A DNA stretch of 64,000 nt, from contig NZ_LT629740.1 of assembly GCF_900105165.1 (NCBI RefSeq), positions 4,216,001-4,280,000 on the forward strand. Direction: 5' to 3'. Both the position numbers and the translations under genes were made by a program. Position 1 is the first letter of the stretch; each line of letters opens with the position of its first letter. Below, one piece after another: positions 1-64,000 of the stretch. The notes under the pieces were generated by a model. It saw only the letters and a program-made list of their open reading frames with translations. It was not told where the DNA came from and searched no databases. Origin of the DNA: Mucilaginibacter mallensis. Its GTDB lineage: Bacteria; Bacteroidota; Bacteroidia; Sphingobacteriales; Sphingobacteriaceae.

Positions 1-544
1 GTATTTCCCAGCCACTGTAAGCAGGTTTAAGTGGCCCGGTTATCGAAAGCCCGTCATCCGCTAAAGGAACATAGCCGCCATTATTGAAATACAAGTATCG
101 CTTCCCCTCAGCATCTGTAAAATGCCCCGGATCAATATAGCCAATCTTCAGATCCACCGGATCGCTCCATGGGCCGTTAATTGAATTGGCCGTGACTACA
201 TAATTTGTATTACCAGCCGGAAAATAGATGTAATATTTATCCTTGTATTTAACCAGGGCCGGGGCCCAAACAGAACCTACATATTTATGTAGTGCATGTG
301 CTACCGGTGTCCAATTGACCAGGTCTTTTGAATGCCAGATCAATAAGCCCGGGTAATAATCAAAAGACGAGTGAACTATGTAATAATCATCACCATCGCG
401 CAATATGCTTGGGTCAGGATAATCGCCCGAAAAAATTGGATTTAAATAATAGCCATCCCCTTTTATATTGGTAGTTGTTTGCTGTTGCGCATTTAATAGA
501 TACGCCAATAGCATAAACATAATTATTGCAAATATTTTCTTCAT
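1..544 (-). CDS. GH43-family glycoside hydrolase (beta-xylosidase/arabinosidase type), 3' end outside window
   Basis: Reading from ATG at 544 towards 1 gives a signal peptide (MKKIFAIIMFMLLAYLLNAQ) and then a five-bladed-propeller GH43 start. SGDYPDPSILRDGDDYY carries the usual catalytic-base Asp. Further on are WAPALVKYKDKYYIYFPAG and a DPG motif near residue 145, the expected place of the second Asp. The family hydrolyses arabinofuranosyl or xylosyl linkages in plant polysaccharides, and the leader suggests periplasmic or surface location. About 181 codons are visible; the C-terminal half, including the general acid, lies outside the window. It diverges from the gene at 707. Subfamily and substrate cannot be assigned. 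Confidence 0.9.
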   Translation of the reverse strand, partial: MKKIFAIIMFMLLAYLLNAQQQTTTNIKGDGYYLNPIFSGDYPDPSILRDGDDYYIVHSSFDYYPGLLIWHSKDLVNWTPVAHALHKYVGSVWAPALVKYKDKYYIYFPAGNTNYVVTANSINGPWSDPVDLKIGYIDPGHFTDAEGKRYLYFNNGGYVPLADDGLSITGPLKPAYSGWEI

Positions 545-706
545 ATTGATCACCATCGTTATAGATTAAAAGTTTGGCTGATAACACAAAACTTTATTGC
601 AAGCTATTAATATTTTTACGATTTGATACAGCTTCGGCCTTACCTTTTAAGCATTTATAATTAACCGGATTAATTCCTAATTTTATAGCTAAAATAAGTC
701 GCTATT

Positions 707-1303
707 ATGACCAAGTTAGCCCAGGCATTTCAAGCATTTGATGACTATAACAAACAGGACCCTCATGCATTTACCTGGGATGGCCTTACCTATCCGCAGG
801 AATATTTTTTAGCATTAAAGCTATATGAGTGGGTGCTAAAATTAAATCCTGATGCAGATGAGGAGCTTTTATTAGCATCGCGCAGCCAGCATATTGGCAG
901 ATGGGAAATCCCGCGTGAGAGCTATCCTGATGGCAGAGAAGCCTATTTAAAATGGCGCAAGGACCTCGCCTTGTTTCACGCTGAAAAAGCGTCATCAATT
1001 ATGCAAGCAGTTGGATATAATGAGGAGCAAATTGCACGCGTAAGGCAAATTATTTTAAAACAAAAGCTAAAGGTTGATGCCGATGTGCAAACCATAGAGA
1101 ATGCACTCTGTTTAGTATTTCTTGAATTTCAATATGAAGATTTTTACCCCAAACATCCCCCTGAAAAAGTAGTGAACATACTGAGGAAATCGCTATTAAA
1201 AATGGATAGTCATGGCCATCAGTTTGCCCTCAATTTAAAATTTTCAGACCAGGGGCTCCATTATATTAATGAGGCTTTAAACAGCATCAAACAAAACCAA
1301 TAA
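707..1303 (+). CDS. DUF4202 domain-containing protein
   Basis: This 198-residue soluble protein has no signal peptide. It matches DUF4202 as I recall it: LASRSQHIGRWEIPRESYPDG followed by YLKWRKDLALFHAEKA, plus a helical C-terminal half. The SRSQHI and FHAEKA blocks rich in His and Glu give an all-helical fold resembling HD-type hydrolases, but no activity is established to my knowledge. The ATG is the first in frame. It converges with the ClC gene, with 8 bp between stops. Function unknown. Confidence 0.8.
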   Translation: MTKLAQAFQAFDDYNKQDPHAFTWDGLTYPQEYFLALKLYEWVLKLNPDADEELLLASRSQHIGRWEIPRESYPDGREAYLKWRKDLALFHAEKASSIMQAVGYNEEQIARVRQIILKQKLKVDADVQTIENALCLVFLEFQYEDFYPKHPPEKVVNILRKSLLKMDSHGHQFALNLKFSDQGLHYINEALNSIKQNQ

Positions 1304-1311
1304 TTAAATAT

Positions 1312-2589
1312 TTACGGTTGGAGTTTTACTTTGTAAGCTCCTTTATAACTATATACGGTATAGCTGCAAATAAACTGTGCTGAGTATTTGGCTATAAAAC
1401 AGGCAATAATTATCGGTATAAAAAGCACATAACCACCTGGCACCAGGCTGCAGGTTAAGAATGCCGATGTTAGGGGCGCATGTATAGCTGCGCTTAAAGC
1501 AGAGGCTGCACCTACCAGCGCAAAGTTTAAAACGATAAACTGGGTATTAAAAAAGTGGTTTATCATTACAGCAAACAACATTCCCAATACCGCGCCCGAA
1601 ACAATGCTCGGGGCAAATACACCGCCATCTCCGCCTGCCCCCAATGTAAGCGACGCTACAACGGGCTTTAGTATAACTATCGCTAAAAGCAACAACACAA
1701 AATTTATAGTAAATGGTTGATGCTGGATCTGATTTAACAAACCAGGTATAGCGTGATAGCTGTCACCATATAATTGCGGCATGCATAGTATAGATAACCC
1801 AACCAAAATAGCGCCGACGTTTACTCTTATAAAGTTGTTGTTAATCTTCCCGAATCTATCTTTAAGGAAAATTACAACTTTAGTAAAATAGACAGCCACG
1901 AAACCCGACAGTATGCTCAGTATAATTAAGTATGGAACTGCATGAAAATTCCAGCTGGTTACCGTAAAATTAAATAGCGTATTGTGGTCAAAAATGAACA
2001 TGAACCCCCATGCTATTAAAGCAGAACAGGCACAGCTAATGAATATTGTTTTGGTAAGCTTTTTGGCAATCACTTCAACAGCAAACAGAAAACCGGCCAG
2101 TGGGCTCCCAAATAAGGTGGCAACCCCGGCAGCAACCCCGGCACATATCAGTTCCGTTTTATAAATATTGGCGATTGATTTCCTTTTATAAGCGGCCGAA
2201 CCAATAGCAGCCGTTGCCACAACTGTTGATACTTCGATACCCGTAGAGCCACCAAAAATTACGGTTAAAAACCCATTAAAGTAATGCGATGGAATTTTAT
2301 AAGCAGGTAATTCGTCGCGCCTGTTCTCAATGGTTTGATATATTTCTTTGATGCCCTTATTTGCCTTACCCTTAAATAAATATTTCCTTAAAAAGTAGAT
2401 CGCGGTGATGCCGATTGTTGGAAGCAAAACAAACAGTAACGGAAAATTACTGGCCTTTTGTAAAATATGATCTTCATAAAACCCTGTTACTTTCTTTAAA
2501 GAATCTGCAAGAAGTATTGAAAATACGGCAACAATTATTGAAACGATAATTAGCTTGAAATAATGAAATCGGATAATAGCTTTTCGCAT
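1312..2589 (-). CDS. ClC-family chloride channel or H+/Cl- antiporter
   Basis: The 425-residue protein is polytopic, with about ten hydrophobic segments. Recognizable ClC motifs are GGSTGIEVSTV, where the Glu sits at the gating-glutamate position of GxEGP, then FGSPLAGFLFAVEV, and late in the protein GAGGDGGVFAPSIVSGA, the GGxFxP anion-binding motif. A retained gating Glu is usual in proton-coupled antiporters, though that alone does not settle the mechanism. No C-terminal CBS domains are present. It is transcribed away from the Crp/Fnr gene at 2833, and the 243-bp divergent region carries an operator-like array, so the two may be regulated together. Confidence 0.9.
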   Translation of the reverse strand: MRKAIIRFHYFKLIIVSIIVAVFSILLADSLKKVTGFYEDHILQKASNFPLLFVLLPTIGITAIYFLRKYLFKGKANKGIKEIYQTIENRRDELPAYKIPSHYFNGFLTVIFGGSTGIEVSTVVATAAIGSAAYKRKSIANIYKTELICAGVAAGVATLFGSPLAGFLFAVEVIAKKLTKTIFISCACSALIAWGFMFIFDHNTLFNFTVTSWNFHAVPYLIILSILSGFVAVYFTKVVIFLKDRFGKINNNFIRVNVGAILVGLSILCMPQLYGDSYHAIPGLLNQIQHQPFTINFVLLLLAIVILKPVVASLTLGAGGDGGVFAPSIVSGAVLGMLFAVMINHFFNTQFIVLNFALVGAASALSAAIHAPLTSAFLTCSLVPGGYVLFIPIIIACFIAKYSAQFICSYTVYSYKGAYKVKLQP

Positions 2590-2715
2590 AAAATATAAAA
2601 TAGAATTTACTGGGTTTGATTAATGACTAATGTTATGAGTTGTCCTGATCATTTTTTATGATACCTGAATTATTGCAAAAGTAAAATTTATCCGTATTCC
2701 TTTAGTCATTTTATG

Positions 2716-2748
2716 GCAATTTATATTGCATGTGCAATGTTTTATTGC
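2716..2748. promoter_or_regulatory. Operator-like array of four GCAAT/ATTGC half-sites
   Basis: Half-sites alternate in orientation: GCAAT at 2716-2720, ATTGC at 2725-2729, GCAAT at 2734-2738 and ATTGC at 2744-2748, spaced 9 to 10 bp, about one helical turn. The central pair forms ATTGCATGTGCAAT. TTG-N-CAA dyads are typical targets of Crp/Fnr proteins, and a Crp/Fnr gene starts 85 bp away. Autoregulation, and possibly control of the divergent ClC gene, is inferred. Confidence 0.45.
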
Positions 2749-2832
2749 ATCATATTTTCAATCACCGTATTATTGTATGTCTTTTGCAGTATTATAAGCA
2801 TGAGATTAATTGCAAGATTTAATAATTTCTGA

Positions 2833-3528
2833 ATGATAAAAAATCAACACCAGTGCGACCTTAATACTTGCTTTTTGTGTACAACCTGCTTAAGTGACTG
2901 GAAACCTGCGATTGAAGCAAATAAAAAAAATCTGCTCATAAAAAGAGGCCAAGAAATTTTTAAGGAGGGTGACCCGGTAACCGGCATCTACTTTGTATAT
3001 GAAGGAAATATTAAGGTGCATAAAAAATGGGATAACGAAAAAGAACTTATCATCAGGTTTGCCACAAAAGGTGACATATTAGGGCATCTTGGATTAGACG
3101 GTAGTAATATTTATCCCGCATCGGCTACCGCCCTGGAAACAGCAACCATTTGCTACCTGCCGATGAATTTCTTTGAATCATCCCTAAAAATAAATAATGA
3201 GTTTGCGATAAAACTGATGCGTTTTTTTGCGGGTGAATTGCAAAAGTCAGAAAAAAGGATGCGCAATTTGGTGCATATGCCGGTAAAAGCGCGCGTAGCA
3301 CAGGCTATTATTACGTTAAAAAATCAGTTTGGTGTAAATGCTGATGGTTTTATTGATATTGAACTGACAAGGCAGGATCTCGCCTCATTTTCAGGTGCCG
3401 CTTATGAATCTTTATTCCGGACCATTAATGATTTGGTAACAGATAATATGATAACGATTTCAGGGAAAAGCATGACTATTAAAAATGAACATGAGTTGCT
3501 ACAATTGATCTCAAAAGCCGAATATTAA
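2833..3528 (+). CDS. Crp/Fnr-family transcriptional regulator with N-terminal cysteine cluster
   Basis: The 231-residue protein has a cNMP-binding-type beta-roll (about 35-140; KRGQEIFKEGDPVTGIYFV and FATKGDILGHLG), a long dimer helix and a C-terminal winged helix (about 160-225; LTRQDLASFSGAAYESLFRT recognition region). Cys8, Cys13, Cys16 and Cys19 form CX4CX2CX2C before the sensor domain, which resembles the Fe-S ligand region of FNR, so oxygen or redox sensing is plausible but unproven. The stop is 2 bp before the 2Fe-2S gene, and the HPP gene follows, giving a likely three-gene operon. The upstream dyad array suggests autoregulation. An ordinary cyclic-nucleotide sensor is the alternative. 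Confidence 0.88.
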   Translation: MIKNQHQCDLNTCFLCTTCLSDWKPAIEANKKNLLIKRGQEIFKEGDPVTGIYFVYEGNIKVHKKWDNEKELIIRFATKGDILGHLGLDGSNIYPASATALETATICYLPMNFFESSLKINNEFAIKLMRFFAGELQKSEKRMRNLVHMPVKARVAQAIITLKNQFGVNADGFIDIELTRQDLASFSGAAYESLFRTINDLVTDNMITISGKSMTIKNEHELLQLISKAEY

Positions 3529-3530
3529 CT

Positions 3531-3815
3531 ATGCCTTCTGATAAAAGCAACATACCCTTAACACTTGTTTATAAAGGCGAATATTACCCTATACGCACCT
3601 ATGTAAATGAGTATTGCAGCCTGATGACCCTGGTCTCTAACCGTTTAGCGATTCCCGGTTTTGGCTTATGCTGTGGTATGGGAAGCTGTGGTACCTGTAT
3701 GGTTATGATGGGCAGTAAACATTCTTCAATCTCCAGACCGGTTTTGGCATGCGATATTCAAGTCGATGACGAACTCTCCAATACACAAATTAATATTCCT
3801 GAAACACGGTACTAA
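3531..3815 (+). CDS. Small 2Fe-2S ferredoxin-like protein
   Basis: This 94-residue protein has the motif CGMGSCGTC. Cys48, Cys53, Cys56 and Cys74 give CX4CX2CX17C, as in the [2Fe-2S] domain of plant-type ferredoxins and molybdenum hydroxylase small subunits. Cys29 and Cys47 are extra. It is a soluble electron carrier with no fused domain. It lies 2 bp behind the Crp/Fnr gene and 36 bp before the HPP gene, so all three are probably co-transcribed. Its redox partner is not visible here. It could feed electrons to a reductase elsewhere or act with the regulator as a redox sensor; both are inference. Confidence 0.8.
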   Translation: MPSDKSNIPLTLVYKGEYYPIRTYVNEYCSLMTLVSNRLAIPGFGLCCGMGSCGTCMVMMGSKHSSISRPVLACDIQVDDELSNTQINIPETRY

Positions 3816-3851
3816 TTTTAAAAACCGCTTAATAGCCATTTTACAATTTTC

Positions 3852-4478
3852 ATGAAAAAACATCTACGAAGACACGCCAGAACCGCGAAGTTTATATTTT
3901 ACAAAGAAACCCTTATTGATTATAAAGAACACATTTGGACATTCTTAGGTTCATTCGCTGGTATTGGTTTAATTGGCTGGATGCAAAGCAAGCAGTTTAG
4001 TGTGTCCGATAACATCTTTTTGATCGGCTCATTTGGGGCATCTTCGGTATTGATCTACGGTATCATTAACAGTCCGCTGGCGCAACCCCGCAACCTGATA
4101 GGCGGCCATGTGGTTTGCGCGCTGGTTGGTGTTACCGTTTATAAGCTAATCCCCGATCAGTTATGGCTATCCTCTGCTCTATCGGTTTCCATTGCTATTG
4201 TACTCATGCAAATAACTAAAACCCTACACCCGCCGGGCGGTGCCACTGCTTTGATAGCCAATATTGGTTCGGCAAAAATAAAAGCGTTGGGTTACCTGTA
4301 TGTATTAAGTCCGGTGCTATCCGGTGCTTGCATATTACTACTGGTAGCCATCGTTTTTAATAACCGCACCTCGCACCGCAGTTATCCCAATAATAAAAGG
4401 TTTGGCGAAGGTATAAACGCTAACCAGGCAAGGCCAGCTTTAAAAAACGGCTTTTTACATTTGTTTAAAAGGCAATAA
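3852..4478 (+). CDS. HPP-family integral membrane protein
   Basis: The 208-residue protein has four to five membrane segments and the family signature LHPPGGATALIA around residue 125. HPP proteins are membrane proteins; a plant chloroplast member has been linked to nitrite transport, but the bacterial substrate is generally unknown. The N-terminus is basic and cytoplasmic-like. It is the last gene of the Crp/Fnr - ferredoxin - HPP group. With a ClC channel on the other side of the regulator, anion handling is a reasonable theme but only an inference. Confidence 0.85.
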   Translation: MKKHLRRHARTAKFIFYKETLIDYKEHIWTFLGSFAGIGLIGWMQSKQFSVSDNIFLIGSFGASSVLIYGIINSPLAQPRNLIGGHVVCALVGVTVYKLIPDQLWLSSALSVSIAIVLMQITKTLHPPGGATALIANIGSAKIKALGYLYVLSPVLSGACILLLVAIVFNNRTSHRSYPNNKRFGEGINANQARPALKNGFLHLFKRQ

Positions 4479-4495
4479 TGGTAAACGCTCAGGTT

Positions 4496-4700
4496 ATAAG
4501 CATATCATAGGTGTTCGGAAGATGGGAAAAAGAAGCATTGGCCTTGTGCGATTCCCGCCTTGGGGCGGGGAGGGTGGGGTTTAACAGCTTATTTGGTGTA
4601 TAAACCCCTCCCTGCCACTTCACATCCAACCACACCCCTCCCGTCGGGAGGGAATTAAAAACAGAAAATACAATCTTCCGAACACTTATGATACGCATAT
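4496..4700. repeat. MITE-like element with about 28-bp terminal inverted repeats
   Basis: The ends are imperfect inverted repeats: 4496-4523 pairs with 4673-4700, with a perfect 13-bp core (gtgttcggaagat against atcttccgaacac) and three mismatches beyond it. The 150-bp interior is GC-rich and itself palindromic, with cccgccttggggcggg and ccctcccgtcgggaggg hairpins. It lies between convergently unrelated genes (HPP stop and Dyp peroxidase start). It encodes no transposase; a weak 75-codon minus-strand frame inside it is not convincing. Confidence 0.6.
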
Positions 4701-4808
4701 GAAAAAGATAAGTCAATTTTTCAGGATCAGAATTAATAATCCTATATTAATACAGTTAACGATTTTTTTTATTTTCGTAACGCACATCAGGCAATATATT
4801 ATAAGCTT

Positions 4809-5735
4809 ATGAATCCGGATTCACAGAATGTAACAGACTACACCAATAACAATACCATATTTATGGTCTGGAGTTTTAAGGACAACCTGGAGGTTAGGGA
4901 TACTTTTAACCAGGTTTGCAGTTTGCTTATCAATCTTAATAATTCCGCAAATGTCCGTTTCCCGGTTTCAAGGGCAAGCTGTGTAATGGGAATCGGGTAT
5001 GATGCATGGCTACGGCTTGGGCTTCCTGTTCCATTGCCTAAAGAATTAGCAGATTTTGCGCCCATCATTGGCGATAAACACACGGCAGTTTCTTCTAAAG
5101 GAGACTTACATTTTCATATAAGAGCAGATAACACAAGTATATGCTATGATATGGCATCCGCAATAGCAGACATTTTGGCCCCGGTGGCAATCAGTATAGA
5201 AGAAATTCATGGTTTCAGGTATTGGGACAGTCGCTCTATTTTAGGTTTTGTTGATGGTACTGAAAATCCTCATGGACAGGACAGGGAATACTTTGGTATA
5301 CTAGGAGATGATGATCCTGTTTATAAAGGCGGAAGCTATCTTTTTGTACAAAAGTACGTTCATGATCTAACAGCCTGGAAAGGCCTTTCGACCGAGCAAC
5401 AGGAGAAAGTGATCGGGCGGTCTAAATCCAATGATATAGAAATGGCCGATGAGGTAAAGCCCTCCAATTCACATATAGCTTTGGCCAATGTTGGTGATGA
5501 CTTTAAAATTGTTCGTGATAATATGCCTTTTGGCAACATGTCAACCAATGAAATGGGTACTTATTTCATTGCTTATGCAAGCACATTCACCACGGTACAA
5601 AAAATGTTGAATAACATGTTTATTGGCTCCCCTAAAGGAAATTATGACAGGATACTGGATTTCAGCACACCAAAAACGGGTAGCTTATTTTTTGTACCAA
5701 CGTTTAATATGATAGATGATTTTTCATCAAACTAA
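4809..5735 (+). CDS. Dyp-type heme peroxidase
   Basis: The 308-residue protein is near the usual length of the short (YfeX-like) Dyp peroxidases. It contains the hallmark GFVDGTENPHG (GxxDG, distal Asp). The conserved His region NSHIALANVG, the distal Arg in VRDNMPFGN and the C-terminal IGSPKGNYDR complete the heme pocket. No Sec or Tat signal is seen, so it is probably cytoplasmic or loaded into an encapsulin, although no encapsulin gene is nearby. It oxidizes substrates with H2O2. It appears monocistronic. Confidence 0.9.
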   Translation: MNPDSQNVTDYTNNNTIFMVWSFKDNLEVRDTFNQVCSLLINLNNSANVRFPVSRASCVMGIGYDAWLRLGLPVPLPKELADFAPIIGDKHTAVSSKGDLHFHIRADNTSICYDMASAIADILAPVAISIEEIHGFRYWDSRSILGFVDGTENPHGQDREYFGILGDDDPVYKGGSYLFVQKYVHDLTAWKGLSTEQQEKVIGRSKSNDIEMADEVKPSNSHIALANVGDDFKIVRDNMPFGNMSTNEMGTYFIAYASTFTTVQKMLNNMFIGSPKGNYDRILDFSTPKTGSLFFVPTFNMIDDFSSN

Positions 5736-5833
5736 ACTTCAGCCCTGCGGCCACTGCTGCCGCATAACTATAAACTTGTACTTTTAATATAGTATCTCAC
5801 CGTTAGCACTAAACGAACACAAATCATTATGGC

Positions 5834-7828
5834 ATGGTAACTAAACCGTTTTATCAGACACTTATCAATAGAATTTTACTTCCCGGCTTATTTCTTTTTT
5901 TTATCAATATAAGCTATGGCCAGGTTGTACTACCTGCTTGTTTTACCGATAACATGGTTTTACAACAGCAAACAAAAGTAAACCTTTGGGGAACTGAAAC
6001 CCCGGGTAAAAACTTTACCATAATTACCTCATGGAATAACAAAACCTATAAAGTTACAGGGGATGCACAGGGTAACTGGAAAATAAGAGTAAGCACCCCT
6101 GTTTACGGCGGCCCTTATACTATTACATTTAATGACGGCAAAATAACTACCCTGAAAAATATTTTGATTGGCGAGGTTTGGGTATGTTCGGGGCAATCGA
6201 ACATGGAAATGCAGTTAACCGGTTTTTATGGCGATGTGCTGAACCTAAAGTATGAGTTGGCTGATGCAGCTAATTATCCCGAAATACGTATGCTGAAAAT
6301 TGATAACAAAACCAGCTTTGCACCACTTGATAGTGTGCAAACCAAAGGCGGCTGGGCAATATGCACCCCAATAACCGTGCGTGATTTTTCGGCTGTTGCT
6401 TATTTTTTTGCGAAGAATTTATTTATAGATAAGCATATACCCATAGGTATTATTAATAGCACCTGGGGCGGCACAGTTGCCGAAGCCTGGACCAGCGGGA
6501 GCGCTTTAAAAACAATGCCAGCCTTCGCTCCGTTCGTAAAAGCTGCCGAAAGCGGCCTGACACAGGAAAAACTTGATGCGCGATACCGGGCGGAAGTAAG
6601 AAAGTGGATTGATACAATAAATGTAAAAGATCCTGGCTTTCAGCAAGGTAAATTGCTATGGGCCGAACCCGGTTTTGATGATTCGGCATGGCAAAAAATG
6701 GCTTTACCCACCTACTGGGAGCTGGCAGGCGTTCCCGATTATGATGGTACAATGTGGTTCAGGAAAAAGGTTACCATTCCTGCAGCATGGGCCGGCAGGG
6801 ATTTAAAACTAAACATGGGCGGTATTGATGATTACGATGTTTCTTACTTTAACGGGGCGGAAATCGGACATACCGAACTATTTATTTATAAACGCAGCTA
6901 TACCATACCCGGCAACCTGGTAAAAGCCGGCGAAAATACCATAGCCATACGCGTTTTTGACAATGGCGGCCTTGGTGGTATTAACAAAGGCCCGCTGCAA
7001 TTGTCGTTAGCTACTGATACTACGGGCCAGATTGATTTGGCAGGCCAATGGCTTTATCATAAAGCTAATGTACTTACACTGTTGCCACAACCGCCGGCAC
7101 AATCAAACAGCCCTAACCGGCCTGCGCTTATTTATAATGCCATGATAAATCCCATATTATCTTATACTATAAAAGGCGTAATATGGTACCAGGGTGAAAG
7201 TAATGCCGATAAGGCCATGCAATACCGGCAGCTTTTCCCGCTATTAATTAATGATTGGCGGCAAAAATGGAACGAAGGCAATTTTCCGTTTTATTTTGTG
7301 CAAATAGCCAATTATGCTGCCACCGACCAGCCACCTGCTGCTAATTGGCCCGCCCTGCGCGATGCCCAGCTAAGCGCGCTTACCGTACCTAATACGGGCA
7401 TGGCAGTGACTATTGATGTTGGCGATGCCAACCGTATACATCCTCAAAATAAACAGGAGACCGGCCGTCGCCTGGCATTAATAGCACGCGCAAAAACTTA
7501 CGGTGAAAACATCCCTTATTCAGGGCCAATTTATAAATCACAAATAATTTCCCGCGATAAAATTGAACTAAAATTCACCCATATCGATAATGGCTTGCTT
7601 GCCAAAGGCGACAGTCTGAAAGGATTTACCGTAGCGGGGGCTGATAAAAAATTCTATCCTGCACGAGCTATTATAGCTGGTGACAAAGTAATTGTGAACA
7701 GTAGCGATGTTGCTAATCCTGTTGCTGTGAGATATGCATGGGCAAATAATCCGTTGTGCAATTTATACAATGGGGCAAATCTACCAGCATCACCGTTCCG
7801 TACAGACAATTGGGACAATGTCAGGTAG
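5834..7828 (+). CDS. Sialate O-acetylesterase-type SGNH carbohydrate esterase
   Basis: The 664-residue secreted protein has an N-terminal signal segment (residues 8-30) and a small beta domain. An SGNH hydrolase follows, with the Ser in VCSGQSNMEM (about 120) and GVIWYQGESNADKA later on. Between these two halves lies a GH2-type jelly-roll carbohydrate-binding insert (about 275-400; MWFRKKVTIPAAWAGRDLKL). DVGDANRIHPQNK carries the catalytic Asp-x-x-His. The family removes acetyl groups from sialic acids or from plant glycans; in this organism acetylated hemicellulose is the likelier target. A start at 5829 would hit a stop after three codons, so 5834 is used. A paralogue is at 53610-55595. Confidence 0.88.
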   Translation: MVTKPFYQTLINRILLPGLFLFFINISYGQVVLPACFTDNMVLQQQTKVNLWGTETPGKNFTIITSWNNKTYKVTGDAQGNWKIRVSTPVYGGPYTITFNDGKITTLKNILIGEVWVCSGQSNMEMQLTGFYGDVLNLKYELADAANYPEIRMLKIDNKTSFAPLDSVQTKGGWAICTPITVRDFSAVAYFFAKNLFIDKHIPIGIINSTWGGTVAEAWTSGSALKTMPAFAPFVKAAESGLTQEKLDARYRAEVRKWIDTINVKDPGFQQGKLLWAEPGFDDSAWQKMALPTYWELAGVPDYDGTMWFRKKVTIPAAWAGRDLKLNMGGIDDYDVSYFNGAEIGHTELFIYKRSYTIPGNLVKAGENTIAIRVFDNGGLGGINKGPLQLSLATDTTGQIDLAGQWLYHKANVLTLLPQPPAQSNSPNRPALIYNAMINPILSYTIKGVIWYQGESNADKAMQYRQLFPLLINDWRQKWNEGNFPFYFVQIANYAATDQPPAANWPALRDAQLSALTVPNTGMAVTIDVGDANRIHPQNKQETGRRLALIARAKTYGENIPYSGPIYKSQIISRDKIELKFTHIDNGLLAKGDSLKGFTVAGADKKFYPARAIIAGDKVIVNSSDVANPVAVRYAWANNPLCNLYNGANLPASPFRTDNWDNVR

Positions 7829-7954
7829 ATAAAACACTCCGCCAACTTAAAAGCAACAGAATAATAATAATGGCCGCGGTGATCAATCCTTTATAACAGA
7901 ATTAAGATAATCACATTCCAGCACTATCTCCTGCTATATTTAGCATACATAACC

Positions 7955-7981
7955 AAAAAATGGCTGGAGATGGACCTCCAG
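7955..7981 (-). terminator. Rho-independent terminator of the TonB receptor gene
   Basis: Read on the minus strand, a stem (ctggag / ctccag, 7964-7981) with a 6-nt loop is followed shortly by a run of six T (7955-7960). It lies 34 bp after the stop of the gene at 8015. Confidence 0.55.
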
Positions 7982-8014
7982 TCATTCTATAATGTTTCGT
8001 TTATTTGTTATCTT

Positions 8015-10684
8015 TTAGAAATTGAAAGCGGCTGATAACTTACCAAATCTGCCTTCAATAGGGCGTGCATAGTAAATTGGACCAGAAGCTGTAGTTATTC
8101 TGGGGTTGCCTTCAGTTAAACCAACCGTATTGGTTATGTTAGACAGATCCAGTGCAAAACGCATTTGTTTTACTTTTAAAGCCAGACCTGCATTCAACAC
8201 ATCAAATTTAGGCAGGATGTCAAGGTTGGCATTGTCTGCATATTTTTGACCGAAATGATCCAGTTCAACATACATCAATAAGTTTTTGGTAATATTATAA
8301 CCCGGGCGGATGGTGCCATAAAACTTAGGTATCCTTTCTACCGAGTTTCCATTATAATCAAATGGCGCTGTAGCATTAGGGTTTGTTGCGGTAGGTGCCG
8401 AGGTTGTTCCTGAGAAATTGGTAAGTGTCGGGTTTTGGATAGTGGCATTAAGTGTTAAGTTAAAAGGTCCGGCATGATATTCACCTTCAATTTCAACGCC
8501 TATATTTTTAGCACCTGCAAATTGGTTGGTTGATGTTCCGTCGGCCAATACATCGTTAAAAGGAATGTTATCCATAGTCATGTAAAAACCGTTGGCGAAT
8601 AGCGCGAAGTTATTGCTTTCATATTTGTAACCAAGTTCGTATTGTATAACACCGGTTGATTTTATAGCCGATAAATCCGTTGCATTAGAATAATAAGTGG
8701 CCTCATCGGGCGAACGGAAACCATTACTATACCTTGCATACATCGACATATCTTCACTGATTTTATAGTTAGCCGCTAGGCTAGTTGATAAACGGCTCAC
8801 TTTATATTTCCAGTAATAGTACGGGCCACCTACAGTTGTGCTGGAGTTATCAGCAGTTGTTTGGGTAAAATCATAGCCGAATGATGTATTGTTATCAAGG
8901 CTGTGTGCGGCGCTTTCGGTAGCATTGTAACCATTATATCGGTCTGAACTATAGCGTAGGCCCAAGTCGAAAGTCAAATCCGGGTTAGCTTTTATTTGGG
9001 CATCGCCAAAAAAGTCATTTAAAGTGCCTGAGAATTGAGATTGCCTGGTAAGGAACGACATATCTGTTATACCATTATACGTAACTGAAGAATTTGGCGA
9101 ACCTGCCGGAACCGCATTATTAACCAGGTTCAATAATTGAGGGTGTTGCTCTACACTAACCAAAATATTACTCCAGTTCCAATATTGGTTCGACGTGAAA
9201 CTTGAATAGTAATAACCTGCTGATACTGTTAACCATTTGTTTTTGTAGCTAAAACTCATGTTATTCGCAAAATTTTCCATTTGCTTGTTTATTGCCCAAA
9301 AGCCAACATTAGCTACATAGGCAGGATTAACTACTGCCCCTGTATTGACATTGGTATACAGCGGATCGGCTATGGAATTACTGGCTGCAAAAGCTGCGCC
9401 CGTTTGCGGCGTATCTCCAGGAAAAATGGCGGTATATTGCATGTTAATGTTGGTATATTTCATATTATTATCTATGGAAAATCCACTGCCCAAATTTTTG
9501 TTGAACTCCATACCGTAGGCGTTAACTATTGGGTGTATACCATCTTCAAGGTTCCTGGTAAAATATCCGCCGCCTAATTGTGGCACGCTGATCTGGCTGT
9601 AATTTGATGAAGCAAATGTTGATGTATTTGGATTGAAACCATTAACGCCCTTGGGATCAGTGCTACCGGTTAATGGAATTGGCAGCAGGAACAGGTCCTT
9701 GTCATCCAAGTGCTTATAACTCACTTTAACATAGCCTGTACTATCCAACACATACTTTAAATTCATTTTAACCTGGCCCCCGTCGTTCCCTTTGTAACCC
9801 GGATCACGAACACCGTTTTCTACCCGGTAGAAACCGCCTATATCGTAAAATAACTTATCTTTGATCAGCGGGCCGCTAAGGTTTAAATCAGTTCTAAAAA
9901 GGCCATCAGTGCCTGTGCTCAGTTTAAAAGTCCCGGCAAAATCGTCAGTGCCTGTTTTTGATATGAAGTTAATTAAACCGCCGGGTGCATTATTGGCGAA
10001 GATAGAACCCGACCCACCTCTTACTGCTTCAAGGCGTGCTGTTGTTTCATCCACCCTTATCCAGTTATCGGCATTGCCAAATTGTAGTTCACCATCTTCG
10101 AAAACCGGCATTCCATCTTCCTCTATAGTTACAAACTGGTAACCACCTGCTGCCGGTATACCCCTTGCAAAAAGGTTGTTCCCAACCTCACCGCCCGATG
10201 CTTCTACCAAAAATCCCGGTACATGCTTTAACAGATCGGCTGTGCTTGTAGGCGCAAGCTGCTCTATTGCCTTGCTTCCAAAGCTTGTAAGCGCAACGCT
10301 CGCTTCCAATTTTCTTACTGGGTTGGTACTACCTGTAACAACTACAGTGTTCAACTCCATCAGGTCATCAACCAATACAACATTCAGTGCCGTATTATCT
10401 GCAACGACAACCTCAACCGGTTTGTAACTTACGGCAGTGATAACTAATGTTTTTCCTATTGCAACGGTCAAGGTGAATTTTCCTGTTTTATCACTACTGG
10501 CGATTGCTGTTTTATCACCTTTTATGGTAATAGTTGCTCCCAGGATAGGTTGGCCTGCTTTGTCTACCACGGTGCCTGTTATATTTCCGTTAGCTTGCTG
10601 GTGTACGGAAGGTTTGCTGCTTGCTGCTTGGGTAGCATTTATCAGTAAGCATAGGCATAAAATAAATAATAAACTTCTCTTCAT
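8015..10684 (-). CDS. TonB-dependent outer-membrane receptor with N-terminal carboxypeptidase-D-like domain
   Basis: The 889-residue protein has a signal peptide (to about residue 20), a carboxypeptidase-D regulatory-like domain (about 33-115; ITGTVVDKAGQPILGATITI), and a plug domain (about 120-240; LKHVPGFLV, ARGIPAAGG, EAVRGGSGSIFANNAPGGL). A beta-barrel ends in the C-terminal aromatic ...FGKLSAAFNF. It imports a ligand across the outer membrane with TonB energy. No SusD lipoprotein is adjacent, so it is a FecA-like receptor, not a classical SusC. The trehalase and DUF6377 sensor upstream on the same strand suggest a trehalose or related oligosaccharide ligand (inference). Confidence 0.9.
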   Translation of the reverse strand: MKRSLLFILCLCLLINATQAASSKPSVHQQANGNITGTVVDKAGQPILGATITIKGDKTAIASSDKTGKFTLTVAIGKTLVITAVSYKPVEVVVADNTALNVVLVDDLMELNTVVVTGSTNPVRKLEASVALTSFGSKAIEQLAPTSTADLLKHVPGFLVEASGGEVGNNLFARGIPAAGGYQFVTIEEDGMPVFEDGELQFGNADNWIRVDETTARLEAVRGGSGSIFANNAPGGLINFISKTGTDDFAGTFKLSTGTDGLFRTDLNLSGPLIKDKLFYDIGGFYRVENGVRDPGYKGNDGGQVKMNLKYVLDSTGYVKVSYKHLDDKDLFLLPIPLTGSTDPKGVNGFNPNTSTFASSNYSQISVPQLGGGYFTRNLEDGIHPIVNAYGMEFNKNLGSGFSIDNNMKYTNINMQYTAIFPGDTPQTGAAFAASNSIADPLYTNVNTGAVVNPAYVANVGFWAINKQMENFANNMSFSYKNKWLTVSAGYYYSSFTSNQYWNWSNILVSVEQHPQLLNLVNNAVPAGSPNSSVTYNGITDMSFLTRQSQFSGTLNDFFGDAQIKANPDLTFDLGLRYSSDRYNGYNATESAAHSLDNNTSFGYDFTQTTADNSSTTVGGPYYYWKYKVSRLSTSLAANYKISEDMSMYARYSNGFRSPDEATYYSNATDLSAIKSTGVIQYELGYKYESNNFALFANGFYMTMDNIPFNDVLADGTSTNQFAGAKNIGVEIEGEYHAGPFNLTLNATIQNPTLTNFSGTTSAPTATNPNATAPFDYNGNSVERIPKFYGTIRPGYNITKNLLMYVELDHFGQKYADNANLDILPKFDVLNAGLALKVKQMRFALDLSNITNTVGLTEGNPRITTASGPIYYARPIEGRFGKLSAAFNF

Positions 10685-11211
10685 AATTGTAATAGTTAGT
10701 TGTTCATAATGGTTAATAATTCATGATTTGGGGATGTATTATTGAAGTAATAAATGGTTCAGCAGCATAAATAATTGGTTATAATCGAAACAAGTAAACC
10801 TAAATGCTAATTCATCAGTTATGACAAATAGGGCAATAGCGCCTTGTTTTGGATTATGTTATAAAAGTTAAAAATTGGTTTAATTAGCCTATTGCAGGTT
10901 TCAGAATTAACAGTGGTTAAGGAGCCTTGTATATCCTGATATCTGAATACAGATCAAAGGAATATAAACGAAATAGCATAACCTATTTGTTCGCTTAAAA
11001 TTTAAGAAAAAACAGGATTTTTAAAATTTAACTAACTGTTAGTCAGGTACTAAAAAAACACCAATGTCAAAAAAGTATAAATATAATTTAACGTTTTTCG
11101 GCCATTATTTATGCGTAATATCGTATCAACAACAGTATAGAATGTACGTTATAAATGTTAGCATGGAATTGGCATAGGATATGCGCTGTATGTGCAAAAC
11201 GCGCGTAAGAT
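10685..11211 (-). promoter_or_regulatory. 527-bp leader region upstream of the TonB receptor
   Basis: AT-rich region with no convincing gene on either strand. It must hold the promoter of the minus-strand receptor. A 13-bp palindrome (actaac-t-gttagt, 11031-11043) is the only clear dyad and could be an operator. No tRNA-like or riboswitch-like fold is apparent. Confidence 0.3.
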
Positions 11212-12837
11212 TTATGCCTTGTTAGTGATATCCACAGCCTCAATAGCCATAATTGAAAGATCGAAGTGATCGCCCGGGATAATTGCTTTTGCCTTTATAC
11301 GCATTTTGTAAACATAAATGGTGTTTACCGAATATTCAAGAATATTAGCCACGGTTTCATTATCGTCAATACCTAATCGCATCAAGGCAAATATGCGGAG
11401 ATCGGTATTTAATACTTCATTGTCCTTGGGCCATATCTGGTCTTCTTTTTTTAGCAAAGCATTAAAGGCAGGAATAAAATTGGGGAAGATCTTTAAAAAA
11501 ACACGATCAAAAGTGTTAAACAATGTTTCCCGTTCTTTTTTTATGTTGATATCATTAGTTGTTAGGAGCAGGTCGTCGTAATTTTTGGTCGATACCTTTC
11601 GCTCAACGTTCCTTTTTATCTTCTCAAGTTTTAGGATATAACCGGATATTACGTTAAAAAAGTAACCGATATACTCTTCTTTAATATGCGCGTCCTCAAT
11701 CAGTTTAATATTTGTTTTTGCCAGTTGAACATTAGTTTCTTCAATTATTTTTTCCCTGGCCCTTAATATTTTGAGGCGGTTAAAAATGATGAATGTTATA
11801 AGTGTGATCAAAATAGCCACGACAGCTATTGACAATAAATAAACGAGGAACCTGTTCTTTTGATTTTGGGCAACGATTATCTCCTGTGCAGCAACAATTG
11901 GCAAAACCGCTCCTATCTTTATTTGCCGAAGCCTTGCGCCGTAATATTGAGCATCGTTCATGGCCTGTTGCATAAACAGGTAGGCATCTTTTACATCGCC
12001 CTGATGGTATAGTTCTTCGCTCAGTTTAAAAATGGCTAAAGTTTCTTTGGTTGAGGACCGGATATCGTTTATTGCACCCAGTGCCAGCAGATTTATCCTA
12101 TCCTCTGCATGTGCGGGGCCTGTATAAAAGAAGCTCAATACAGTAGCAACCCTTGCCCTTTGATGATCAGTAAGGTTATAATGGTTCAATAATGTGAGGT
12201 AATATGGCGATGGCACCTGCATCTGGCCCGTTCTTATCTGCCTGTCGCCCTTGTGCATCAGCATCTCGAACGAATTAGGTTTACATAAGGCTATAGCCGA
12301 ATCTATATACTTTATGGATGTGGCATTATCATCCGGCGCATAATATTTATTATCGTTATTGTAGTCGGCCAGATCCGAGTATGCCCTTGCCTGCAAAGAG
12401 TAATATTCAAACCTTGAACTATCGGCCAATAAATGGGTATTTATATGGCTCAGGCAATCAAAACTTTCCTTAAACATTCCCGATGATACCAGGATGAACG
12501 CCAGTTTTATCCGTGTTTCGTTTTGCCTGGTCGTGTTTTTTGTTAGCTGGCTTATATTCAGCAGCTTTTGGGTATAAATATAGGCCGAATCGAACTGAAA
12601 TGATTTATATTCCTCAAACAGTTTGCTACAGATGGTGTATTGATCGTTCAGATCGCTTTTAGGCGTGGCGCTAAGCTGGGATTTTAATTTTTCTATCCGC
12701 TCCTTTTTTTGGCCTTCGTATATTTTTTGTTTGGTTAGCTCGTTTTTAAGCGTGGTAAGTAAACTATCACTTTTTGTTGATGCAAGTACCGGGAAGCCGA
12801 AAGTCAGCATCAAAAAAGTTATAGCAAGTCTCTTCAT
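11212..12837 (-). CDS. DUF6377 sensor/regulator with TPR-like periplasmic region, one TM and HTH
   Basis: The 541-residue protein has a signal peptide (residues 1-19), then about 300 helical residues resembling tetratricopeptide repeats. A single membrane helix follows (about 327-349; FLVYLLSIAVVAILITLITF), then a coiled coil and a cytoplasmic C-terminus. The end (LRIFALMRLGIDDNETVANI, VNTIYVYKMRIKAKA) is a LuxR-like helix-turn-helix. This matches the DUF6377 layout as I recall it; these are thought to be membrane-anchored regulators beside sugar-uptake genes. It lies 57 bp behind trehalase and ahead of the TonB receptor, so it probably senses the sugar and controls the locus. No kinase or receiver domain is present. 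Confidence 0.82.
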   Translation of the reverse strand: MKRLAITFLMLTFGFPVLASTKSDSLLTTLKNELTKQKIYEGQKKERIEKLKSQLSATPKSDLNDQYTICSKLFEEYKSFQFDSAYIYTQKLLNISQLTKNTTRQNETRIKLAFILVSSGMFKESFDCLSHINTHLLADSSRFEYYSLQARAYSDLADYNNDNKYYAPDDNATSIKYIDSAIALCKPNSFEMLMHKGDRQIRTGQMQVPSPYYLTLLNHYNLTDHQRARVATVLSFFYTGPAHAEDRINLLALGAINDIRSSTKETLAIFKLSEELYHQGDVKDAYLFMQQAMNDAQYYGARLRQIKIGAVLPIVAAQEIIVAQNQKNRFLVYLLSIAVVAILITLITFIIFNRLKILRAREKIIEETNVQLAKTNIKLIEDAHIKEEYIGYFFNVISGYILKLEKIKRNVERKVSTKNYDDLLLTTNDINIKKERETLFNTFDRVFLKIFPNFIPAFNALLKKEDQIWPKDNEVLNTDLRIFALMRLGIDDNETVANILEYSVNTIYVYKMRIKAKAIIPGDHFDLSIMAIEAVDITNKA

Positions 12838-12894
12838 AAATCAGGTTTATATTACACATCTAAGCTATGCTAATAAATATTAACTTAAAACCTA

Positions 12895-14472
12895 TTATTC
12901 AATTTTTATATGAAGCGAGGGTGGATAATGATCCATTAAATTGAGCAACACTCCGTTGGTCCATCCAAAACCATCCTGAAGCGTGTATTCGCCGCCGCCC
13001 GCTTTTGCTCTGATATCTATAACGTTATATTTTTCCATCAATTTTCCTGTTTGCTCAAACACACGAGTATTGGTACTGATCCACCGTTCGGCTATTGATT
13101 GCGCCAAAACAGTGTGATGATACTTACTTAAACCATTTATAGCAATATACTGCAACGGTGCCCAGGCATTTGGGCTATCCCATTGCTGCCCTGTTTTGCC
13201 AAGTGTAGTAACCAACCCTCCGGGTTTAAGAAAATTCAATTTTAAACCTAAAGAAAGCTTATTGGCCTGCTTTTTATCAGCAATATTAAATTCAAGCGGG
13301 AAAACACCGGCAAGCGTTTTAACAGGTGATATCCGGTTCAATTTCCAGTTATAGTCCATAAACCAGCCCTCTTTTTCGCTCCAGCAATATTTAAGTATGG
13401 CCTTTTTACGGGAGTTTGCTTTATTTAGGTAGCTATTGTAATTATGCAGATCGCCTTGTAACCGGTACGATCTCGCAATTGAAAGTTCAAGGTGATAGAT
13501 CAAACAGTTCAGATCAACAGGGATAATATCGGTAGTTTGTATGGTTCCCAAATCATTTGGATTGCTGAACCATCTCGAACTAAAATCCCAGCCTGATTCA
13601 GCCGCTGCCCGAACATTACGATAAAATTCTTCCGGCATTTGTTGGGTGAGCTTTGCAGCATCAACATCCTGTTTATATGATTCCTCGCGTGGTTTGTCTG
13701 ATCCATCCCAATACCTGTTAAGTACCTCGCCGTTAGGCATAAGCACTACATTATCGCTTGCCTGCCCAATAGTTAAATTCTTGTTGCCCTTCATCCAGAA
13801 AGCATATTCTTTTAAAAGCTCAGATTGATATTTAACAAGCACCTTACTGCCCTTGTCATTAGCCAGCAGATCGATCATCATCGAGAAATATGGTGGCTGT
13901 GAACGGGTTAAATAGTAAGTGCGCATCCCATTAGGGATAAAACCATATTTGTCTATCAGGTAAGCAAAATCGGTTACCATATTTTGCAGTATCTCTGTTT
14001 TATGACTTTCCTGCAAACCAAGCATGGTGAAATAAGAGTCCCAATAATACATTTCGCGAAAACGCCCCCCCGGCACCACATAGCCTGCCGGTAATTGCAA
14101 TAAAGAGGAATATTGGGTAATAGAATCCGGTTTACGGTACAATACGGTCCATAATGTATCTATATGATCGCGTATCCCAGCTGCTACATTACTTTTAAAG
14201 ACATTGTTATGAGTACCCGGAATTGTAAAATTAGCGATAACAAATTGCTTAAGATTAAAACCGGTTGTGGTACTCATTGAAGTATAGTCCTTCATTATAG
14301 CTGCAGGATCGCGCATTGGAGTAGCATCAACAAAGGTCTTGTTATCAGGAAAAATGCCTGATAGTTGCACAGCTTCAAATAACCCGGGGAATAGTTGCCG
14401 GGGCGTAAGTGTTTGCGAAAAAACTGAATTAAAAATGACTACCAGCCATGCGACTAACAGAACTCTTTTCAT
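12895..14472 (-). CDS. treA: Periplasmic trehalase, GH37
   Basis: The 525-residue protein has a signal peptide (residues 1-19) and both GH37 signatures: PGGRFREMYYWDSYF (about 130) and QWDSPNAWAPLQYIAINGL (about 430, with Ala where Gly is commoner). GGGEYTLQDGFGWTNGVLL near the end matches the conserved C-terminal motif. It hydrolyses alpha,alpha-trehalose to two glucose molecules in the periplasm. It is the first gene of the minus-strand trehalase - DUF6377 pair, with the TonB receptor further downstream. The length is typical of the family. The symbol is given by function; orthology was not tested. Confidence 0.92.
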   Translation of the reverse strand: MKRVLLVAWLVVIFNSVFSQTLTPRQLFPGLFEAVQLSGIFPDNKTFVDATPMRDPAAIMKDYTSMSTTTGFNLKQFVIANFTIPGTHNNVFKSNVAAGIRDHIDTLWTVLYRKPDSITQYSSLLQLPAGYVVPGGRFREMYYWDSYFTMLGLQESHKTEILQNMVTDFAYLIDKYGFIPNGMRTYYLTRSQPPYFSMMIDLLANDKGSKVLVKYQSELLKEYAFWMKGNKNLTIGQASDNVVLMPNGEVLNRYWDGSDKPREESYKQDVDAAKLTQQMPEEFYRNVRAAAESGWDFSSRWFSNPNDLGTIQTTDIIPVDLNCLIYHLELSIARSYRLQGDLHNYNSYLNKANSRKKAILKYCWSEKEGWFMDYNWKLNRISPVKTLAGVFPLEFNIADKKQANKLSLGLKLNFLKPGGLVTTLGKTGQQWDSPNAWAPLQYIAINGLSKYHHTVLAQSIAERWISTNTRVFEQTGKLMEKYNVIDIRAKAGGGEYTLQDGFGWTNGVLLNLMDHYPPSLHIKIE

Positions 14473-14812
14473 AATAAAGGTACCAACTGGTTTAAATTGG
14501 TAAAGACCAAATATATCAGCATCAAAATAACTGTTAAACTGTTATCTGGTGTTGATAATACCTGTATAAAAAAAATATAGGAGAAATCGAAGGAAAAAAA
14601 ATACAAGTACTTGTAAATGAATTATTTGAAAATATAGGAAATTCAAATTATATAAATATTATTAACAGGAGCCGGAAGTCAGCACATCACCCCAAAGTTT
14701 TTGGGATAGAGAAATATAACCCAATAAATAAGGAATTTAATAATATACCATAGCAAGGTATGCAAAAAACTGCCTGCGTTATGGTTGACAGGGTTACGGT
14801 TCTTAAGTGCAG
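14473..14812. other. Gene-free AT-rich spacer
   Basis: I see no coding frame, RNA gene or clear repeat here. The segment adjoining 14473 must contain the trehalase promoter, but no TAnnTTTG box with a good upstream element stands out. Confidence 0.4.
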
Positions 14813-15144
14813 TTAGTTAATACCATTATTTTCTTCTGGCGACCAATCATCACTAAAACCAGCCATTGATTGATGATACATTTCATCACCGGTATGTTGG
14901 GTGAACTCAATATTTAGCATATTAACTTCTAATCCAAGCATTTCATTACAAACCTCAATTAATGCTTTTGAAAGCTCTACCCTTACTTCAACAGGCCTCC
15001 CCACCCTTATATCGCACATCAGTATGGCTGCCTGGCTTGGCTCATTTTCGCGCAGCGCCAAACACCACCTTCGCCCAGTTCGCGTATGGTAACAGTTATG
15101 CGTTTTACGTTGGCATTTATGATACGCGCGTAAATGTGGCCCAT
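14813..15144 (-). pseudogene. Tautomerase-family gene broken by a single-base frameshift
   Basis: From ATG at 15144 the minus strand reads MGHIYARIINANVKRITVTI and on to GEGGVWRCA, then the frame is lost near 15049-15053. The next frame continues ENEPSQAAILMCDIRVGRP and later LNIEFTQHTGDEMYH, the MIF/4-OT tautomerase-type C-terminus. One inserted base in the tgcgcgaaaa stretch would restore a single 110-residue protein; the present length of 332 bp is one short of a whole number of codons. A shorter product of about 82 residues could start at TTG 15061 but lacks the N-terminal strand that carries the catalytic residue in this superfamily. A sequencing error is the alternative. Confidence 0.65.
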
Positions 15145-15415
15145 TTTCTTAGCTAACTGCTGCTTGGTTGCAAGTGGGTAGCTCTTGGTTATTTAGAGTT
15201 GTAAATAAGGCCTATTTAATCTTTTATCCTGTTTATAAAAAGCGATTTATGCCCGGTTTTTTTTTCGCATTATCATTACTTTAACAACAATGCTTTGTTG
15301 TATTCATAGTTCATAAGGGCAATATGCAATACTGATATGGCCTGCGGGTACTCTAGAGAGATCTGTTACAAAAACCACATTTTTACAGCAGAAAATACCA
15401 CTTTTAAACAAAAAA

Positions 15416-15437
15416 AGCCTAGCAGACGTGCTAGGCT
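15416..15437 (-). terminator. Terminator immediately downstream of the tRNA-Asn 3' fragment (left)
   Basis: A 9-bp perfect stem (agcctagca / tgctaggct) with loop gacg is followed on the minus strand by a run of T (15410-15415). It lies 4 bp beyond the tRNA 3' end, where a tRNA gene terminator is expected. Confidence 0.7.
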
Positions 15438-15441
15438 TTAT

Positions 15442-15488
15442 GCTCCTGAGGCTGGGCTCGAACCAGCGACCCTCTGATTAACAGTCAA
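15442..15488 (-). repeat. Attachment site, 3' part of tRNA-Asn(GTT), left copy
   Basis: On the minus strand this is the anticodon arm (with GTT), variable loop, T arm (ggttcgagccc) and acceptor 3' strand of tRNA-Asn. The 5' half (acceptor and D arm) is absent; the sequence diverges immediately beyond 15488. The same 47 bp recur without mismatch at 44137-44183. Each copy lies about 225 to 255 bp before a tyrosine integrase, as expected for att sites left by tRNA-targeting elements. Confidence 0.85.
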
Positions 15489-15599
15489 AGGACACCATTT
15501 ATCGATGTTTTGTTATTTTTATATATTATTGATTTTAAGTAATTTACATAGTTTTATGTTTATTAATTTTATCGATTTTTTGCCATTTTTTGCTCAATT

Positions 15600-15683
15600 G
15601 TGTGAGAAATGTGTGAGAAAAAAACTTGCATTTATTGCGTTTACTGCGTAATTTAGCATATTCTTAAAAATTTGTGTGAGAAA
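15600..15683 (+). promoter_or_regulatory. Three gtgtgagaaa repeats before integrase A (candidate arm-type sites)
   Basis: Identical 10-mers lie at 15600-15609, 15611-15620 and 15674-15683, all in the same orientation, between the att core and the integrase start. A pair 11 bp apart plus a third copy nearer the gene is the arrangement expected of integrase arm-binding sites. Element B has an analogous set with a different 10-mer. Confidence 0.45.
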
Positions 15684-15712
15684 AAAATAGCATTTTCTAA
15701 AAATCACGAAAT

Positions 15713-16954
15713 ATGGCTGTTAAAGTAAATTTATACCTGGACGAGCGGAAGATAGAAAAAGGAGAAAAAGCACCGGTAAAGCTAAGGTTGTATATGTCGA
15801 GGACTGATATTAGGCATTACCATACGGGCCGTTACCTCCTAGCGGAGCAATTTGATGAATCGTATTTAGCGACTAAGCCGAAGAAAGCGTACAAGGACCT
15901 TAAAATTGCGTTGGATGGCATCGTTGTTAAAGCCAACACGATTATTTCAAAGATGGACGGTGTATTTGTATTGGCTAAATTTGAAAGGGAAATGTTTGGT
16001 GCGCCATTGAGTTCAATGGACGTGGTGCCACATTACCGGAATTATATTACAGAGTTGACCAAAAACGAGCGTGCAGGCACCGCATCTAACTATGCGCTAA
16101 GCATCAAGTCACTATTAGCCTTTGCAGGTAAAGTCAAGCAACCGGCTACGAGCCTATCTTTTGCGTCCGTCACTGTAGATTTTTTGAACCGTTATGAAAA
16201 ATGGATGGTGGTCGAGGGAAAGTCAAAAACCACAGTTGGCATTTATCTGCGTCCACTTCGTGCTATATTTAACCAGGCCATTGAGGAAGGGAGTATTGTG
16301 GCCGATCTATACCCCTTTAAGAAATACAAAATACCTACTGGTCAGAACATAAAAAAAGCCCTTGATAAATCCGAACTAAAAAAATTGTACACCGCAGAAC
16401 TGCAACCGAGCAGCTACAAGGAAAAAGCAAGAGATTTTTGGTTTTTCAGCTATCAATGTAATGGCATGAACTTCCGCGATATTGCGGAGCTAAAATATAA
16501 AGACATCCATAAAAAGTCTTTTTCGTTTTTGCGCCATAAAACACTTTATACCACAAAAGATAAACCTAAACCGATCATTGTACCGCTTACTGAGCCAATC
16601 CGTGCAATGATCGAACGATATGGTACTAAACCTATTGTGCCCGATAACTACGTATTCCCAATCCTAAACAAATCTATGAATGAGACGGAAAAAATGCGTG
16701 CCAACCAAAATTTTATCCGGTTTGTAAACCAACATTTACAGAAGTTGGCGAAAGATTTAGAACTTGATACTAATATTTCTACCTACTATGCCCGACATAC
16801 TTTTACAACGTCAGCAATCCGCAGCGGCGCTAAGATGGAACTGATTCAGGAAAGTTTGGGACACCATAGTCTTTCCACTACTCAAAATTATTGGGCCGGG
16901 TTTGAAGATGATGTAAAACAGGGGATAGCGGATAAATTGATGGACTTTGGATAA
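15713..16954 (+). CDS. Tyrosine recombinase/integrase of element A
   Basis: The 413-residue protein has the Bacteroidota layout: an arm-binding N-domain (1-90), a SAM-like core-binding domain (about 105-210; YEKWMVVEGKSKTTVGIYLR) and a catalytic domain. Catalytic residues are visible: Arg in QCNGMNFRDIAELK, the ARHTF box, the LGHHS box and the nucleophile Tyr in STTQNYW. It is about 60% similar by eye to integrase B at 44440, sharing RDFWFFSYQCNGMNFRDIAE. It should catalyse integration and excision at the tRNA-Asn core 225 bp upstream. The ATG follows the third gtgtgagaaa repeat. Confidence 0.93.
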   Translation: MAVKVNLYLDERKIEKGEKAPVKLRLYMSRTDIRHYHTGRYLLAEQFDESYLATKPKKAYKDLKIALDGIVVKANTIISKMDGVFVLAKFEREMFGAPLSSMDVVPHYRNYITELTKNERAGTASNYALSIKSLLAFAGKVKQPATSLSFASVTVDFLNRYEKWMVVEGKSKTTVGIYLRPLRAIFNQAIEEGSIVADLYPFKKYKIPTGQNIKKALDKSELKKLYTAELQPSSYKEKARDFWFFSYQCNGMNFRDIAELKYKDIHKKSFSFLRHKTLYTTKDKPKPIIVPLTEPIRAMIERYGTKPIVPDNYVFPILNKSMNETEKMRANQNFIRFVNQHLQKLAKDLELDTNISTYYARHTFTTSAIRSGAKMELIQESLGHHSLSTTQNYWAGFEDDVKQGIADKLMDFG

Positions 16955-17045
16955 AGATGAGTGCGATTAACTCGCGTATTAGAATTTAAGGATAATTACA
17001 TATTCTTGTAGCATTGCCAGAACCTGTAAAGCAATCGATAAATAA

Positions 17046-18398
17046 ATGCCTGAAAAACATAATATAGAATATAAACAATCCTGGCGGGATGAATATCTGA
17101 AATGGATTTGCGGTTTTGCTAATGCGCAAGGTGGTCAGCTATTTATAGGTATCGACGATCATGGTAATGTTACTGGTATTGATGATTATGCCAAGTTAAT
17201 GGAAGATATCCCCAATAAGGCGGTTAACCATTTAGGGCTGGTAGTAGATGTGAACTTGCAAGAAAAGGCGGGTAAGCGTTACCTGGAAATCACCGTGCCT
17301 GTTAGTAGTATACCTATTTCTTATCACGGAACTTACCATTATAGAAGCGGCAGTACTAAACAGGAATTAAAAGGTACGGCTCTACATGATTTTTTACTCC
17401 AAAAAATGGGGAGGACATGGGATGATATGGGTATGGATCATGCCTCTCTCAACGAAATAGAGGAAACTGCGGTAGCAGCTTTTCTAAAAGCAGCGATCAA
17501 AAGTGGTCGTATTTATCCCGGTGCCGTTCAAGATGATCTGGTCAGCTTATTGGAGAATTTAGAGCTGGTTGCACCTGATGGAAAACTAACAGCCGCCGCT
17601 ATTTTATTATTTGGTAAAAAGCCCATGCGTTACTTTGTTCACAGTTATTTTAAGATCGGAAGATTTGGCGTTTCTGATGCTGATCTAAAATTCCAGGATA
17701 CAGTTGAAGGGAATATTTTCGAGATGGTTGACCGGGTAATACGCCTTCTCAAGGAACGGTACCTGGTTTCGCCGATTACTTATGAAGGCATCCAACGTAT
17801 TGAAAAATTGGAATATCCTGAAGCGGCACTAAGAGAAGCCATCCTGAATGCGATTGTTCATAAAGACTATACCGGAACCACGATACAGTTGAGTGTATAT
17901 GACGATAAATTAATGCTATGGAACCCCGGCAAACTACCAGCCGACATTCCTTTGGAAAAGCTAACCAAAAAACATGCCTCCCATCCGCGTAACAAGCATA
18001 TTGCAGAAGTATTTTTCCGTGCAGGCTATATAGAATCCTGGGGTCGGGGCATCGAAACTATCTTATCAGCATGCAAGACAGCTGGTTTGCCCGAACCGGC
18101 ATTTGAGGAAGCCTGGGGCGGTGTGGTAGTGACATTCTTCAAAGATATTTATACGGAAGAATATTTAATGGGGTTAGGGCTGGATGAGCGGTTTAGGAAA
18201 GTATTGCTAACAGTGAAAGCTAAAGGGATCATTTACAATTCTCAATATCAGGAACTCTTTGGGGTGTCTAAGCGCACCGCATCGAATGATCTCAAAATAC
18301 TGACTGAAAAGAAATTACTGTTAAAGATGGGAACCACAGGAAAGGGTACATATTACACGTTGTATTGGGGCAATAAAGGGGCAAAAGAAACCTTATAG
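17046..18398 (+). CDS. AlbA_2/Schlafen-type ATP-binding transcriptional-regulator-like protein
   Basis: The 450-residue protein has an N-terminal AlbA_2 (Schlafen-type) domain (about 5-120; ANAQGGQLFIGIDDHGNVTG), then a GHKL-like ATP-binding C-terminal domain (about 260-365; REAILNAIVHKDY and GRGIETIL), and a winged helix at the end. Such proteins are widespread on mobile elements; some AlbA_2 relatives act in phage defence or as nucleases, but most are uncharacterized. It sits directly behind the integrase and is probably an independent unit. Role here: unknown accessory function. Confidence 0.85.
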   Translation: MPEKHNIEYKQSWRDEYLKWICGFANAQGGQLFIGIDDHGNVTGIDDYAKLMEDIPNKAVNHLGLVVDVNLQEKAGKRYLEITVPVSSIPISYHGTYHYRSGSTKQELKGTALHDFLLQKMGRTWDDMGMDHASLNEIEETAVAAFLKAAIKSGRIYPGAVQDDLVSLLENLELVAPDGKLTAAAILLFGKKPMRYFVHSYFKIGRFGVSDADLKFQDTVEGNIFEMVDRVIRLLKERYLVSPITYEGIQRIEKLEYPEAALREAILNAIVHKDYTGTTIQLSVYDDKLMLWNPGKLPADIPLEKLTKKHASHPRNKHIAEVFFRAGYIESWGRGIETILSACKTAGLPEPAFEEAWGGVVVTFFKDIYTEEYLMGLGLDERFRKVLLTVKAKGIIYNSQYQELFGVSKRTASNDLKILTEKKLLLKMGTTGKGTYYTLYWGNKGAKETL

Positions 18399-18554
18399 GG
18401 GCAATATAGGGGCAATTGCCACATCGCCAGCGAGTATAGTTACAAAGTAACCATGACTAAAAAAGTCCGATTTAGTTTTTTAGCACCTGATACCATTGCT
18501 ATCAGATCATGCTTCGCTACCGTCCCAATCCTCACGAGCTTCCAAATCCATGAT

Positions 18555-19313
18555 TTAAAGTTCGATACATTTATCACTATTAAAAAATAGATTTTCACTC
18601 TGTTGAACATATCCAAGTTGATTAGTCAACATTTTTGTGTGACCTATTTTAAATTCAGGAATATTCCGGTGGTGATGTCCATAAATCCAATAATCCGGCG
18701 TGGTATCCAAAATCAAATCATCTAGCACGGTTGCAAAAGCTTCGTTTAAATAGTCGCTTTTATATTCAGGCGGATAATGTTTAAAAGTAGGGAGATGATG
18801 TGTGACCACTACTTTTTTGCCCCTTGTATCTGCTTCTAAAGCATCGCGCAGAAACGTAAGACATTTTTCGTGAAAGTCATTATAATCGGGAATTTGAAAG
18901 CGTTTCCTATTATAACTAATTTGATAAAAATCATTCAAGCCACGTTCTATCCGCCAACCATTTAACAGGCTGATGGAAGACCACAACGTAGAGAATATCA
19001 GCTGATTTGTGCCAAAATTTTTAACTGCGTTATTTACCAGATATACATTATTTCTGATTTTTTCTTCAAATGAACCCGATCTATTTGAAATATCGCTTTG
19101 ATAATATTCGTGGTTTCCAGGTATCCAATACGTTTCCTTAAAATGATCACTGATATAATTAAAAAAGTCTTTTTGCCTGTCTATCCTAGTAAACAAAGTA
19201 ACATCGCCAGCCAATATCAAAATGTCGCCTATAGGCTTAATGGGGTTAGCTTTTATATAGGCTTCATTTTGGGGAAACTCTAAATGAAGATCGGAGCAGT
19301 ACTGTAAAATCAT
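18555..19313 (-). CDS. Calcineurin-like metallophosphoesterase
   Basis: The 252-residue protein carries the five metal-binding blocks of the family: SDLHLEF (D-x-H) at residue 7, ILAGDVTLF, IPGNHEYY, VVTHHLP and YGHHHRN. It has no signal peptide, so it is likely cytoplasmic. The family includes phosphodiesterases and nucleases, and the substrate cannot be told. It is convergent with the AlbA_2 gene. Its low GC and place behind the integrase mark it as element cargo. Confidence 0.88.
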   Translation of the reverse strand: MILQYCSDLHLEFPQNEAYIKANPIKPIGDILILAGDVTLFTRIDRQKDFFNYISDHFKETYWIPGNHEYYQSDISNRSGSFEEKIRNNVYLVNNAVKNFGTNQLIFSTLWSSISLLNGWRIERGLNDFYQISYNRKRFQIPDYNDFHEKCLTFLRDALEADTRGKKVVVTHHLPTFKHYPPEYKSDYLNEAFATVLDDLILDTTPDYWIYGHHHRNIPEFKIGHTKMLTNQLGYVQQSENLFFNSDKCIEL

Positions 19314-19684
19314 GACGTTTCAAAAATAGAAAAAGAGACTTTAAAACCATTATACAGGCCAATTATTTGACGTAACTTTTTAAATTCGCTTATTTGTATC
19401 GTTTATAAATTGGAATGATATTAAAATAAATTGACATAGAAATTACCATTACAATAATTCTAACCGGGCTTTATTTATTGATTTTTTTATATTTGCAATA
19501 TAATTTGCTGCCCGCAAGATAGCAAACTTAATAAAGTTTGTTTTTGGGCCTTACAGAAAAGATCGGCTGTGATACGGCCAAAACCTTATCTTCTGTATTG
19601 TTTCGTGACCTGACTCCGAAGCAATTTTTTCAATATTTTGCCTCAATTAACCCCTTTTATTTTGTTGTGGAGATTATGATGAAT
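19314..19684. other. Spacer left of IS21 with a promoter-like box
   Basis: There is no convincing gene here. TAtaTTTG at 19488-19495 matches the Bacteroidota -7 consensus TAnnTTTG. A caaact/agtttg dyad followed by Ts (19519-19540) resembles a weak terminator. A short plus-strand frame (19538 into the IS) looks like a fragment. A gene once read from this promoter was probably cut by the IS21 insertion. Confidence 0.35.
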
Positions 19685-19826
19685 GAGACCACACCATTTC
19701 GGCGCAAGCTGACCCACTGTTTCGGGGCAAACTGACCATGGTATTTCGGGGCAAACTGACCCACCAAAACTCGTAGCAAATGCTGTAGAAGCAACCATCT
19801 TTTGAGGGCAAAAGACCCGTTCTAAG

Positions 19827-21380
19827 ATGGCCAATTTGACAATCAGCATGAGTAAGATTAGAAAGATTTTAAGGATGAACAGCCAGGGTCGCAGCACGCG
19901 ATTTATAGCTGCCCAGATTGATTCATCCCGGAATACCGTAAGAAAGTACCTGGCCGTCCTTAAGAAGAGCGGCTTTACCTTTGAAGAAGTTAATAGCCTG
20001 AATGATAAGGAACTGGAAGATATTTTCGGCAAGACCAGGGAAAACAACCAGCCAAGCAGCCGTATGCAATCCATGCTGCGCTGCTTTCCGCACGTCGATA
20101 AAGAGCTCAAAAAGACCGGTATGAACCGGCAACTCCTGTGGGAAGCCTATATCAAAGAGTTTCCTGACGGCTATAAGTACACCCAGTTTTGCACGTATTA
20201 CAACCAATGGAAGACCAGGGTCAACCCGACCATGCACATGGATCACAAGGCCGGAGACAAGCTATACGTTGATTTTGCGGGTGAAAAGATGAGCTATACG
20301 GACAAGGAAACCGGTGAAGTCATTGAAGTAGAAGTCTTTGTAGCAATCCTTGGGGCCAGTCAGCTCACCTATGTAGAGGCTGTTATGAGCCAGCAAAAGG
20401 AAGACTTTATCGCAGCCTGCGAGAATACCCTGCACTTTATCGGCGGCGTTCCTGCCGCCATTGTACCGGATAACCTGAAGGCGGCTGTAACCAAAAGCAG
20501 CCGCTATGAACCAACCCTTAACGAAACATTTGAAGACTTCGCCGACCATTATGGGACTACCATTCTACCAGCGCGGGCGTACCGCCCGCGTGACAAGGCA
20601 TTAGTAGAAGGTGCCGTTAAGATCATTTATACCAAGGTATACGCCCCTTTAAACAAGCATGTCTACCATTCTTTAACAGAACTCAATACAGCGATCTGGC
20701 AGGCCCTGGAAGTCCATAACAGCCAGTTGCTTAAGGGTCGCAATTATAGCAGGATACTACAGTTTGAAGAGATCGAGCGTGGGGCCCTGGCACCGCTACC
20801 TGTCCTGCGTTACCAGTTCAAAAAACACTTTTATGCCAGGGTGATCAAGAATGGCCATGTCAATCTCGGCCCTGATAAACACTATTACAGTGTGCCTTAT
20901 CGCTTCATCGGCAAGCGGGTTAAGCTATTATACTCCCGCACTATTGTAGAGATCTACTCCAATTATGAGCGTATCGCTTTGCACCCGCGCGAAAAGAACC
21001 CCTATGGTTATACTACTGACAAAGAACACATGGCCAGCGCTCACCGCTTTAAAAGTGACTGGACACCAGATATGTTCCTCAATTGGGCGGCCTCCATTCA
21101 TGAGGATGTCAGGCTATATATCCTTCAGATACTGGAGCGTAAACAACACCCCGAACAGGCTTACAAATCCTGCCTGGGGGTACTTGGCTTTGCAAAAAAA
21201 GCAGGGAATGACCGGTTAATAATGGCCTGTCAGCGAGGGCTCAGTTATGGCCTTTATAGCTATAAAACGATACAAACCATATTGGAAAACAAGATGGACA
21301 ACTATGAGGAAAGCATATTTGCCGATGAGCTACCCATGCCTGATCATGGTAATATCCGGGGAAAAGACTATTACAAATAA
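19827..21380 (+). CDS. istA: IS21 transposase IstA
   Basis: The 517-residue protein has an N-terminal HTH (RSTRFIAAQIDSSRNTVRKY) followed by a DDE integrase core. DFAGEKM has the first Asp (about 149), VPDNLKAAV the second (about 213) and ALVEGAVKIIY the Glu (about 251). A basic C-terminal domain ends the protein. The length is normal for IstA and the frame is intact. It acts with IstB encoded 20 bp downstream. Confidence 0.95.
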   Translation: MANLTISMSKIRKILRMNSQGRSTRFIAAQIDSSRNTVRKYLAVLKKSGFTFEEVNSLNDKELEDIFGKTRENNQPSSRMQSMLRCFPHVDKELKKTGMNRQLLWEAYIKEFPDGYKYTQFCTYYNQWKTRVNPTMHMDHKAGDKLYVDFAGEKMSYTDKETGEVIEVEVFVAILGASQLTYVEAVMSQQKEDFIAACENTLHFIGGVPAAIVPDNLKAAVTKSSRYEPTLNETFEDFADHYGTTILPARAYRPRDKALVEGAVKIIYTKVYAPLNKHVYHSLTELNTAIWQALEVHNSQLLKGRNYSRILQFEEIERGALAPLPVLRYQFKKHFYARVIKNGHVNLGPDKHYYSVPYRFIGKRVKLLYSRTIVEIYSNYERIALHPREKNPYGYTTDKEHMASAHRFKSDWTPDMFLNWAASIHEDVRLYILQILERKQHPEQAYKSCLGVLGFAKKAGNDRLIMACQRGLSYGLYSYKTIQTILENKMDNYEESIFADELPMPDHGNIRGKDYYK

Positions 21381-21400
21381 CCATTTAAAACAACAATAAC

Positions 21401-22147
21401 ATGAACACAAGCACCTTAGACAAACTGCGGAAGATGAAGTTCTTCGGCATGTTCCATGCCTTTAAAAGCAGTATGGAAACCGGTAAAACAAACGATTACA
21501 CGGCAGATGAACTACTGGCCCACCTGGTAGATGCAGAATGGGACGACCGGCAGAACAGGCGTATCGAACGCACGATCCTATATGCCCGGTTCCGCTATAA
21601 AGCTTCAATTGAAGATGTTCATTATCATGCCGACCGAAGTATCGACCGCAACCAGATCATGCGCCTGGCAGATTGTACGTTTGTTGACCGCTTCGAGAAC
21701 CTGCTGATCACCGGCAGTACCGGTATCGGTAAAAGCTATATTGCTTCTGCTGTGGGCTACCAGGCCTGTGTATTGGGCTACCGGGTATTGTACACCAGTA
21801 CACCCAAACTGTTCGCTAAACTGAAGATGGCCAAGGCGGACGGCTCCTACATGAAAGAGCTGGCTAAGATCGAAAGACAGCAATTGCTCATACTCGACGA
21901 CTTTGGTATCCAGCCTTTTGATGCACAAAGCAGGGCTGCGCTAATGGAGATCATTGAGGACAGGCACGGTAAGACCTCGCTGATCATCACTTCGCAGTTG
22001 CCAGTGAGCAAATGGTTTGAAGTGATCGGTGAAAAAACGGTTGCTGATGCGATCCTTGACCGGATCGTTCATGATGCACACCGCATCGAGTTAAAGGGAG
22101 AATCTATGAGAAGAAAACGTAATGTTGAACCAGAAAACAGCCATTAA
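21401..22147 (+). CDS. istB: IS21 helper ATPase IstB
   Basis: This 248-residue DnaA/DnaC-like AAA+ ATPase has Walker A (GSTGIGKSY) and Walker B (LLILDDFG) motifs and the conserved LITSQLPVSKW sensor-1 block. IstB assembles on DNA and directs IstA to targets. It is intact and in the usual order after istA, so the element may be active. Confidence 0.95.
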   Translation: MNTSTLDKLRKMKFFGMFHAFKSSMETGKTNDYTADELLAHLVDAEWDDRQNRRIERTILYARFRYKASIEDVHYHADRSIDRNQIMRLADCTFVDRFENLLITGSTGIGKSYIASAVGYQACVLGYRVLYTSTPKLFAKLKMAKADGSYMKELAKIERQQLLILDDFGIQPFDAQSRAALMEIIEDRHGKTSLIITSQLPVSKWFEVIGEKTVADAILDRIVHDAHRIELKGESMRRKRNVEPENSH

Positions 22148-22251
22148 TGAAATTACCTTTTAAATAACTATTTTTGTACATGCTTTTATAGCATTTGCTG
22201 CAACCCAAAAGTCAGCTAACCCCTGGGTCAATTTGGCCCGAAACAGGGTGG

Positions 22252-22557
22252 TCAACATCTCCATAATATACACTTATAATTGATGATGTTAACTATTCTA
22301 TCTTGTATTTCGTATTCTGGCAATTCTTTGTCCTTTAGTATAAGGAGAATATCAAAGTCGCTTATATATTCATATAAAATCCCATCTTTTGTATGGGTAT
22401 CCTCCTGATAGGTTCCTTTTGCATAACTTCCATACAAAATTATCTTCTCTGGCAAAACGATATTCCTGATTACTTCTATTATCTTGTAAATTTGTTCTTG
22501 CTTAGTTTCGGGAAGATGAGCAATAGAAGTTTTCATTCGGAAAATGTATAAGTCCAA
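22252..22557 (-). pseudogene. Nucleotidyltransferase (MNT-type) truncated by IS21
   Basis: The frame begins MDLYIFRMKTSIAHL (start probably the second Met, 22536). It has the polymerase-beta-type motif YGSYAKGTYQ followed by SDFDILLIL (G-S-x-n-D-x-D). It then runs into the IS21 end and stops after 101 residues, leaving out the C-terminal part and third catalytic Asp. MNT proteins are commonly the antitoxin or AMPylating half of HEPN-MNT pairs. I found no continuation on the other side of the IS and no HEPN partner. A full-length small protein cannot be excluded. Confidence 0.6.
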
Positions 22558-22564
22558 ATATACA

Positions 22565-22599
22565 AAAAAGTCCCAGCGTCGTCATTGCAGGGACTTTTT
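22565..22599. terminator. Bidirectional terminator hairpin
   Basis: Perfect 10-bp inverted repeat aaaaagtccc / gggacttttt with a 15-nt loop. A and T runs on both sides allow termination in both directions. It lies between the truncated nucleotidyltransferase start and the IS110 remnant. Confidence 0.6.
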
Positions 22600-22680
22600 G
22601 TATACACTTCATTGTCTATGATTATAGCTTTTTATTTCTTCAATAAAAAAGCTTAGCAAGCTTAGCAATAAATTCAACAG

Positions 22681-22945
22681 TAGGAACTGCACCTTTTGAG
22701 CATCAATCCGGCACCAATATAAAGGGGAAAACCCGAGTCAGCATCTCATCGAACCGTCAAATGAAAAGATTGATCCACATGGTACATATAATCCAGAATT
22801 AAGGGTCTATTACAAAAGAAGAGTAAGTGAAGGCAAAAATAAAATGAGTACCCTAAATATTATACGAAATAAGCTTATTGCCCGAATATTTGCAGTGGTT
22901 AACCGAGGAACCGTTTATGTGGGTCTGATGAAATATGCAGCTTAG
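22681..22945 (+). pseudogene. IS110-family transposase remnant (C-terminal part)
   Basis: The nucleotide sequence parallels the last part of the intact IS110 transposase at 46586-47584, from gcaccttttgagcatca to the shared end atgaaatatgcagcttag. A 16-bp gap after atccacatggt and several substitutions break the frame. The 5' two thirds are missing. The similarity continues about 250 bp past the stop. Confidence 0.8.
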
Positions 22946-22977
22946 GGCTTATCATCTTAACTCTTAAACAACTCACC

Positions 22978-23063
22978 TTATTTTGGACGGGTTCTGTCAA
23001 GCGAAGGGCGGGCTTGTGCGGCTGCGCTATTCATACACCCTTGACGGTTCCTGTCAAAATGAG
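22978..23063 (+). ncRNA. Structured non-coding tail of the IS110 remnant
   Basis: The sequence after the remnant stop pairs with itself: 22978-23001 (ttattttggacgggttctgt...) against 23038-23063 (...ggttcctgtcaaaatgag). The same hairpin, with changed bases, follows the intact IS110 copy at 47617-47706. Conservation of a foldable non-coding segment next to an IS110 recombinase suggests a functional RNA or recombination end. Direct evidence of transcription is lacking. Confidence 0.4.
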
Positions 23064-23254
23064 AATTTTGTGTATAGATAGGATGAAAAATAACACTTGA
23101 CAAAGTCTTAGAATACGGGCAAGCCACTAAAAAACAAAACACAATTGCCCGCTTGTGTAGCCTTTTTATCCGGGGCTATCTTTGCTTTACTAGTGAATGA
23201 GAATGCACAAAAAGGAGAATTCTGCTATGTGAAATCTCAATAAAGCATTTGTCC

Positions 23255-24064
23255 TTATATCTGATATATTTTCAATCTTTTAGCCTTTATTGATAGTTTG
23301 AAACATTCTGCATTAAGACTGAAATCTAAATGCGTTTTATAAAAATTTTTCATCCAATTAAGTTGCCAGTCATTGACATTGTAATGGTTAAATCTTAAGT
23401 CTGATAATTTAGCTATTACGCAGAAACCACCTTTCGCCGGTAGGCTATGAATGTTCCAAGCACCTGTTTCTAATACATCAAAATTATTATTTTTAATAAT
23501 ATGCTTTGGTCCCCAAAGTGAGGTGTCAATGTTGTCTATACATTTCACAATATGTGTGACAGATTTATCCAAATTATTGAAGCGATCATCAAACTTTTTC
23601 TGGAGCAGTAAAATATCTCCAACGTTTCGGGCGTCAAATTTTTTAATCCATTGCATCAGTGATCCTTTACAGTAAATAAATTCATCTATATCGATAAATG
23701 CAGTCCATTCTGATCTTTGCCCAAAATTTTCAATGTAATGAATAATGCATTCCTTTTGACCAAATATTATATTTCCGTTTCCATCAGTGGGCTCCCATTT
23801 AATATAGGTGATCATGTTACCATATTTGGAAAGTATTTTACCTAATAATAAATCCAATTCGGCATCGGAAATAAAATTTGTTAATTGCTTAAAATCATAT
23901 TTATACTTATTTATTCCAGGTGAACTTCCGTCATAGCCTTGTGATTTGGAATTATCATATAAGGTGAATTTTCGAATACCCAGTGCAGCATGGTAATCAA
24001 TCCATTCCTCTAGGAATAAAATATTTTCACGGAGAATGAAAATGGTATGAATGCTAATAGTCAC
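23255..24064 (-). CDS. Glycosyltransferase, GT92/DUF23-like
   Basis: The 269-residue protein begins at GTG 24064 with a ttagaa ribosome site; no upstream ATG is in frame. It resembles GT92 enzymes: a family-2-like start ILRENILFLEEWIDYHAALG, the block FGQKECIIHY, the metal-binding FIDIDEFIY and the late W-G-x-K-H-I region. GT-A-fold transferases of this kind move hexoses onto glycans or peptides. It is the most downstream gene of the minus-strand peptide-cluster operon, 236 bp after the GT4 gene, so it may have its own promoter. The acceptor is inferred to be the cluster peptide or a surface glycan. Confidence 0.75.
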   Translation of the reverse strand: MTISIHTIFILRENILFLEEWIDYHAALGIRKFTLYDNSKSQGYDGSSPGINKYKYDFKQLTNFISDAELDLLLGKILSKYGNMITYIKWEPTDGNGNIIFGQKECIIHYIENFGQRSEWTAFIDIDEFIYCKGSLMQWIKKFDARNVGDILLLQKKFDDRFNNLDKSVTHIVKCIDNIDTSLWGPKHIIKNNNFDVLETGAWNIHSLPAKGGFCVIAKLSDLRFNHYNVNDWQLNWMKNFYKTHLDFSLNAECFKLSIKAKRLKIYQI

Positions 24065-24224
24065 TTCTAATTAGTTAATTAACTTTTCACTTTTGCATTA
24101 TAAAGCCAGGATATAAATACCCATCAGTCAATACATTAGTAATCACATTTATATATTACTTACTTATAATTTAGTACGGATGAATGTTCATTACTAATGA
24201 AATTTGCTTAGATGTTAATCGATT

Positions 24225-24254
24225 CCCTCCTGTAAAAGGTTTTTTTACGGGGGT
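24225..24254 (-). terminator. Hairpin after the GT4 gene
   Basis: Inverted repeat ccctcctgtaaaa / ttttacgggggt with one internal mismatch and a short loop, 46 bp downstream of the stop at 24301 on the minus strand. There is no T-run after the stem, so it may pause or partly terminate. Confidence 0.3.
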
Positions 24255-24300
24255 AATTTATTCTCTCCTGAGGTTCAATTCAATTTTTAAATTCTGGTGA

Positions 24301-25569
24301 TTATTTAGGTTTAACTTCGATCACACACAATAACAATTCACGGTAGATCATTAATAATTTGTCACTCATGGTTTTGCTATTAAATTCTTCTATAATAGTA
24401 TTATAGGCATTGTTAGAAAGTCTTGCACCAATAGATTCATCATTAATTAGAGTGGTTATAGACTTCGTTAATGCATATATATCCAACCCGCTGGAATCTT
24501 TACCTTTAACCATCTTTATTTTTAAACATGACGTTTTATCATGTAGGATGTTTTTAAAGCCCTCAATATCACTGGCAATAATAGGCAGTCTATGGGCCAT
24601 CATTTCTAAAGCAACAAAACTATTTTGCTCATTTAAAGAAGGAAGAACCCCGATATCCGCGATGTTATAAATATTCGACAATTCACTTTTATCGAGGTAG
24701 CCGGTAAATAAAACCCTCGACCATATATCACTGCAACGACTTAAAAACATATCAAAATTACCATTGCCAACTATAATCAACTTAGTATTCTGATGGACTT
24801 TTAATACATCATGAAACGCATCAATTAAAAATTCTAAACCTTTACCTTGATTTAGCCTTCCAACATATAAAAGTATTTTATCTTTGTGATTAAAACCTAG
24901 TTTTCTCCTCATTTTTTTCTTTTTAAGAGAGGAGACTTGCGGTAGTATATTTGCGTTAAGGCCATTATTAATAATGATTACCCTACTGGGGGGTATTTGG
25001 TAGATTTCAATGACAAATTTATAAGCGTCATCCGTGAGGCAAATAACTTTATCGGCAATTTCACATAGCTTTTTTTCTTCTAATAAAGAATCAATTTTAT
25101 GACTTTCTTTGTTGTCTTGCCGGTTGTTCCATTCAAGAATAAATCGCTCATAGTCGTTTTTGTAAAAAAATCTCCATAACAGGATATGCATCGTATAAAC
25201 TACAAGGGCAGCGCTGTAATCTTTAGCCACAACGCCAATATTTGTCTGCATTACAGAATTGAGATGTAAAACGAATTTTTCCGACTTTCCAGTATGGCGA
25301 CTGATGATTGTATAAATTCCCCTTGCGAACAGTAAAGGAATATGAAACTCACTTCCAATATCTGAATTACCATTAATTGGAACCGGGATATGAATATGGC
25401 TAATAGAAGCCTTTTTTGTTCGAACCACGCTATTATAGAGCCTCGAATTAATATGAACATAATTAAAATCAATATCCTTATCCTTAAACTCAGGTATTAA
25501 GTTATTTACATAACTACCTATTCCATAACGTTGAGTTTTATCTGTAGTTTCAATAAAGTAAACTTTCAT
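24301..25569 (-). CDS. GT4-type glycosyltransferase of the peptide cluster
   Basis: The 422-residue GT-B enzyme opens with the family start IETTDKTQRYGIGSYVNNLI and has a C-terminal Rossmann half (KILLYVGRLNQGKGLEFLIDAF). The donor-binding ALEMMAHRLPIIASD follows, in which the usual E-x7-E is only partly kept. It resembles the Bacteroidota glycosyltransferases (recalled as TIGR04157) found beside GG-leader peptides. It sits 40 bp after the next glycosyltransferase, so co-transcription is likely. Peptide glycosylation is inferred from context. Confidence 0.82.
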   Translation of the reverse strand: MKVYFIETTDKTQRYGIGSYVNNLIPEFKDKDIDFNYVHINSRLYNSVVRTKKASISHIHIPVPINGNSDIGSEFHIPLLFARGIYTIISRHTGKSEKFVLHLNSVMQTNIGVVAKDYSAALVVYTMHILLWRFFYKNDYERFILEWNNRQDNKESHKIDSLLEEKKLCEIADKVICLTDDAYKFVIEIYQIPPSRVIIINNGLNANILPQVSSLKKKKMRRKLGFNHKDKILLYVGRLNQGKGLEFLIDAFHDVLKVHQNTKLIIVGNGNFDMFLSRCSDIWSRVLFTGYLDKSELSNIYNIADIGVLPSLNEQNSFVALEMMAHRLPIIASDIEGFKNILHDKTSCLKIKMVKGKDSSGLDIYALTKSITTLINDESIGARLSNNAYNTIIEEFNSKTMSDKLLMIYRELLLCVIEVKPK

Positions 25570-25609
25570 AGCAATATAAATTTTTAATTACCTACAAGTA
25601 CCAGCCGGA

Positions 25610-26389
25610 TTACAGCCAATTCCAAGTATTTATGTAATTGATTAATTGATCCCGGGAAGAGGTGACTATTCTAAGGTACTCCTGGTAATTTTTATTTGCA
25701 ACTACACCGGGAGGAAAATGAGAGTTGATTCCTCTGGGATGATCTAGATGAAATAATAAACCTTTTGTTCTAAATATTTGATATTCGAGTTTGGCAACCC
25801 GTTGAAATCTTTCCTTATCATCCGGCCCCCAGCCGTACAGGTGTTCATTTTCTAAGCCACAAATTATATAAAATGATTTGCTTGCGCCAAATACAGCACC
25901 AATCGAGTTAGGAAAAAGTAAGGTTAAACATTCAACATTCGACTCCAATATTTGAATAGCATATGTTTTAATGAATAAATTCCTGAATATGCCCGACACA
26001 TTAAAGAACTTTCCATCATAGGGATAGACCAGCGAATTCTTATTTTCTCGAATTAATGTTGCAGCTTCTTTGATCTGTTCTTTTGAAATAACAACATCAA
26101 CATCATAAATAAAAAAATTAGTTGTTTTACAATTTTTTATTAGGTGATTTCTATATCTCGTGGTATGTAAGATCTTGTTATCATCTTTTATGAAATCATA
26201 TGATATTTCAGAGGGTATCTGAAAATTTATTCTGGATATCGAGTCACATTCAATTAAATGAATTTGGGTGTTAAAATTTGTAAGCAAATAGGTTATAACT
26301 GCTGCTAAATTTTCTTGTCTTTCTCTCGAGTCAATGCGTACAAGCAATAGAAATGAAAAATCCATCAAGTCACATTTAGCGTTCCCCAT
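25610..26389 (-). CDS. GT-A glycosyltransferase, galactosyltransferase-like
   Basis: The 259-residue protein has FFIYDVDVVISKEQI, a D-x-D metal and sugar-nucleotide site (about 113-116), and near the end LYGWGPDDKERFQRVAKLEY. The latter is the WGWGxDDxD-type block of beta-galactosyl/N-acetylgalactosaminyl transferases. Its ATG overlaps the stop of the LanC-like gene (TAATG, one shared base), so translation is coupled, which ties it closely to the modification step. Sugar and acceptor are unknown. Confidence 0.78.
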   Translation of the reverse strand: MGNAKCDLMDFSFLLLVRIDSRERQENLAAVITYLLTNFNTQIHLIECDSISRINFQIPSEISYDFIKDDNKILHTTRYRNHLIKNCKTTNFFIYDVDVVISKEQIKEAATLIRENKNSLVYPYDGKFFNVSGIFRNLFIKTYAIQILESNVECLTLLFPNSIGAVFGASKSFYIICGLENEHLYGWGPDDKERFQRVAKLEYQIFRTKGLLFHLDHPRGINSHFPPGVVANKNYQEYLRIVTSSRDQLINYINTWNWL

Positions 26390-27441
26390 TATACAGCCAT
26401 TAAATAAATGTGTTCGTCCATAAAACTAGATTGAATGTTTCCCCCAAAAATCGCTATCCCGGCATTGGTTAAATCACTAAAAGAATAATTTGCTTGATGA
26501 ACTTTATTAAAAAATTCATATTGGGTGCCTTTCAGCTCATTTTCATAATATTTGTAAATATCCTGCTTCGACTGTCTAAGAAACTTTTTATTTATATATC
26601 TAAATATTTGACTCTCTCGAAAAGCCAGGCTAGACAGTTGAACACCTTTTAATTCTAAGTTATTTAAAACACGAAAAATTTTATTTTTTAAATTATTGTC
26701 ACATTTGATTTTTGCTATGTCAAAAACGGTAGATAGAAATAGAAGTTTCTCAACAGACATATCCTTTTCGTGTGATATTTGTTCAAATAAGTTTAAATCG
26801 ATAACCTCATTTATTTTTTCAAGTGAATACCCTTCATAAATTTGCGCTTCATAATTGCGAAGCAATATTTTCAAGTATGCCGAAACAATTCCATAATTAA
26901 TTGAATGCATGCCACTAATCTTAAGTTTTATTTCCTCAATAGCTATTATAAGATGCTCCGTTATTACCAGCATATCCCACTCTTGATCAGCAGTTGTCTT
27001 GTCCTTTAATCTTGCCTGGAGATAAAAGCATATGGATATTGAATCCAAAATAGAAATTTCTTTGGACTTATTTATTATTCCAATATAATCGAAAATGCGA
27101 TTGTCTATAAACGTTAATATCTCATCCCTATCCGCTTCGAAAAAATCTTGTTCAATAAGTTTAATAATCCAAATTCCTATTCCTGTAATTCCATCAAAAT
27201 AGTCCAGTGCTGGTGATATTTCCTTACCCGCTTCTTCAGCCAGTAATATTTCCAATAAAGCGAAAGCAAAATCCGCATATTCTTGTTTTGGTGAGTACCG
27301 CGAAAGCATAAAGAAATAAACGGCAATTCCCATCTTTCCACCATTTAAACTATTGTTTTCAACATAACACGAATTGACCAGAAATGCATTGGTAATCTTA
27401 TCTAGTAGAGGTTTGTTTTGATAAGCAAATTTTGGCATCAT
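26389..27441 (-). CDS. LanC-like (lanthionine synthetase C-like) protein of Bacteroidota type
   Basis: The 350-residue all-helical protein has the repeat-style blocks of LanC-like toroids: LNGGKMGIAVYFFMLSRYS (about 35), DYFDGITGIGIWIIKL (about 82) and NAGIAIFGG near the end. Known LanC cyclases bind zinc through Cys, Cys and His. No matching Cys-His pair is visible in the C-terminal part, and the protein has very few Cys. It may therefore be a scaffold or a non-canonical enzyme. No LanB dehydratase is encoded nearby. It is translationally coupled to the glycosyltransferase at 25610-26389. Confidence 0.65.
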   Translation of the reverse strand: MMPKFAYQNKPLLDKITNAFLVNSCYVENNSLNGGKMGIAVYFFMLSRYSPKQEYADFAFALLEILLAEEAGKEISPALDYFDGITGIGIWIIKLIEQDFFEADRDEILTFIDNRIFDYIGIINKSKEISILDSISICFYLQARLKDKTTADQEWDMLVITEHLIIAIEEIKLKISGMHSINYGIVSAYLKILLRNYEAQIYEGYSLEKINEVIDLNLFEQISHEKDMSVEKLLFLSTVFDIAKIKCDNNLKNKIFRVLNNLELKGVQLSSLAFRESQIFRYINKKFLRQSKQDIYKYYENELKGTQYEFFNKVHQANYSFSDLTNAGIAIFGGNIQSSFMDEHIYLMAV

Positions 27442-27514
27442 AAATAGTTAATAATAAATAATCAGTAGGAATTTGGTGAAATACAGTTATACCTATAAGA
27501 TATAGCTGTTTTCG

Positions 27515-28255
27515 TTAGTGATTAATATTTTCGAAGATGTTATTCATCAATCTTTTTAGTACAGTTTGATTTTGTGTTATAATGCCAGCATCACCCATCA
27601 TACCATCCCTTAGTATTAATAATTTGCGCGTGTCTGTTAAATTGTTTGGATTAAAATCTACCTCTGCAATATATTCATCTTCATTGTCCGCACTATTAGT
27701 AATGTATTTTATTTTGCCATGGAATATGCCATATTCTTGATAAGGATAACTTCTCAATTTTATCATTACCTCCTGTTGTTCTTTGACTTCGTTCAAGCTA
27801 GCTTTTGGCACCAACATTTCACCAAAAAAGTCTTGCCCACCCTCATATATAAAAAACAAAACCTTATTAAGTACAAGCTCCTGATTTTTATGAATTATTC
27901 CCGCGTAGGTTAAATGTCCGGTTTGTGATGCCACAACGTTAATCATCCCGGTATCGCTTTTAATAACAGCAAGTATTTGTCCTTTTTTAACCTCTTGATT
28001 ATTATCTACTAACAGTTTGGCCAATTTCCCATACTTTACTGCTACGATTGTATGAGGTAAAGTAAGTGAGCGGATTTTTAATGTGGTTTGGACAACGTCG
28101 GGATATTGTATTATTTCTGATACCGCTAAAATTAATACCAATACAGCAAAAAATAAAGTAATCCCCCAACGCAATAACCACGAAGGGGGAGCACTGATAA
28201 TTTCTTGTATTTCTTCGATATGTTTTTGCTTGTTTTCCTGATCTACAATATCCAT
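27515..28255 (-). CDS. HlyD-type periplasmic adaptor for peptide export (short form)
   Basis: The 246-residue protein has one N-terminal membrane helix (about 29-48; GITLFFAVLVLILAVSEII) and a biotinyl/lipoyl-like hairpin (KYGKLAKLLVDNNQEVKKGQ, about 93). A beta-barrel half contains LRSYPYQEYGIFHGKI. Typical HlyD proteins have over 400 residues; the long alpha-helical hairpin is missing, as often seen with Bacteroidota peptide exporters. The gene starts 19 bp after the ABC exporter stop, so both form one export unit spanning the periplasm. Confidence 0.88.
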   Translation of the reverse strand: MDIVDQENKQKHIEEIQEIISAPPSWLLRWGITLFFAVLVLILAVSEIIQYPDVVQTTLKIRSLTLPHTIVAVKYGKLAKLLVDNNQEVKKGQILAVIKSDTGMINVVASQTGHLTYAGIIHKNQELVLNKVLFFIYEGGQDFFGEMLVPKASLNEVKEQQEVMIKLRSYPYQEYGIFHGKIKYITNSADNEDEYIAEVDFNPNNLTDTRKLLILRDGMMGDAGIITQNQTVLKRLMNNIFENINH

Positions 28256-28274
28256 AATTATTCACAGAAGTAAA

Positions 28275-30452
28275 TTATACACCGAGTTCTAATTGATTTT
28301 TCACCAATTTAAAATATTCTCCTCTTAAATTGGTAAGTTCATTATGAGAGCCCTCTTCAATGATTTTGCCTTTATCTAAAACGATAATATTATCGGCATT
28401 ACTTACAGTACTCAGCCGATGCGCAACAACTACAACCGTTCTTCCTCTACAGAATTCTTTTAGATTATCCATTATTATTCGTTCATTATTCGCATCCAAA
28501 GCATTCGTTGCTTCATCAAAAAAAAGATAATGGGGATTTTTATAAACAGCCCTAGCAATTAACAATCGTTGCTTTTGCCCTTGGCTAATTCCACTACCCG
28601 CCGTACCGATTTTGGTTTGTAATCCAAAAGGCAATTCTTCAATAAAATCTCCGATGTTAGCAATCTTTATTGCTTGTTCTAATTTCTCTTTCTCGGGAAA
28701 CTCATCACCCACGGCTATGTTGGCGGCAATACTATCTGCAAAAATAAATCCGTCCTGCAACACAGTTCCACATTGACTTCGCCAGAATTTAAAACTAAGC
28801 TGGTTTAATCTGGTTTCGCCTACTCTAATTTCACCTATTTCAGGTTCAAAAAACCTTAAAAGCATTTTAAGAACGGTAGTTTTACCACTACCGCTCATAC
28901 CAACAATTGCTGTCGTTTTTCCTTCAGGAATATGTAAGTTGATATTTTCTAAAACAGGATCATTGCCGGCGCCTGGATAGCGAAAGGTAAGCCTGTGTAT
29001 ATTGATGCTTTTATTGGCTGGCATCACGCTTACCCAATTTCTATCCGGCGATTCCTCATCTTCAATGTCGTGGATTTCATTTAATCGTTCCAAACTAATT
29101 TTTGCATCTTGATAACCTTGTATAAGACCGAGCATTTGCTCTACAGGACTGTTTACCTGGCCAACAATATATTGAATTGCCATCATACCACCTAATGTGA
29201 TTTGTCCGTCAATAACAGCTTTTACACTTAGAAAGGTTATTAATATATTTTTGCCCTGGTTAATAAACATTGAACCTGCTTGTTGGAATTGATCAAGAGC
29301 AAGACTCTTTACTTTAAATTTAAACAAGCTGGCTTGTACGTGTTCCCACCCCCAGCGTTTTTGCTGCTCACAGTTGTTTAATTTAATTTCTTGTATGCCG
29401 CTAACTAATTCAATAATTGTACTCTGATTAGCTGAAAAATAATCAAATTGCTTATAATTGAGGTTACGTCTCCGCTTGAGAAAAATCACTATCCATCCAG
29501 TATATAAAACCGTGCTTATTATTGAAACGCTAAAAATAACCAAATTGTAATATGCCAGTATAACGATGAATATAACTAGGTTAAAGACGGAAAAAACTGC
29601 ATTTAATGCAGTTCCTGTTAAAAAACTTTCTATCTTCTGTTGATCGCTCATTCGCTGCATAATATCTCCAGTTGTTTTAGTTTCAAAATAACTAAGCGGA
29701 AGTTTCATGAGCTTCATTAAAAAATCAGTGAGAATCGAAATATTAATTCGTGAACTAACATGAAGCAGTATCCATGATCTTATAAAATTAACACTGGTAC
29801 TGCCAAAAAAAAGCATGACCTGCGCAATTAAAATGAGGTAGACGAAATTAAGATTACGAGTATTGATACCAATGTCCACTAACGATTGGGTAAGAAATGG
29901 AGTTATCAATGAAAGCAGCGAACCTACCGTCAGGCCAATTAATAATTGAATAAATAATTTTTTATAAACATAGAAATAGCGGAGGACGGACCACCAATTT
30001 GATTTAACCCTTTTTTCTTGATCTTTTTCAAAAAACTCTGGAGTTGTACCTAATAATAAAGATATCCCATCATGGAGCTCTTTATGGCTAAACCAATTTT
30101 TTCTAAATTGCTGATAAGATAAAGTGATCAGACCATCTGCGGGATCAGCAATATAAAACCTGTCTTTTTTCACTTTGTAAAGAATAACGAAATGGTTCTG
30201 CCGCCAATGAAGAATACAGGGTAATTGCACTTCCTTTAACTGATCAATAGTAAGCTTTACGCCAATTGTTCTGAAGCCAATTTGTTCCGCAGCTTCACTC
30301 AAGCCTAATAAATTAACCCCATTCCGTGTAATCTTGCAAATAGTTCTTAATTTTTGTATGGAATAATTCCGCCCGCAATACTTAGCCATCATACGAAGGC
30401 AAGTTGGGCCGCAATCCATTTTATCTTGTTGTTTATAGTATGGAAATTTCAA
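28275..30452 (-). CDS. Peptidase-containing ABC exporter (PCAT) for double-glycine peptides
   Basis: The 725-residue protein has an N-terminal C39 peptidase domain (1-135) with Cys14 in MDCGPTCL, His in NHFVILYKV and Asp in IADPADG. Six membrane helices follow (about 160-440). The nucleotide-binding domain has Walker A GMSGSGKTT, signature SGISQGQKQR and Walker B LFFDEATNALD. It should cleave the leader of the precursor after Gly-Gly and export the core. The start is TTG at 30452, because the family-typical start KFPYYKQQDKMDCGP begins there. It heads the minus-strand operon, divergent from the oxidoreductase and precursor genes. Confidence 0.95.
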   Translation of the reverse strand: MKFPYYKQQDKMDCGPTCLRMMAKYCGRNYSIQKLRTICKITRNGVNLLGLSEAAEQIGFRTIGVKLTIDQLKEVQLPCILHWRQNHFVILYKVKKDRFYIADPADGLITLSYQQFRKNWFSHKELHDGISLLLGTTPEFFEKDQEKRVKSNWWSVLRYFYVYKKLFIQLLIGLTVGSLLSLITPFLTQSLVDIGINTRNLNFVYLILIAQVMLFFGSTSVNFIRSWILLHVSSRINISILTDFLMKLMKLPLSYFETKTTGDIMQRMSDQQKIESFLTGTALNAVFSVFNLVIFIVILAYYNLVIFSVSIISTVLYTGWIVIFLKRRRNLNYKQFDYFSANQSTIIELVSGIQEIKLNNCEQQKRWGWEHVQASLFKFKVKSLALDQFQQAGSMFINQGKNILITFLSVKAVIDGQITLGGMMAIQYIVGQVNSPVEQMLGLIQGYQDAKISLERLNEIHDIEDEESPDRNWVSVMPANKSINIHRLTFRYPGAGNDPVLENINLHIPEGKTTAIVGMSGSGKTTVLKMLLRFFEPEIGEIRVGETRLNQLSFKFWRSQCGTVLQDGFIFADSIAANIAVGDEFPEKEKLEQAIKIANIGDFIEELPFGLQTKIGTAGSGISQGQKQRLLIARAVYKNPHYLFFDEATNALDANNERIIMDNLKEFCRGRTVVVVAHRLSTVSNADNIIVLDKGKIIEEGSHNELTNLRGEYFKLVKNQLELGV

Positions 30453-31111
30453 TGCTTTATATAATTAACATCCTATATCATTAGGTATTGTTTTTTTGAG
30501 AATCCATCTGAAGATTTAATTAAAAAAATTGAACTCTTATATCTCATATGTATTTATTTATAGATGTCCTAAATCTTTTTTTTCAAGTAATAAGGCCCTA
30601 AAAATTCAAAAAAAATTACAATTAAAGGTTCAGGAGTTTTGCTTAAAGCATAAGGAATATCCGTAATCTCCATTAGCTAAGATATAAAAAAGTTGTGTCA
30701 TTATGTTCTTGTCTTTATTCTTTCATTAGAGGAAAGCCACTGGAAGCTCAAATCTAACTTCCAAATAGCTGCACGGTTTAGCCGTCCTTACCAATATCGG
30801 GCATATATACCAGTCAAAATATATTTTGCACGATTATACATGTACATTATTAAAGTTGTGTCCTTTTATTTTCTTCAAGCCCTACGCAATACAGCCTTAT
30901 ACTTTCGATATTTAGATTATCAATATCTGTAAAAAAGAAATCAGACTACAATTGGAATATATAACAAACGAATTTATAACATTATTAACGGACTTAATTT
31001 TATGCCAGATCATTTTTAGCTACTTTATTTGGTTTTTCATAGGGTTATCTAGTATATTTACCTTATAAGCATTTCTGTCCTAAGCGATAATGCTTTTGTA
31101 ACCTTAGCCTA
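30453..31111. promoter_or_regulatory. Divergent AT-rich control region of the peptide cluster
   Basis: Its 659 bp separate the minus-strand export/modification operon from the plus-strand oxidoreductase-precursor genes and must hold both promoters. A 79-codon plus-strand frame (30693-30932) lacks a credible ribosome site and domain. I searched by eye for an additional GG-leader peptide on both strands and found none. Confidence 0.4.
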
Positions 31112-32683
31112 ATGAAAAAAGATAATATCATAAGTGTTTTGCATTTACTTATTAAGGAGTTGCACATTCCCGTAACTAGTCAAAGCGTAGAAGATGAACT
31201 GCAAAAACACCCTGAATTTAACAGTCTATTGGGAATTAGTGATGTATTAAACAACTGGAATGTCCCTAATGTAGCCTACGCACTAAGTTTTGACGAGTTA
31301 AGTGATGCAGATATCACCGACCCTTTCATCGCATATTTATCTGAAAAGCAGTTTGCATTGGTGCATAGCTTAGATAGCAAAAAAGCGATTGTATCTGACG
31401 AAACCTGGAGCAGATACGTTTTACCTATTGACGAATTTAAGAGAAAATATGCAGGAACTATATTGGTTGCTGAGAAAGATCACGATTCCGGAGAGAGAAA
31501 TTACGTAGCAAACCGGCAGAAAGAGATAGCGGCAAAACTCCGAATTCCATTTGTTATAACTAGCTGCATAATCTTTACGTTTTTTTTCATTCTTCACAAA
31601 TCCGATAGATATGATTTTAATGGAGATGTGATTTTTTTGAATGCTATTAAATTGCTTGGTTTAACTACTACAATATTATTACTTATCCAAAGTGTGGATG
31701 CTACCAATCCACTAATACAAAAACTCTGTGGTGGTGATGATAATGAAAATTGTAATGCCATATTATCATCAAAGTCTGCTAAAATAACCGATCAGCTAAA
31801 TTGGTCGGAACTAGGATTCTTTTATTTTTCAGGCACCTGGCTGGCATTATTTTTTATTGGTGATAACAGCGTGATGAGAGTTTTGGCCATCTTAAATTTA
31901 ATGTGTCTGCCTTATACATTTTATTCGATTTATTACCAGTGGCGGATTGCTAAGCAATGGTGTAAATTTTGCTGTGTTGTACAAGGTTTATTATGGCTCG
32001 AATTTGGCGGCTTTCTTCCTTTTTTAATGAATACTATAAAGTTGCCTAGTTTAGCAGAGTGGGCTAATTTGATAATTACAATGATGATTCCTATCATATT
32101 ATGGATATTTGTCAAACCGTACATAGTATTATCTGGGCAAGTTCAGCCATTGATACTACAGCTGCGAAATTTTAAATATAGCAGCGATCTGTTCAACAAG
32201 ATGCTCCATAGTGGAGCTAAGTATAGTTTGCCCAAAGAGGAGTATTCGCTGATTATTGGTAATCGACAAGCAGAGCATACAATCACGATGGTTTCAAATC
32301 CGTATTGTCAGCCTTGTTCAAAAGCGCACACCGCAATGGAATGGATTCATAGCCGGAATGATGTCAAACTGCAAGTTGTTTTTGTGGTCAATAAAGATGA
32401 TGATGACAAAAAGGTGGGGGTTGTCACCCGTTTGATGTCACTACAGTCGGAGCAAAATGATTTGTCGTTAAAATTTGCACTTGATGATTGGTATGAAAAC
32501 AAAAATTACGAAAGCTGGACTAAACGACACCCAGTCAAAAACCTTGCCTCTTATTCAGAAGCGCTACAAAAACAAAGTGAATGGTGTAGCATAGCAGAAG
32601 TTGCAGCGACTCCGACAATATTTATTAATGGGCGTAAGCTTCCTGCAAATTATCAACCCGAAGATATAAAATATCTTATTTAG
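31112..32683 (+). CDS. VKOR-thioredoxin disulfide oxidoreductase with degenerate C39 N-domain
   Basis: The 523-residue three-part protein starts with residues 1-120, which follow the C39 peptidase fold (YLSEKQFALVHSLDSKKAIV) but have no catalytic Cys or paired His. Residues about 148-335 are a VKOR membrane domain with Cys206/Cys214 and the redox pair Cys284-x-x-Cys287. Residues about 388-523 form a DsbA/thioredoxin-like domain with Cys399-Gln-Pro-Cys402 and the cis-Pro TPTIF. It should form disulfides in the periplasm, with quinone as acceptor. It is the gene just upstream of the Cys-rich precursor, so oxidative folding of that peptide is the likely job. The inactive C39 domain may bind the leader (inference). 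Confidence 0.88.
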   Translation: MKKDNIISVLHLLIKELHIPVTSQSVEDELQKHPEFNSLLGISDVLNNWNVPNVAYALSFDELSDADITDPFIAYLSEKQFALVHSLDSKKAIVSDETWSRYVLPIDEFKRKYAGTILVAEKDHDSGERNYVANRQKEIAAKLRIPFVITSCIIFTFFFILHKSDRYDFNGDVIFLNAIKLLGLTTTILLLIQSVDATNPLIQKLCGGDDNENCNAILSSKSAKITDQLNWSELGFFYFSGTWLALFFIGDNSVMRVLAILNLMCLPYTFYSIYYQWRIAKQWCKFCCVVQGLLWLEFGGFLPFLMNTIKLPSLAEWANLIITMMIPIILWIFVKPYIVLSGQVQPLILQLRNFKYSSDLFNKMLHSGAKYSLPKEEYSLIIGNRQAEHTITMVSNPYCQPCSKAHTAMEWIHSRNDVKLQVVFVVNKDDDDKKVGVVTRLMSLQSEQNDLSLKFALDDWYENKNYESWTKRHPVKNLASYSEALQKQSEWCSIAEVAATPTIFINGRKLPANYQPEDIKYLI

Positions 32684-32772
32684 AGTATTTAACAATATGA
32701 AGATGCCTGCCTTCGGTAAAACAGGATAGGGAAAGCTGCAACCCAATTAATAGAGGCAAAAAACGCGAGAAA

Positions 32773-33006
32773 ATGAAAAAACTAAAACTAAAACTTGATG
32801 GCGTTAAGGAAACGCTGACTAGGGACCAAATGAAGAAAATTTATGGTGGTTATAGCGATTGCGCTGGTTGTTGTTGTGTGCATAGTTGTGGCGGTACCGA
32901 CTGGGATTGCGGATATTCCATGGCTAAAGCGAAAAGCGACGCAGCCAAGGAGGGTAAATGTTGGTGCTGTGACTCGTGCTCTGCACCGGCTCCTTGTGAA
33001 TGTTGA
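32773..33006 (+). CDS. Cys-rich peptide precursor with double-glycine leader
   Basis: The 77-residue product has residues 1-26 as a typical Bacteroidota GG leader: MKKLKLKLDGVKE, then LTRDQMKKIYGG with hydrophobic residues at the expected spacing before Gly25-Gly26. The remaining 51-residue core has 12 Cys, at core positions 4, 7, 8, 9, 13, 20, 37, 39, 40, 43, 49 and 51, several as CC or CCC. It also has Ser, Thr and Gly-Gly stretches. The C39 exporter at 28275 should process it, and the VKOR-thioredoxin protein 90 bp upstream could oxidize it. Ser/Thr or Cys could be glycosylated by the cluster transferases. No homologue is recognized; a bacteriocin or signalling role is inferred. Confidence 0.85.
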   Translation: MKKLKLKLDGVKETLTRDQMKKIYGGYSDCAGCCCVHSCGGTDWDCGYSMAKAKSDAAKEGKCWCCDSCSAPAPCEC

Positions 33007-33089
33007 AATTAGCGGGGTCATAGGATTTCCTGTGACCCTAAGTTGTTGATTTGTTTAATAGTCTTTATTTAGATACACAAAACGTTCAT

Positions 33090-33950
33090 ATGACAGTCAT
33101 TAATGTAAATTTTATCTATTTATTGTTTTTTATTTTACCGGTCGCGGTAGATGCGCAAAATGTGCAGCAGAAAAGTGCCCGTGTCCCAAGTACTGTAAAA
33201 GTCGACGGCCTTTTACAGGAGTGGGGAAGTCTTCAGGCGAATAATAGTTCAAATAGAATACGTTACACAATTAGTAACGACGACGACAATCTTTATCTTG
33301 CCATACAATCTTCTGGTGTATGGTGCAATGCTAAAATTGCACATGGAGGTATAACGTTAATTATCAGCCAATCAGTAGATAAAAAGATTAGAGAGAAAGC
33401 TGCAACAAACGTTTCTATCACTTTCCCTGTGATTGACAAAGCAACGGCTTCCGGTATAAATGCTAAGCAATATGGATATTTTGATATCGCCGATGAAAAA
33501 TCAAATGATTCCAAAAAAAAGATGGACTCTTTGTACAATGCTGTTAATCTATTGGTAAATAATTCATTTAAAGAAATAAAAATTATTGGAATAAAGGATA
33601 TTGACACGCTGGTTTCTGTTTACAATACTTATGGAATTAAAGCTGCTGCACAATTTAGTAAGCAAATGTTATATTGCTATGAATTAGCAATACCATTAAA
33701 ATATCTGGGGCTTACAATCGATAATCTTGTACCATTTAGTTATAGCATCCGATTAAATGGTCCAACATTTGGAAAGCGCACTTCCACAAGAAAAATATAT
33801 AATACGGAAGATCCGAATGACGTACCTACGACTGAATTATCACCAAATTTTGATGGAAGCAAGGCAATAAATCCTGAGTCCTTTTATAAAAATTATCCTT
33901 CAAGTCTTTGGGCTGAATATACATTGGTAAAAGACAATTCAAACAAATAG
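33090..33950 (+). CDS. Secreted CBM9/DOMON-like beta-sandwich protein
   Basis: Starting at ATG 33090 gives a clean signal peptide (MTVINVNFIYLLFFILPVAV, cleaved near DAQ). A TTG at 33051 would add 13 residues before it and is less likely. The mature start (VKVDGLLQEWGS ... NDDDNLYLAIQSS) is the opening of CBM9-type sugar-binding domains, but the binding Trp pattern is incomplete. About 287 residues. It follows the precursor by 84 bp and is likely in the same transcript. It could bind a sugar on the peptide or anchor it to a surface; the function is not known. Confidence 0.6.
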   Translation: MTVINVNFIYLLFFILPVAVDAQNVQQKSARVPSTVKVDGLLQEWGSLQANNSSNRIRYTISNDDDNLYLAIQSSGVWCNAKIAHGGITLIISQSVDKKIREKAATNVSITFPVIDKATASGINAKQYGYFDIADEKSNDSKKKMDSLYNAVNLLVNNSFKEIKIIGIKDIDTLVSVYNTYGIKAAAQFSKQMLYCYELAIPLKYLGLTIDNLVPFSYSIRLNGPTFGKRTSTRKIYNTEDPNDVPTTELSPNFDGSKAINPESFYKNYPSSLWAEYTLVKDNSNK

Positions 33951-33986
33951 TATCTCCATTTATTCTTTAACCTGACGGTGTGCTGG

Positions 33987-34018
33987 CAGATAAAAAAGCA
34001 GACCGTGGTTTTTATCTG
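33987..34018. terminator. Convergent terminator hairpin
   Basis: Perfect 10-bp inverted repeat cagataaaaa / tttttatctg around a 12-nt loop between the convergent genes ending at 33950 and 34158. A and T runs inside the stem suit both directions. Confidence 0.55.
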
Positions 34019-34157
34019 TGGTAAAATGGTTTGCTAAATATACGGCTTATGCAAGAATAAGAATACAATCCAATGGATTTATAGCAACACGGGTTCAATA
34101 TACAGACATTTGAAATCTTAATAATGATCCGTTGAATACTTAATTCGCCAAATTCGA

Positions 34158-37022
34158 TTAATGGATAAAGCTACCATCACCTCTCCTATGCATTTCTTTG
34201 CCATTTCGTGTTGGTGTGCCACCCCATTTTTGTAAGTTCAGAATCAATCCAAAAAGAAAATATCTACTTAGAGAGTTCGATGTGGTATTGATTACCTGTT
34301 GCGGAGTCACAATTTGCTGGACAAAATCATTTTGATGCAATAGGTCAAAGACACTAAATGTTAAAGTTAAGTTCTTTTTTGCCAAAAATTTGCTTTGTAA
34401 TCCAGCATTAATTACTAACGGGTTAGTGTTATAACCTGCTATTCCACTAATGTAGTTTTTGGAAATATTACAGTTGAATTGAAAGGTGCTTAAAAAATAA
34501 ACTCTAGCGTCAATAACAAATGAAGTTCTGCTATATGTAGTCGGGCTTAGATCGTAAAGCGACGTGAATGTCTTGCTTAGATCAAAATTAACATAGGGGT
34601 TTATTTGAACATTTTCATTCGGATTTATTTTTGATCCAAGGCGTTCATTAAAAGACCATCCTGTCGTGTGATATAACAGATCGTTGCTCATAGCGCTTGT
34701 TATATTATAGGTAACATTACCATTTAATTCTACGCTGTATTTGTAATCTTCAAGTTGTTTAGAAATATCATATCTGCCAGTCACCGATTTTGTTCCGTTA
34801 AGATTTACATAATGAATTTCATTAATACTTTGATAGGTATTTTTACTTGTATCGGAATTATTAAGAACAAGTGGAATACGCTTTTGTAATATGTTAGTAG
34901 ATATTTGATCATCAACATTCGTTGCATTCAAATTCAAGGATATGTTAATTTTAGAGTCTGGTATATATTTGTTGTAGTATGCATTAACAGAATTGTTAAA
35001 AGAAGGTCTAAGGTTGGGGTTGCCGATTACTATATTTCGGGGGTCAGATTTGTCTGTAAATGGCTGAAGATAAAGAAAATTAGGCTCGATATAACCACCT
35101 GAATAGCTTAATTGAAATCTTTCTGTTGGTGATAGAGCATATTGGAAACGAAATGACGGTATAATTCTAAAGCTGGAACGTGAGGTGCTTATGTTCAATT
35201 CTGTGTTATCGTCAATTTTGGTGCCTCCTATCGAATAAGTAACAGCAGCTGTTCCGATTGTTAAATCAAGCTTCTTGCCATTATATCGGTAATTCATTGT
35301 CAAATGTAATTGTGTTGTATTATAATTATAAAAATTATCTAAATTGGTTAGTTCTTTGAGGTACCCATTAGACAATACTGTATCTTGAACAAATGCGGAT
35401 TTGTTATAAGACTGTCTCAAATCACCTCTAAATTCTAACTGCGAAACGATACCTATAGGCTCGACATATGTTGCTGTGGTTTGAAGTACAAAATTTCTGT
35501 TTTTTTGCTTCGTCAATAAATTTACAGCTGAATCTTTTAGCAAAATATCCGATGTACTATCCGAGTAAAAACGGTAGTCTTTGTCAGTTGCTCCTTTTAC
35601 AGTTGAATTTTGATCGGAAGCACTTAATTGTAAAGATAAATTCCTTCTTGGTTTTTTAAATATATGAATATACAACCCAGTAATACTATAGTTGCTCTTT
35701 GTGCTCAGATCCGAACTTGTTCCAATATCTGTATTGTGTTCAAAACCTGTCGTATAGTCATTTAAGTAATCTTGTGTTCCAGTATTATTAATGGCAATAT
35801 TAGAATAACCAAACGTTGAATTTAACTCTAAAAAATTAGCACTATCTATGTTAAATTGAACCTGAACAGCAGCTTTTTGGTTTTTACTGTTAACTAGTGA
35901 TGTATTATGTTCATCAAAATTACTAGGGCCAAGACTCGTGTAATTTTGCCCATAATCATTATTTAAAGCTGTATTATTTGTGAAGTCATAGCTGTAACTG
36001 CTTACAATTTGAACGTTCTTTCCTAATTGATCTGCGTAACTAAATATTGGTCCTCCTAATTTGGTATATCCAGGGCTGCCGTTGGCGCTAGTTGAAATTT
36101 CATCATTAGCGGTTGTTGCGCCAATCTGATTTGGCACTGAAGCGACACCATTCACAGTATTCTTAAAGTCACCTATTATACTTAGTACTTTATCTGCATT
36201 TATATGTTGCAATGAGATTTGCCCGTCATACCTGTCATCATTTCCCACCTGTCCACTCGCTTTAACAATCGTACCCAATGATTTGTCAGAATAGGTGGCC
36301 ACATTCAATATTTTTTTGGGGTCACCTTCTTTAATGCCTGTACGGGCAGCTTGGTCACCATAATCATCAACAATTTGCACTTTCTCAACAATATCTGCAG
36401 GTAAATTTTGTATTGCTTGTGCAACGTTGCCTCCTGCAAATTCTTTTCCATTTAACTTTACACCAGTTACTTGCTGGCCCTGATATATTAATTTCCCATC
36501 CATACCAACATCCATGCCCTCCATTTTCTTCAATAACTCATCCAAGGTGGCATCCTTAGGTACTTTATAATCTTTGGCGCGATACTCAACTGTATCTTTT
36601 TTATATAAGATACTTGGTGTCCCATTTATAGTTACCTGTTTTAGTTCGTGGGGCTGGGCTTCAAGAATAATTGGGTCCAACACAGAGTTACTTTTTTCCT
36701 CATTAAAAAAATATTTCTGTATAAATGTTTGTAAACCTATAAAGGAAACGGTGATATTAAATGTTGCAATCTTTACATAGTTAAAAACAAAAATGCCATC
36801 ATTATTAGTGGTAGTTATTAGCGTGTCTTTCCTTGATTTAAGAATTACCTTGGCGCCGGGTAATGGTTGACTATTCTCGTCTTTAACAATACCGCTTACT
36901 TGATGCGAGATTAAAGGTATTGGTTCAGACGGCAATTTATTTCGGCTTGGACTTTGTTGGCTTTGAGCGGATAGCTTGCATATGGACATAAACATAATCA
37001 TAATTGCAAGTATTAGTTTCAT
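34158..37022 (-). CDS. TonB-receptor-like outer-membrane beta-barrel protein
   Basis: From ATG 37022 the protein (954 residues) has the signal MKLILAIMIMFMSICKLSAQ. It then has a carboxypeptidase-D-like domain (VSGIVKDENSQPLPGAKVIL) and a plug-like region (LDELLKKMEGMDVGMDGKLI, AQAIQNLPADIVEKVQIVDD). A long barrel (OMP_b-brl_3 type) follows. An in-frame TTG at 37061 is less likely. It is the last gene of the peptide region and converges on the precursor transcript. Such barrels serve uptake, and a few accompany peptide clusters. Here it might export, take up or sense the peptide, or be unrelated cargo. Confidence 0.85.
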   Translation of the reverse strand: MKLILAIMIMFMSICKLSAQSQQSPSRNKLPSEPIPLISHQVSGIVKDENSQPLPGAKVILKSRKDTLITTTNNDGIFVFNYVKIATFNITVSFIGLQTFIQKYFFNEEKSNSVLDPIILEAQPHELKQVTINGTPSILYKKDTVEYRAKDYKVPKDATLDELLKKMEGMDVGMDGKLIYQGQQVTGVKLNGKEFAGGNVAQAIQNLPADIVEKVQIVDDYGDQAARTGIKEGDPKKILNVATYSDKSLGTIVKASGQVGNDDRYDGQISLQHINADKVLSIIGDFKNTVNGVASVPNQIGATTANDEISTSANGSPGYTKLGGPIFSYADQLGKNVQIVSSYSYDFTNNTALNNDYGQNYTSLGPSNFDEHNTSLVNSKNQKAAVQVQFNIDSANFLELNSTFGYSNIAINNTGTQDYLNDYTTGFEHNTDIGTSSDLSTKSNYSITGLYIHIFKKPRRNLSLQLSASDQNSTVKGATDKDYRFYSDSTSDILLKDSAVNLLTKQKNRNFVLQTTATYVEPIGIVSQLEFRGDLRQSYNKSAFVQDTVLSNGYLKELTNLDNFYNYNTTQLHLTMNYRYNGKKLDLTIGTAAVTYSIGGTKIDDNTELNISTSRSSFRIIPSFRFQYALSPTERFQLSYSGGYIEPNFLYLQPFTDKSDPRNIVIGNPNLRPSFNNSVNAYYNKYIPDSKINISLNLNATNVDDQISTNILQKRIPLVLNNSDTSKNTYQSINEIHYVNLNGTKSVTGRYDISKQLEDYKYSVELNGNVTYNITSAMSNDLLYHTTGWSFNERLGSKINPNENVQINPYVNFDLSKTFTSLYDLSPTTYSRTSFVIDARVYFLSTFQFNCNISKNYISGIAGYNTNPLVINAGLQSKFLAKKNLTLTFSVFDLLHQNDFVQQIVTPQQVINTTSNSLSRYFLFGLILNLQKWGGTPTRNGKEMHRRGDGSFIH

Positions 37023-37332
37023 ATTATAAAAATTACCTATTGGTATCGTTTGACGTTGCAATTGCTCTGTCGACTATTGTTAACTTAAATTTCAAGTAGA
37101 TTTGATATGCCCATTATTTTGATGGACTCTCTGAAATCTACCATTTTATGATTTGGCTGTCATTATTCAATTATGGTTAAAATTCGGTTAATTCTAAAGT
37201 ATAATTCTAAAAAAATTAAATTCGACCTGTGCATGAATATTTGAATCGTTGGTTACCCCATACTAAGTATGAAATTAAATCTGTTAGAAAGACTTGACCA
37301 AGATTAAGATTTATGCATTTGCTAACCGAAAC

Positions 37333-37935
37333 TTACTTAGCCGACTTAGCCTTCTCTAAATTTTCCTTTGCAGCTTTCTGCTCTTTATCCGCTTGCTCTG
37401 CCTGGGCTTGAGCTGCCATAATCGCGTCCTGCTTTTCCATTTCTTTTTCTGCCTGCTGGTTTAAGCTCTTCGGGTCGTCCGCTAACTTTTTTTCAATGGT
37501 TTTAGATACTTCAGGATACAGCGCTTTAACCAGCCAGAAATTATAGGCGTCATCGTTTAGCCTGTCATTTTGGTGATTTAAGTATAAAGCCGTACCAACG
37601 GATAAGGATGTAACCACAAAGCATAATACTAAACCGATAATCAGGCTTTTTGACCAGGCCCCGAAATGATGACTGGTTTTTACCCCTATTACTTTGGGCA
37701 CGGTTGTTACCAGTCGTTTTACCTCGTCGATCTGCTGCTGGATCTTCGCATCGTCATACCGTTTATTAGCCGTTTCAATGCGTGAGGCTATCTGGTCTAA
37801 TGTTTCTTTGTATTGCTGTAAAAAAGTTTTCAAGAACTCCGGCATTTCAGTTTCTACAACGGCCATCCGGTTAACGAAACCCTGTATCAATTCTTCCAGC
37901 ATCGTTACTTTTTCCTCTAATTCTTCATTTTGCAT
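37333..37935 (-). CDS. Coiled-coil membrane protein of the mobilization module
   Basis: The 200-residue protein has a long N-terminal coiled coil (ELEEKVTMLEELIQGFVNRM, then helices to about 95), one membrane helix (about 111-131; LIIGLVLCFVVTSLSVGTAL) and a charged Ala/Lys/Glu-rich C-terminal helix. It lies 41 bp after the relaxase stop on the same strand, so it belongs to the same transcript. Similar small proteins follow relaxase genes on Bacteroidota mobilizable elements. It may tether the relaxosome to the membrane (inference). Confidence 0.7.
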   Translation of the reverse strand: MQNEELEEKVTMLEELIQGFVNRMAVVETEMPEFLKTFLQQYKETLDQIASRIETANKRYDDAKIQQQIDEVKRLVTTVPKVIGVKTSHHFGAWSKSLIIGLVLCFVVTSLSVGTALYLNHQNDRLNDDAYNFWLVKALYPEVSKTIEKKLADDPKSLNQQAEKEMEKQDAIMAAQAQAEQADKEQKAAKENLEKAKSAK

Positions 37936-37976
37936 AATTCTTCATTTTAAATTTCATTCAATAGTTAAATTGATTC

Positions 37977-38957
37977 CTACCTGCTTACCCCCTGCGAGTG
38001 GGACTGCTCGGCTTCATGTTTTTTCCTTTTTCGCCGGGCTATATCTGCATCGCCCATTGGGTCTGGGGCGGCTGCGACAAATTGCGGCTCTAATAGAATT
38101 TGCAGCAAGCCTTTACCACCATCGGGACTATGGCGGTACTCTGAATGTACACTTTGCCGGATGGCCTCCCGTAACTGGCTGGCCAGTGATGACTCATTGG
38201 CTTGTCTTGCTGCATGGTATTGTTGTACCTGCTGATTGCGGTTTAAAGTCGCATCTATCTGGACATAGCTCAAACTTCGGTCTATGGCAGAACCTTTTAT
38301 TTTGATGTCTCCCTTTTCAAAAGAAACTCCTTGTACCTCGCTGGTACCACTACGGAATTTATAAGCGATGTTAATGTCCTGTTTTGCCAGTGCCGCTTCC
38401 AATTCTTTCCAGGTGGTTGCCGTTTTCATTGCGGCCTTAATTGCATCATAAAGTTCATACCTGATCTTCTCTTTGCCTTTCAAGGCTTGGCGGTTTACCT
38501 GTTCCTTGCCTTCGCCCAAATGGTAGCCATACTTCAAGGTGATTTCCTTACAGGCTTTCACATTTTTAGCGAAGTTGTTTTTATCGCTAATTGTCTTACC
38601 ATTATTGTCAACGCGGTTATAGATCAGGTGCAAATGGGGGTGATCCCGGTCGCTGTGCCGTACCACTACAAATTGCGTATCACGGATACCTACTTTTTCT
38701 AGGTACTCCTTGGCCCGTTCTACCATGATCTCATCACTCAGTTTGTCTAAATCTTCCTTACTCCAACTCAGCACCAGGTGACCGACTGCTTTCCCCAGTT
38801 CCGGCCTCATTTTCCGTTGCAAATTAAAGTCGTGCGCCAAGGTACCGGCGTTCTGCATCCGCACACCCTCTGCTGCCAATATCTTAGCTTGCTGCTTATC
38901 CACCACGTAGCGGATACAGCCACCGAAGCTTCTTCCCGTAATTGGCTTACCCATCAT
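37977..38957 (-). CDS. Relaxase/mobilization nuclease
   Basis: The 326-residue relaxase has the three-His metal motif HSDRDHPHLHLIYNR (about residue 104) and an N-terminal block GKPITGRSFGGCIRYVVDK in the usual place. The catalytic Tyr is probably among those near the N-terminus, but which one is not clear. It nicks oriT and pilots the strand during transfer. Its ATG overlaps the mobC stop by about 11 bp, so translation is coupled. With no transfer apparatus on the element, mobilization must use a helper. Confidence 0.92.
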   Translation of the reverse strand: MMGKPITGRSFGGCIRYVVDKQQAKILAAEGVRMQNAGTLAHDFNLQRKMRPELGKAVGHLVLSWSKEDLDKLSDEIMVERAKEYLEKVGIRDTQFVVVRHSDRDHPHLHLIYNRVDNNGKTISDKNNFAKNVKACKEITLKYGYHLGEGKEQVNRQALKGKEKIRYELYDAIKAAMKTATTWKELEAALAKQDINIAYKFRSGTSEVQGVSFEKGDIKIKGSAIDRSLSYVQIDATLNRNQQVQQYHAARQANESSLASQLREAIRQSVHSEYRHSPDGGKGLLQILLEPQFVAAAPDPMGDADIARRKRKKHEAEQSHSQGVSR

Positions 38958-39324
38958 GGCTACTGATTTTGGTTAATATTTCTTCGATCTGCCTCAGCAT
39001 AGCTTGGCATTTTAGAGCCAGGGAGAATAGTCCTGCTACGTGTGCCAGATGCGTGAGCTGATTAAGGTTATTAGCCAGCCCTGCCAGCATCCTGAACCAG
39101 CCGCTTTCTTCCGGAGTAAAACGCGGAAAAACCTTGGCGCTTTTAGCAGCCCTACGGAACCATTCACTCGGTTTCAGTCCGGCATTTTTCGCCCTGCCTT
39201 CAATCAACATCTTTTCAGTAGGCGTTAATCGTATCATCAAAAGATCGCTCCGACTGATTGTTTTCTTTGGCCGTCCCGGTGTTCGCCGCTTCGGTAAATT
39301 GTTTTTTTCAGATGTTGCTGCCAT
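38947..39324 (-). CDS. mobC: MobC-like relaxosome accessory protein
   Basis: The 125-residue basic protein has a ribbon-helix-helix-like N-half (SDLLMIRLTPTEKMLIEGRA, then GLKPSEWFRRAA) and a helical C-half with the conserved block LAGLANNLNQLTHLAH. This is the Bacteroidota MobC pattern. It helps the relaxase open oriT. It is the first gene of the minus-strand mobilization operon, directly next to the hairpin-rich putative oriT. Confidence 0.88.
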   Translation of the reverse strand: MAATSEKNNLPKRRTPGRPKKTISRSDLLMIRLTPTEKMLIEGRAKNAGLKPSEWFRRAAKSAKVFPRFTPEESGWFRMLAGLANNLNQLTHLAHVAGLFSLALKCQAMLRQIEEILTKISSHDG

Positions 39325-39672
39325 GTGCTTATTCCTTCCTTATTCTTAAAAAAAACAGACCAACGGGAGCGAGTTCCGGATCATCCCTTTAGGGTGTATC
39401 CGGGTTTTTGTATAGCAAAAACATTAACTCGCTCCTTACAAGTCGTAAAATATGCTGTGATATATACAGCTATCTGTATATATGGCTTCGCCATACGTGA
39501 GTTCAAACCTTTGGTTTGTTATCCTTATCGATACGCCGCCATCAGAGCGGCTGTGCAGGACTGCGTTCAAAAAGCAATTGACTTTTTGAAGGGCTTATGA
39601 TAGCCTTTAAGGGTGTCAATTCAATGGCCTTGCCATTGATGAACCAAGCGGTTTTAATGCGCTCCATTGGCC
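39325..39672. other. Putative oriT / mobilization control region
   Basis: Its 348 bp have no credible gene but many inverted repeats. gggagcgagtt (39365-39375) pairs with aactcgctcct (39426-39436). A perfect 10-bp stem atatatacag / ctgtatatat with a 4-nt loop lies near 39461-39484. tatggcttcgccata and caaacctttggtttg hairpins follow. The position directly upstream of mobC-relaxase is where oriT lies in such elements. The nic site was not identified. Confidence 0.5.
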
Positions 39673-40023
39673 TTAAAATACCTTCGCTTTTTTACCATTG
39701 GTTGTCAGATGCTGTAACGCATCTTCCCTGATCTCATCCGCCGTTTTCTTCCGGCCAGACTTAATCCATTCCATTAATTCCGAACGATAGAAATAAAGGC
39801 GCTTCCCGCGCTTATTAACAGGGAGTTCTTTACGGCATACTTTGCTGTAAACAGTTGGAACAGCAAGATCTAAAAATATTGCAGCCTTGGCAACGGGCAT
39901 AATTTCGTCTTGCTCCGGCGACTGTTCTTGTTGCTGAAGTAAAAGCTGTTCTATGATGTCCAGCTTTTCTTGAATCTTAGTTACCGCCTCGGGTAACTGG
40001 TCAAAGGTGAGTGTATCTTTCAT
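39673..40023 (-). CDS. Excisionase-like helix-turn-helix protein
   Basis: The 116-residue protein has a coiled N-terminus and a MerR/excisionase-type HTH: MPVAKAAIFLDLAVPTVYSK, then RGKRLYFYRSELMEWIKSGR. Such proteins act as recombination directionality factors or regulators on Bacteroidota elements. It lies between the putative oriT and the next minus-strand gene, transcribed toward the mobilization genes. Confidence 0.82.
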   Translation of the reverse strand: MKDTLTFDQLPEAVTKIQEKLDIIEQLLLQQQEQSPEQDEIMPVAKAAIFLDLAVPTVYSKVCRKELPVNKRGKRLYFYRSELMEWIKSGRKKTADEIREDALQHLTTNGKKAKVF

Positions 40024-40122
40024 TGCGCATTAATTTTGTTTAATGCCGCAATGGTAGGGGCTTGTTTTGCAGGGTTACAAGAGGGTAAGCAGTAACCCTG
40101 CACCTACCCCCTTATTTTTTTG

Positions 40123-41232
40123 TTATTTTTTGTTACGTGATGCGGGAACGATGAAAAATTTGTCTTCTTTTCGTTCAATTTTGAGGATGGGGGATTTGCA
40201 GGGGCGGGTCTTTTCGGAGATTAGGCTATGTAAATAGCCCTCCGGTAATTCCCTGGGTTCGGATTGAGGGGAAAGGTATAGGAATTTCGGGGCTATCCAT
40301 CTTTCGAGGTCGATCATCCGGCAGCCTACAATCAGATTGGCTTCTTTGAGTTGTTTAAAGGCATCGGCCAGTTGGGTAGCGGAACCACGGAACAACAAGG
40401 GCTTTACCGGGGCTTCGTCATATAATAACAGTTGCTCCAGTGCCGGATAATCTTCAGGAACAAAATAGGATTTTAATAAGTCAAATAGCTGCCCGGCTGC
40501 TCCCTCCCTGAAGGTCGGATAATATCCCACTATTTTAGCAGCGGTCAGCTGTTCTTCACTTACCTCAGCCTCGTCACTTATTTTCGGTACTACCGATATT
40601 TCCGGTAAACCGGGTTTTTCGGAATTAGGAATTGTTGAAGTACCGTTAGAAGTTTCAGACTTTGCTTTTTCCACTTCCCGTTTCTTTCTTTCGGCATCCA
40701 GCCATTCTTTAAATTCAGCTTCAGACCTTTTTGGTTTAATGGCGGTTTCGGTAGCGTTGATCAGTTCCATTAAGAATTTTTCCCGAAGCTTGACCGATTC
40801 GCCCAAATCCTCGCCGAATTTGCCGCTTACCTCGATCTCTGCGTTGGCAGGTTTTAGTCCGTTGACGATAAACAAATATTCTAGATTGACGGAAAAAATA
40901 AAAGAGCGGTTATAAACCTTCGTCATTTCGGAATGGTGCTCGTGGTAATTCCTCCAAAAGTCCTTAAACCGGTCGCGGACTTTGGCAAGCTCGGCCAGTT
41001 GCAGCCTGATGCGCTCTTTGTCCAATGTCACCAGGTCGATAAAAGCCATATCTTTCAATACCCGTAATTCACTCCGGTAAGAAAAGGAATCATAGTATTG
41101 GGTCTGATGGCTCAGGTCGTAAACCTTAACATGGCTCTTTTCATTCGTTCCCCATTCCATGTGGATATCGTCCTCGATCACACGCAGGTCGAATGTCTGG
41201 ATGCGGATTAAAAACTCTTTCAAATGCTGCAT
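40123..41232 (-). CDS. Uncharacterized mobile-element protein
   Basis: A 369-residue soluble protein without signal peptide. The N-terminal two thirds are helical and charged (DKERIRLQLAELAKVRDRFK), a Ser/Pro-rich linker follows near 200-230, and the C-terminal part (YYPTFREGAAGQLFDLLKSY) is a second compact domain. It lies 99 bp upstream of the HTH gene on the same strand. I recognize no family with confidence; similar proteins accompany Bacteroidota mobilizable elements. A role in element maintenance is only inferred. Confidence 0.6.
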   Translation of the reverse strand: MQHLKEFLIRIQTFDLRVIEDDIHMEWGTNEKSHVKVYDLSHQTQYYDSFSYRSELRVLKDMAFIDLVTLDKERIRLQLAELAKVRDRFKDFWRNYHEHHSEMTKVYNRSFIFSVNLEYLFIVNGLKPANAEIEVSGKFGEDLGESVKLREKFLMELINATETAIKPKRSEAEFKEWLDAERKKREVEKAKSETSNGTSTIPNSEKPGLPEISVVPKISDEAEVSEEQLTAAKIVGYYPTFREGAAGQLFDLLKSYFVPEDYPALEQLLLYDEAPVKPLLFRGSATQLADAFKQLKEANLIVGCRMIDLERWIAPKFLYLSPQSEPRELPEGYLHSLISEKTRPCKSPILKIERKEDKFFIVPASRNKK

Positions 41233-41439
41233 AGGCGGGCATAATTAAATAAGCAAATTTAATAAATTGACTTTAAACATAAATAAGAATCGGAATTTGC
41301 ACTCCAAAATTTATAGAAAATCGTAGTGGCAATTGGTGCACAGAAATGTGTTTATTGTTCTGGTGGAATAATATATATCTTTCCACATCAGGTGAAACAA
41401 TATTTAATACTATTTATATTAGCAATCAAAACAACTAAA

Positions 41440-41931
41440 TTGGAAGAAAAGATCTGGTACGAATTGCTGCATACTAAATTCGGTGATTGTTATCTGAATG
41501 TTTATTTAGAGTCTCAAAAATCAATTAAAAAATGGGTAAAAATCGCGACCTTACTGTTTTCCTCAAGTGGAATAATGGGTTGGGCGTTTTGGAAGGATGC
41601 TCCGATTGTTTCTTGTATTGTTATCACTATTATTCAACTATTCAATTTAGTACAGAAACAAATCATTCTTTCAGATATTGAAATAGCACATATTGCAAAC
41701 TTGAAGGGGCTGTTCTTCAGTCATTTTAATAAGGTTGAAAAGTTATGGGTAGATTATAGGGCGGGACGAATAACCGAAGAAGCAGCTTCAGAGTCGTTCT
41801 ACAAACTTCGTAAAGAGTATGTTAAAATTGAAAAGCTTGACACCAAACTCAACGTCAAAGAAAGGGATTATCTAAAAAAGAGAGCAAAGAAACATATAGA
41901 TGCGTATATAAGCCAATATCATAATAATTAA
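41440..41931 (+). CDS. Two-TM membrane protein with helical cytoplasmic tail (SLATT-like layout)
   Basis: The frame is open from GTG 41326. TTG 41440 (LEEKIWYELLHTKFGDCYL) is a plausible start because the preceding 38 residues look non-coding; no ATG is available, so the start is uncertain. Two adjacent membrane helices (VKIATLLFSSSGIMGWAFW and the segment after KDAP) are followed by an acidic/basic helical region. This resembles 2TM effector proteins of the SLATT type in layout only. It is the first gene of a five-gene operon; the next start is 4 bp away. Confidence 0.6.
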   Translation: MEEKIWYELLHTKFGDCYLNVYLESQKSIKKWVKIATLLFSSSGIMGWAFWKDAPIVSCIVITIIQLFNLVQKQIILSDIEIAHIANLKGLFFSHFNKVEKLWVDYRAGRITEEAASESFYKLRKEYVKIEKLDTKLNVKERDYLKKRAKKHIDAYISQYHNN

Positions 41932-41935
41932 AAAG

Positions 41936-42049
41936 ATGAGTAAAGAACAAAAGCCTAAAATGAGTTCAATTAAAACTAAAACATTTTCTGTGCCTAAAAT
42001 TGAAAATCCTCCACCTCCGCCAAAGAACCAAAACAAAAAAGTTAAATAG
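41936..42049 (+). CDS. Poly-proline micropeptide 1 (37 residues)
   Basis: ATG 41936 to TAG 42049 encodes a very basic 37-residue peptide beginning MSKEQKPKMSS. Its C-terminal half has SVPKIENPPPPPK. The start is 4 bp after the membrane-protein stop and 23 bp separate it from micropeptide 2. The second gene repeats the same C-terminal motif, so this is unlikely to be chance. Function unknown. Confidence 0.6.
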   Translation: MSKEQKPKMSSIKTKTFSVPKIENPPPPPKNQNKKVK

Positions 42050-42072
42050 TCAACTAATCAACAGTTAAATAG

Positions 42073-42204
42073 ATGAGCAAGCAACAGCCAAAAACACAAC
42101 AGCAACCAAAGATAGATTGGAGCATTCCAATAGAAAAAGTCAGAGGATCCGTGCCCAAAATGGAAAATCCACCTCCGCCCCCGCCGAAAGTCAGCGATAA
42201 ATGA
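42073..42204 (+). CDS. Poly-proline micropeptide 2 (43 residues)
   Basis: ATG 42073 to TGA 42204 begins MSKQQPKTQQQPKIDWS and ends SVPKMENPPPPPPKVSDK. It shares with micropeptide 1 the MSK start and the SVPK(I/M)ENPPPPP block, pointing to duplication. The DUF2806-like gene starts 28 bp later. Six consecutive Pro codons would stall ribosomes without EF-P, which could also make it a regulatory leader. Confidence 0.6.
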   Translation: MSKQQPKTQQQPKIDWSIPIEKVRGSVPKMENPPPPPPKVSDK

Positions 42205-42232
42205 TTGCAATTATAAATAGTCGTTAAATAAA

Positions 42233-43165
42233 ATGGAATCTGATAAAAAAGGAATATTTGAGATATTAAAATCATTGCCCATACCGGAAATTATAAAAAC
42301 TAATGCCATAACAGCATTTGCAAAGGGTATAGGTAAAATTATCACGTCGGCGTCGGGTATTCCCGTGGCTTATTTTGACTCTGTTGCCAATGAATTACAA
42401 GCAACGAGCAAGGCACGTATAGCTTTAATTGAACAAGCATCCAAGGAAGCTTCAAAGTTATTTGTGACTGATTCATCGTTAGCGAATAGAGCTTTAAGCT
42501 ATTTTGGAGACAAAATCATTGGAGCTCAAAACAATAGAGAATCTATTGCGAATAAAGTCTTCAATAACCTCAGTGCGATAAATATATCAGACAGTGAGAG
42601 ATCAAAAGAGATTGACGTAGACTGGCTTACTATGTTTTGGAATCTAGCTGAGACAAAAACTAAAGAAGATGTACAAGAAATTTTAGCTAAGATTCTTACA
42701 ATGGAAATAGTTAAACCAACGAGTATTAGCCCTAACACACTTCAATTATTAACGGTATTAACATCCAATATCGGTGATGCCTTTAAACGCTTATGCAACA
42801 TATCGATTGATGATGGGGAGCGTTGTTTTGTTATCCATCCTAACATTTTTGCATTTCAAAAAATAGGTCCACTGTTCGACTATGATGTATCTTACGACGA
42901 TCTATTCGAATTAGACGGGGCTGGTTTGATCAGATCAGCTGAAACGCTTATGTTAAACTACTCTGCAAGTGAACAGCCTGAATTTGAGGAAATAAACTTT
43001 GCCGGACACAATGCGAGATTAGATATTTCTGGACTTCAGCTTAATTTGATTCAATTTACCAAATCCGGCAGAGAACTACGTAATTTATTAGACCTCTCAC
43101 CCAATCAAGCATATCTAACTGCTTTACAAAATAAGGTTAAGGATGCATTTATTTATCCAATATAA
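42233..43165 (+). CDS. DUF2806-like protein
   Basis: The 310-residue protein has an N-terminal amphipathic stretch (about 18-45) and a charged helical region with ARIALIEQASKEASKL and NRESIANKVF. The central block IDVDWLTMFWNLAETKTKED, then VQEILAKILTMEIVKPTSIS, matches DUF2806 (DW-x-F ... ILAxE ... PxSxS) as I recall it. The C-terminal half is a mixed domain. The family has no known function to me. It is coupled to the zincin gene 2 bp downstream. Confidence 0.65.
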   Translation: MESDKKGIFEILKSLPIPEIIKTNAITAFAKGIGKIITSASGIPVAYFDSVANELQATSKARIALIEQASKEASKLFVTDSSLANRALSYFGDKIIGAQNNRESIANKVFNNLSAINISDSERSKEIDVDWLTMFWNLAETKTKEDVQEILAKILTMEIVKPTSISPNTLQLLTVLTSNIGDAFKRLCNISIDDGERCFVIHPNIFAFQKIGPLFDYDVSYDDLFELDGAGLIRSAETLMLNYSASEQPEFEEINFAGHNARLDISGLQLNLIQFTKSGRELRNLLDLSPNQAYLTALQNKVKDAFIYPI

Positions 43166-43167
43166 AT

Positions 43168-43911
43168 ATGCGTGCTACAGCTACGATCTTTGACGATTCA
43201 GAAAAGAACAACAAAATAGATCTATTGTTAAACGAAATTGTTGAAATATTTAAATCACTAATACCGTCAGGGCCATTCTTAGGTGAGAAAGAAATAATAG
43301 TTATCTCTTCTAAAGTCAGCCCCATAACTTATGCACATCTGCTACCTGATAAATATTTAATAGGAATTACGCCTAAAGAATTGTTATATGACCAAATTGC
43401 TTATCAATTTGCACACGAGTTATGCCATGTTTTTATCGATCCAAGAGTAACAAACTGGTTGATTGAATCTTTTTGTGAATGCATGTCCTTAATCATTTTA
43501 CAAAGGCTATTTTTTCAATGGCAAATAAAAGCTTCAGTGGAGGGCTCAGAATCATATGCTATACACTACATTCAGTATTACGCAAGGACCTTAAATGACT
43601 ATCTAACCTCACTCGACACCACAATTGACCAGCTTCTGACATATGATACAAAAGCGCAAATTAAAGATATTGAAACCCCCTACGAACGATCTTTGAATTT
43701 CGTTAATGCATATAAGATTATGCATATCTATAATTCTAATCCCAATATTCTAAATCTAATTCCTATCCTCCATTATTCCAAAAGTCGAGAGGTTGAAGGG
43801 CAGCTATTTATAAAAGATAATCACCCAAACATTATTGGAATCGAAAATAATTTAACCGCAGCTCTTATAAGCATTTGGGAACAACTAACTCAATTGATGA
43901 AACTAAATTGA
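43168..43911 (+). CDS. Zincin metalloprotease-like protein (HELCH)
   Basis: The 247-residue protein has AYQFAHELCHVFIDPRVTNW (HExxH at about 85-89), followed by LIESFCECMSLIIL, whose Glu is suitably placed as third zinc ligand. There is no signal peptide, so it should be cytoplasmic. It is the last gene of the operon and starts 2 bp after the DUF2806-like gene. ImmA-like or M48-like zincins on mobile elements often cleave regulators or act in defence. The micropeptides next door are possible substrates (inference only). Confidence 0.72.
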   Translation: MRATATIFDDSEKNNKIDLLLNEIVEIFKSLIPSGPFLGEKEIIVISSKVSPITYAHLLPDKYLIGITPKELLYDQIAYQFAHELCHVFIDPRVTNWLIESFCECMSLIILQRLFFQWQIKASVEGSESYAIHYIQYYARTLNDYLTSLDTTIDQLLTYDTKAQIKDIETPYERSLNFVNAYKIMHIYNSNPNILNLIPILHYSKSREVEGQLFIKDNHPNIIGIENNLTAALISIWEQLTQLMKLN

Positions 43912-44093
43912 ATCCTATCTTACACCTTTGAAGGTCTTGAGCGTGTCAAATTAAGATGTTGATGAGTCTTGATGGATTATTTACACCCCTAAATTTACTG
44001 AATTGCTGGTAAAATGTGCAGAATTTACTACTTAGGATTGGCATATCACTACATATAAGTGGTGCGATTTTGTGCAAATTCTGTGCACAAAAA

Positions 44094-44119
44094 AGCCCGC
44101 ACTTGCCGAAGTGCGGGCT
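44094..44119 (-). terminator. Terminator downstream of the second tRNA-Asn 3' fragment
   Basis: An 11-bp perfect stem (agcccgcactt / aagtgcgggct) with loop gccg is followed on the minus strand by a T-run (44088-44093). It differs in sequence from the hairpin at 15416 but has the same position relative to the tRNA end. Confidence 0.75.
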
Positions 44120-44136
44120 AAATCATTGATTTTAAG

Positions 44137-44183
44137 GCTCCTGAGGCTGGGCTCGAACCAGCGACCCTCTGATTAACAGTCAA
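44137..44183 (-). repeat. Attachment site, 3' part of tRNA-Asn(GTT), right copy
   Basis: Identical over 47 bp to 15442-15488. The bases beyond both ends differ. As at the left copy, the D arm and 5' acceptor strand are missing, so this is not a functional tRNA gene. It ends element A and starts element B. Confidence 0.85.
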
Positions 44184-44295
44184 TTATCGACACTTATTGA
44201 TATTTTGATATTGTTTGCTATTTATTGATTATCAGCTATTTATGATATATCTAATAATTGAAATATTGTGATTTTATGCGATTTAACGTCCATTT

Positions 44296-44415
44296 TTCTG
44301 CAAATTTTCTGCAAATAATTCGGGTATTTTTCTTATATTTGACTTATGCAAGATGCTAAATATCAGTATATTAATACAATTTATGCTATTTTTACTTTTA
44401 TGTAGTTCTGCAAAT
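44296..44415 (+). promoter_or_regulatory. Three ttctgcaaat repeats before integrase B (candidate arm-type sites)
   Basis: Identical 10-mers lie at 44296-44305, 44307-44316 and 44406-44415. The first two are 11 bp apart, exactly as in the different 10-mer set of element A. Related tgcagaa and gcaaattctg sequences lie left of the att core near 44015-44090. Confidence 0.45.
44334..44341 (+). promoter_or_regulatory. Promoter -7 box TAtaTTTG for integrase B
   Basis: Matches the Bacteroidota consensus TAnnTTTG, 99 bp upstream of the integrase ATG. The -33 element is not clear. Confidence 0.4.
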
Positions 44416-44439
44416 TTATTCATTTTAATCGTTTTTATC

Positions 44440-45726
44440 ATGAAAGCTGAAGTTTCTTTATACCTGGACACAAGGCGAGCACTAAAGAATGGTACTTTCC
44501 CTTTAAAGTTACACGTTTACTTCACCGCAAAAATGGAGCGTTGGTATGGCACCGATTATAAATTGAGCCAGTTCACCTTTGAGCAATCCTACCTGGCTTC
44601 TAAGCCAAGGGGTGAAAATAAAGACCTCAAAATAGAACTGGATGCCATTGTGCAAAAAGGCGCTGAACTGGCTAAGGCATTGGGGGACAATTTTACCTTT
44701 GAAAAATTCGAGCGTAAAATGTTCCGCTCCAAAGCAAGCACAAACAATGTAATTGAACATTTCGCAAGTGCTGTAAAGATATTGGAGAAAAACGAACAGA
44801 TCGGAACCGCCTCAAGTTATGATTGCAGCATTAAATCAATCACCACCTATTTAAGTGAGGGTAAGAAAAATCCGGTCACTCACATTTCGTTTAGCCTACT
44901 AACTGCCGAAACTTTAAACAAGTACGAACAATGGATGATTGCCAAAGACTGTTCCAAAACAACGGTGGGTATTTACATGCGAAATTTAAGGGCGATCTTT
45001 AATAAGGCCATTGCTGCCGGAGATATTGCCCCTGAACTCTACCCCTTTAAAACTTATAAAATACCTACCGGAAAAAATGTAAAAAAGGCATTAGAAACCC
45101 CTGATCTGAACACTTTATATACTACGGATGTCACAGCCGATAGCTTTATCGAAAAGGCCAGGGATTTTTGGTTTTTCAGTTATCAGTGCAACGGGATGAA
45201 TTTCAGAGATATTGCCGAGCTAAAATTTAAAGATATTCACGACACCTATTTTTCATTTTTAAGACATAAGACGAAAAACACCACGAAGGAAGACCCATCG
45301 CCGATTGTTGTCCCTTTAACCGGCTATGTCAAAGATTTCATTCAAAAGTATGCCAATAAAAAAGGCAAGCCCAATGACTATCTGTTTCCGATATTCCAGA
45401 CTGGCATGTCTGCCAAAGAACGTCATAAGGTTAACCAAAACTTCATTCGCTTTGTTAACCAGCACATGCAAAAACTGGTCGACCAATTAGGTTTATCATT
45501 CAGGTTAGGCACTATGGTGGCCCGCCACACATTTACAACACAGGCTACCCGGACAATGGGGCTGGAATTTGCACAGGAAGCTTTAGGACATACGACCATG
45601 AACACCACACAGAATTACTGGAAAGGGTTTGAAAGTGAGGCTAAAAAGACGATGGCTGACAAATTGATGGAATTTGCATCGGTAAAACAAAAAGCAGATC
45701 AGGTGGAAATTGAGGTACCCGCCTGA
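44440..45726 (+). CDS. Tyrosine recombinase/integrase of element B
   Basis: The start is taken at ATG 44440 (MKAEVSLYLDTRRALKNG), aligned with the start of integrase A; the 29 upstream in-frame residues are hydrophobic and unlike any integrase. The 428-residue protein has an N-terminal arm-binding domain and a core-binding domain. The catalytic residues are Arg in QCNGMNFRDIAELK, VARHTFTT, LGHTTMN and the Tyr in TTQNYW. It is a close paralogue of integrase A and uses the same tRNA core. The different upstream 10-mers suggest separate arm specificity. Confidence 0.92.
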   Translation: MKAEVSLYLDTRRALKNGTFPLKLHVYFTAKMERWYGTDYKLSQFTFEQSYLASKPRGENKDLKIELDAIVQKGAELAKALGDNFTFEKFERKMFRSKASTNNVIEHFASAVKILEKNEQIGTASSYDCSIKSITTYLSEGKKNPVTHISFSLLTAETLNKYEQWMIAKDCSKTTVGIYMRNLRAIFNKAIAAGDIAPELYPFKTYKIPTGKNVKKALETPDLNTLYTTDVTADSFIEKARDFWFFSYQCNGMNFRDIAELKFKDIHDTYFSFLRHKTKNTTKEDPSPIVVPLTGYVKDFIQKYANKKGKPNDYLFPIFQTGMSAKERHKVNQNFIRFVNQHMQKLVDQLGLSFRLGTMVARHTFTTQATRTMGLEFAQEALGHTTMNTTQNYWKGFESEAKKTMADKLMEFASVKQKADQVEIEVPA

Positions 45727-45781
45727 TCTTTAATTTATAAAAGTGCAAGCCTTTCTTTCAGTAAAACTCTGCCAGGCAGAC

Positions 45782-46078
45782 TTATGCCGCTTGCTCTTTT
45801 ACCGCCATCTTTACTTTATTTTTAAAATCATCGCCCGGCCTGAATGCGGGGATATGCGTTTCGGGAATTTTTACAGCGGTATTTTTCGTGATGTTGCGGC
45901 CAATTTTGGCGGCTCTCTTCTTCACCAGGAAAGTACCAAAACCACGGACAAATACATCCTCGCCATTGACCAGACTTGACTGAACCACTTTAAATAAGGC
46001 ATCAACAATGGTTTCGGTAGGTTCTTTCTCTTTTCCTGTCTTTGCAGTTATACCAGCGATTACGTCTGCTTTCCTCAT
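45782..46078 (-). CDS. HU/IHF-family DNA-binding protein
   Basis: The 98-residue protein begins MRKADVIAGITAKTG and has the beta-arm region FGTFLVKKRAAKIGRN and the C-terminal IPAFRPGDDFKNKVK. It bends DNA. Its place convergent with integrase B suggests it serves integration or excision, where IHF-type bending is usual, but it could be a plain nucleoid protein. Confidence 0.92.
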   Translation of the reverse strand: MRKADVIAGITAKTGKEKEPTETIVDALFKVVQSSLVNGEDVFVRGFGTFLVKKRAAKIGRNITKNTAVKIPETHIPAFRPGDDFKNKVKMAVKEQAA

Positions 46079-46267
46079 GTAAGTATCGGCTAAGGGTTAA
46101 ATATTACTTAAACAGCAAATATACGCCGGATCGGCCTAACCGCCAAACCAGATCCGCCGGACGGGGATATGCAAGCGAACATCCCCGCTATACAAGTGAT
46201 TACGCACACCCTCCCATTTTTACCGCTTAAGCAACCAAAAGCGCGTAGCCGGGTAAAGTGTCAAGGC

Positions 46268-46495
46268 CCTTTAGATTTGCTTTGTGATTATTATCGAAAG
46301 TTTCTTGTTGACAAAGATTTAGGTGAACCAAGTCAAGGCCCAGGTTAAAGACCTATGCTTCGTATTAGTCCTATTCCATGTCCTTTAGATTTTCTTTGTG
46401 ATTACTATTAAAACTATCTTGCTGACAAAGAATAGGGTGAACCAAGTCAAGGCCCAGGCTAAAGACCTATGGCCCGTATTAGTCCCTGTTCCGAG
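46268..46495 (+). repeat. Two tandem copies of a 114-bp repeat upstream of IS110
   Basis: Copy 1 is about 46268-46381 and copy 2 about 46382-46495, in the same orientation. Shared blocks are cctttagatt, ctttgtgatta, gaccaag-type gaaccaagtcaaggcccag, taaagacctatg and cgtattagtcc. They differ at about 15% of positions by eye. No coding frame spans them. They end 90 bp before the IS110 transposase start, where IS110-group elements encode their guide (bridge) RNA. Confidence 0.7.
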
Positions 46496-46585
46496 TCACA
46501 AGTCGATGTCAATGACAAGTTAGAATTTTAGACACCAGGTCTTATAAAGGTTTTAGTCTAAGTACATCACATTAATTTATTTAGT

Positions 46586-47584
46586 ATGAAATACAAAGTA
46601 TTTATCGGAATCGATGTATCAAAGCTTACTATTGATGTCCACCTGCACGGAATCGGTGCTTCTAAAACATTCAGTAACGAGGAAAAAGGATTTGCTTTAT
46701 TTTTAAGTTGGGTAAAAAAGTATAGTAAACAATCGGAACCGGCGGAGATGATCATCTGCTTCGAACATACCGGTATGTATTCAATTAAACTTGCCACCTA
46801 TCTAAATGATATTGGAATCCCATTCGCTATGCTTCCTGCGCTTCAAATCAAACAATCTATAGGGATCAGAAGAGGAAAGAATGACCAGATCGATGCACAA
46901 AGAATCGCTGAATATGCTTGGCTACACCGCGAAACCATTCAGGCAACTCTATTACCAGCCAAAAGTATTCTCAAACTTCAGTCGTTGCTTACATTACGAA
47001 ATCGCTTGGTATGCGATCGTGGAGGGTATGAAGCCACATGGAAAGAACAGAAAAAGGCATTGGAAGGAAAAGAGCACAAGGGGATATTTCAAGTTTATAA
47101 AAGCCTGATAATGAACCTAACGGTGCAAGTTAAAAAGATTGAAGAACAAATAAAGGCGGTGATAGAAAGTGATGAAACAGTTAAATTAAACTATCAATTA
47201 CTGACCAGTATTAAGTGTGTAGGACCTGTACTGGCCGCAAATATGATTGCTTATACGCACAATTTTACCCGTTTTGCTACTTGGCGGAAGTTCGCCTGCT
47301 ATGTGGGGACTGCTCCATTTGAGCATCAGTCTGGTACCAGCATAAAAGGAAGAACACGAGTCAGTAGTTTATCCAACAAGCAGCTAAAAAAATTAATCCA
47401 CATGGTGGCTATATGTGCTTGCGCATATAATCCAGAGATGAAAAGCTATTATAAAAGAAGAGTGAGCGAGGGGAAAAATAAGATGAGTACGCTAAATGTT
47501 ATACGCAATAAGATCATTTCCAGAATGTTTGCTGTTGTCAATCGCGGCTCGTGCTATGTGGATCTGATGAAATATGCAGCTTAG
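46586..47584 (+). CDS. IS110-family transposase (DEDD recombinase)
   Basis: The 332-residue protein has the N-terminal RuvC-like DEDD domain: FIGIDVSK (D), ICFEHTGMYS (E) and GKNDQIDAQRIAEYAW (D and D). The C-terminal Tnp_20 domain contains the Ser region CVGPVLAANMI and GTAPFEHQSGTSIKG. The length is normal and the frame intact. IS110 recombinases use a structured RNA from the element's non-coding end to choose target and donor. A 3' remnant of a related copy is at 22681. Confidence 0.93.
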   Translation: MKYKVFIGIDVSKLTIDVHLHGIGASKTFSNEEKGFALFLSWVKKYSKQSEPAEMIICFEHTGMYSIKLATYLNDIGIPFAMLPALQIKQSIGIRRGKNDQIDAQRIAEYAWLHRETIQATLLPAKSILKLQSLLTLRNRLVCDRGGYEATWKEQKKALEGKEHKGIFQVYKSLIMNLTVQVKKIEEQIKAVIESDETVKLNYQLLTSIKCVGPVLAANMIAYTHNFTRFATWRKFACYVGTAPFEHQSGTSIKGRTRVSSLSNKQLKKLIHMVAICACAYNPEMKSYYKRRVSEGKNKMSTLNVIRNKIISRMFAVVNRGSCYVDLMKYAA

Positions 47585-47616
47585 GGCTTATCATCTAAAC
47601 GCTTAAACAACTCCCC

Positions 47617-47706
47617 TTATTTTGGACGGGTTCTGTCAAGGGCAGCGAAGGACGGGCCTGTGCGGCTGCGCTGTTTATATACCCTTGAAAGGTTCCGGCC
47701 AAAATG
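47617..47706 (+). ncRNA. Structured non-coding tail of IS110
   Basis: Directly after the transposase, ttattttgga-cgggttct...tcaaggg (47617-47642) is complementary over about 26 positions to cccttgaaaggttccggcc-aaaatgag (47682-47706). The apical part tgcggctgcgc can fold further. The same structure, with base changes, follows the IS110 remnant (22978-23063), so it is a conserved part of the element. It could be the guide RNA, or the right-end recombination structure. Confidence 0.45.
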
Positions 47707-47843
47707 AGAATTTTGTTGTCGAGTTAAGATGAAGAAATATTATTTGGAAAAGTCTTAGAATACGGGCGGGGCCGCTGAAAGCGAACCAACTCCCGCCCGC
47801 TCCGTATAGCCTTTACACTTTATCCCGGCGTGGGCTATCTTCG

Positions 47844-48202
47844 CGACTGTGGTGTAATTGGGATTTATTCACGAGCGAGGGGAGAGGGTAGACTCGGTTA
47901 TGAGCGCAGCGAATTTCCGTGTTGCCGTACCAGGTGAGGCTGGCGGAGGATTGCTGCCCGCCCTATCGCGGGCGCAATCAGCCGCTGGCCGCAACCAGGG
48001 GATCGGCTGTACAGAGTACATGAGATAACAAGCAGTTGCCATAATTACTTATAACACTAAAAATCCCCTTGCGAGGGGATAGTAATTGCGTATATTTAAG
48101 ACTTTGCAGCAAGCAGCCGCTTCAACTCGATAGATAAACCCGATTTGAAATATTATCACTTTTGTCAATTTTGGATAAAGGTAGGACCCTGTCAATTTTA
48201 TT
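47844..48202. other. Element-B debris with one hairpin and repeated gtcaatttt motifs
   Basis: No gene is seen. atcccct-tgcg-aggggat (48063-48080) followed by T on the minus strand is a good terminator for minus-strand transcription from the broken GH2 gene. Two gtcaatttt direct repeats near 48160 and 48190, beside the gene break, may be an insertion-sequence end. Confidence 0.4.
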
Positions 48203-48856
48203 TTACACCATAAGATGTGATTTGTGAATGCTTTTTAAACTCTTCATTGAAACACCCCAATTAGCTATATGCACTGCATCGGTAACCATCACCCAAACAT
48301 GACGGTAGATACCGGAACCACTGTACCAGCGACTATTCAATTGTTGCGAATTATCTACCCTTACCGCTATCACATTTTCATGATTAAAATCCAAATAGGG
48401 TGAAAGATCATAAGTAAATGATGAATAGACATAAGGATAGATTCCAAGAGATTTGCCATTAATAAAAACTTCTGAATTCATATAAACCCCTTCAAAATAG
48501 ATGGAAACCTTTTTGCCTTTCCAATTATTCGAAACCTTAAAAGTTTTACGGTACCAACCGATGCCGGTAGGTAAGTATCCTCCTGAACCTCCGCTTGGGT
48601 TTTTAGAACTTATTTTCCCCTCAATACTCCAATCGTGCGGTAAATCAAGGCTCCGCCAACTGATATCGTTAAAATCCTTTGATTTTGCAGCAGCAGTATC
48701 TCCCAGATAAAATTTCCAGTTATAATCAAATAGCTATTTTCGCACGGTTTTATCGGGACTCTGAGCATAGCAGGCAATGTTCCCTGCCAAAAACAGCAGG
48801 ACTGTAACTATTGCGCCAACATGCCATGTAATTTTGTTTGTATTATTTTGTTTCAT
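48203..48856 (-). pseudogene. GH2 beta-galactosidase, N-terminal remnant with nonsense codon
   Basis: From ATG 48856 the frame encodes a signal peptide (WHVGAIVTVLLFLAGNIACY) and then a TAG at codon 41 (48734-48736). Beyond it the frame continues LFDYNWKFYLGDTAAAKSKD, LPHDWSIEGK, GWYRKTFKVS, VFINGKSLGIYPYVYSSFTY and SRWYSGSGIYRHVWV, the GH2 sugar-binding domain. Homology ends near 48260 (VTDAVHIANWGVS) and the remaining 600 or so residues, including the catalytic barrel, are missing. The break coincides with the mobile region. A 92-residue product from 48481 is unlikely to matter. Confidence 0.85.
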
Positions 48857-48965
48857 ATTGATTTATACTTTTTTGAAGTAACGGGATCCTAACTTTACAA
48901 CAACCTCATCTTCTTTAAGGCTCAACTAGTTATAAATCGAGCTTAGGTTAAGAGATCTTATCCTG

Positions 48966-51065
48966 TTATTTAATCGGCGTAAATTTGTACAGGGCCACTC
49001 CATGCACCGGAACCTTCACCGAAAGAGCCTCTTTGTCCGCATGGATTGTTGTAATATCTTTCTGACGCCAAAGATCACGCACCTTTTGCTTTCCTGAAAT
49101 ACCAAGCTTTTTCAGATCCTTGTAAGAGATATCCACTTTCTCCAGACCGAAATTGCAAAAGCCTGCTACACGACTGCCATCCTCAAGTTCTTTTACATAA
49201 ATGCGCAGATCTCCGATAGTCTGAACACAGGTAGCCTGTTTGCCAAGAGCATCCTGATCAACAGCAATCACTTCATCGTTTGTCAATAAATTCAGGGTAA
49301 AGGCATCCAGCTTTTCCATATCGCAACCAATTAGCAGGGGCGCAGAGAAAAGGCACCAAAGGCTGAAGTGAAGATATTGTTCATCTGGTTTAAGCATGGT
49401 GGGATGCGGGCTACCCCAGCCTACTGTTCCTACAACCAGCATGTCCGGATCGTTCCAGTTACCGGGCTTAGCCCAGGCTGCAGCCTGATCCTGAGCTAAT
49501 GCTATGCTTTTAACGTTGGACCAGTTGTCCGTTATATCATTCGTTGTACGCCAGGTGTTTCCACCTACCGAACCGCCCCATTTCCAAACATCCGACATTC
49601 CGTACTGACACAAGCTGAAAACAATGTCGCGGGGTTGCTGACGTATATAATCTCCCATTATTTTATATGGTTTTACGGCGGTAGACAATTGATAACCTCC
49701 ATTGTAAGATATTAAGTTTACTTTGTTGGGGTCGTTATCAGGTATTCCATTTAGCACTCCTCCATAGCTGCACCAATCGTATTTCAGGTAATCGAAACCC
49801 CATTTGGCAAAACTTTCGGCATCTTGCCGCTCATGACCATAGCTACCGGCACCGCCATCACAGGTCCAGGGACCAGGACTGGAATAAATGCCGATCTTTA
49901 AACCTAAGCCATGTACATAGTCTGTCAGGGATTTCATATCTCCAAACCTTTTATTAGGAACTATATTACCAGCTTCGTCCCGGTACTTACCTTGCTGGGA
50001 AGGATCTTTCGAATCGCGGTTATTTTGCCAGTAGTCGTCAATATTTACATAAGTCCATCCGTAATTTACTAGTCCGATTTTCATCATTACTTCCGCAGCG
50101 TGCTTAACTTTCTCACCAGAAACCTCTCCAGCGAAACAATTCCAACTGTTCCAACCCATTGGCGGGGTAAGTGCAATTTTATCACCACAGATAACTCGTA
50201 AATTTTTTTCGGCTATACCTTTCGCATTCTTTGCCTTCAATTGAATAACGTAAGTGCCGGCTTTTACAAGCTTACCGGTGATAAGTCCTGTTTTTTGATC
50301 CAGCTTTAGTCCCTGAGGCAAGCTGGTAACCATAAAGGTCATTGGTCGGTCTCCGGTGGCAGGTACCCTGAACTGAAACGGCGAACCCGGGCGGACACCG
50401 AAAACGCTTGCGCTATTAATCTTCGGTTTTGCCGATGGCTTAGGGGTAAGAATATAGGGCTCACTTGGGACAGGATAATAAGTAGCAAAACTTGCTACAC
50501 CGGCCGTCTCAAATTTTGCATCTGCCCAGTCGGCATGATCGCTGCCGTTACCGTTTCCTCCGTCTGTTACCAGCAGCTCAAGTTTTTTCACACCCAAAAG
50601 TTTCACATTACATAGCCGGGCAGTATCACCGTCATGCATTACACCGCTCGACCAAAGCTTCGCTCTATCGCCGTATAAAATAAACTCTACGGCAGGCTGA
50701 CGCCCTTTCACCTCATCATCAATGCCAACCTGCGCGGTAAACGAATTTGCCTTACCATCGAGCTGAATAAAAAGAGAGCTTTCTGCATGTGTGCCGAAGC
50801 CACGCTCAAAAGTTTTGCCTGCAATGGTCATGATGTTGCCATCAACCGACCTGTTTTTTTTAGGTACGCCCCAGCCCTGCGAAGCCGTGCTGAGATCCAG
50901 TTGATCTAACCAAACAGTTTGTGCGGAAAGAGTACTTATGCTGCTTAGGCTAAAAACTGCAGTAAGTGCGAAGGCCATAGAAAATATATTTTTACTTACT
51001 TTATTCACTATCGAAACGATGTGTGTGTGTTTGATGAAAATTAGAACGAGATAATTTCTTTTCAT
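48966..51065 (-). CDS. Alpha-galactosidase GH27 with N-terminal NPCBM domain
   Basis: The 699-residue secreted enzyme has a leader and signal up to about residue 49 (SSISTLSAQ) and an NPCBM domain (about 50-190; TFERGFGTHAESSLFIQLDG, then GSDHADWADAKFE). An Ig-like domain (about 215-300) precedes the GH27 barrel (PPMGWNSWNCFAGEVSGEKV). The nucleophile Asp is in YLKYDWCSYGG and the acid/base Asp in WRTTNDITDNW. A C-terminal beta domain follows. It releases alpha-galactose from galactomannan or similar side chains. It is first downstream of the broken GH2 gene in the minus-strand locus. Confidence 0.92.
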   Translation of the reverse strand: MKRNYLVLIFIKHTHIVSIVNKVSKNIFSMAFALTAVFSLSSISTLSAQTVWLDQLDLSTASQGWGVPKKNRSVDGNIMTIAGKTFERGFGTHAESSLFIQLDGKANSFTAQVGIDDEVKGRQPAVEFILYGDRAKLWSSGVMHDGDTARLCNVKLLGVKKLELLVTDGGNGNGSDHADWADAKFETAGVASFATYYPVPSEPYILTPKPSAKPKINSASVFGVRPGSPFQFRVPATGDRPMTFMVTSLPQGLKLDQKTGLITGKLVKAGTYVIQLKAKNAKGIAEKNLRVICGDKIALTPPMGWNSWNCFAGEVSGEKVKHAAEVMMKIGLVNYGWTYVNIDDYWQNNRDSKDPSQQGKYRDEAGNIVPNKRFGDMKSLTDYVHGLGLKIGIYSSPGPWTCDGGAGSYGHERQDAESFAKWGFDYLKYDWCSYGGVLNGIPDNDPNKVNLISYNGGYQLSTAVKPYKIMGDYIRQQPRDIVFSLCQYGMSDVWKWGGSVGGNTWRTTNDITDNWSNVKSIALAQDQAAAWAKPGNWNDPDMLVVGTVGWGSPHPTMLKPDEQYLHFSLWCLFSAPLLIGCDMEKLDAFTLNLLTNDEVIAVDQDALGKQATCVQTIGDLRIYVKELEDGSRVAGFCNFGLEKVDISYKDLKKLGISGKQKVRDLWRQKDITTIHADKEALSVKVPVHGVALYKFTPIK

Positions 51066-51342
51066 TTTTTTATTTTGATTTTATAAATAAGTTCTTGTGA
51101 GTAACCCAGCAAGGAATTTTATTAAGCCTGAAAAATTATTTTTTATAAATAGGCGATATGTTGTTAAACAGTACAGGCCCATTTACCTTATTAATAATCA
51201 GATTGTCGAAAAAAGCAGTATTTCTAAGCTTAAACACGGCGCTATAAGCGTGATAATTAAGGCCGTCATCCATAGCCTGTAAATCGCATTTCTCATATTC
51301 ACATTTGTTTTTTTTTGTCCTGGTATTCGTAGCTGGTTTTAA

Positions 51343-53460
51343 TTATTTAGTTAATGTATTTATTTGAAGCATGCTTACCGAGTAGGCATCGAATGTTCTT
51401 GTAAATTTAGCACCGGCTACTTTTATTTTGGAGGTAACAGGAACTATTTTTACCGGATCGCTGATCGTGTTCGTATCTTCGGGTTTATCGCCTTTTATTA
51501 CCACGAGGGTGCCCTCCGGAGATAACTTTCCAGCCCCATTTAAATCGATATCTACCTGCTGCGGCTTTCCTGTTGCATTTACTACTTTAAGAAACAGTTT
51601 TCCCGTTTTGGTGTCCTGGGTAGCTACATAAAACATGGCTGGTATGGGTTGACGCATGTTGTTCGCCGCGCTGTCCTGCTTGGTAGCAGGCCTCGTTTGG
51701 GTAGGAATATTGATGCCGGATACAGGGACTACCTTATCGCCGATATAGCTATTAAACATCTTCTGCACATAATATGATGGCGACCCAAAACTTGTCAATG
51801 CATCATAACCTATCAGGTTTGATTCCCATTGCCATGCTTTCGGCGCGGTTGGAGTAGCATTATTTACATTTGCAAATAAAGGCGCATAGCATGAGCGGAT
51901 AACGAGGTCCGAGTTACGTTCCATACCGGTCATCCAGGCAGCATCACCGAGGGCAGCATTCAAATTGGTGGTGGGCTTGCCTTCCGTTGTTGCCCATTCA
52001 CCTACAAATACTTTATATCCATTGCGGTCGTAGTTATCATAATGTGCCGCGTCCGCTTCCATCCCCCAGGCATCGCGGTAGTAATGTTCATCTACAACTT
52101 CGGGCTTGCGAATTGCTAATTTACCCCTTCCTCCAAGCCAATCCTTACCGCCGATGCTTGCAATACAGTACAGGTTAGGGTATTTGGCTTTAATGCCATC
52201 ACAAAACTGGGCAAAACGTCCGTCGTAACTACCAGACTCATCAAACCCGTCTTCGTTACCAATCTCCACGTAGCTGAGTTTAAAAGGCGCCGGGTGCCCG
52301 TCTGCTGCGCGCTTAGCGCCCCAGTATGTGTGTACGTCGCCGGTAACATATTCAATTTCATCCAACGCATCATCTACATATGGTTTTAAAAGCGGCCCCG
52401 CGTCCACATGGTCACCATCAAGTGAATAGCCGGCATAAACGGCAAGCAGCGGTTCCATTTTAAGGTCTTCGCACCATTCTAAAAATTCAAGTAATCCCAT
52501 TCCGTCAGTGGGGCGGTAGCCCCATGAGCCGGTATGTCCGGGCCGCCCCTCAAGCGGCCCCAAAGTGGTCTTCCATGGAAATGCATCGTTCAATTTCGGG
52601 CCTTCAAGGAAATTACCGCCGGGGAAACGCAAAAACTTCGGCTTCATATCAGCCAATAACTTCATTATATCTTTCCGGTTCCCGTTGGGACGGTTGTGAT
52701 AAGTTGGCGGAAATAACGAGACCAGGTTAAAATAATAAACCCCTGTACGGTTTGTTGAAATAACAAAACGGGCGGCAGATGTCGGTTTAACATTAGCGCC
52801 TGTTGTTAATTTAAGTTCATATTTTTTCCAAAAGGTGCTTTTTACCAAATTAACAGTGCCCGAGGCATATACCGTTTTACCGTCATTGCTTTCTATGCTT
52901 ACGGTTATGGGCCCGGCCGTGTTATCAGCAATTACCGGAATAGGAACTGTAGGCTTGGGATCCCAGGGGTGGGGGGGGAATGGCTTGTTGTCCGTACCCT
53001 TAATATAAAAAGAAGCGTTATAAGTTGTATTAGGCAAAACAGGTATGCCCCAATAACCTTCATTTGCAATACCGGCCCGGCCACCGCCGGTATCCACCAC
53101 AAGTCTTAAACAAGTAGTTAACGCGCCATTAATTGCCTGGCGCTGCTGATCAGTAGGTACATTGCCGGGGTTTGCGGCAACTAATTGAATCGTGGCCTTC
53201 GCACCTCCCTCCCTGATCAGACTCCATGCTTCCGGCGTATTTGGGTTGTCCTTAAATATCCTGTTTTTGATCAGCTCGGCATACAAACCACCATCATACG
53301 AATGGTTGATCTCTTCGGTCATCAACCCATACAGTTGCGGACTTACGTTTGCGCCGGGTTTAGTTACATCAAGCGTAAGCTTAGGGTTTTGTGCTTTCAA
53401 GCTTGTTGCAGTGAACAGGAACAGGCACAAACCTGAAATGGGTAATAATTTTTTTATCAT
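51343..53460 (-). CDS. Alpha-L-arabinofuranosidase GH51
   Basis: The 705-residue protein has a signal peptide (to about residue 23). A GH51 start (SPQLYGLMTEEINHSYDGGL) is followed by a CBM-like insert (about 105-255), then the catalytic barrel. KFLRFPGGNFLEGP, the acid/base Glu in VEIGNEDGFDE and the nucleophile Glu in VFVGEWATTEG are visible. The C-terminal beta-sandwich is complete. It removes arabinofuranose from arabinoxylan or arabinan. It lies 149 bp downstream of the esterase, same strand. Confidence 0.92.
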   Translation of the reverse strand: MIKKLLPISGLCLFLFTATSLKAQNPKLTLDVTKPGANVSPQLYGLMTEEINHSYDGGLYAELIKNRIFKDNPNTPEAWSLIREGGAKATIQLVAANPGNVPTDQQRQAINGALTTCLRLVVDTGGGRAGIANEGYWGIPVLPNTTYNASFYIKGTDNKPFPPHPWDPKPTVPIPVIADNTAGPITVSIESNDGKTVYASGTVNLVKSTFWKKYELKLTTGANVKPTSAARFVISTNRTGVYYFNLVSLFPPTYHNRPNGNRKDIMKLLADMKPKFLRFPGGNFLEGPKLNDAFPWKTTLGPLEGRPGHTGSWGYRPTDGMGLLEFLEWCEDLKMEPLLAVYAGYSLDGDHVDAGPLLKPYVDDALDEIEYVTGDVHTYWGAKRAADGHPAPFKLSYVEIGNEDGFDESGSYDGRFAQFCDGIKAKYPNLYCIASIGGKDWLGGRGKLAIRKPEVVDEHYYRDAWGMEADAAHYDNYDRNGYKVFVGEWATTEGKPTTNLNAALGDAAWMTGMERNSDLVIRSCYAPLFANVNNATPTAPKAWQWESNLIGYDALTSFGSPSYYVQKMFNSYIGDKVVPVSGINIPTQTRPATKQDSAANNMRQPIPAMFYVATQDTKTGKLFLKVVNATGKPQQVDIDLNGAGKLSPEGTLVVIKGDKPEDTNTISDPVKIVPVTSKIKVAGAKFTRTFDAYSVSMLQINTLTK

Positions 53461-53609
53461 GAAAGTTAATTTTATTAATTGTTTTTTTTACACTTATTAT
53501 ACAAGACCAACGCCATAACTGGTCTTAGAGTTAGCTGTAATCATTTTTATTACGCTATTAATTAGACTGGTTATTTTCATCAAACGCTATTTTGGGCTTT
53601 TAAACAAAC

Positions 53610-55595
53610 TCACTTTTGAGTAATCCCCTTCCATTCGTCTGTTCTGAATGGTACGGCTGGCAGCCCTTCTTTATTAACGAGGTTACAAACCGGGTTGTCC
53701 GCCCAGGCGTAACGCACTGCTACCGGAACAGCTACTTTATCCGAACTCACAATTACCTTGTCACCTTCGATCCGGGCAGACGCCCAATAAAACTTTTTAT
53801 CATCTCCGGCAATTGCAAATCCTTTTAGTGAAGCTGTATCGCGGGTTGCAAGTCCCGCACCGGTATCGGTAAAAGTTATGGAGATGTCCTTTCCCTTGAT
53901 AACATAGCTTTTATACATAGGCCCCGAAGCGATAACATTTTTATTATATACCTTTTTATCTGCTATCAACGCCAGCCTGCGTCCAACTTCCTGCTTGTTT
54001 AACGGATGAATACTGTTGGCATCCCCGACATCTATTATGCACGCCATGCCTGTATTGGGTTGCGACAGGGTTAATGTTTGGGCTTCTCTCAGTTCGGCCC
54101 ATTCGCTTTCAGAAGGAAGCGGATCTACTTTTTTGAAATTAGCCAACTGAACATATAAAAAAGGAAGGTTACCCAGGTGCCAGCGTTGTCGCCAGTCGTT
54201 GATCAGCATGGGAAATAATTCTCTATAACGGTAAGCCTCCGTATCATTTGCCTCGCCCTGGTACCAGATAACCCCTTTGACCCCAAAAGGAATTAACGGA
54301 TTAATCATGCCATTAAACAGCAATGCGGAATAATTTTGATAATTGCGAATTTGAGGAAAGGCTGGTTCAACATCTTTTTTATACAACCATTTTCCTGCCA
54401 AAGAAACCTTAGCAACGTCATCGGTAATATAAATATTTTCGGCCGGAGGGTTGAATCCGCCACCGCCCCACAGCATAGCCACTCTGATGCAAATGGTATT
54501 TTCCCCGTTCTTAACCAGGCTGGCAGGTATAGTATAAAATTGTTTTGGATTGCTATTCCAAATAGTTTTGCATATTTCAGCACCATTAAAATAAAGTGAG
54601 TAATTCATTTCGGGGCGGCCAATATTGAGTACTAATTGTTTTCCCGCAAAAGACGGTGGTAGCACAACTTTCTTACGTAACCACATCATCCCTTCATATT
54701 TTCCAATCCCAAAATCTTTAACCATGTGGGGCATTTCAACCGCCGTCCAACCAGAGTCGTCATATTCCGGTAATGGAACAATTTTATCTGAACTGCCCTG
54801 CGGATGATAAACGATGTCCCAAAAATGTACCATATTCAGGCTATCTTTTACAACATTATTTTGACTCAGCGTATCATTCGCAAGTATTTTTGCCCTGGTA
54901 GCAGTCGAGGTAAGCAGCATTTCCCGGCTTGTCCAGGTTTGTACCGGCGTTCCGCCCCAGGTACTTTGAATGATACCAATGGGTACATTTTGTTCTGTAT
55001 GTATTTTACGTGCAAAATAATAGGCTACTGCAGAAAACTGCTTTACATTATTTGTGTCACATAGTTTCCACTTACCCGCTAAAAAATCAGATTGAGGAGT
55101 AAGTTTTATATCGTGTTCTACAATAAGAAAGCGGATTTGGGGGAAATCTGCTTTGCCAATTTCATTCGGAGCATCCCGCGCTTGTTGTACCTGCAATTCC
55201 ATATTGGATTGTCCGGAAGCCAGCCAGACATCTCCAATAAGAATTCCTTTTAGTTTGATGGCGGATTCTGGCTTTCCTGATTCAAAAATCTTGAGGTCAT
55301 AAGGGCCTCCTGCCTTAAACTTCGTAAAATGCAACATCCATTTGCCTTCCTTATCTGTTTTTGCTTTTATAGTTTCCTTGCCAAGCATTGCAACAATCAA
55401 GGAACCCGGAGTTGCTTTTCCCCAAACCGGAATGGCTATGCCTCTTTGCAAAACCATATTGTCGCCAAACACTTTTGGCAAAGTTATTTGGGCGTATCCT
55501 GATTGAGCGTTAACTGACAGGCCGGCCAACAATAGCATATAAAACATCAAAAAAAACTTATATATTATTTTCAATTTTGACATTAATATATCCAT
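53610..55595 (-). CDS. Sialate O-acetylesterase-type SGNH carbohydrate esterase (second paralogue)
   Basis: The 661-residue paralogue of the protein at 5834-7828 has the same order: signal peptide, beta domain, SGNH Ser block (WLASGQSNMELQ, about 126), a GH2-type jelly-roll insert and a returning SGNH half (GVKGVIWYQGEANDTEAYRY). DVGDANSIHPLNK has the catalytic Asp/His. ATG 55595 is 3 bp after the GH39 stop; Met5 (55583) is an alternative start. In this locus it probably deacetylates xylan-type chains so the xylosidases can act. Confidence 0.88.
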   Translation of the reverse strand: MDILMSKLKIIYKFFLMFYMLLLAGLSVNAQSGYAQITLPKVFGDNMVLQRGIAIPVWGKATPGSLIVAMLGKETIKAKTDKEGKWMLHFTKFKAGGPYDLKIFESGKPESAIKLKGILIGDVWLASGQSNMELQVQQARDAPNEIGKADFPQIRFLIVEHDIKLTPQSDFLAGKWKLCDTNNVKQFSAVAYYFARKIHTEQNVPIGIIQSTWGGTPVQTWTSREMLLTSTATRAKILANDTLSQNNVVKDSLNMVHFWDIVYHPQGSSDKIVPLPEYDDSGWTAVEMPHMVKDFGIGKYEGMMWLRKKVVLPPSFAGKQLVLNIGRPEMNYSLYFNGAEICKTIWNSNPKQFYTIPASLVKNGENTICIRVAMLWGGGGFNPPAENIYITDDVAKVSLAGKWLYKKDVEPAFPQIRNYQNYSALLFNGMINPLIPFGVKGVIWYQGEANDTEAYRYRELFPMLINDWRQRWHLGNLPFLYVQLANFKKVDPLPSESEWAELREAQTLTLSQPNTGMACIIDVGDANSIHPLNKQEVGRRLALIADKKVYNKNVIASGPMYKSYVIKGKDISITFTDTGAGLATRDTASLKGFAIAGDDKKFYWASARIEGDKVIVSSDKVAVPVAVRYAWADNPVCNLVNKEGLPAVPFRTDEWKGITQK

Positions 55596-55598
55596 TGG

Positions 55599-57185
55599 TT
55601 AATTTTTAATCAGGTTTATCAGAATAACATCGTTTTCGCGTATATCCAATTCCCTGGAAAACACGCCGCTTGGTTTTATTTCAATCTGCTGTATTGCCAT
55701 AGGAGAACCATTTTGTTCTTTTAACTTTTTAACCTGCTGCAATGTTAGCTGTGATGGCCTGCCCATATCCACATAGCTTGTATATGCGTCATTCACCCTG
55801 TATCCTACTTTATAAATTTCCATCGTGTATTTTCCTGCCGGTATATGCGATAAATTAACTCTTACTTTGCCTTTAGTTTTGGCTGGCAAGTCTTTAATAT
55901 AATAAGCCTGATTATTTACAGAATCCGGCAAGGTATAGGTGTAATCCCACAACAAAACCTGAACATCTCCTCTGTTATCTTTACAGGCCCAGGAAGAACT
56001 GTCTCGATTGGCTAATTCAGTTCCTCCCAGTTTGTTTAAAAAGGAATAGGCAAAAAATGCGGGTTTTTTGATCCCTTCGATGTTCATTAAGCCAAATCCG
56101 CCGTGAAAAGGGGTAAAACGAGGTCCGGCCTCTTCAAAAATATCAGTAAATGTCCAGTAGGACATTGAATTGGCCGCCGATCCAACCTGTTTTAATTTTT
56201 TAAGTATGTATGCAGCTTCGTGATAGCTATCATGAAGAGGGTCTGAAGGCGTGTATGACGAGCTCCATTCTGTATAATGTAGTTCCAGCCCGGGAATGGC
56301 TGAATTTTGAATCTGTTTGCGTGAATTTAAAACATCGCCGCTAACGCTCCATTCGTTTTTGTCGAGCACCGTACCCGTTGATCCGTGTTCATCCAGAAAT
56401 CCCTGTTTTACGCCGTAAGCATGTGTGCTGATAAAATCGATAGGCACGGAATTATTTTTACAAAAGTCTATCATTTCAGGCACCCAGGCGGCCCCTGCCG
56501 TGGCTGGACCGCCAACTCTGTAAGCAGGGTTGACGCTTTTAATTGCCCGCGCGCTGTATTGATATAATTTGAAATAATCCGCCTGCGTACCGGTCCAGAA
56601 ACCATCTTTCAAGTTCGGTTCGTTCCAAACTTCAAAATACCAGGTTTTTACTTCTTTGGCACCGTACCGTTCAGTAAAGTGTTGGGTCAGGTTACGAATT
56701 AAATCCGCCCATTTTTTATAATCTTTGGGCAGTGTTACATTACCTCTCCACCAGAAAATTGTTTTGCCCCCGCTGGCAAGTGCTCCCGGCATGAAGCCTA
56801 ACTCTACGAATGGCTTCATGCCTATACTAACAATGTAGTCATACAAAGCATCAACATACTGGTAATTATATTGCGGGTTACCATTACGGTCTTCGCTATA
56901 AACAGCCATATCATCGGTGAGCAACCCGTGCATGCGGATATATTTGAAGCCGCATTCTTTCCTCGCAATAGCTAGCTGCTGCTGCCAGTCAGCCCTTAAC
57001 CCTTCATTTGCACGCCCGGCACCTACGCATTCTTTAAATGAAGTATTTAAGGGCCCTATTTCTTTATTAAAATCGACCTGAATAATTCTTTCGGTGCCTG
57101 TATGGCCTTTTTCATCTTTGTTTTGTGCTAATGCTATGCTTAAAAATAAACTTCCCAAAACAAGTAGTAAATATTTCTTTTTCAT
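55599..57185 (-). CDS. GH39-family beta-xylosidase-like enzyme
   Basis: The 528-residue secreted protein has a signal peptide (1-20). The TIM barrel has YIRMHGLLTDDMAVYSEDRN, the acid/base Glu in FEVWNEPNLKDGFW (about 187) and the nucleophile Glu in LHYTEWSSSYTPSD (about 298). A C-terminal beta-sandwich carries the accessory strands usual in GH39. The family acts on beta-xylosides or alpha-iduronides; xylosides fit the neighbours. It is tightly linked (3 bp) to the esterase downstream and 149 bp from GH3 upstream. Confidence 0.88.
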   Translation of the reverse strand: MKKKYLLLVLGSLFLSIALAQNKDEKGHTGTERIIQVDFNKEIGPLNTSFKECVGAGRANEGLRADWQQQLAIARKECGFKYIRMHGLLTDDMAVYSEDRNGNPQYNYQYVDALYDYIVSIGMKPFVELGFMPGALASGGKTIFWWRGNVTLPKDYKKWADLIRNLTQHFTERYGAKEVKTWYFEVWNEPNLKDGFWTGTQADYFKLYQYSARAIKSVNPAYRVGGPATAGAAWVPEMIDFCKNNSVPIDFISTHAYGVKQGFLDEHGSTGTVLDKNEWSVSGDVLNSRKQIQNSAIPGLELHYTEWSSSYTPSDPLHDSYHEAAYILKKLKQVGSAANSMSYWTFTDIFEEAGPRFTPFHGGFGLMNIEGIKKPAFFAYSFLNKLGGTELANRDSSSWACKDNRGDVQVLLWDYTYTLPDSVNNQAYYIKDLPAKTKGKVRVNLSHIPAGKYTMEIYKVGYRVNDAYTSYVDMGRPSQLTLQQVKKLKEQNGSPMAIQQIEIKPSGVFSRELDIRENDVILINLIKN

Positions 57186-57334
57186 TTTATAAATATGCGC
57201 CCTATGTTGCCAGAGGCCTGTAAATAATTAGACACTATTCAGCATGTATGGGTATGCCATTTGCCGTAAGTGCCTCGATTGTCAACTGGAAAATTTCACA
57301 ATTGCCGAAGCCTGCATTATGACTCGCGGTTAAC

Positions 57335-59497
57335 CTACTTAATATTAAACGTTGCTGTTTGCCTGATATCTCTCGATGACGCAGCGGCCAGTATCTTGTA
57401 TTGACCAGGCTCAATCACCCAATTTTTTAATTTATCGTTAAAATAGGCGAGGTCGTTTATAGCTATGTTTATTAAAACAGGAGCCGTTTGACCCGGTGCT
57501 ATCATAATCTTTTTAAATGCCTTTAGTTCTTTGCCAGGGCGCAAAACTGAAGAGTTTAGTTTGCTGATATAAAGTTGAACAACTTCTTTTCCTGCTACGG
57601 CGCCGGTGTTCTTAATCTTTAAGGAAACCGTTATTTTATCCCCACTTTTATACGCTTTCTTGTTAATGGCCAAATCAGTATAAGTAAAATGAGTATATGA
57701 CAACCCGTAACCAAAGCAATACAGCGGTTCTATGTTTTTAGTGTCGTACCAGCGATAACCTACCAGTATGCCTTCTTTATAATCAGCCGTCAGGTGTTTA
57801 CCCGGATATGTATTTAAGGCAGCCGCCGGTGAGTCACCCAACGAGACAGGAAAGGTAAATGGTAAACGGCCTGACGGGTTCACTATACCTTTTAAAACAT
57901 CGGCCAGTGCATTCCCTGCTTCCGATCCGTTAAACCACGACCAAACAATCGTTTGATTTGATTTTTTGATTTCATTCAGATCGTACGGAGCGCCCGCCAT
58001 TATTACGATAATCGTATTAGGGTTAGCTGCACTAACCGCGTTAACCAATGCCTGCTCGCCAAAGGGCAGCTCCAAATTTTTGCGGTCATGGCCTTCGCTT
58101 TCAAACTCGCGATTAGAACCGATGCATAAAATGGCGATGTCGGTTGTTTTTGCAAGCGCCACGGCCTGGTCGATCAAAGTTTGGTCGGGGTGATCATAAC
58201 CAGCATTCTGCGCATCCGTATTGTTTGCTAAATAATTCGCCTTGTACCCCTGGGCGAAACTGATGCTCGCCGTTTTGCCGAACCGTGATTTTATACCCTC
58301 CAAAGCTGTTATCTCGTGTTGCGCTTTTACGCCTGCTCCGTACCCGCCTAATGCAAACGTACGGGTGGCATTATCACCGATAACGGCAATACTTTTAATG
58401 TTGCTTGCCTTTAATGGTAATAAATGAGCATCATTTTTTAACAGGACTATAGATTCTGTTGCAATATCATATGCGGCTTTGGCATGCGCTAGTGTGGCAA
58501 TAGACCCTTTTGGGTGATTTGCACTCATGGATGTATGATAAATCAACCATAAGATCCTCCTCACTTTATCATCTATTGTTTTTACTGAAACCTGGCCTGA
58601 TTTTACTGCCGCAAGTAGTGGCTTAGCAAAATACCACTGATCATACGGCCCGCTTGAGCCCATTTCTATATCCAGGCCATTATTAGCGGCCGCAACGGTA
58701 TGGTGTACACCGCTCCAGTCGGACATGACCACTCCCTTAAAGCCCCAGCCTTTTTTTAACACTTTATTTAGTAAAAAGTCATTCTCCGAACACCAGTAAC
58801 TGTTCACTTTATTGTAAGCCGACATTACCGTATAAGCATTACCTTGCTGTACCGCCGCTTTAAAGGCGGGGAAATATATTTCGCGCAAAGTACGCTCATC
58901 AACTATCGTGTTTACGCTATCGCGGTTGAGTTCCTGGTTATTGGCAGCAAAGTGTTTTATACAGGCTGCTACATGCTGACTTTGAATCCCTTTTACTGAT
59001 TGAATAGCCAATTGACCGTTTAAATATGGATCTTCAGAATAGTACTCGTAGGTGCGACCGCAAAGCGGCATCCGGCAAATATTGAATGCGGGTGCAAGCA
59101 TGATGTTCTTTTTCATAGCGTTGGCTTCCTCGCCCATAACTACCCCGTATTTATTTGCCATTGCAGGGTTCCATGTGGCTGCTATGGCCGAGCCGTTGGG
59201 TAAAAACGTGGCGGAATCAGTTGTCCAGTTTGCTGAAGCCCAGTCGAAGCGTTTTATTTCTTCCCGCACACCTAATGGGCCGTCATCGCAGGTTAGTTCG
59301 GGGATACCCAAACGCGGCACACCTGCTGAGGAAAATAGGGCATTACCGTGCAGCATCTCTATTTTTTCTTCCAGTGTCATCTTCTTTAAGATGCTAGTGA
59401 TCTTAGCCTGTCGCGCAGCTTCGTTTTTATTTTGTGCCGAAGCGTTTCCAAACAAAAACAGGGCAGCACCTAGTACTATAATATATTTTATACGCAT
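57335..59497 (-). CDS. GH3-family beta-glucosidase/beta-xylosidase
   Basis: The 720-residue protein has a signal peptide (to about 21). The N-terminal (beta/alpha)8 domain has KHFAANNQELNRDSV and the nucleophile Asp in GVVMSDWSGVHH. The alpha/beta-sandwich domain follows (CIGSNREFESEGHDRKNLEL, whose ESEGHDR holds the acid/base Glu). The C-terminal FN3-like domain is complete. It cleaves terminal beta-glucose or beta-xylose from oligosaccharides. It starts 7 bp after the AraC-type gene, in the same transcript. Confidence 0.93.
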   Translation of the reverse strand: MRIKYIIVLGAALFLFGNASAQNKNEAARQAKITSILKKMTLEEKIEMLHGNALFSSAGVPRLGIPELTCDDGPLGVREEIKRFDWASANWTTDSATFLPNGSAIAATWNPAMANKYGVVMGEEANAMKKNIMLAPAFNICRMPLCGRTYEYYSEDPYLNGQLAIQSVKGIQSQHVAACIKHFAANNQELNRDSVNTIVDERTLREIYFPAFKAAVQQGNAYTVMSAYNKVNSYWCSENDFLLNKVLKKGWGFKGVVMSDWSGVHHTVAAANNGLDIEMGSSGPYDQWYFAKPLLAAVKSGQVSVKTIDDKVRRILWLIYHTSMSANHPKGSIATLAHAKAAYDIATESIVLLKNDAHLLPLKASNIKSIAVIGDNATRTFALGGYGAGVKAQHEITALEGIKSRFGKTASISFAQGYKANYLANNTDAQNAGYDHPDQTLIDQAVALAKTTDIAILCIGSNREFESEGHDRKNLELPFGEQALVNAVSAANPNTIIVIMAGAPYDLNEIKKSNQTIVWSWFNGSEAGNALADVLKGIVNPSGRLPFTFPVSLGDSPAAALNTYPGKHLTADYKEGILVGYRWYDTKNIEPLYCFGYGLSYTHFTYTDLAINKKAYKSGDKITVSLKIKNTGAVAGKEVVQLYISKLNSSVLRPGKELKAFKKIMIAPGQTAPVLINIAINDLAYFNDKLKNWVIEPGQYKILAAASSRDIRQTATFNIK

Positions 59498-59504
59498 TGA
59501 TTAT

Positions 59505-60056
59505 TTAAAATTTAGTTTGTAATTTATTGTTCATATTCTTTTTGCTAAACCCTGCTATTTTAGGCGCAGGCCAGCCCATAGTACTTAATATTACCTGGGT
59601 TTTAGCCTTGCGGATAAAAAGAACGTAAGCAGAGGGGAGGATATCGTATTCTCTTTTAAAAAGCTTTGCGAAATATTGAGGTGCTTCAAACCCAACTTCA
59701 CTGGCTACCTGGTTAATCTTCATTTCTGTATTTTCGAGTAAATGGGCAGCTTTCTGCAGGCGGATTGTCTGTATAAACTCCACAGGCGATTTACCGGTAA
59801 GCATTTTAAGTTTCTTATACAACGATACCCGGCACATTTTCATCTCACGACTGGTTGTTTCAACAGAAAGATTGGGGTTTGATATGTTCTGCTTGATATA
59901 CTCAATTAATTCACCCAAGAATTTCTCATTCCCTGTTTGTAGATATGCCTCTTCAAAGTGCACCCTTATCTGCCCCTCAGAAACCCGTTTATATTTTTTC
60001 TGAAGCTTGTCGGGTATTCTAAAGGCCCTTCTCTTTTTCACTGCTTTATACAACAT
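59505..60056 (-). CDS. AraC-family DNA-binding protein, probably remnant or short form of a hybrid two-component regulator
   Basis: The 183-residue protein has a double HTH AraC domain (about 62-150; SLYKKLKMLTGKSPVEFIQT, then INQVASEVGFEAPQYFAKLF, then YDILPSAY). The N-terminal 45 residues (AVKKRRAFRIPDKLQKKYKR) resemble the linker after the receiver in Bacteroidota hybrid histidine kinases, but no receiver, kinase or sensor follows upstream; an in-frame TAG directly precedes the ATG. It may be a stand-alone regulator of the GH3-GH39 genes, 7 bp away, or the surviving tail of a larger regulator. Confidence 0.8.
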   Translation of the reverse strand: MLYKAVKKRRAFRIPDKLQKKYKRVSEGQIRVHFEEAYLQTGNEKFLGELIEYIKQNISNPNLSVETTSREMKMCRVSLYKKLKMLTGKSPVEFIQTIRLQKAAHLLENTEMKINQVASEVGFEAPQYFAKLFKREYDILPSAYVLFIRKAKTQVILSTMGWPAPKIAGFSKKNMNNKLQTKF

Positions 60057-60069
60057 CTATTAATTAATG

Positions 60070-60290
60070 GCTTATAATATTATTAAAAATCAAATCATCC
60101 AATTGAATTTCAAATAGTTCCCACTTGTCAGTTTTTCTATCATATATAACTTTCTTGAAACCCTCTTTCAAAGGATGTCCGGAATTTGCAGGTAGCACGG
60201 AAAAATATACTTTATATCATATTGCTCGAACTTCCGTGTGTTGTTGGCCTTGAAATAATTGGAGCCAATGTTTTATTTATCATCTTGGAT
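60070..60290 (-). pseudogene. Short frameshifted coding fragment, family not recognized
   Basis: Two overlapping minus-strand frames read as one protein after a shift: GSNYFKANNTRKFEQYDIKY, IFPC, then in the next frame VLPANSGHPLKEGFKKVIYD and TDKWELFEIQLDDLIF up to a TAA at 60070. There is no start codon or ribosome site for either part. It looks like the degraded C-terminal end of a gene. Confidence 0.3.
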
Positions 60291-60320
60291 ATGATGAAAC
60301 CTATTGTTGAAAATCTCATT

Positions 60321-60545
60321 TCAAAGGTACGTCAGCCCATAATGCTCTAAACATTTTTTTGTGAAGTTCTTAATAAGGACCAAACCCTCGTTAAATATTT
60401 TTTTCGATTCAGGCGATATGATAGGGTTACTGAAGTAAGCAGGGTGCTCCTTCAGCAAAATACCGATCGTCTCAAAATTCTCTATCAAAGCTTTAATTTC
60501 ACTTTCATCTAATTCTTGTGCTTTTGAAATAATTTGATCTTCCAT
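60321..60545 (-). CDS. Small helical protein, function unknown
   Basis: The 74-residue product (MEDQIISKAQELDESEIKAL ... KKCLEHYGLTYL) follows an aaaaaaaaggg stretch that can serve as ribosome site. The composition is acidic and predicted helical, with one Cys. No family is recognized. It lies on the same strand between the GH43 gene and the AraC gene. A real small gene is likelier than chance, but not certain. Confidence 0.45.
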   Translation of the reverse strand: MEDQIISKAQELDESEIKALIENFETIGILLKEHPAYFSNPIISPESKKIFNEGLVLIKNFTKKCLEHYGLTYL

Positions 60546-60608
60546 AATCCCTTTTTTTTAATACCCTTTAGAGTTAATCGTATAAATTAGTTTGAACTTG
60601 CGGAATTA

Positions 60609-60648
60609 TGCCGGTATCATGAATAAACGCTTATTCATGATACCGGCA
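60609..60648 (-). terminator. Strong hairpin, probable terminator of the GH43 operon
   Basis: An 18-bp perfect stem (tgccggtatcatgaataa with its reverse complement, 60631-60648) and a 4-nt loop (acgc). It lies 164 bp after the GH43 stop on the minus strand. There is no long T-run on the minus side, but gtttta follows on the plus side. It may also protect mRNA ends. Confidence 0.5.
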
Positions 60649-60811
60649 GTTTTAGTGTCATTGTCTTAAATAATTCGCGGCTTGCTGAATCAACGTTTAT
60701 TTGCCTCCTGCTCTCAAAAGAAAGGCTTAACGGTTTCGCCGAATCGGCAGTAACAGCCCGTTTGAATCGCACATCTACTTATAAATAGCATCAATAAACC
60801 AGCAACCGGAA

Positions 60812-62629
60812 TTACTCGAATTGCCAATCATCAAACAAAAAACCGTCTCCATAAAATACAAAATAGATATTCCCTACTCCATTAGGTATCTTCTGTGTTA
60901 TTTGCGTTGAGAGCGTAGTCCAGTCCTTCGTATCACATTTAAGGGAAACAAGGGCCGGGCCTTTAAGATTATTTACATAAACATCGATTTGACCTGTTCC
61001 TTTCACCCTGGCTTCGAATTTGGAAGGAATCTGTTTGCTAAAATCGGCTCCCCGGACCATGAGAACTTGTTTATCTATTTGTCCTATGGCAACCATATTA
61101 CCCACAATACCAGCAGTATCGAACTTGACGTGCCCCGAAGTGCCTGCCGTGGTTTCTGCTTGCTGCAGAACGAACGGATTTAATAGCTTAGTTTGTGACG
61201 GACCTTTAAAAGTTGCGTTGATCATGGGGATGTTCACGCCATTAGTTGTATCCATCGGTGCTTCTTCGATACCAACATTCCGAAAACCACCCGTAGTGTT
61301 AAAATAATTCTGTAAATACATGGCATGGTAAGCAAAATACCATTTCCCTTGAAACGTGAACAAATGAGAGTGATTGTTTGTCAAAGGACCTATTTTGTCA
61401 CCCACGTTGTCGCCAGGATTCCTAAAGTAATTATCGCCATACTTCCAACTACCCGAATCTAAGGGTGTTTTACTCGTCATATAAGATATGTTGCATGCGG
61501 TTGGTTTAGGAATATTGCTATAAGGCCATACATTGCGTGGATCCCAATTCGTACAATAGTTATAAACCCAGGTTCCATTGATAAAGTTAAGGTCGCTGGC
61601 CTCATTCATATAAGGAGCGGGTATCTTAGAAACATTGCCGGCCAAACTGATCATATCTGCTCCTAATTTGACGATTCTGGCATTATCTGGCATATATTTT
61701 GTTTTAGGCGTTCCGCCTCCAAAAACCAGCCAGCCTGTACCCTGGTTGTCAATCAAAACTCCGGGATCGAATGGAGCACCGACATCCACACCGGGCACAG
61801 AGCGGTCGACTATGTTCTTCCCTAATGGGTCTTTCCAGGGGCCAACGGGAGAGGTGGAAGTAAGCATGGCCGAGCCCAAGCCGTTATTGGAATAATACAT
61901 ATAGAAATGCGTTTTACCATCTGCTTCCATTCTGGATTCAATAGAAGGTGCCCAGGACGAAGCAGTCCATGGCGCCAGTACTGCTGTATTTATGAGGCCA
62001 TGATAGGTCCAGTTGACCATATCAGCGGAAGACATCATGACCAGTGTGCGGATATACGCGTAAGTATTTTTCCCACCCGGTCCTACCGTGTCATACTGTT
62101 GTTGATCATTCGTGGTGTACACATAAACTCTTCCATTGTATTCTATAGCTGTTGGGTCGGCCGTAAACATAAAATCTAATAAAGGATTCCCATTATTGGT
62201 GAGAAGTTTCGGCGAAACCATTGCGAATTTTGCTAACAGATTTTGATTGTCTGGCTGTGAAACTTGAATTTGCCTGGTATCACCATTCGAAGCGTTGATA
62301 GTCACTATCGCCTCGCGGCCAGCCCCTGTGTTGTTAGCGTTCGCGGTTAATTTAAGCGTAACATTTCCCGAGCCTCCCGATGCCTGACTTATCGTGAACC
62401 ATATAGATGAGCTATTGGATGACGCTGTCCAATTACCATTTGCGGTGATGGAAACATTAGAACTACTTCCTTCTGACTCAAAAACAACCTGCGCGGAAGA
62501 AACAGTGAATTGGGATTGAGATTGAGGCGCAACCTGTTTCTTCTTACAGGAAAAAGAAAGCGATGGAAACAAGAATAGTAAGCCTAAAAATATCCCATAA
62601 CTCTTTCTCCTATTTATTATATTGTTCAT
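60812..62629 (-). CDS. GH43-family lipoprotein with BACON domain
   Basis: The 605-residue protein has a lipoprotein signal (LLFLFPSLSFSCKKK, lipobox Cys at about 28). A BACON domain follows (about 40-125; NGNWTASSNSSSIWFTISQ), then the GH43 propeller (FMFTADPTAIEYNGRVYVYT with the base Asp, GAPFDPGVLIDNQG, and NEASDLNFINGTW with the acid Glu). A C-terminal CBM6-like domain (about 480-605; QQAETTAGTSGHVKFDTAGI) ends in FLFDDWQFE. It is probably surface-exposed, acting on xylan or arabinan. It lies 121 bp downstream of the GH5 gene. Confidence 0.9.
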   Translation of the reverse strand: MNNIINRRKSYGIFLGLLFLFPSLSFSCKKKQVAPQSQSQFTVSSAQVVFESEGSSSNVSITANGNWTASSNSSSIWFTISQASGGSGNVTLKLTANANNTGAGREAIVTINASNGDTRQIQVSQPDNQNLLAKFAMVSPKLLTNNGNPLLDFMFTADPTAIEYNGRVYVYTTNDQQQYDTVGPGGKNTYAYIRTLVMMSSADMVNWTYHGLINTAVLAPWTASSWAPSIESRMEADGKTHFYMYYSNNGLGSAMLTSTSPVGPWKDPLGKNIVDRSVPGVDVGAPFDPGVLIDNQGTGWLVFGGGTPKTKYMPDNARIVKLGADMISLAGNVSKIPAPYMNEASDLNFINGTWVYNYCTNWDPRNVWPYSNIPKPTACNISYMTSKTPLDSGSWKYGDNYFRNPGDNVGDKIGPLTNNHSHLFTFQGKWYFAYHAMYLQNYFNTTGGFRNVGIEEAPMDTTNGVNIPMINATFKGPSQTKLLNPFVLQQAETTAGTSGHVKFDTAGIVGNMVAIGQIDKQVLMVRGADFSKQIPSKFEARVKGTGQIDVYVNNLKGPALVSLKCDTKDWTTLSTQITQKIPNGVGNIYFVFYGDGFLFDDWQFE

Positions 62630-62750
62630 TTTTGTTAGTTCAATTTATCTTTTCACAATCAATACCGATCATATACGTTAAGAAAACGGTACTGTGTAAT
62701 CTGTTCACAGTACCGCTATTTCATAAAAAGCTTTAATCCAACATTAATTT

Positions 62751-64000
62751 TTACTTATATCCAGCCACAAGGGAATTATACATACGCTGGTCTATTACCA
62801 CATTATTAGCCCTGTCTAACATTTGCCCCGTCTCCCAAAAAAATGGCAGCATACCATCCGTTTTAGCCGTTTTGGTCATAAAAGTGTTCCAGTAATCCAC
62901 AGACCTGTTGCTCACCGCCGTATCCAAAGGCATAGGCTCGTTGGGATTATTTCTCCTCGGGGCCGCATATTCACCCAGAATTACAGGGATACCTTTGTCA
63001 ACAAAATCCTGTTTTACCCCTTGTAACTCAGTAGTGATCTGACTCTCGTTTACTGCGGGGGGGGCGTTGCGCGATGGCTCAATAGTAGAAACATTCCCAG
63101 CGCCCCAGTAGTAAATCATGTTGCCCCAGCTTGCATCTCCATCCGTTAGTAACGTAAATTGAGCAGGCGTGTAGTCATGCACCTCGAGTATCAACTTGTT
63201 AGGCACCGGGTCGGTAGGCATAGTAGTCATCAAAGTAGCAGTTTTAGTAGGATCAGCGTGAGGCCCCTGTACAACCAGCACACGGTAACTGTTCCTGCCT
63301 CCGGTAGAGCGAACTGCATTGATGAATGTTTCGTGGTAACCATTGAGTATGGCCATCTGCTCGGCATTATCAACCGCAGGTTCATTCGTACTGGCAAATA
63401 AAAGGTGCTCATCAAAATCACGCAGGGTTGTAGCAATCTGCTCCCAAATCGCCTTTTGCATTGCGTTAACGGAATCTTTCTTTATGGCATTGACATTATT
63501 TTCCAGCCAGCCAAGATCCGCGTGGGCATTTATTATTACATACACATCATTAGCCACACAATATCCAACCACTTGTTTCACCCGCGCAAGCCATACAGGG
63601 TCAATTGTTGCCTTTTTCGGATCGCTTAAATGGGTCCAAACCCAATTCATGGGAATCCGTACCGCACTGAAACCTATTTTTTTTACAAATTTTACCTGCG
63701 CGTCGGTAATTTTACCAGACACCCAATCACCGTCGTTCGGGGAGTCCATGGTGTTGCCAAAATTCATGCCCATTCCCGTTCCCATTTTTGCCGCCAGTTG
63801 CACGGCATTACTGGTCACTCCGGTCATGTCCGGCGCTATGGGCGATGTATTATAACCTGGGTATATGGTGGGGGCCTGGGTAACCGTTACCCTTCTTGCC
63901 TGCCCGTTTGACGCACTTATTTCAAAAATTGCCGACTGGCTTGCCCCTGTGCCATTTGGCGATGTGGCTGTGACATGAATAACGGTACTACCGCTGTTAC
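62751..64000 (-). CDS. GH5-family endoglycanase with N-terminal BACON domain, 5' end outside window
   Basis: The open frame continues from the stop at 62751 to the window edge (about 416 codons), past the internal Met at 63827. The visible N-terminal part (TATSPNGTGASQSAIFEISA, then NGQARRVTVTQAP) is the last half of a BACON domain. The GH5 barrel has GMNFGNTMDSPND, RIPMNWVWTHLSD, ASTNEPAVDN (acid/base Glu), LEVHDYTPAQF and ILGEYAAP (nucleophile Glu). It should cut internal beta-linkages of a glucan, mannan or xyloglucan. Start and signal are outside the window. Confidence 0.9.
   Translation of the reverse strand, partial: NSGSTVIHVTATSPNGTGASQSAIFEISASNGQARRVTVTQAPTIYPGYNTSPIAPDMTGVTSNAVQLAAKMGTGMGMNFGNTMDSPNDGDWVSGKITDAQVKFVKKIGFSAVRIPMNWVWTHLSDPKKATIDPVWLARVKQVVGYCVANDVYVIINAHADLGWLENNVNAIKKDSVNAMQKAIWEQIATTLRDFDEHLLFASTNEPAVDNAEQMAILNGYHETFINAVRSTGGRNSYRVLVVQGPHADPTKTATLMTTMPTDPVPNKLILEVHDYTPAQFTLLTDGDASWGNMIYYWGAGNVSTIEPSRNAPPAVNESQITTELQGVKQDFVDKGIPVILGEYAAPRRNNPNEPMPLDTAVSNRSVDYWNTFMTKTAKTDGMLPFFWETGQMLDRANNVVIDQRMYNSLVAGYK

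Follow-up and report, generated by a model that had tools for sequence, protein, structure and literature searches.

A gene cluster of Mucilaginibacter mallensis, lying in a window of 64,000 nucleotides (the whole stretch of DNA analysed, to which all positions refer), is read here, with modest confidence, as the source of a disulfide-linked exported peptide that is glycosylated in this copy. The peptide would be oxidised in the cytosol by a fusion protein, then handled by a LanC-like pseudo-cyclase and a glycosyltransferase, and finally passed to a PCAT, a C39 peptidase joined to an ABC exporter. No description of such pseudo-C39/VKOR/thioredoxin peptide machinery was found in the open papers searched, and relatives of the machinery are present in many Bacteroidota genera.

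An earlier note on this DNA had listed the parts of the cluster, and ORF and domain searches recovered all of them in place. On the plus strand, the fusion gene (31112-32683) encodes a membrane disulfide oxidase of 523 aa with Pfam matches to C39, VKOR and Thioredoxin_4, and is followed by the precursor ORF (32773-33006), whose product of 77 aa divides, as had been claimed, into a leader of 26 aa ending in IYGG (GG at leader positions 25-26) and a core of 51 aa with 12 Cys. On the minus strand lie the genes for the PCAT (28275-30452; 725 aa, with C39, ABC_membrane and ABC_tran domains), a short HlyD-type membrane fusion protein (27515-28255; 246 aa, from ORF and domain match), also named in the note, and a LanC-fold pseudo-cyclase without zinc ligands (26389-27441; 350 aa, from profile match to LanC and structure model). 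The three different glycosyltransferases of the note are likewise present on this strand: a GT7C-like protein of 259 aa (25610-26389; PF02709 at 22.6 bits, just below the 23-bit cut-off; DVD motif at residue 96), a GT4 protein (24301-25569; best NCBIfam match TIGR04157 at 313 bits, below the 400-bit cut-off; E314-x7-E motif) and a GT92-like protein (23255-24064; PF01697, E 4.9e-10; DID motif at residue 125). The GT7C-like and LanC-like genes share 1 nt.

Matches to a GG-leader profile were found in 61 of the 73 stretches that surround homologues of the fusion and in none of 20 random stretches from genomes of the same family, and 48 of the 60 stretches retrieved by the fusion alone show such a match (controls 0/20). 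Two of the 12 matchless stretches show again a locus already covered, with its precursor located beyond the stretch; weak precursor candidates are present in L133, L134, L135 and L137. Among the 57 loci having both genes, 45 place the precursor at most 450 nt downstream of the fusion, and the Cys count is even in 84 of 91 cores of the fusion-anchored set, and in 25 of 29 precursors of a separate, LanC-like-anchored set. Given these leader matches and the prevalence of even Cys counts, the GG peptides associated with the fusion are very likely disulfide peptides, in agreement with the disulfide-rich exported peptide first proposed. Matches to the window precursor occur in 13 further genomes out of 201 searched, including one (G440/L045) that spans a stop and is likely false; the WCCDSC tail of its core is common to L044 and L193, and altered in L038, L186 and L210. 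Hydrophobic residues occupy positions -4, -7 and -12 in 79/79 leaders ending in GG (or AG), those of the 91 whose core has 4 Cys or more, positions -12 and -7 being imposed by the splitting pattern and all three being favoured by the search profile. The window leader has I-4, M-7 and L-12, and it is these positions that the LahT-leader structure shows inserted in the C39 groove (PMC6363468). With regard to the rSAM-modified GG peptides of TIGR04149, the window precursor has no NCBIfam match at E 0.1, and 10 of its relatives all fall below the 25-bit cut-off (best 20.2).

The mature peptide would most likely serve a competitive, bacteriocin-like role, a putative assignment. There is a smaller but real chance that it is a signal, an adhesin or a surface structural peptide rather than an antibacterial one. 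No immunity gene was recognised, and the precursor is followed, here and in L035, by genes for a CBM9-like exported protein (33051-33950, plus strand), a probable accessory named from reading of the sequence, and for an OMP_b-brl_3 outer-membrane barrel with a carboxypeptidase-regulatory domain (34158-37061, minus strand; domain match), a possible accessory; bacteroidetocins, however, share a similar gene logic and kill without a known immunity gene, as reported in the accessible text of PMC6671954. A non-antibacterial role is compatible with every step of the favoured account except the last. The order of the precursor, CBM9-like and barrel genes is identical in L035, and homologues of the CBM9-like protein, which has no Pfam match, lie downstream of the precursor in L083 and L098 as well. 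The end first assigned to the block, 37022, is an ATG within the barrel frame, which spans 37061-34158.

The VKOR-thioredoxin oxidoreductase described earlier is present, but its N-terminal C39 domain had been overlooked (Pfam, E 2.6e-9). In the structure model (pLDDT 86), residues 1-124 adopt a C39 fold (Z 15.8), residues 168-310 correspond to VKOR (Z 13.6), and residues 368-523 to ScsC/DsbA (Z 17.7). Six redox Cys are each kept in 69-70 of 70 aligned fusions, the VKOR loop pair and CXXC motif (Cys206/214/284/287) being retained at this level, and the catalytic Cys of the C39 domain is lost; on the model, this domain keeps the fold of a leader protease and is inactive. The protein resembles VKOR-thioredoxin fusions in its VKOR core, its C-terminal thioredoxin and all redox Cys, and differs from them in having a pseudo-C39 domain and a further membrane helix at its N-terminus, and in a reversed charge bias. 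The inactive C39 domain may hold the GG leader of the precursor; its fusion partners, the DsbA-type thioredoxin and VKOR, would then oxidise the core, with electrons passing to quinone. Fusion loci also carry PCAT (56 of 73 stretches) and HlyD genes (54 of 73), as against 1/20 and 0/20 controls.

Where oxidation takes place depends on the orientation of the fusion. Lys plus Arg on the active-site side versus the other side come to 10.0 versus 3.2 in 69 fusions (59 versus 7, with 3 ties), and to 13.3 versus 2.7 in 23 fusions comprising 22 from other genera and that of the window (22 versus 1). In VKORs without C39 the bias is reversed (3.9 versus 8.2; 4 versus 13 of 17), although these controls are 17 proteins of unproven topology with four exceptions, and the positive-inside rule itself has exceptions. 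Taken with the extra N-terminal membrane helix, the reversed loop charges predict that the VKOR/thioredoxin active site faces the cytoplasm, and that the core would be oxidised at the cytoplasmic face. Counts of membrane helices in the fusions range from 4 to 9, and the segment preceding the extra helix is close to neutral in net charge bias (-0.1). Against cytosolic oxidation, DsbA-type domains normally lie in the periplasm, and the cytoplasm is as a rule reducing; a natural inverted VKOR reportedly exists in archaea. An ordinary VKOR topology is less likely; in it, periplasmic oxidation of the core would accompany or follow export, and the pseudo-C39 domain, which the extra helix would place outside, would be a chaperone or relic. 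Known bacterial VKOR and DsbA systems work outside the membrane, and exported TlpA-like redoxins are often encoded nearby (the AhpC-TSA family makes up 16 of 96 neighbour proteins versus 2 of 106 control proteins), but such a topology is opposite to the loop charges in 59/69 and 22/23 fusions, and a C39 domain on the outside would find no leader to bind if cleavage by the PCAT is cytoplasmic.

For the favoured cytosolic route, export would follow modification, with the PCAT cutting after GG and releasing the mature peptide with the help of HlyD and of an outer-membrane channel whose gene lies elsewhere. This step is proposed because PCAT biology is established and the catalytic triad is intact, as the earlier note had observed; Cys14/His87/Asp103 are invariant in 54/54 aligned proteins, the window copy included.

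The LanC-like protein alone has no Pfam match, and the identity given to it earlier is borne out by profile comparison with true LanCs (98.7% probability, E 2e-16). Its relatives L048 and L049 exceed the PF05147 cut-off, and its model (pLDDT 77) matches MadC with Z 22.0 over 325 residues and NisC with Z 20.9 over 315 residues, the alpha/alpha toroid scoring Z 22 to LanC versus about 13 to sugar epimerases and GH76. Few genomes of the phylum have the gene (6 of 296, own genome included). A search by this protein alone yielded 46 loci with a gene of at least 200 aa, of which 33 have a PCAT, 31 HlyD and 23 the fusion. The LanC-like gene directly adjoins a glycosyltransferase in 35 of 58 copies, with gaps below 50 nt in 32 of the 35; elsewhere, the neighbour is a GT7C relative in 23/58 copies and GT4 in 12/58. 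A second, shorter LanC-like family adjoins family c19 in 4/4 of its loci, and one member of c19 matches GT7C. Such recurrent adjacency in operons suggests that the pseudo-cyclase presents the precursor to the GT7C enzyme, and that GT4 and GT92 extend or add sugars.

The peptide of this copy is probably glycosylated; it is gene order that suggests that the transferases act on it. A GT-like ORF is found in 32 of 70 deduplicated fusion loci versus 0/20 controls, by profiles built from these same loci, and an independent Pfam neighbour comparison covers 10 controls and 12 loci. Precursor and transferases are thus not regularly missing from relatives, yet no transferase was detected in 38/70 loci, and the glycosylated class envisaged in the earlier note stands in part. 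Judged by gene content, glycosylation is a recurrent but optional and changeable module, and the class can do without sugars; transferase families differ widely from locus to locus, and Ser plus Thr content hardly differs between cores from loci with a transferase (0.209, 34 cores) and without (0.192, 57 cores). It is rather unlikely that a surface glycan or cell-wall acceptor is the target of the transferases and the LanC-like protein, and that the exported peptide carries disulfides only. The 38 loci, the variety of families and the lack of an evident acceptor site would suit this, but the LanC-like gene and transferase accompany PCAT, HlyD and the fusion in the numbers given above, and no polysaccharide flippase or polymerase was noticed in the loci looked through, without a dedicated search.

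Zinc ligands (Cys, and the Cys-His of a CYG/CHG/CCG motif) occur in 0/30 members of the LanC-like family versus 3/3 true LanCs, and from its sequence the protein cannot work as a cyclase of the known kind. An active thioether cyclase with a remote dehydratase, giving a lanthipeptide, would fit the LanC fold and Cys-rich core but is very improbable, with the ligands missing throughout the family, an even Cys count that better suits disulfides, and, as originally remarked of LanB, neither LanB nor LanM in the matches listed for the ten cluster proteins (Pfam; NCBIfam, best 25 matches for two proteins). Zinc-less LanC-like proteins without LanB have been noted in Bacteroidales GG-peptide clusters, in the part of PMC10352776 available, and that part alone is therefore not new.

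By the tests made, the cluster is related to glycocins and bacteroidetocins, and is a member of neither. Glycocins such as sublancin and glycocin F have a precursor, PCAT, thioredoxin-like proteins, a transferase and disulfides. They have one glycosyltransferase and separate thioredoxin-like proteins, and in two cases precursors with 7 and 8 Cys (PMC12457901), whereas the present cluster, from Bacteroidota, combines a membrane oxidase fusion and a LanC-fold protein with glycosyltransferases of three different families. No SunS-type S/O-glycosyltransferase was found: neither the GT92 nor the GT7C protein has an NCBIfam match at E 0.1, and the GT4 protein best matches TIGR04157 (best 25 of 39 families). 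Bacteroidetocins, as far as the accessible sections of PMC6671954 describe them, are also Bacteroidota GG-leader Cys peptides cleaved and exported by a PCAT, and deletion of a thiol oxidoreductase gene attenuates the toxin, but their leaders have 15-16 aa and their peptides mostly 4 Cys (26 aa and 12 Cys here), with a separate 5-TM protein and oxidoreductase in place of one fusion. The main text of PMC6671954 contains no word beginning 'glycosyl'. Bacteroidales clusters with rSAM and LanC-like genes, in the portion of PMC10352776 available, share GG precursors and LanC-like proteins lacking the zinc motif; one of three LanC-like clusters (BGC3) has glycosyltransferases and BGC4 a PCAT. Unlike the present cluster, with no radical SAM among its ten proteins (Pfam), they carry radical SAM and pseudo-rSAM genes, and no VKOR fusion is described there. 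Endoglucanase-like LanCs are suggested in the same text, whereas the model here matches true LanC (Z 22) better than it does glycoside hydrolases (about 12.6). The C39-like domain of HlyB (PDB 3zua; Z 13.1) is similarly inactive and thought to recruit substrate, but is fused to an ABC transporter rather than a disulfide oxidase (PMC6363468, available part).

More tentatively, in many Bacteroidota genera an inverted-topology VKOR with a leader-catching dead C39 domain may oxidise the core before export, and a dead LanC may dock a glycosyltransferase. If so, a protease and a cyclase, two former peptide-processing enzymes, would have been turned into substrate-recruitment modules. A pseudo-C39/VKOR/thioredoxin gene beside even-Cys GG peptides provides a recognisable signature for a large secreted group of disulfide peptides in Bacteroidota; the LanC-like/transferase pair with PCAT and HlyD extends to oral genera, for instance Tannerella and Capnocytophaga. 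Two questions are made testable, namely whether a natural VKOR can carry out cytoplasmic oxidation of peptides held by a leader-binding domain, and whether a glycosyltransferase can have a dead LanC as its substrate adaptor. Both answers would be relevant to producing disulfide peptides and glycopeptides in laboratory bacteria, and perhaps to the search for narrow-spectrum antibacterials.

The cluster had also been placed on a mobilizable element. Relaxase relatives occur in 4 of 73 fusion stretches versus 1 of 20 controls, and mobility is therefore not established as a trait of the class, but mobilization genes do adjoin this copy. These comprise a MobA/VirD2 relaxase of the carrying element (37977-38957, minus strand; PF03432, E 3.9e-35), and a NikA/MobC mobilization protein (38947-39324, minus strand; domain match). 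An HTH_17 protein is encoded there too, as is a tyrosine integrase (44353-45726, plus strand; PF13102, PF00589) that likely belongs to the element of the relaxase.

The cluster encodes a disulfide-peptide export system, a reading that is well supported and that we hold with high confidence. In an ORF and domain check, every gene listed in the earlier note was found in its place and with the domains assigned to it, and the C39 triad of the peptidase/ABC exporter (PCAT), described there as intact, is kept in 54 of 54 aligned proteins. In the precursor (32773-33006), 26 leader residues are followed by a core of 51 residues, 12 of them Cys. The VKOR-thioredoxin protein is likewise present, but an additional N-terminal C39 domain had been overlooked, such that the protein is a pseudo-C39/VKOR/DsbA-type thioredoxin fusion (31112-32683, + strand, 523 aa). 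The promoter motif TANNTTTG gave 68 matches against 86 expected, an uninformative result.

By structure comparison, the model of the fusion (pLDDT 86) shows three known folds in succession, with the N-terminal part resembling the double-glycine protease 6mpz, which was solved with bound leader (Z 15.8, 123 residues), the middle part resembling VKOR (Z 13.6), and the C-terminal part resembling ScsC/DsbA thioredoxins (Z 17.7). With the full-length fusion as query, phmmer found no match among PDB sequences, and when a profile was compared with the PDB, thioredoxins and PCAT1 ranked above VKORs (E 0.05-0.4). The redox cysteines 206, 214, 284, 287, 399 and 402 are each conserved in 69-70 of 70 fusion relatives. 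The protease Cys of the C39 domain is lost, with neither Cys nor His among the 68 of 70 residues listed for that column. In one report (PMC6363468), inactive C39-like domains are described as substrate recruiters, and leader positions -4, -7 and -12 fill the groove of the LahT structure. These three positions are hydrophobic in 79 of 79 leaders examined here, although at -7 and -12 this is imposed by the splitting pattern.

The orientation of the fusion in the membrane is predicted from sequence. An additional hydrophobic helix precedes the VKOR core in 69 of 70 fusions, and the segment just before this helix has no charge bias by itself. Lys and Arg residues on the active-site side versus the other side number 10.0 versus 3.2 in 69 fusions, the reverse of what is seen in VKORs of this phylum that have no C39 domain (3.9 versus 8.2, n = 17, of which four have the opposite sense and none a proven topology). 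In a further set of 23, made up of 22 fusions from loci found by the LanC-like protein and that of the window, the values are 13.3 versus 2.7, with the same sense in 22. All these values come from a simple script that assigned 4 to 9 helices. By the positive-inside rule, the reversed charges predict that the active site, the thioredoxin domain and the pseudo-protease all face the cytoplasm. Oxidation in the cytosol we place midway between possible and likely.

Fusion matches were present in 56 of 201 same-family genomes, the own genome counted. Around the fusion, GG-leader profile matches were found in 48 of 60 stretches retrieved with the fusion as sole query and 61 of 73 overall, versus none of 20 random same-family control stretches. 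The 73 comprise these 60 (L083-L142), 11 fetched by precursor similarity (L035-L044 and L047), a second stretch of the own genome (L006) and the window. Some represent the same or adjacent loci (L035 is L141, L037 overlaps L142, and L110 neighbours L138), and L035, L142 and L138 were removed as duplicates for counts over 70 loci. Both genes are present in 57 loci, and in 45 of these the precursor follows the fusion on the same strand at a distance of no more than 450 nt. PCAT genes accompany 56 of the 73 stretches versus 1 of 20 controls, and HlyD genes 54 versus none.

An even number of Cys was found in 84 of 91 distinct cores, most commonly six (51 cores) followed by eight (19), with the window peptide alone in having 12. 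The corresponding p-value of 4e-18 is only nominal because the sequences are related; the count excludes five precursors missed by the splitting pattern and takes in a few GG peptides with one to three Cys, maybe from other systems. The window core has CWCCDSC in its C-terminal part; WCCDSC is found again in L044 and, in two copies, in a Draconibacterium locus (L193), and variants of it occur as WCCDNC in L038, YCCDSC in Cyclobacterium (L186) and WCCDQC in Algoriphagus (L210), the last two loci each with a PCAT, HlyD, fusion, LanC-like gene and GT7C. Thus other genera have relatives of the core itself as well as of the leader. The underlying search, CC[DN]xC, also matched small ORFs in L098 and L139, neither of them precursor-like.

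A second copy of the system in the same genome (L006 9609-14169; genome 3987608-3992168) has a 58-aa precursor with 8 Cys, a fusion, a PCAT and a protein of 165 aa; no glycosyltransferase was recognised in it. A third PCAT (L007 6186-16001) stands beside a 386-aa protein taken for an ordinary HlyD, and a CBM9-like/OMP pair resembling that of the window lies at a distance of about 4 kb; neither a fusion nor a GG-leader Cys peptide was found in this stretch. The match to the precursor in genome G450 (L046) is precursor-like and lies with two CBM9-like genes in a stretch with no fusion, and that in G440 is likely false, as it crosses a TAG codon and no fusion was found in its stretch (L045). The L138 fusion homologue (G320 C1 4308124-4309694) is apparently spread over three reading frames, possibly a decayed copy. 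Members of a family of about 280 aa (c21; L083 14296-15129, L141 16184-17053, L121 6652-7524) lie near HlyD and GT2 genes, and two that were scanned gave no Pfam match above cut-off. In L040, L041, L084, L092, L118 and others, an exported TlpA-like redoxin or GLPGLI-like protein often follows the precursor, and is perhaps a partner or immunity gene for each peptide.

Neighbouring genes were also tallied by Pfam, using 96 of 100 non-core ORFs of 200-700 aa (four at stretch ends were dropped) from 12 loci drawn randomly from 66, and 106 control proteins of the same size from 10 of the 20 control stretches (one end-truncated protein dropped). The AhpC-TSA family accounted for 16 of the 96 neighbours versus 2 of the 106 controls.

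The three glycosyltransferases of the window carry motifs of a kind that we take to be catalytic, namely DxD in GT92 and GT7C and E-x7-E in GT4. After deduplication, 32 of 70 fusion loci had GT-like ORFs nearby, versus none of 20 controls, the profiles having been built from these fusion loci. The independent Pfam tally agrees with this enrichment, yielding GT25 (7), GT2 (2), Branch (2) and DUF6734, of unknown function (2), whereas no glycosyltransferase family had at least two matches among the 106 control proteins (25 commonest families, so that single matches could escape). That the transferases belong to a surface-glycan cluster is not favoured, as LanC-like and glycosyltransferase genes accompany PCAT, HlyD and fusion in many genera. 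Glycosylation throughout the class is contradicted by the presence of GT-like ORFs at only those 32 loci, and Ser/Thr enrichment, sought as a sign of acceptor sites, showed no clear difference. The families also differ between loci (GT25, GT2, GT61, GT4, Gly_transf_sug, Branch and DUF6625, the last of unknown function), so glycosylation is an exchangeable add-on, with the peptide as its presumed target. For the window copy, glycosylation of the peptide is likely.

The 350-aa LanC-like protein has a true LanC fold, as its profile matches LanC (98.7%, E 2e-16), its relatives in L048 and L049 have Pfam matches, and its model (pLDDT 77) resembles MadC (Z 22.0) and NisC (Z 20.9), with sugar epimerases and GH76 near 12-13. 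An active lanthionine cyclase is ruled out by the zinc ligands, the motif being kept in none of 30 members. LanC enzymes bind leaders, an SH2-like domain being assumed responsible (PMC9889658), and by this analogy we infer that the protein may serve as an adaptor. The SH2-like domain was not seen in its helical model. A second, shorter family of about 270 aa (c26; L131, L136, L123, L125) is related to LanC (95.6%) and to the window family (97.7%) by profile comparison, and adjoins the unassigned family c19 (480-507 aa) in four of four loci; one c19 member scanned had no Pfam match, and one matches GT7C. The two are perhaps a second pseudo-LanC/transferase pair.

The LanC-like protein is sparse: of 296 genomes sampled from the phylum, 6 have it, the own counted. 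When named genome contigs were scanned with the protein, 48 loci were recovered, and in 46 of them the gene measures 200 aa or more. These 46 have a PCAT in 33 cases, HlyD in 31, the fusion in 23, a GT7C relative in 28 and a GT4 relative in 14. A glycosyltransferase directly adjoins 35 of 58 copies. With a generic leader pattern and a minimum of four Cys, 23 of the 46 loci gave a total of 29 precursors, of which 25 have an even Cys number; the 20 controls gave none. Because some of the contigs are short, all these counts are lower bounds. The genera include Algoriphagus, Cyclobacterium, Draconibacterium, Fodinibius, Mucilaginibacter, Capnocytophaga, Tannerella and Hoylesella, with the fusion undetected in the Capnocytophaga, Tannerella and Hoylesella loci. 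In Capnocytophaga felis, Tannerella forsythia and a pair of Hoylesella genomes (L176, L197, L198, L201), PCAT, HlyD, LanC-like and GT7C genes lie in a row, and the LanC-like gene of the first three loci is shorter (233-236 aa).

The separate type proposed in the earlier note is partly upheld: its distinguishing features are the oxidase with its pseudo-C39 domain and the pairing of pseudo-LanC with a transferase, but not transferase number. Bacteroidetocins have a peptide, oxidoreductase and PCAT in common with the window system, whereas their leader, number of Cys and arrangement of genes are different (PMC6671954). Glycocins have in common the transferase/oxidase/PCAT logic but not the enzymes (PMC12457901). 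For the LanC-like part, the nearest precedent is Bacteroidales rSAM clusters with zinc-less LanC-like proteins, one with glycosyltransferases (PMC10352776). Among the titles and abstracts listed from open-licence papers, no description was found of a C39-VKOR-thioredoxin fusion or of a LanC-like/glycosyltransferase pair with it.

On the 3' side of the cluster, a domain search identified a relaxase, NikA/MobC, an HTH_17 protein and a tyrosine integrase, gene content indicating that the window copy probably sits on a mobilizable element. Mobility was not taken as a trait of the class, since relatives of the relaxase, present in 4 of the 73 stretches versus 1 of 20 controls, are not clearly enriched. 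A DUF2806 protein is encoded at 42233-43165, after the mobilization genes and before the integrase. The region is flanked by an IS110 transposase (46586-47584) and by an IS21-like pair (19827-22147), in which a transposase of integrase type is accompanied by an ATPase named by eye. In L042 (8034-19876), a fusion cluster with a 6-Cys precursor, DUF6625, PCAT and HlyD, and with GT61 and GT4 close by, adjoins a relaxase and a small protein with relatives on the window element.
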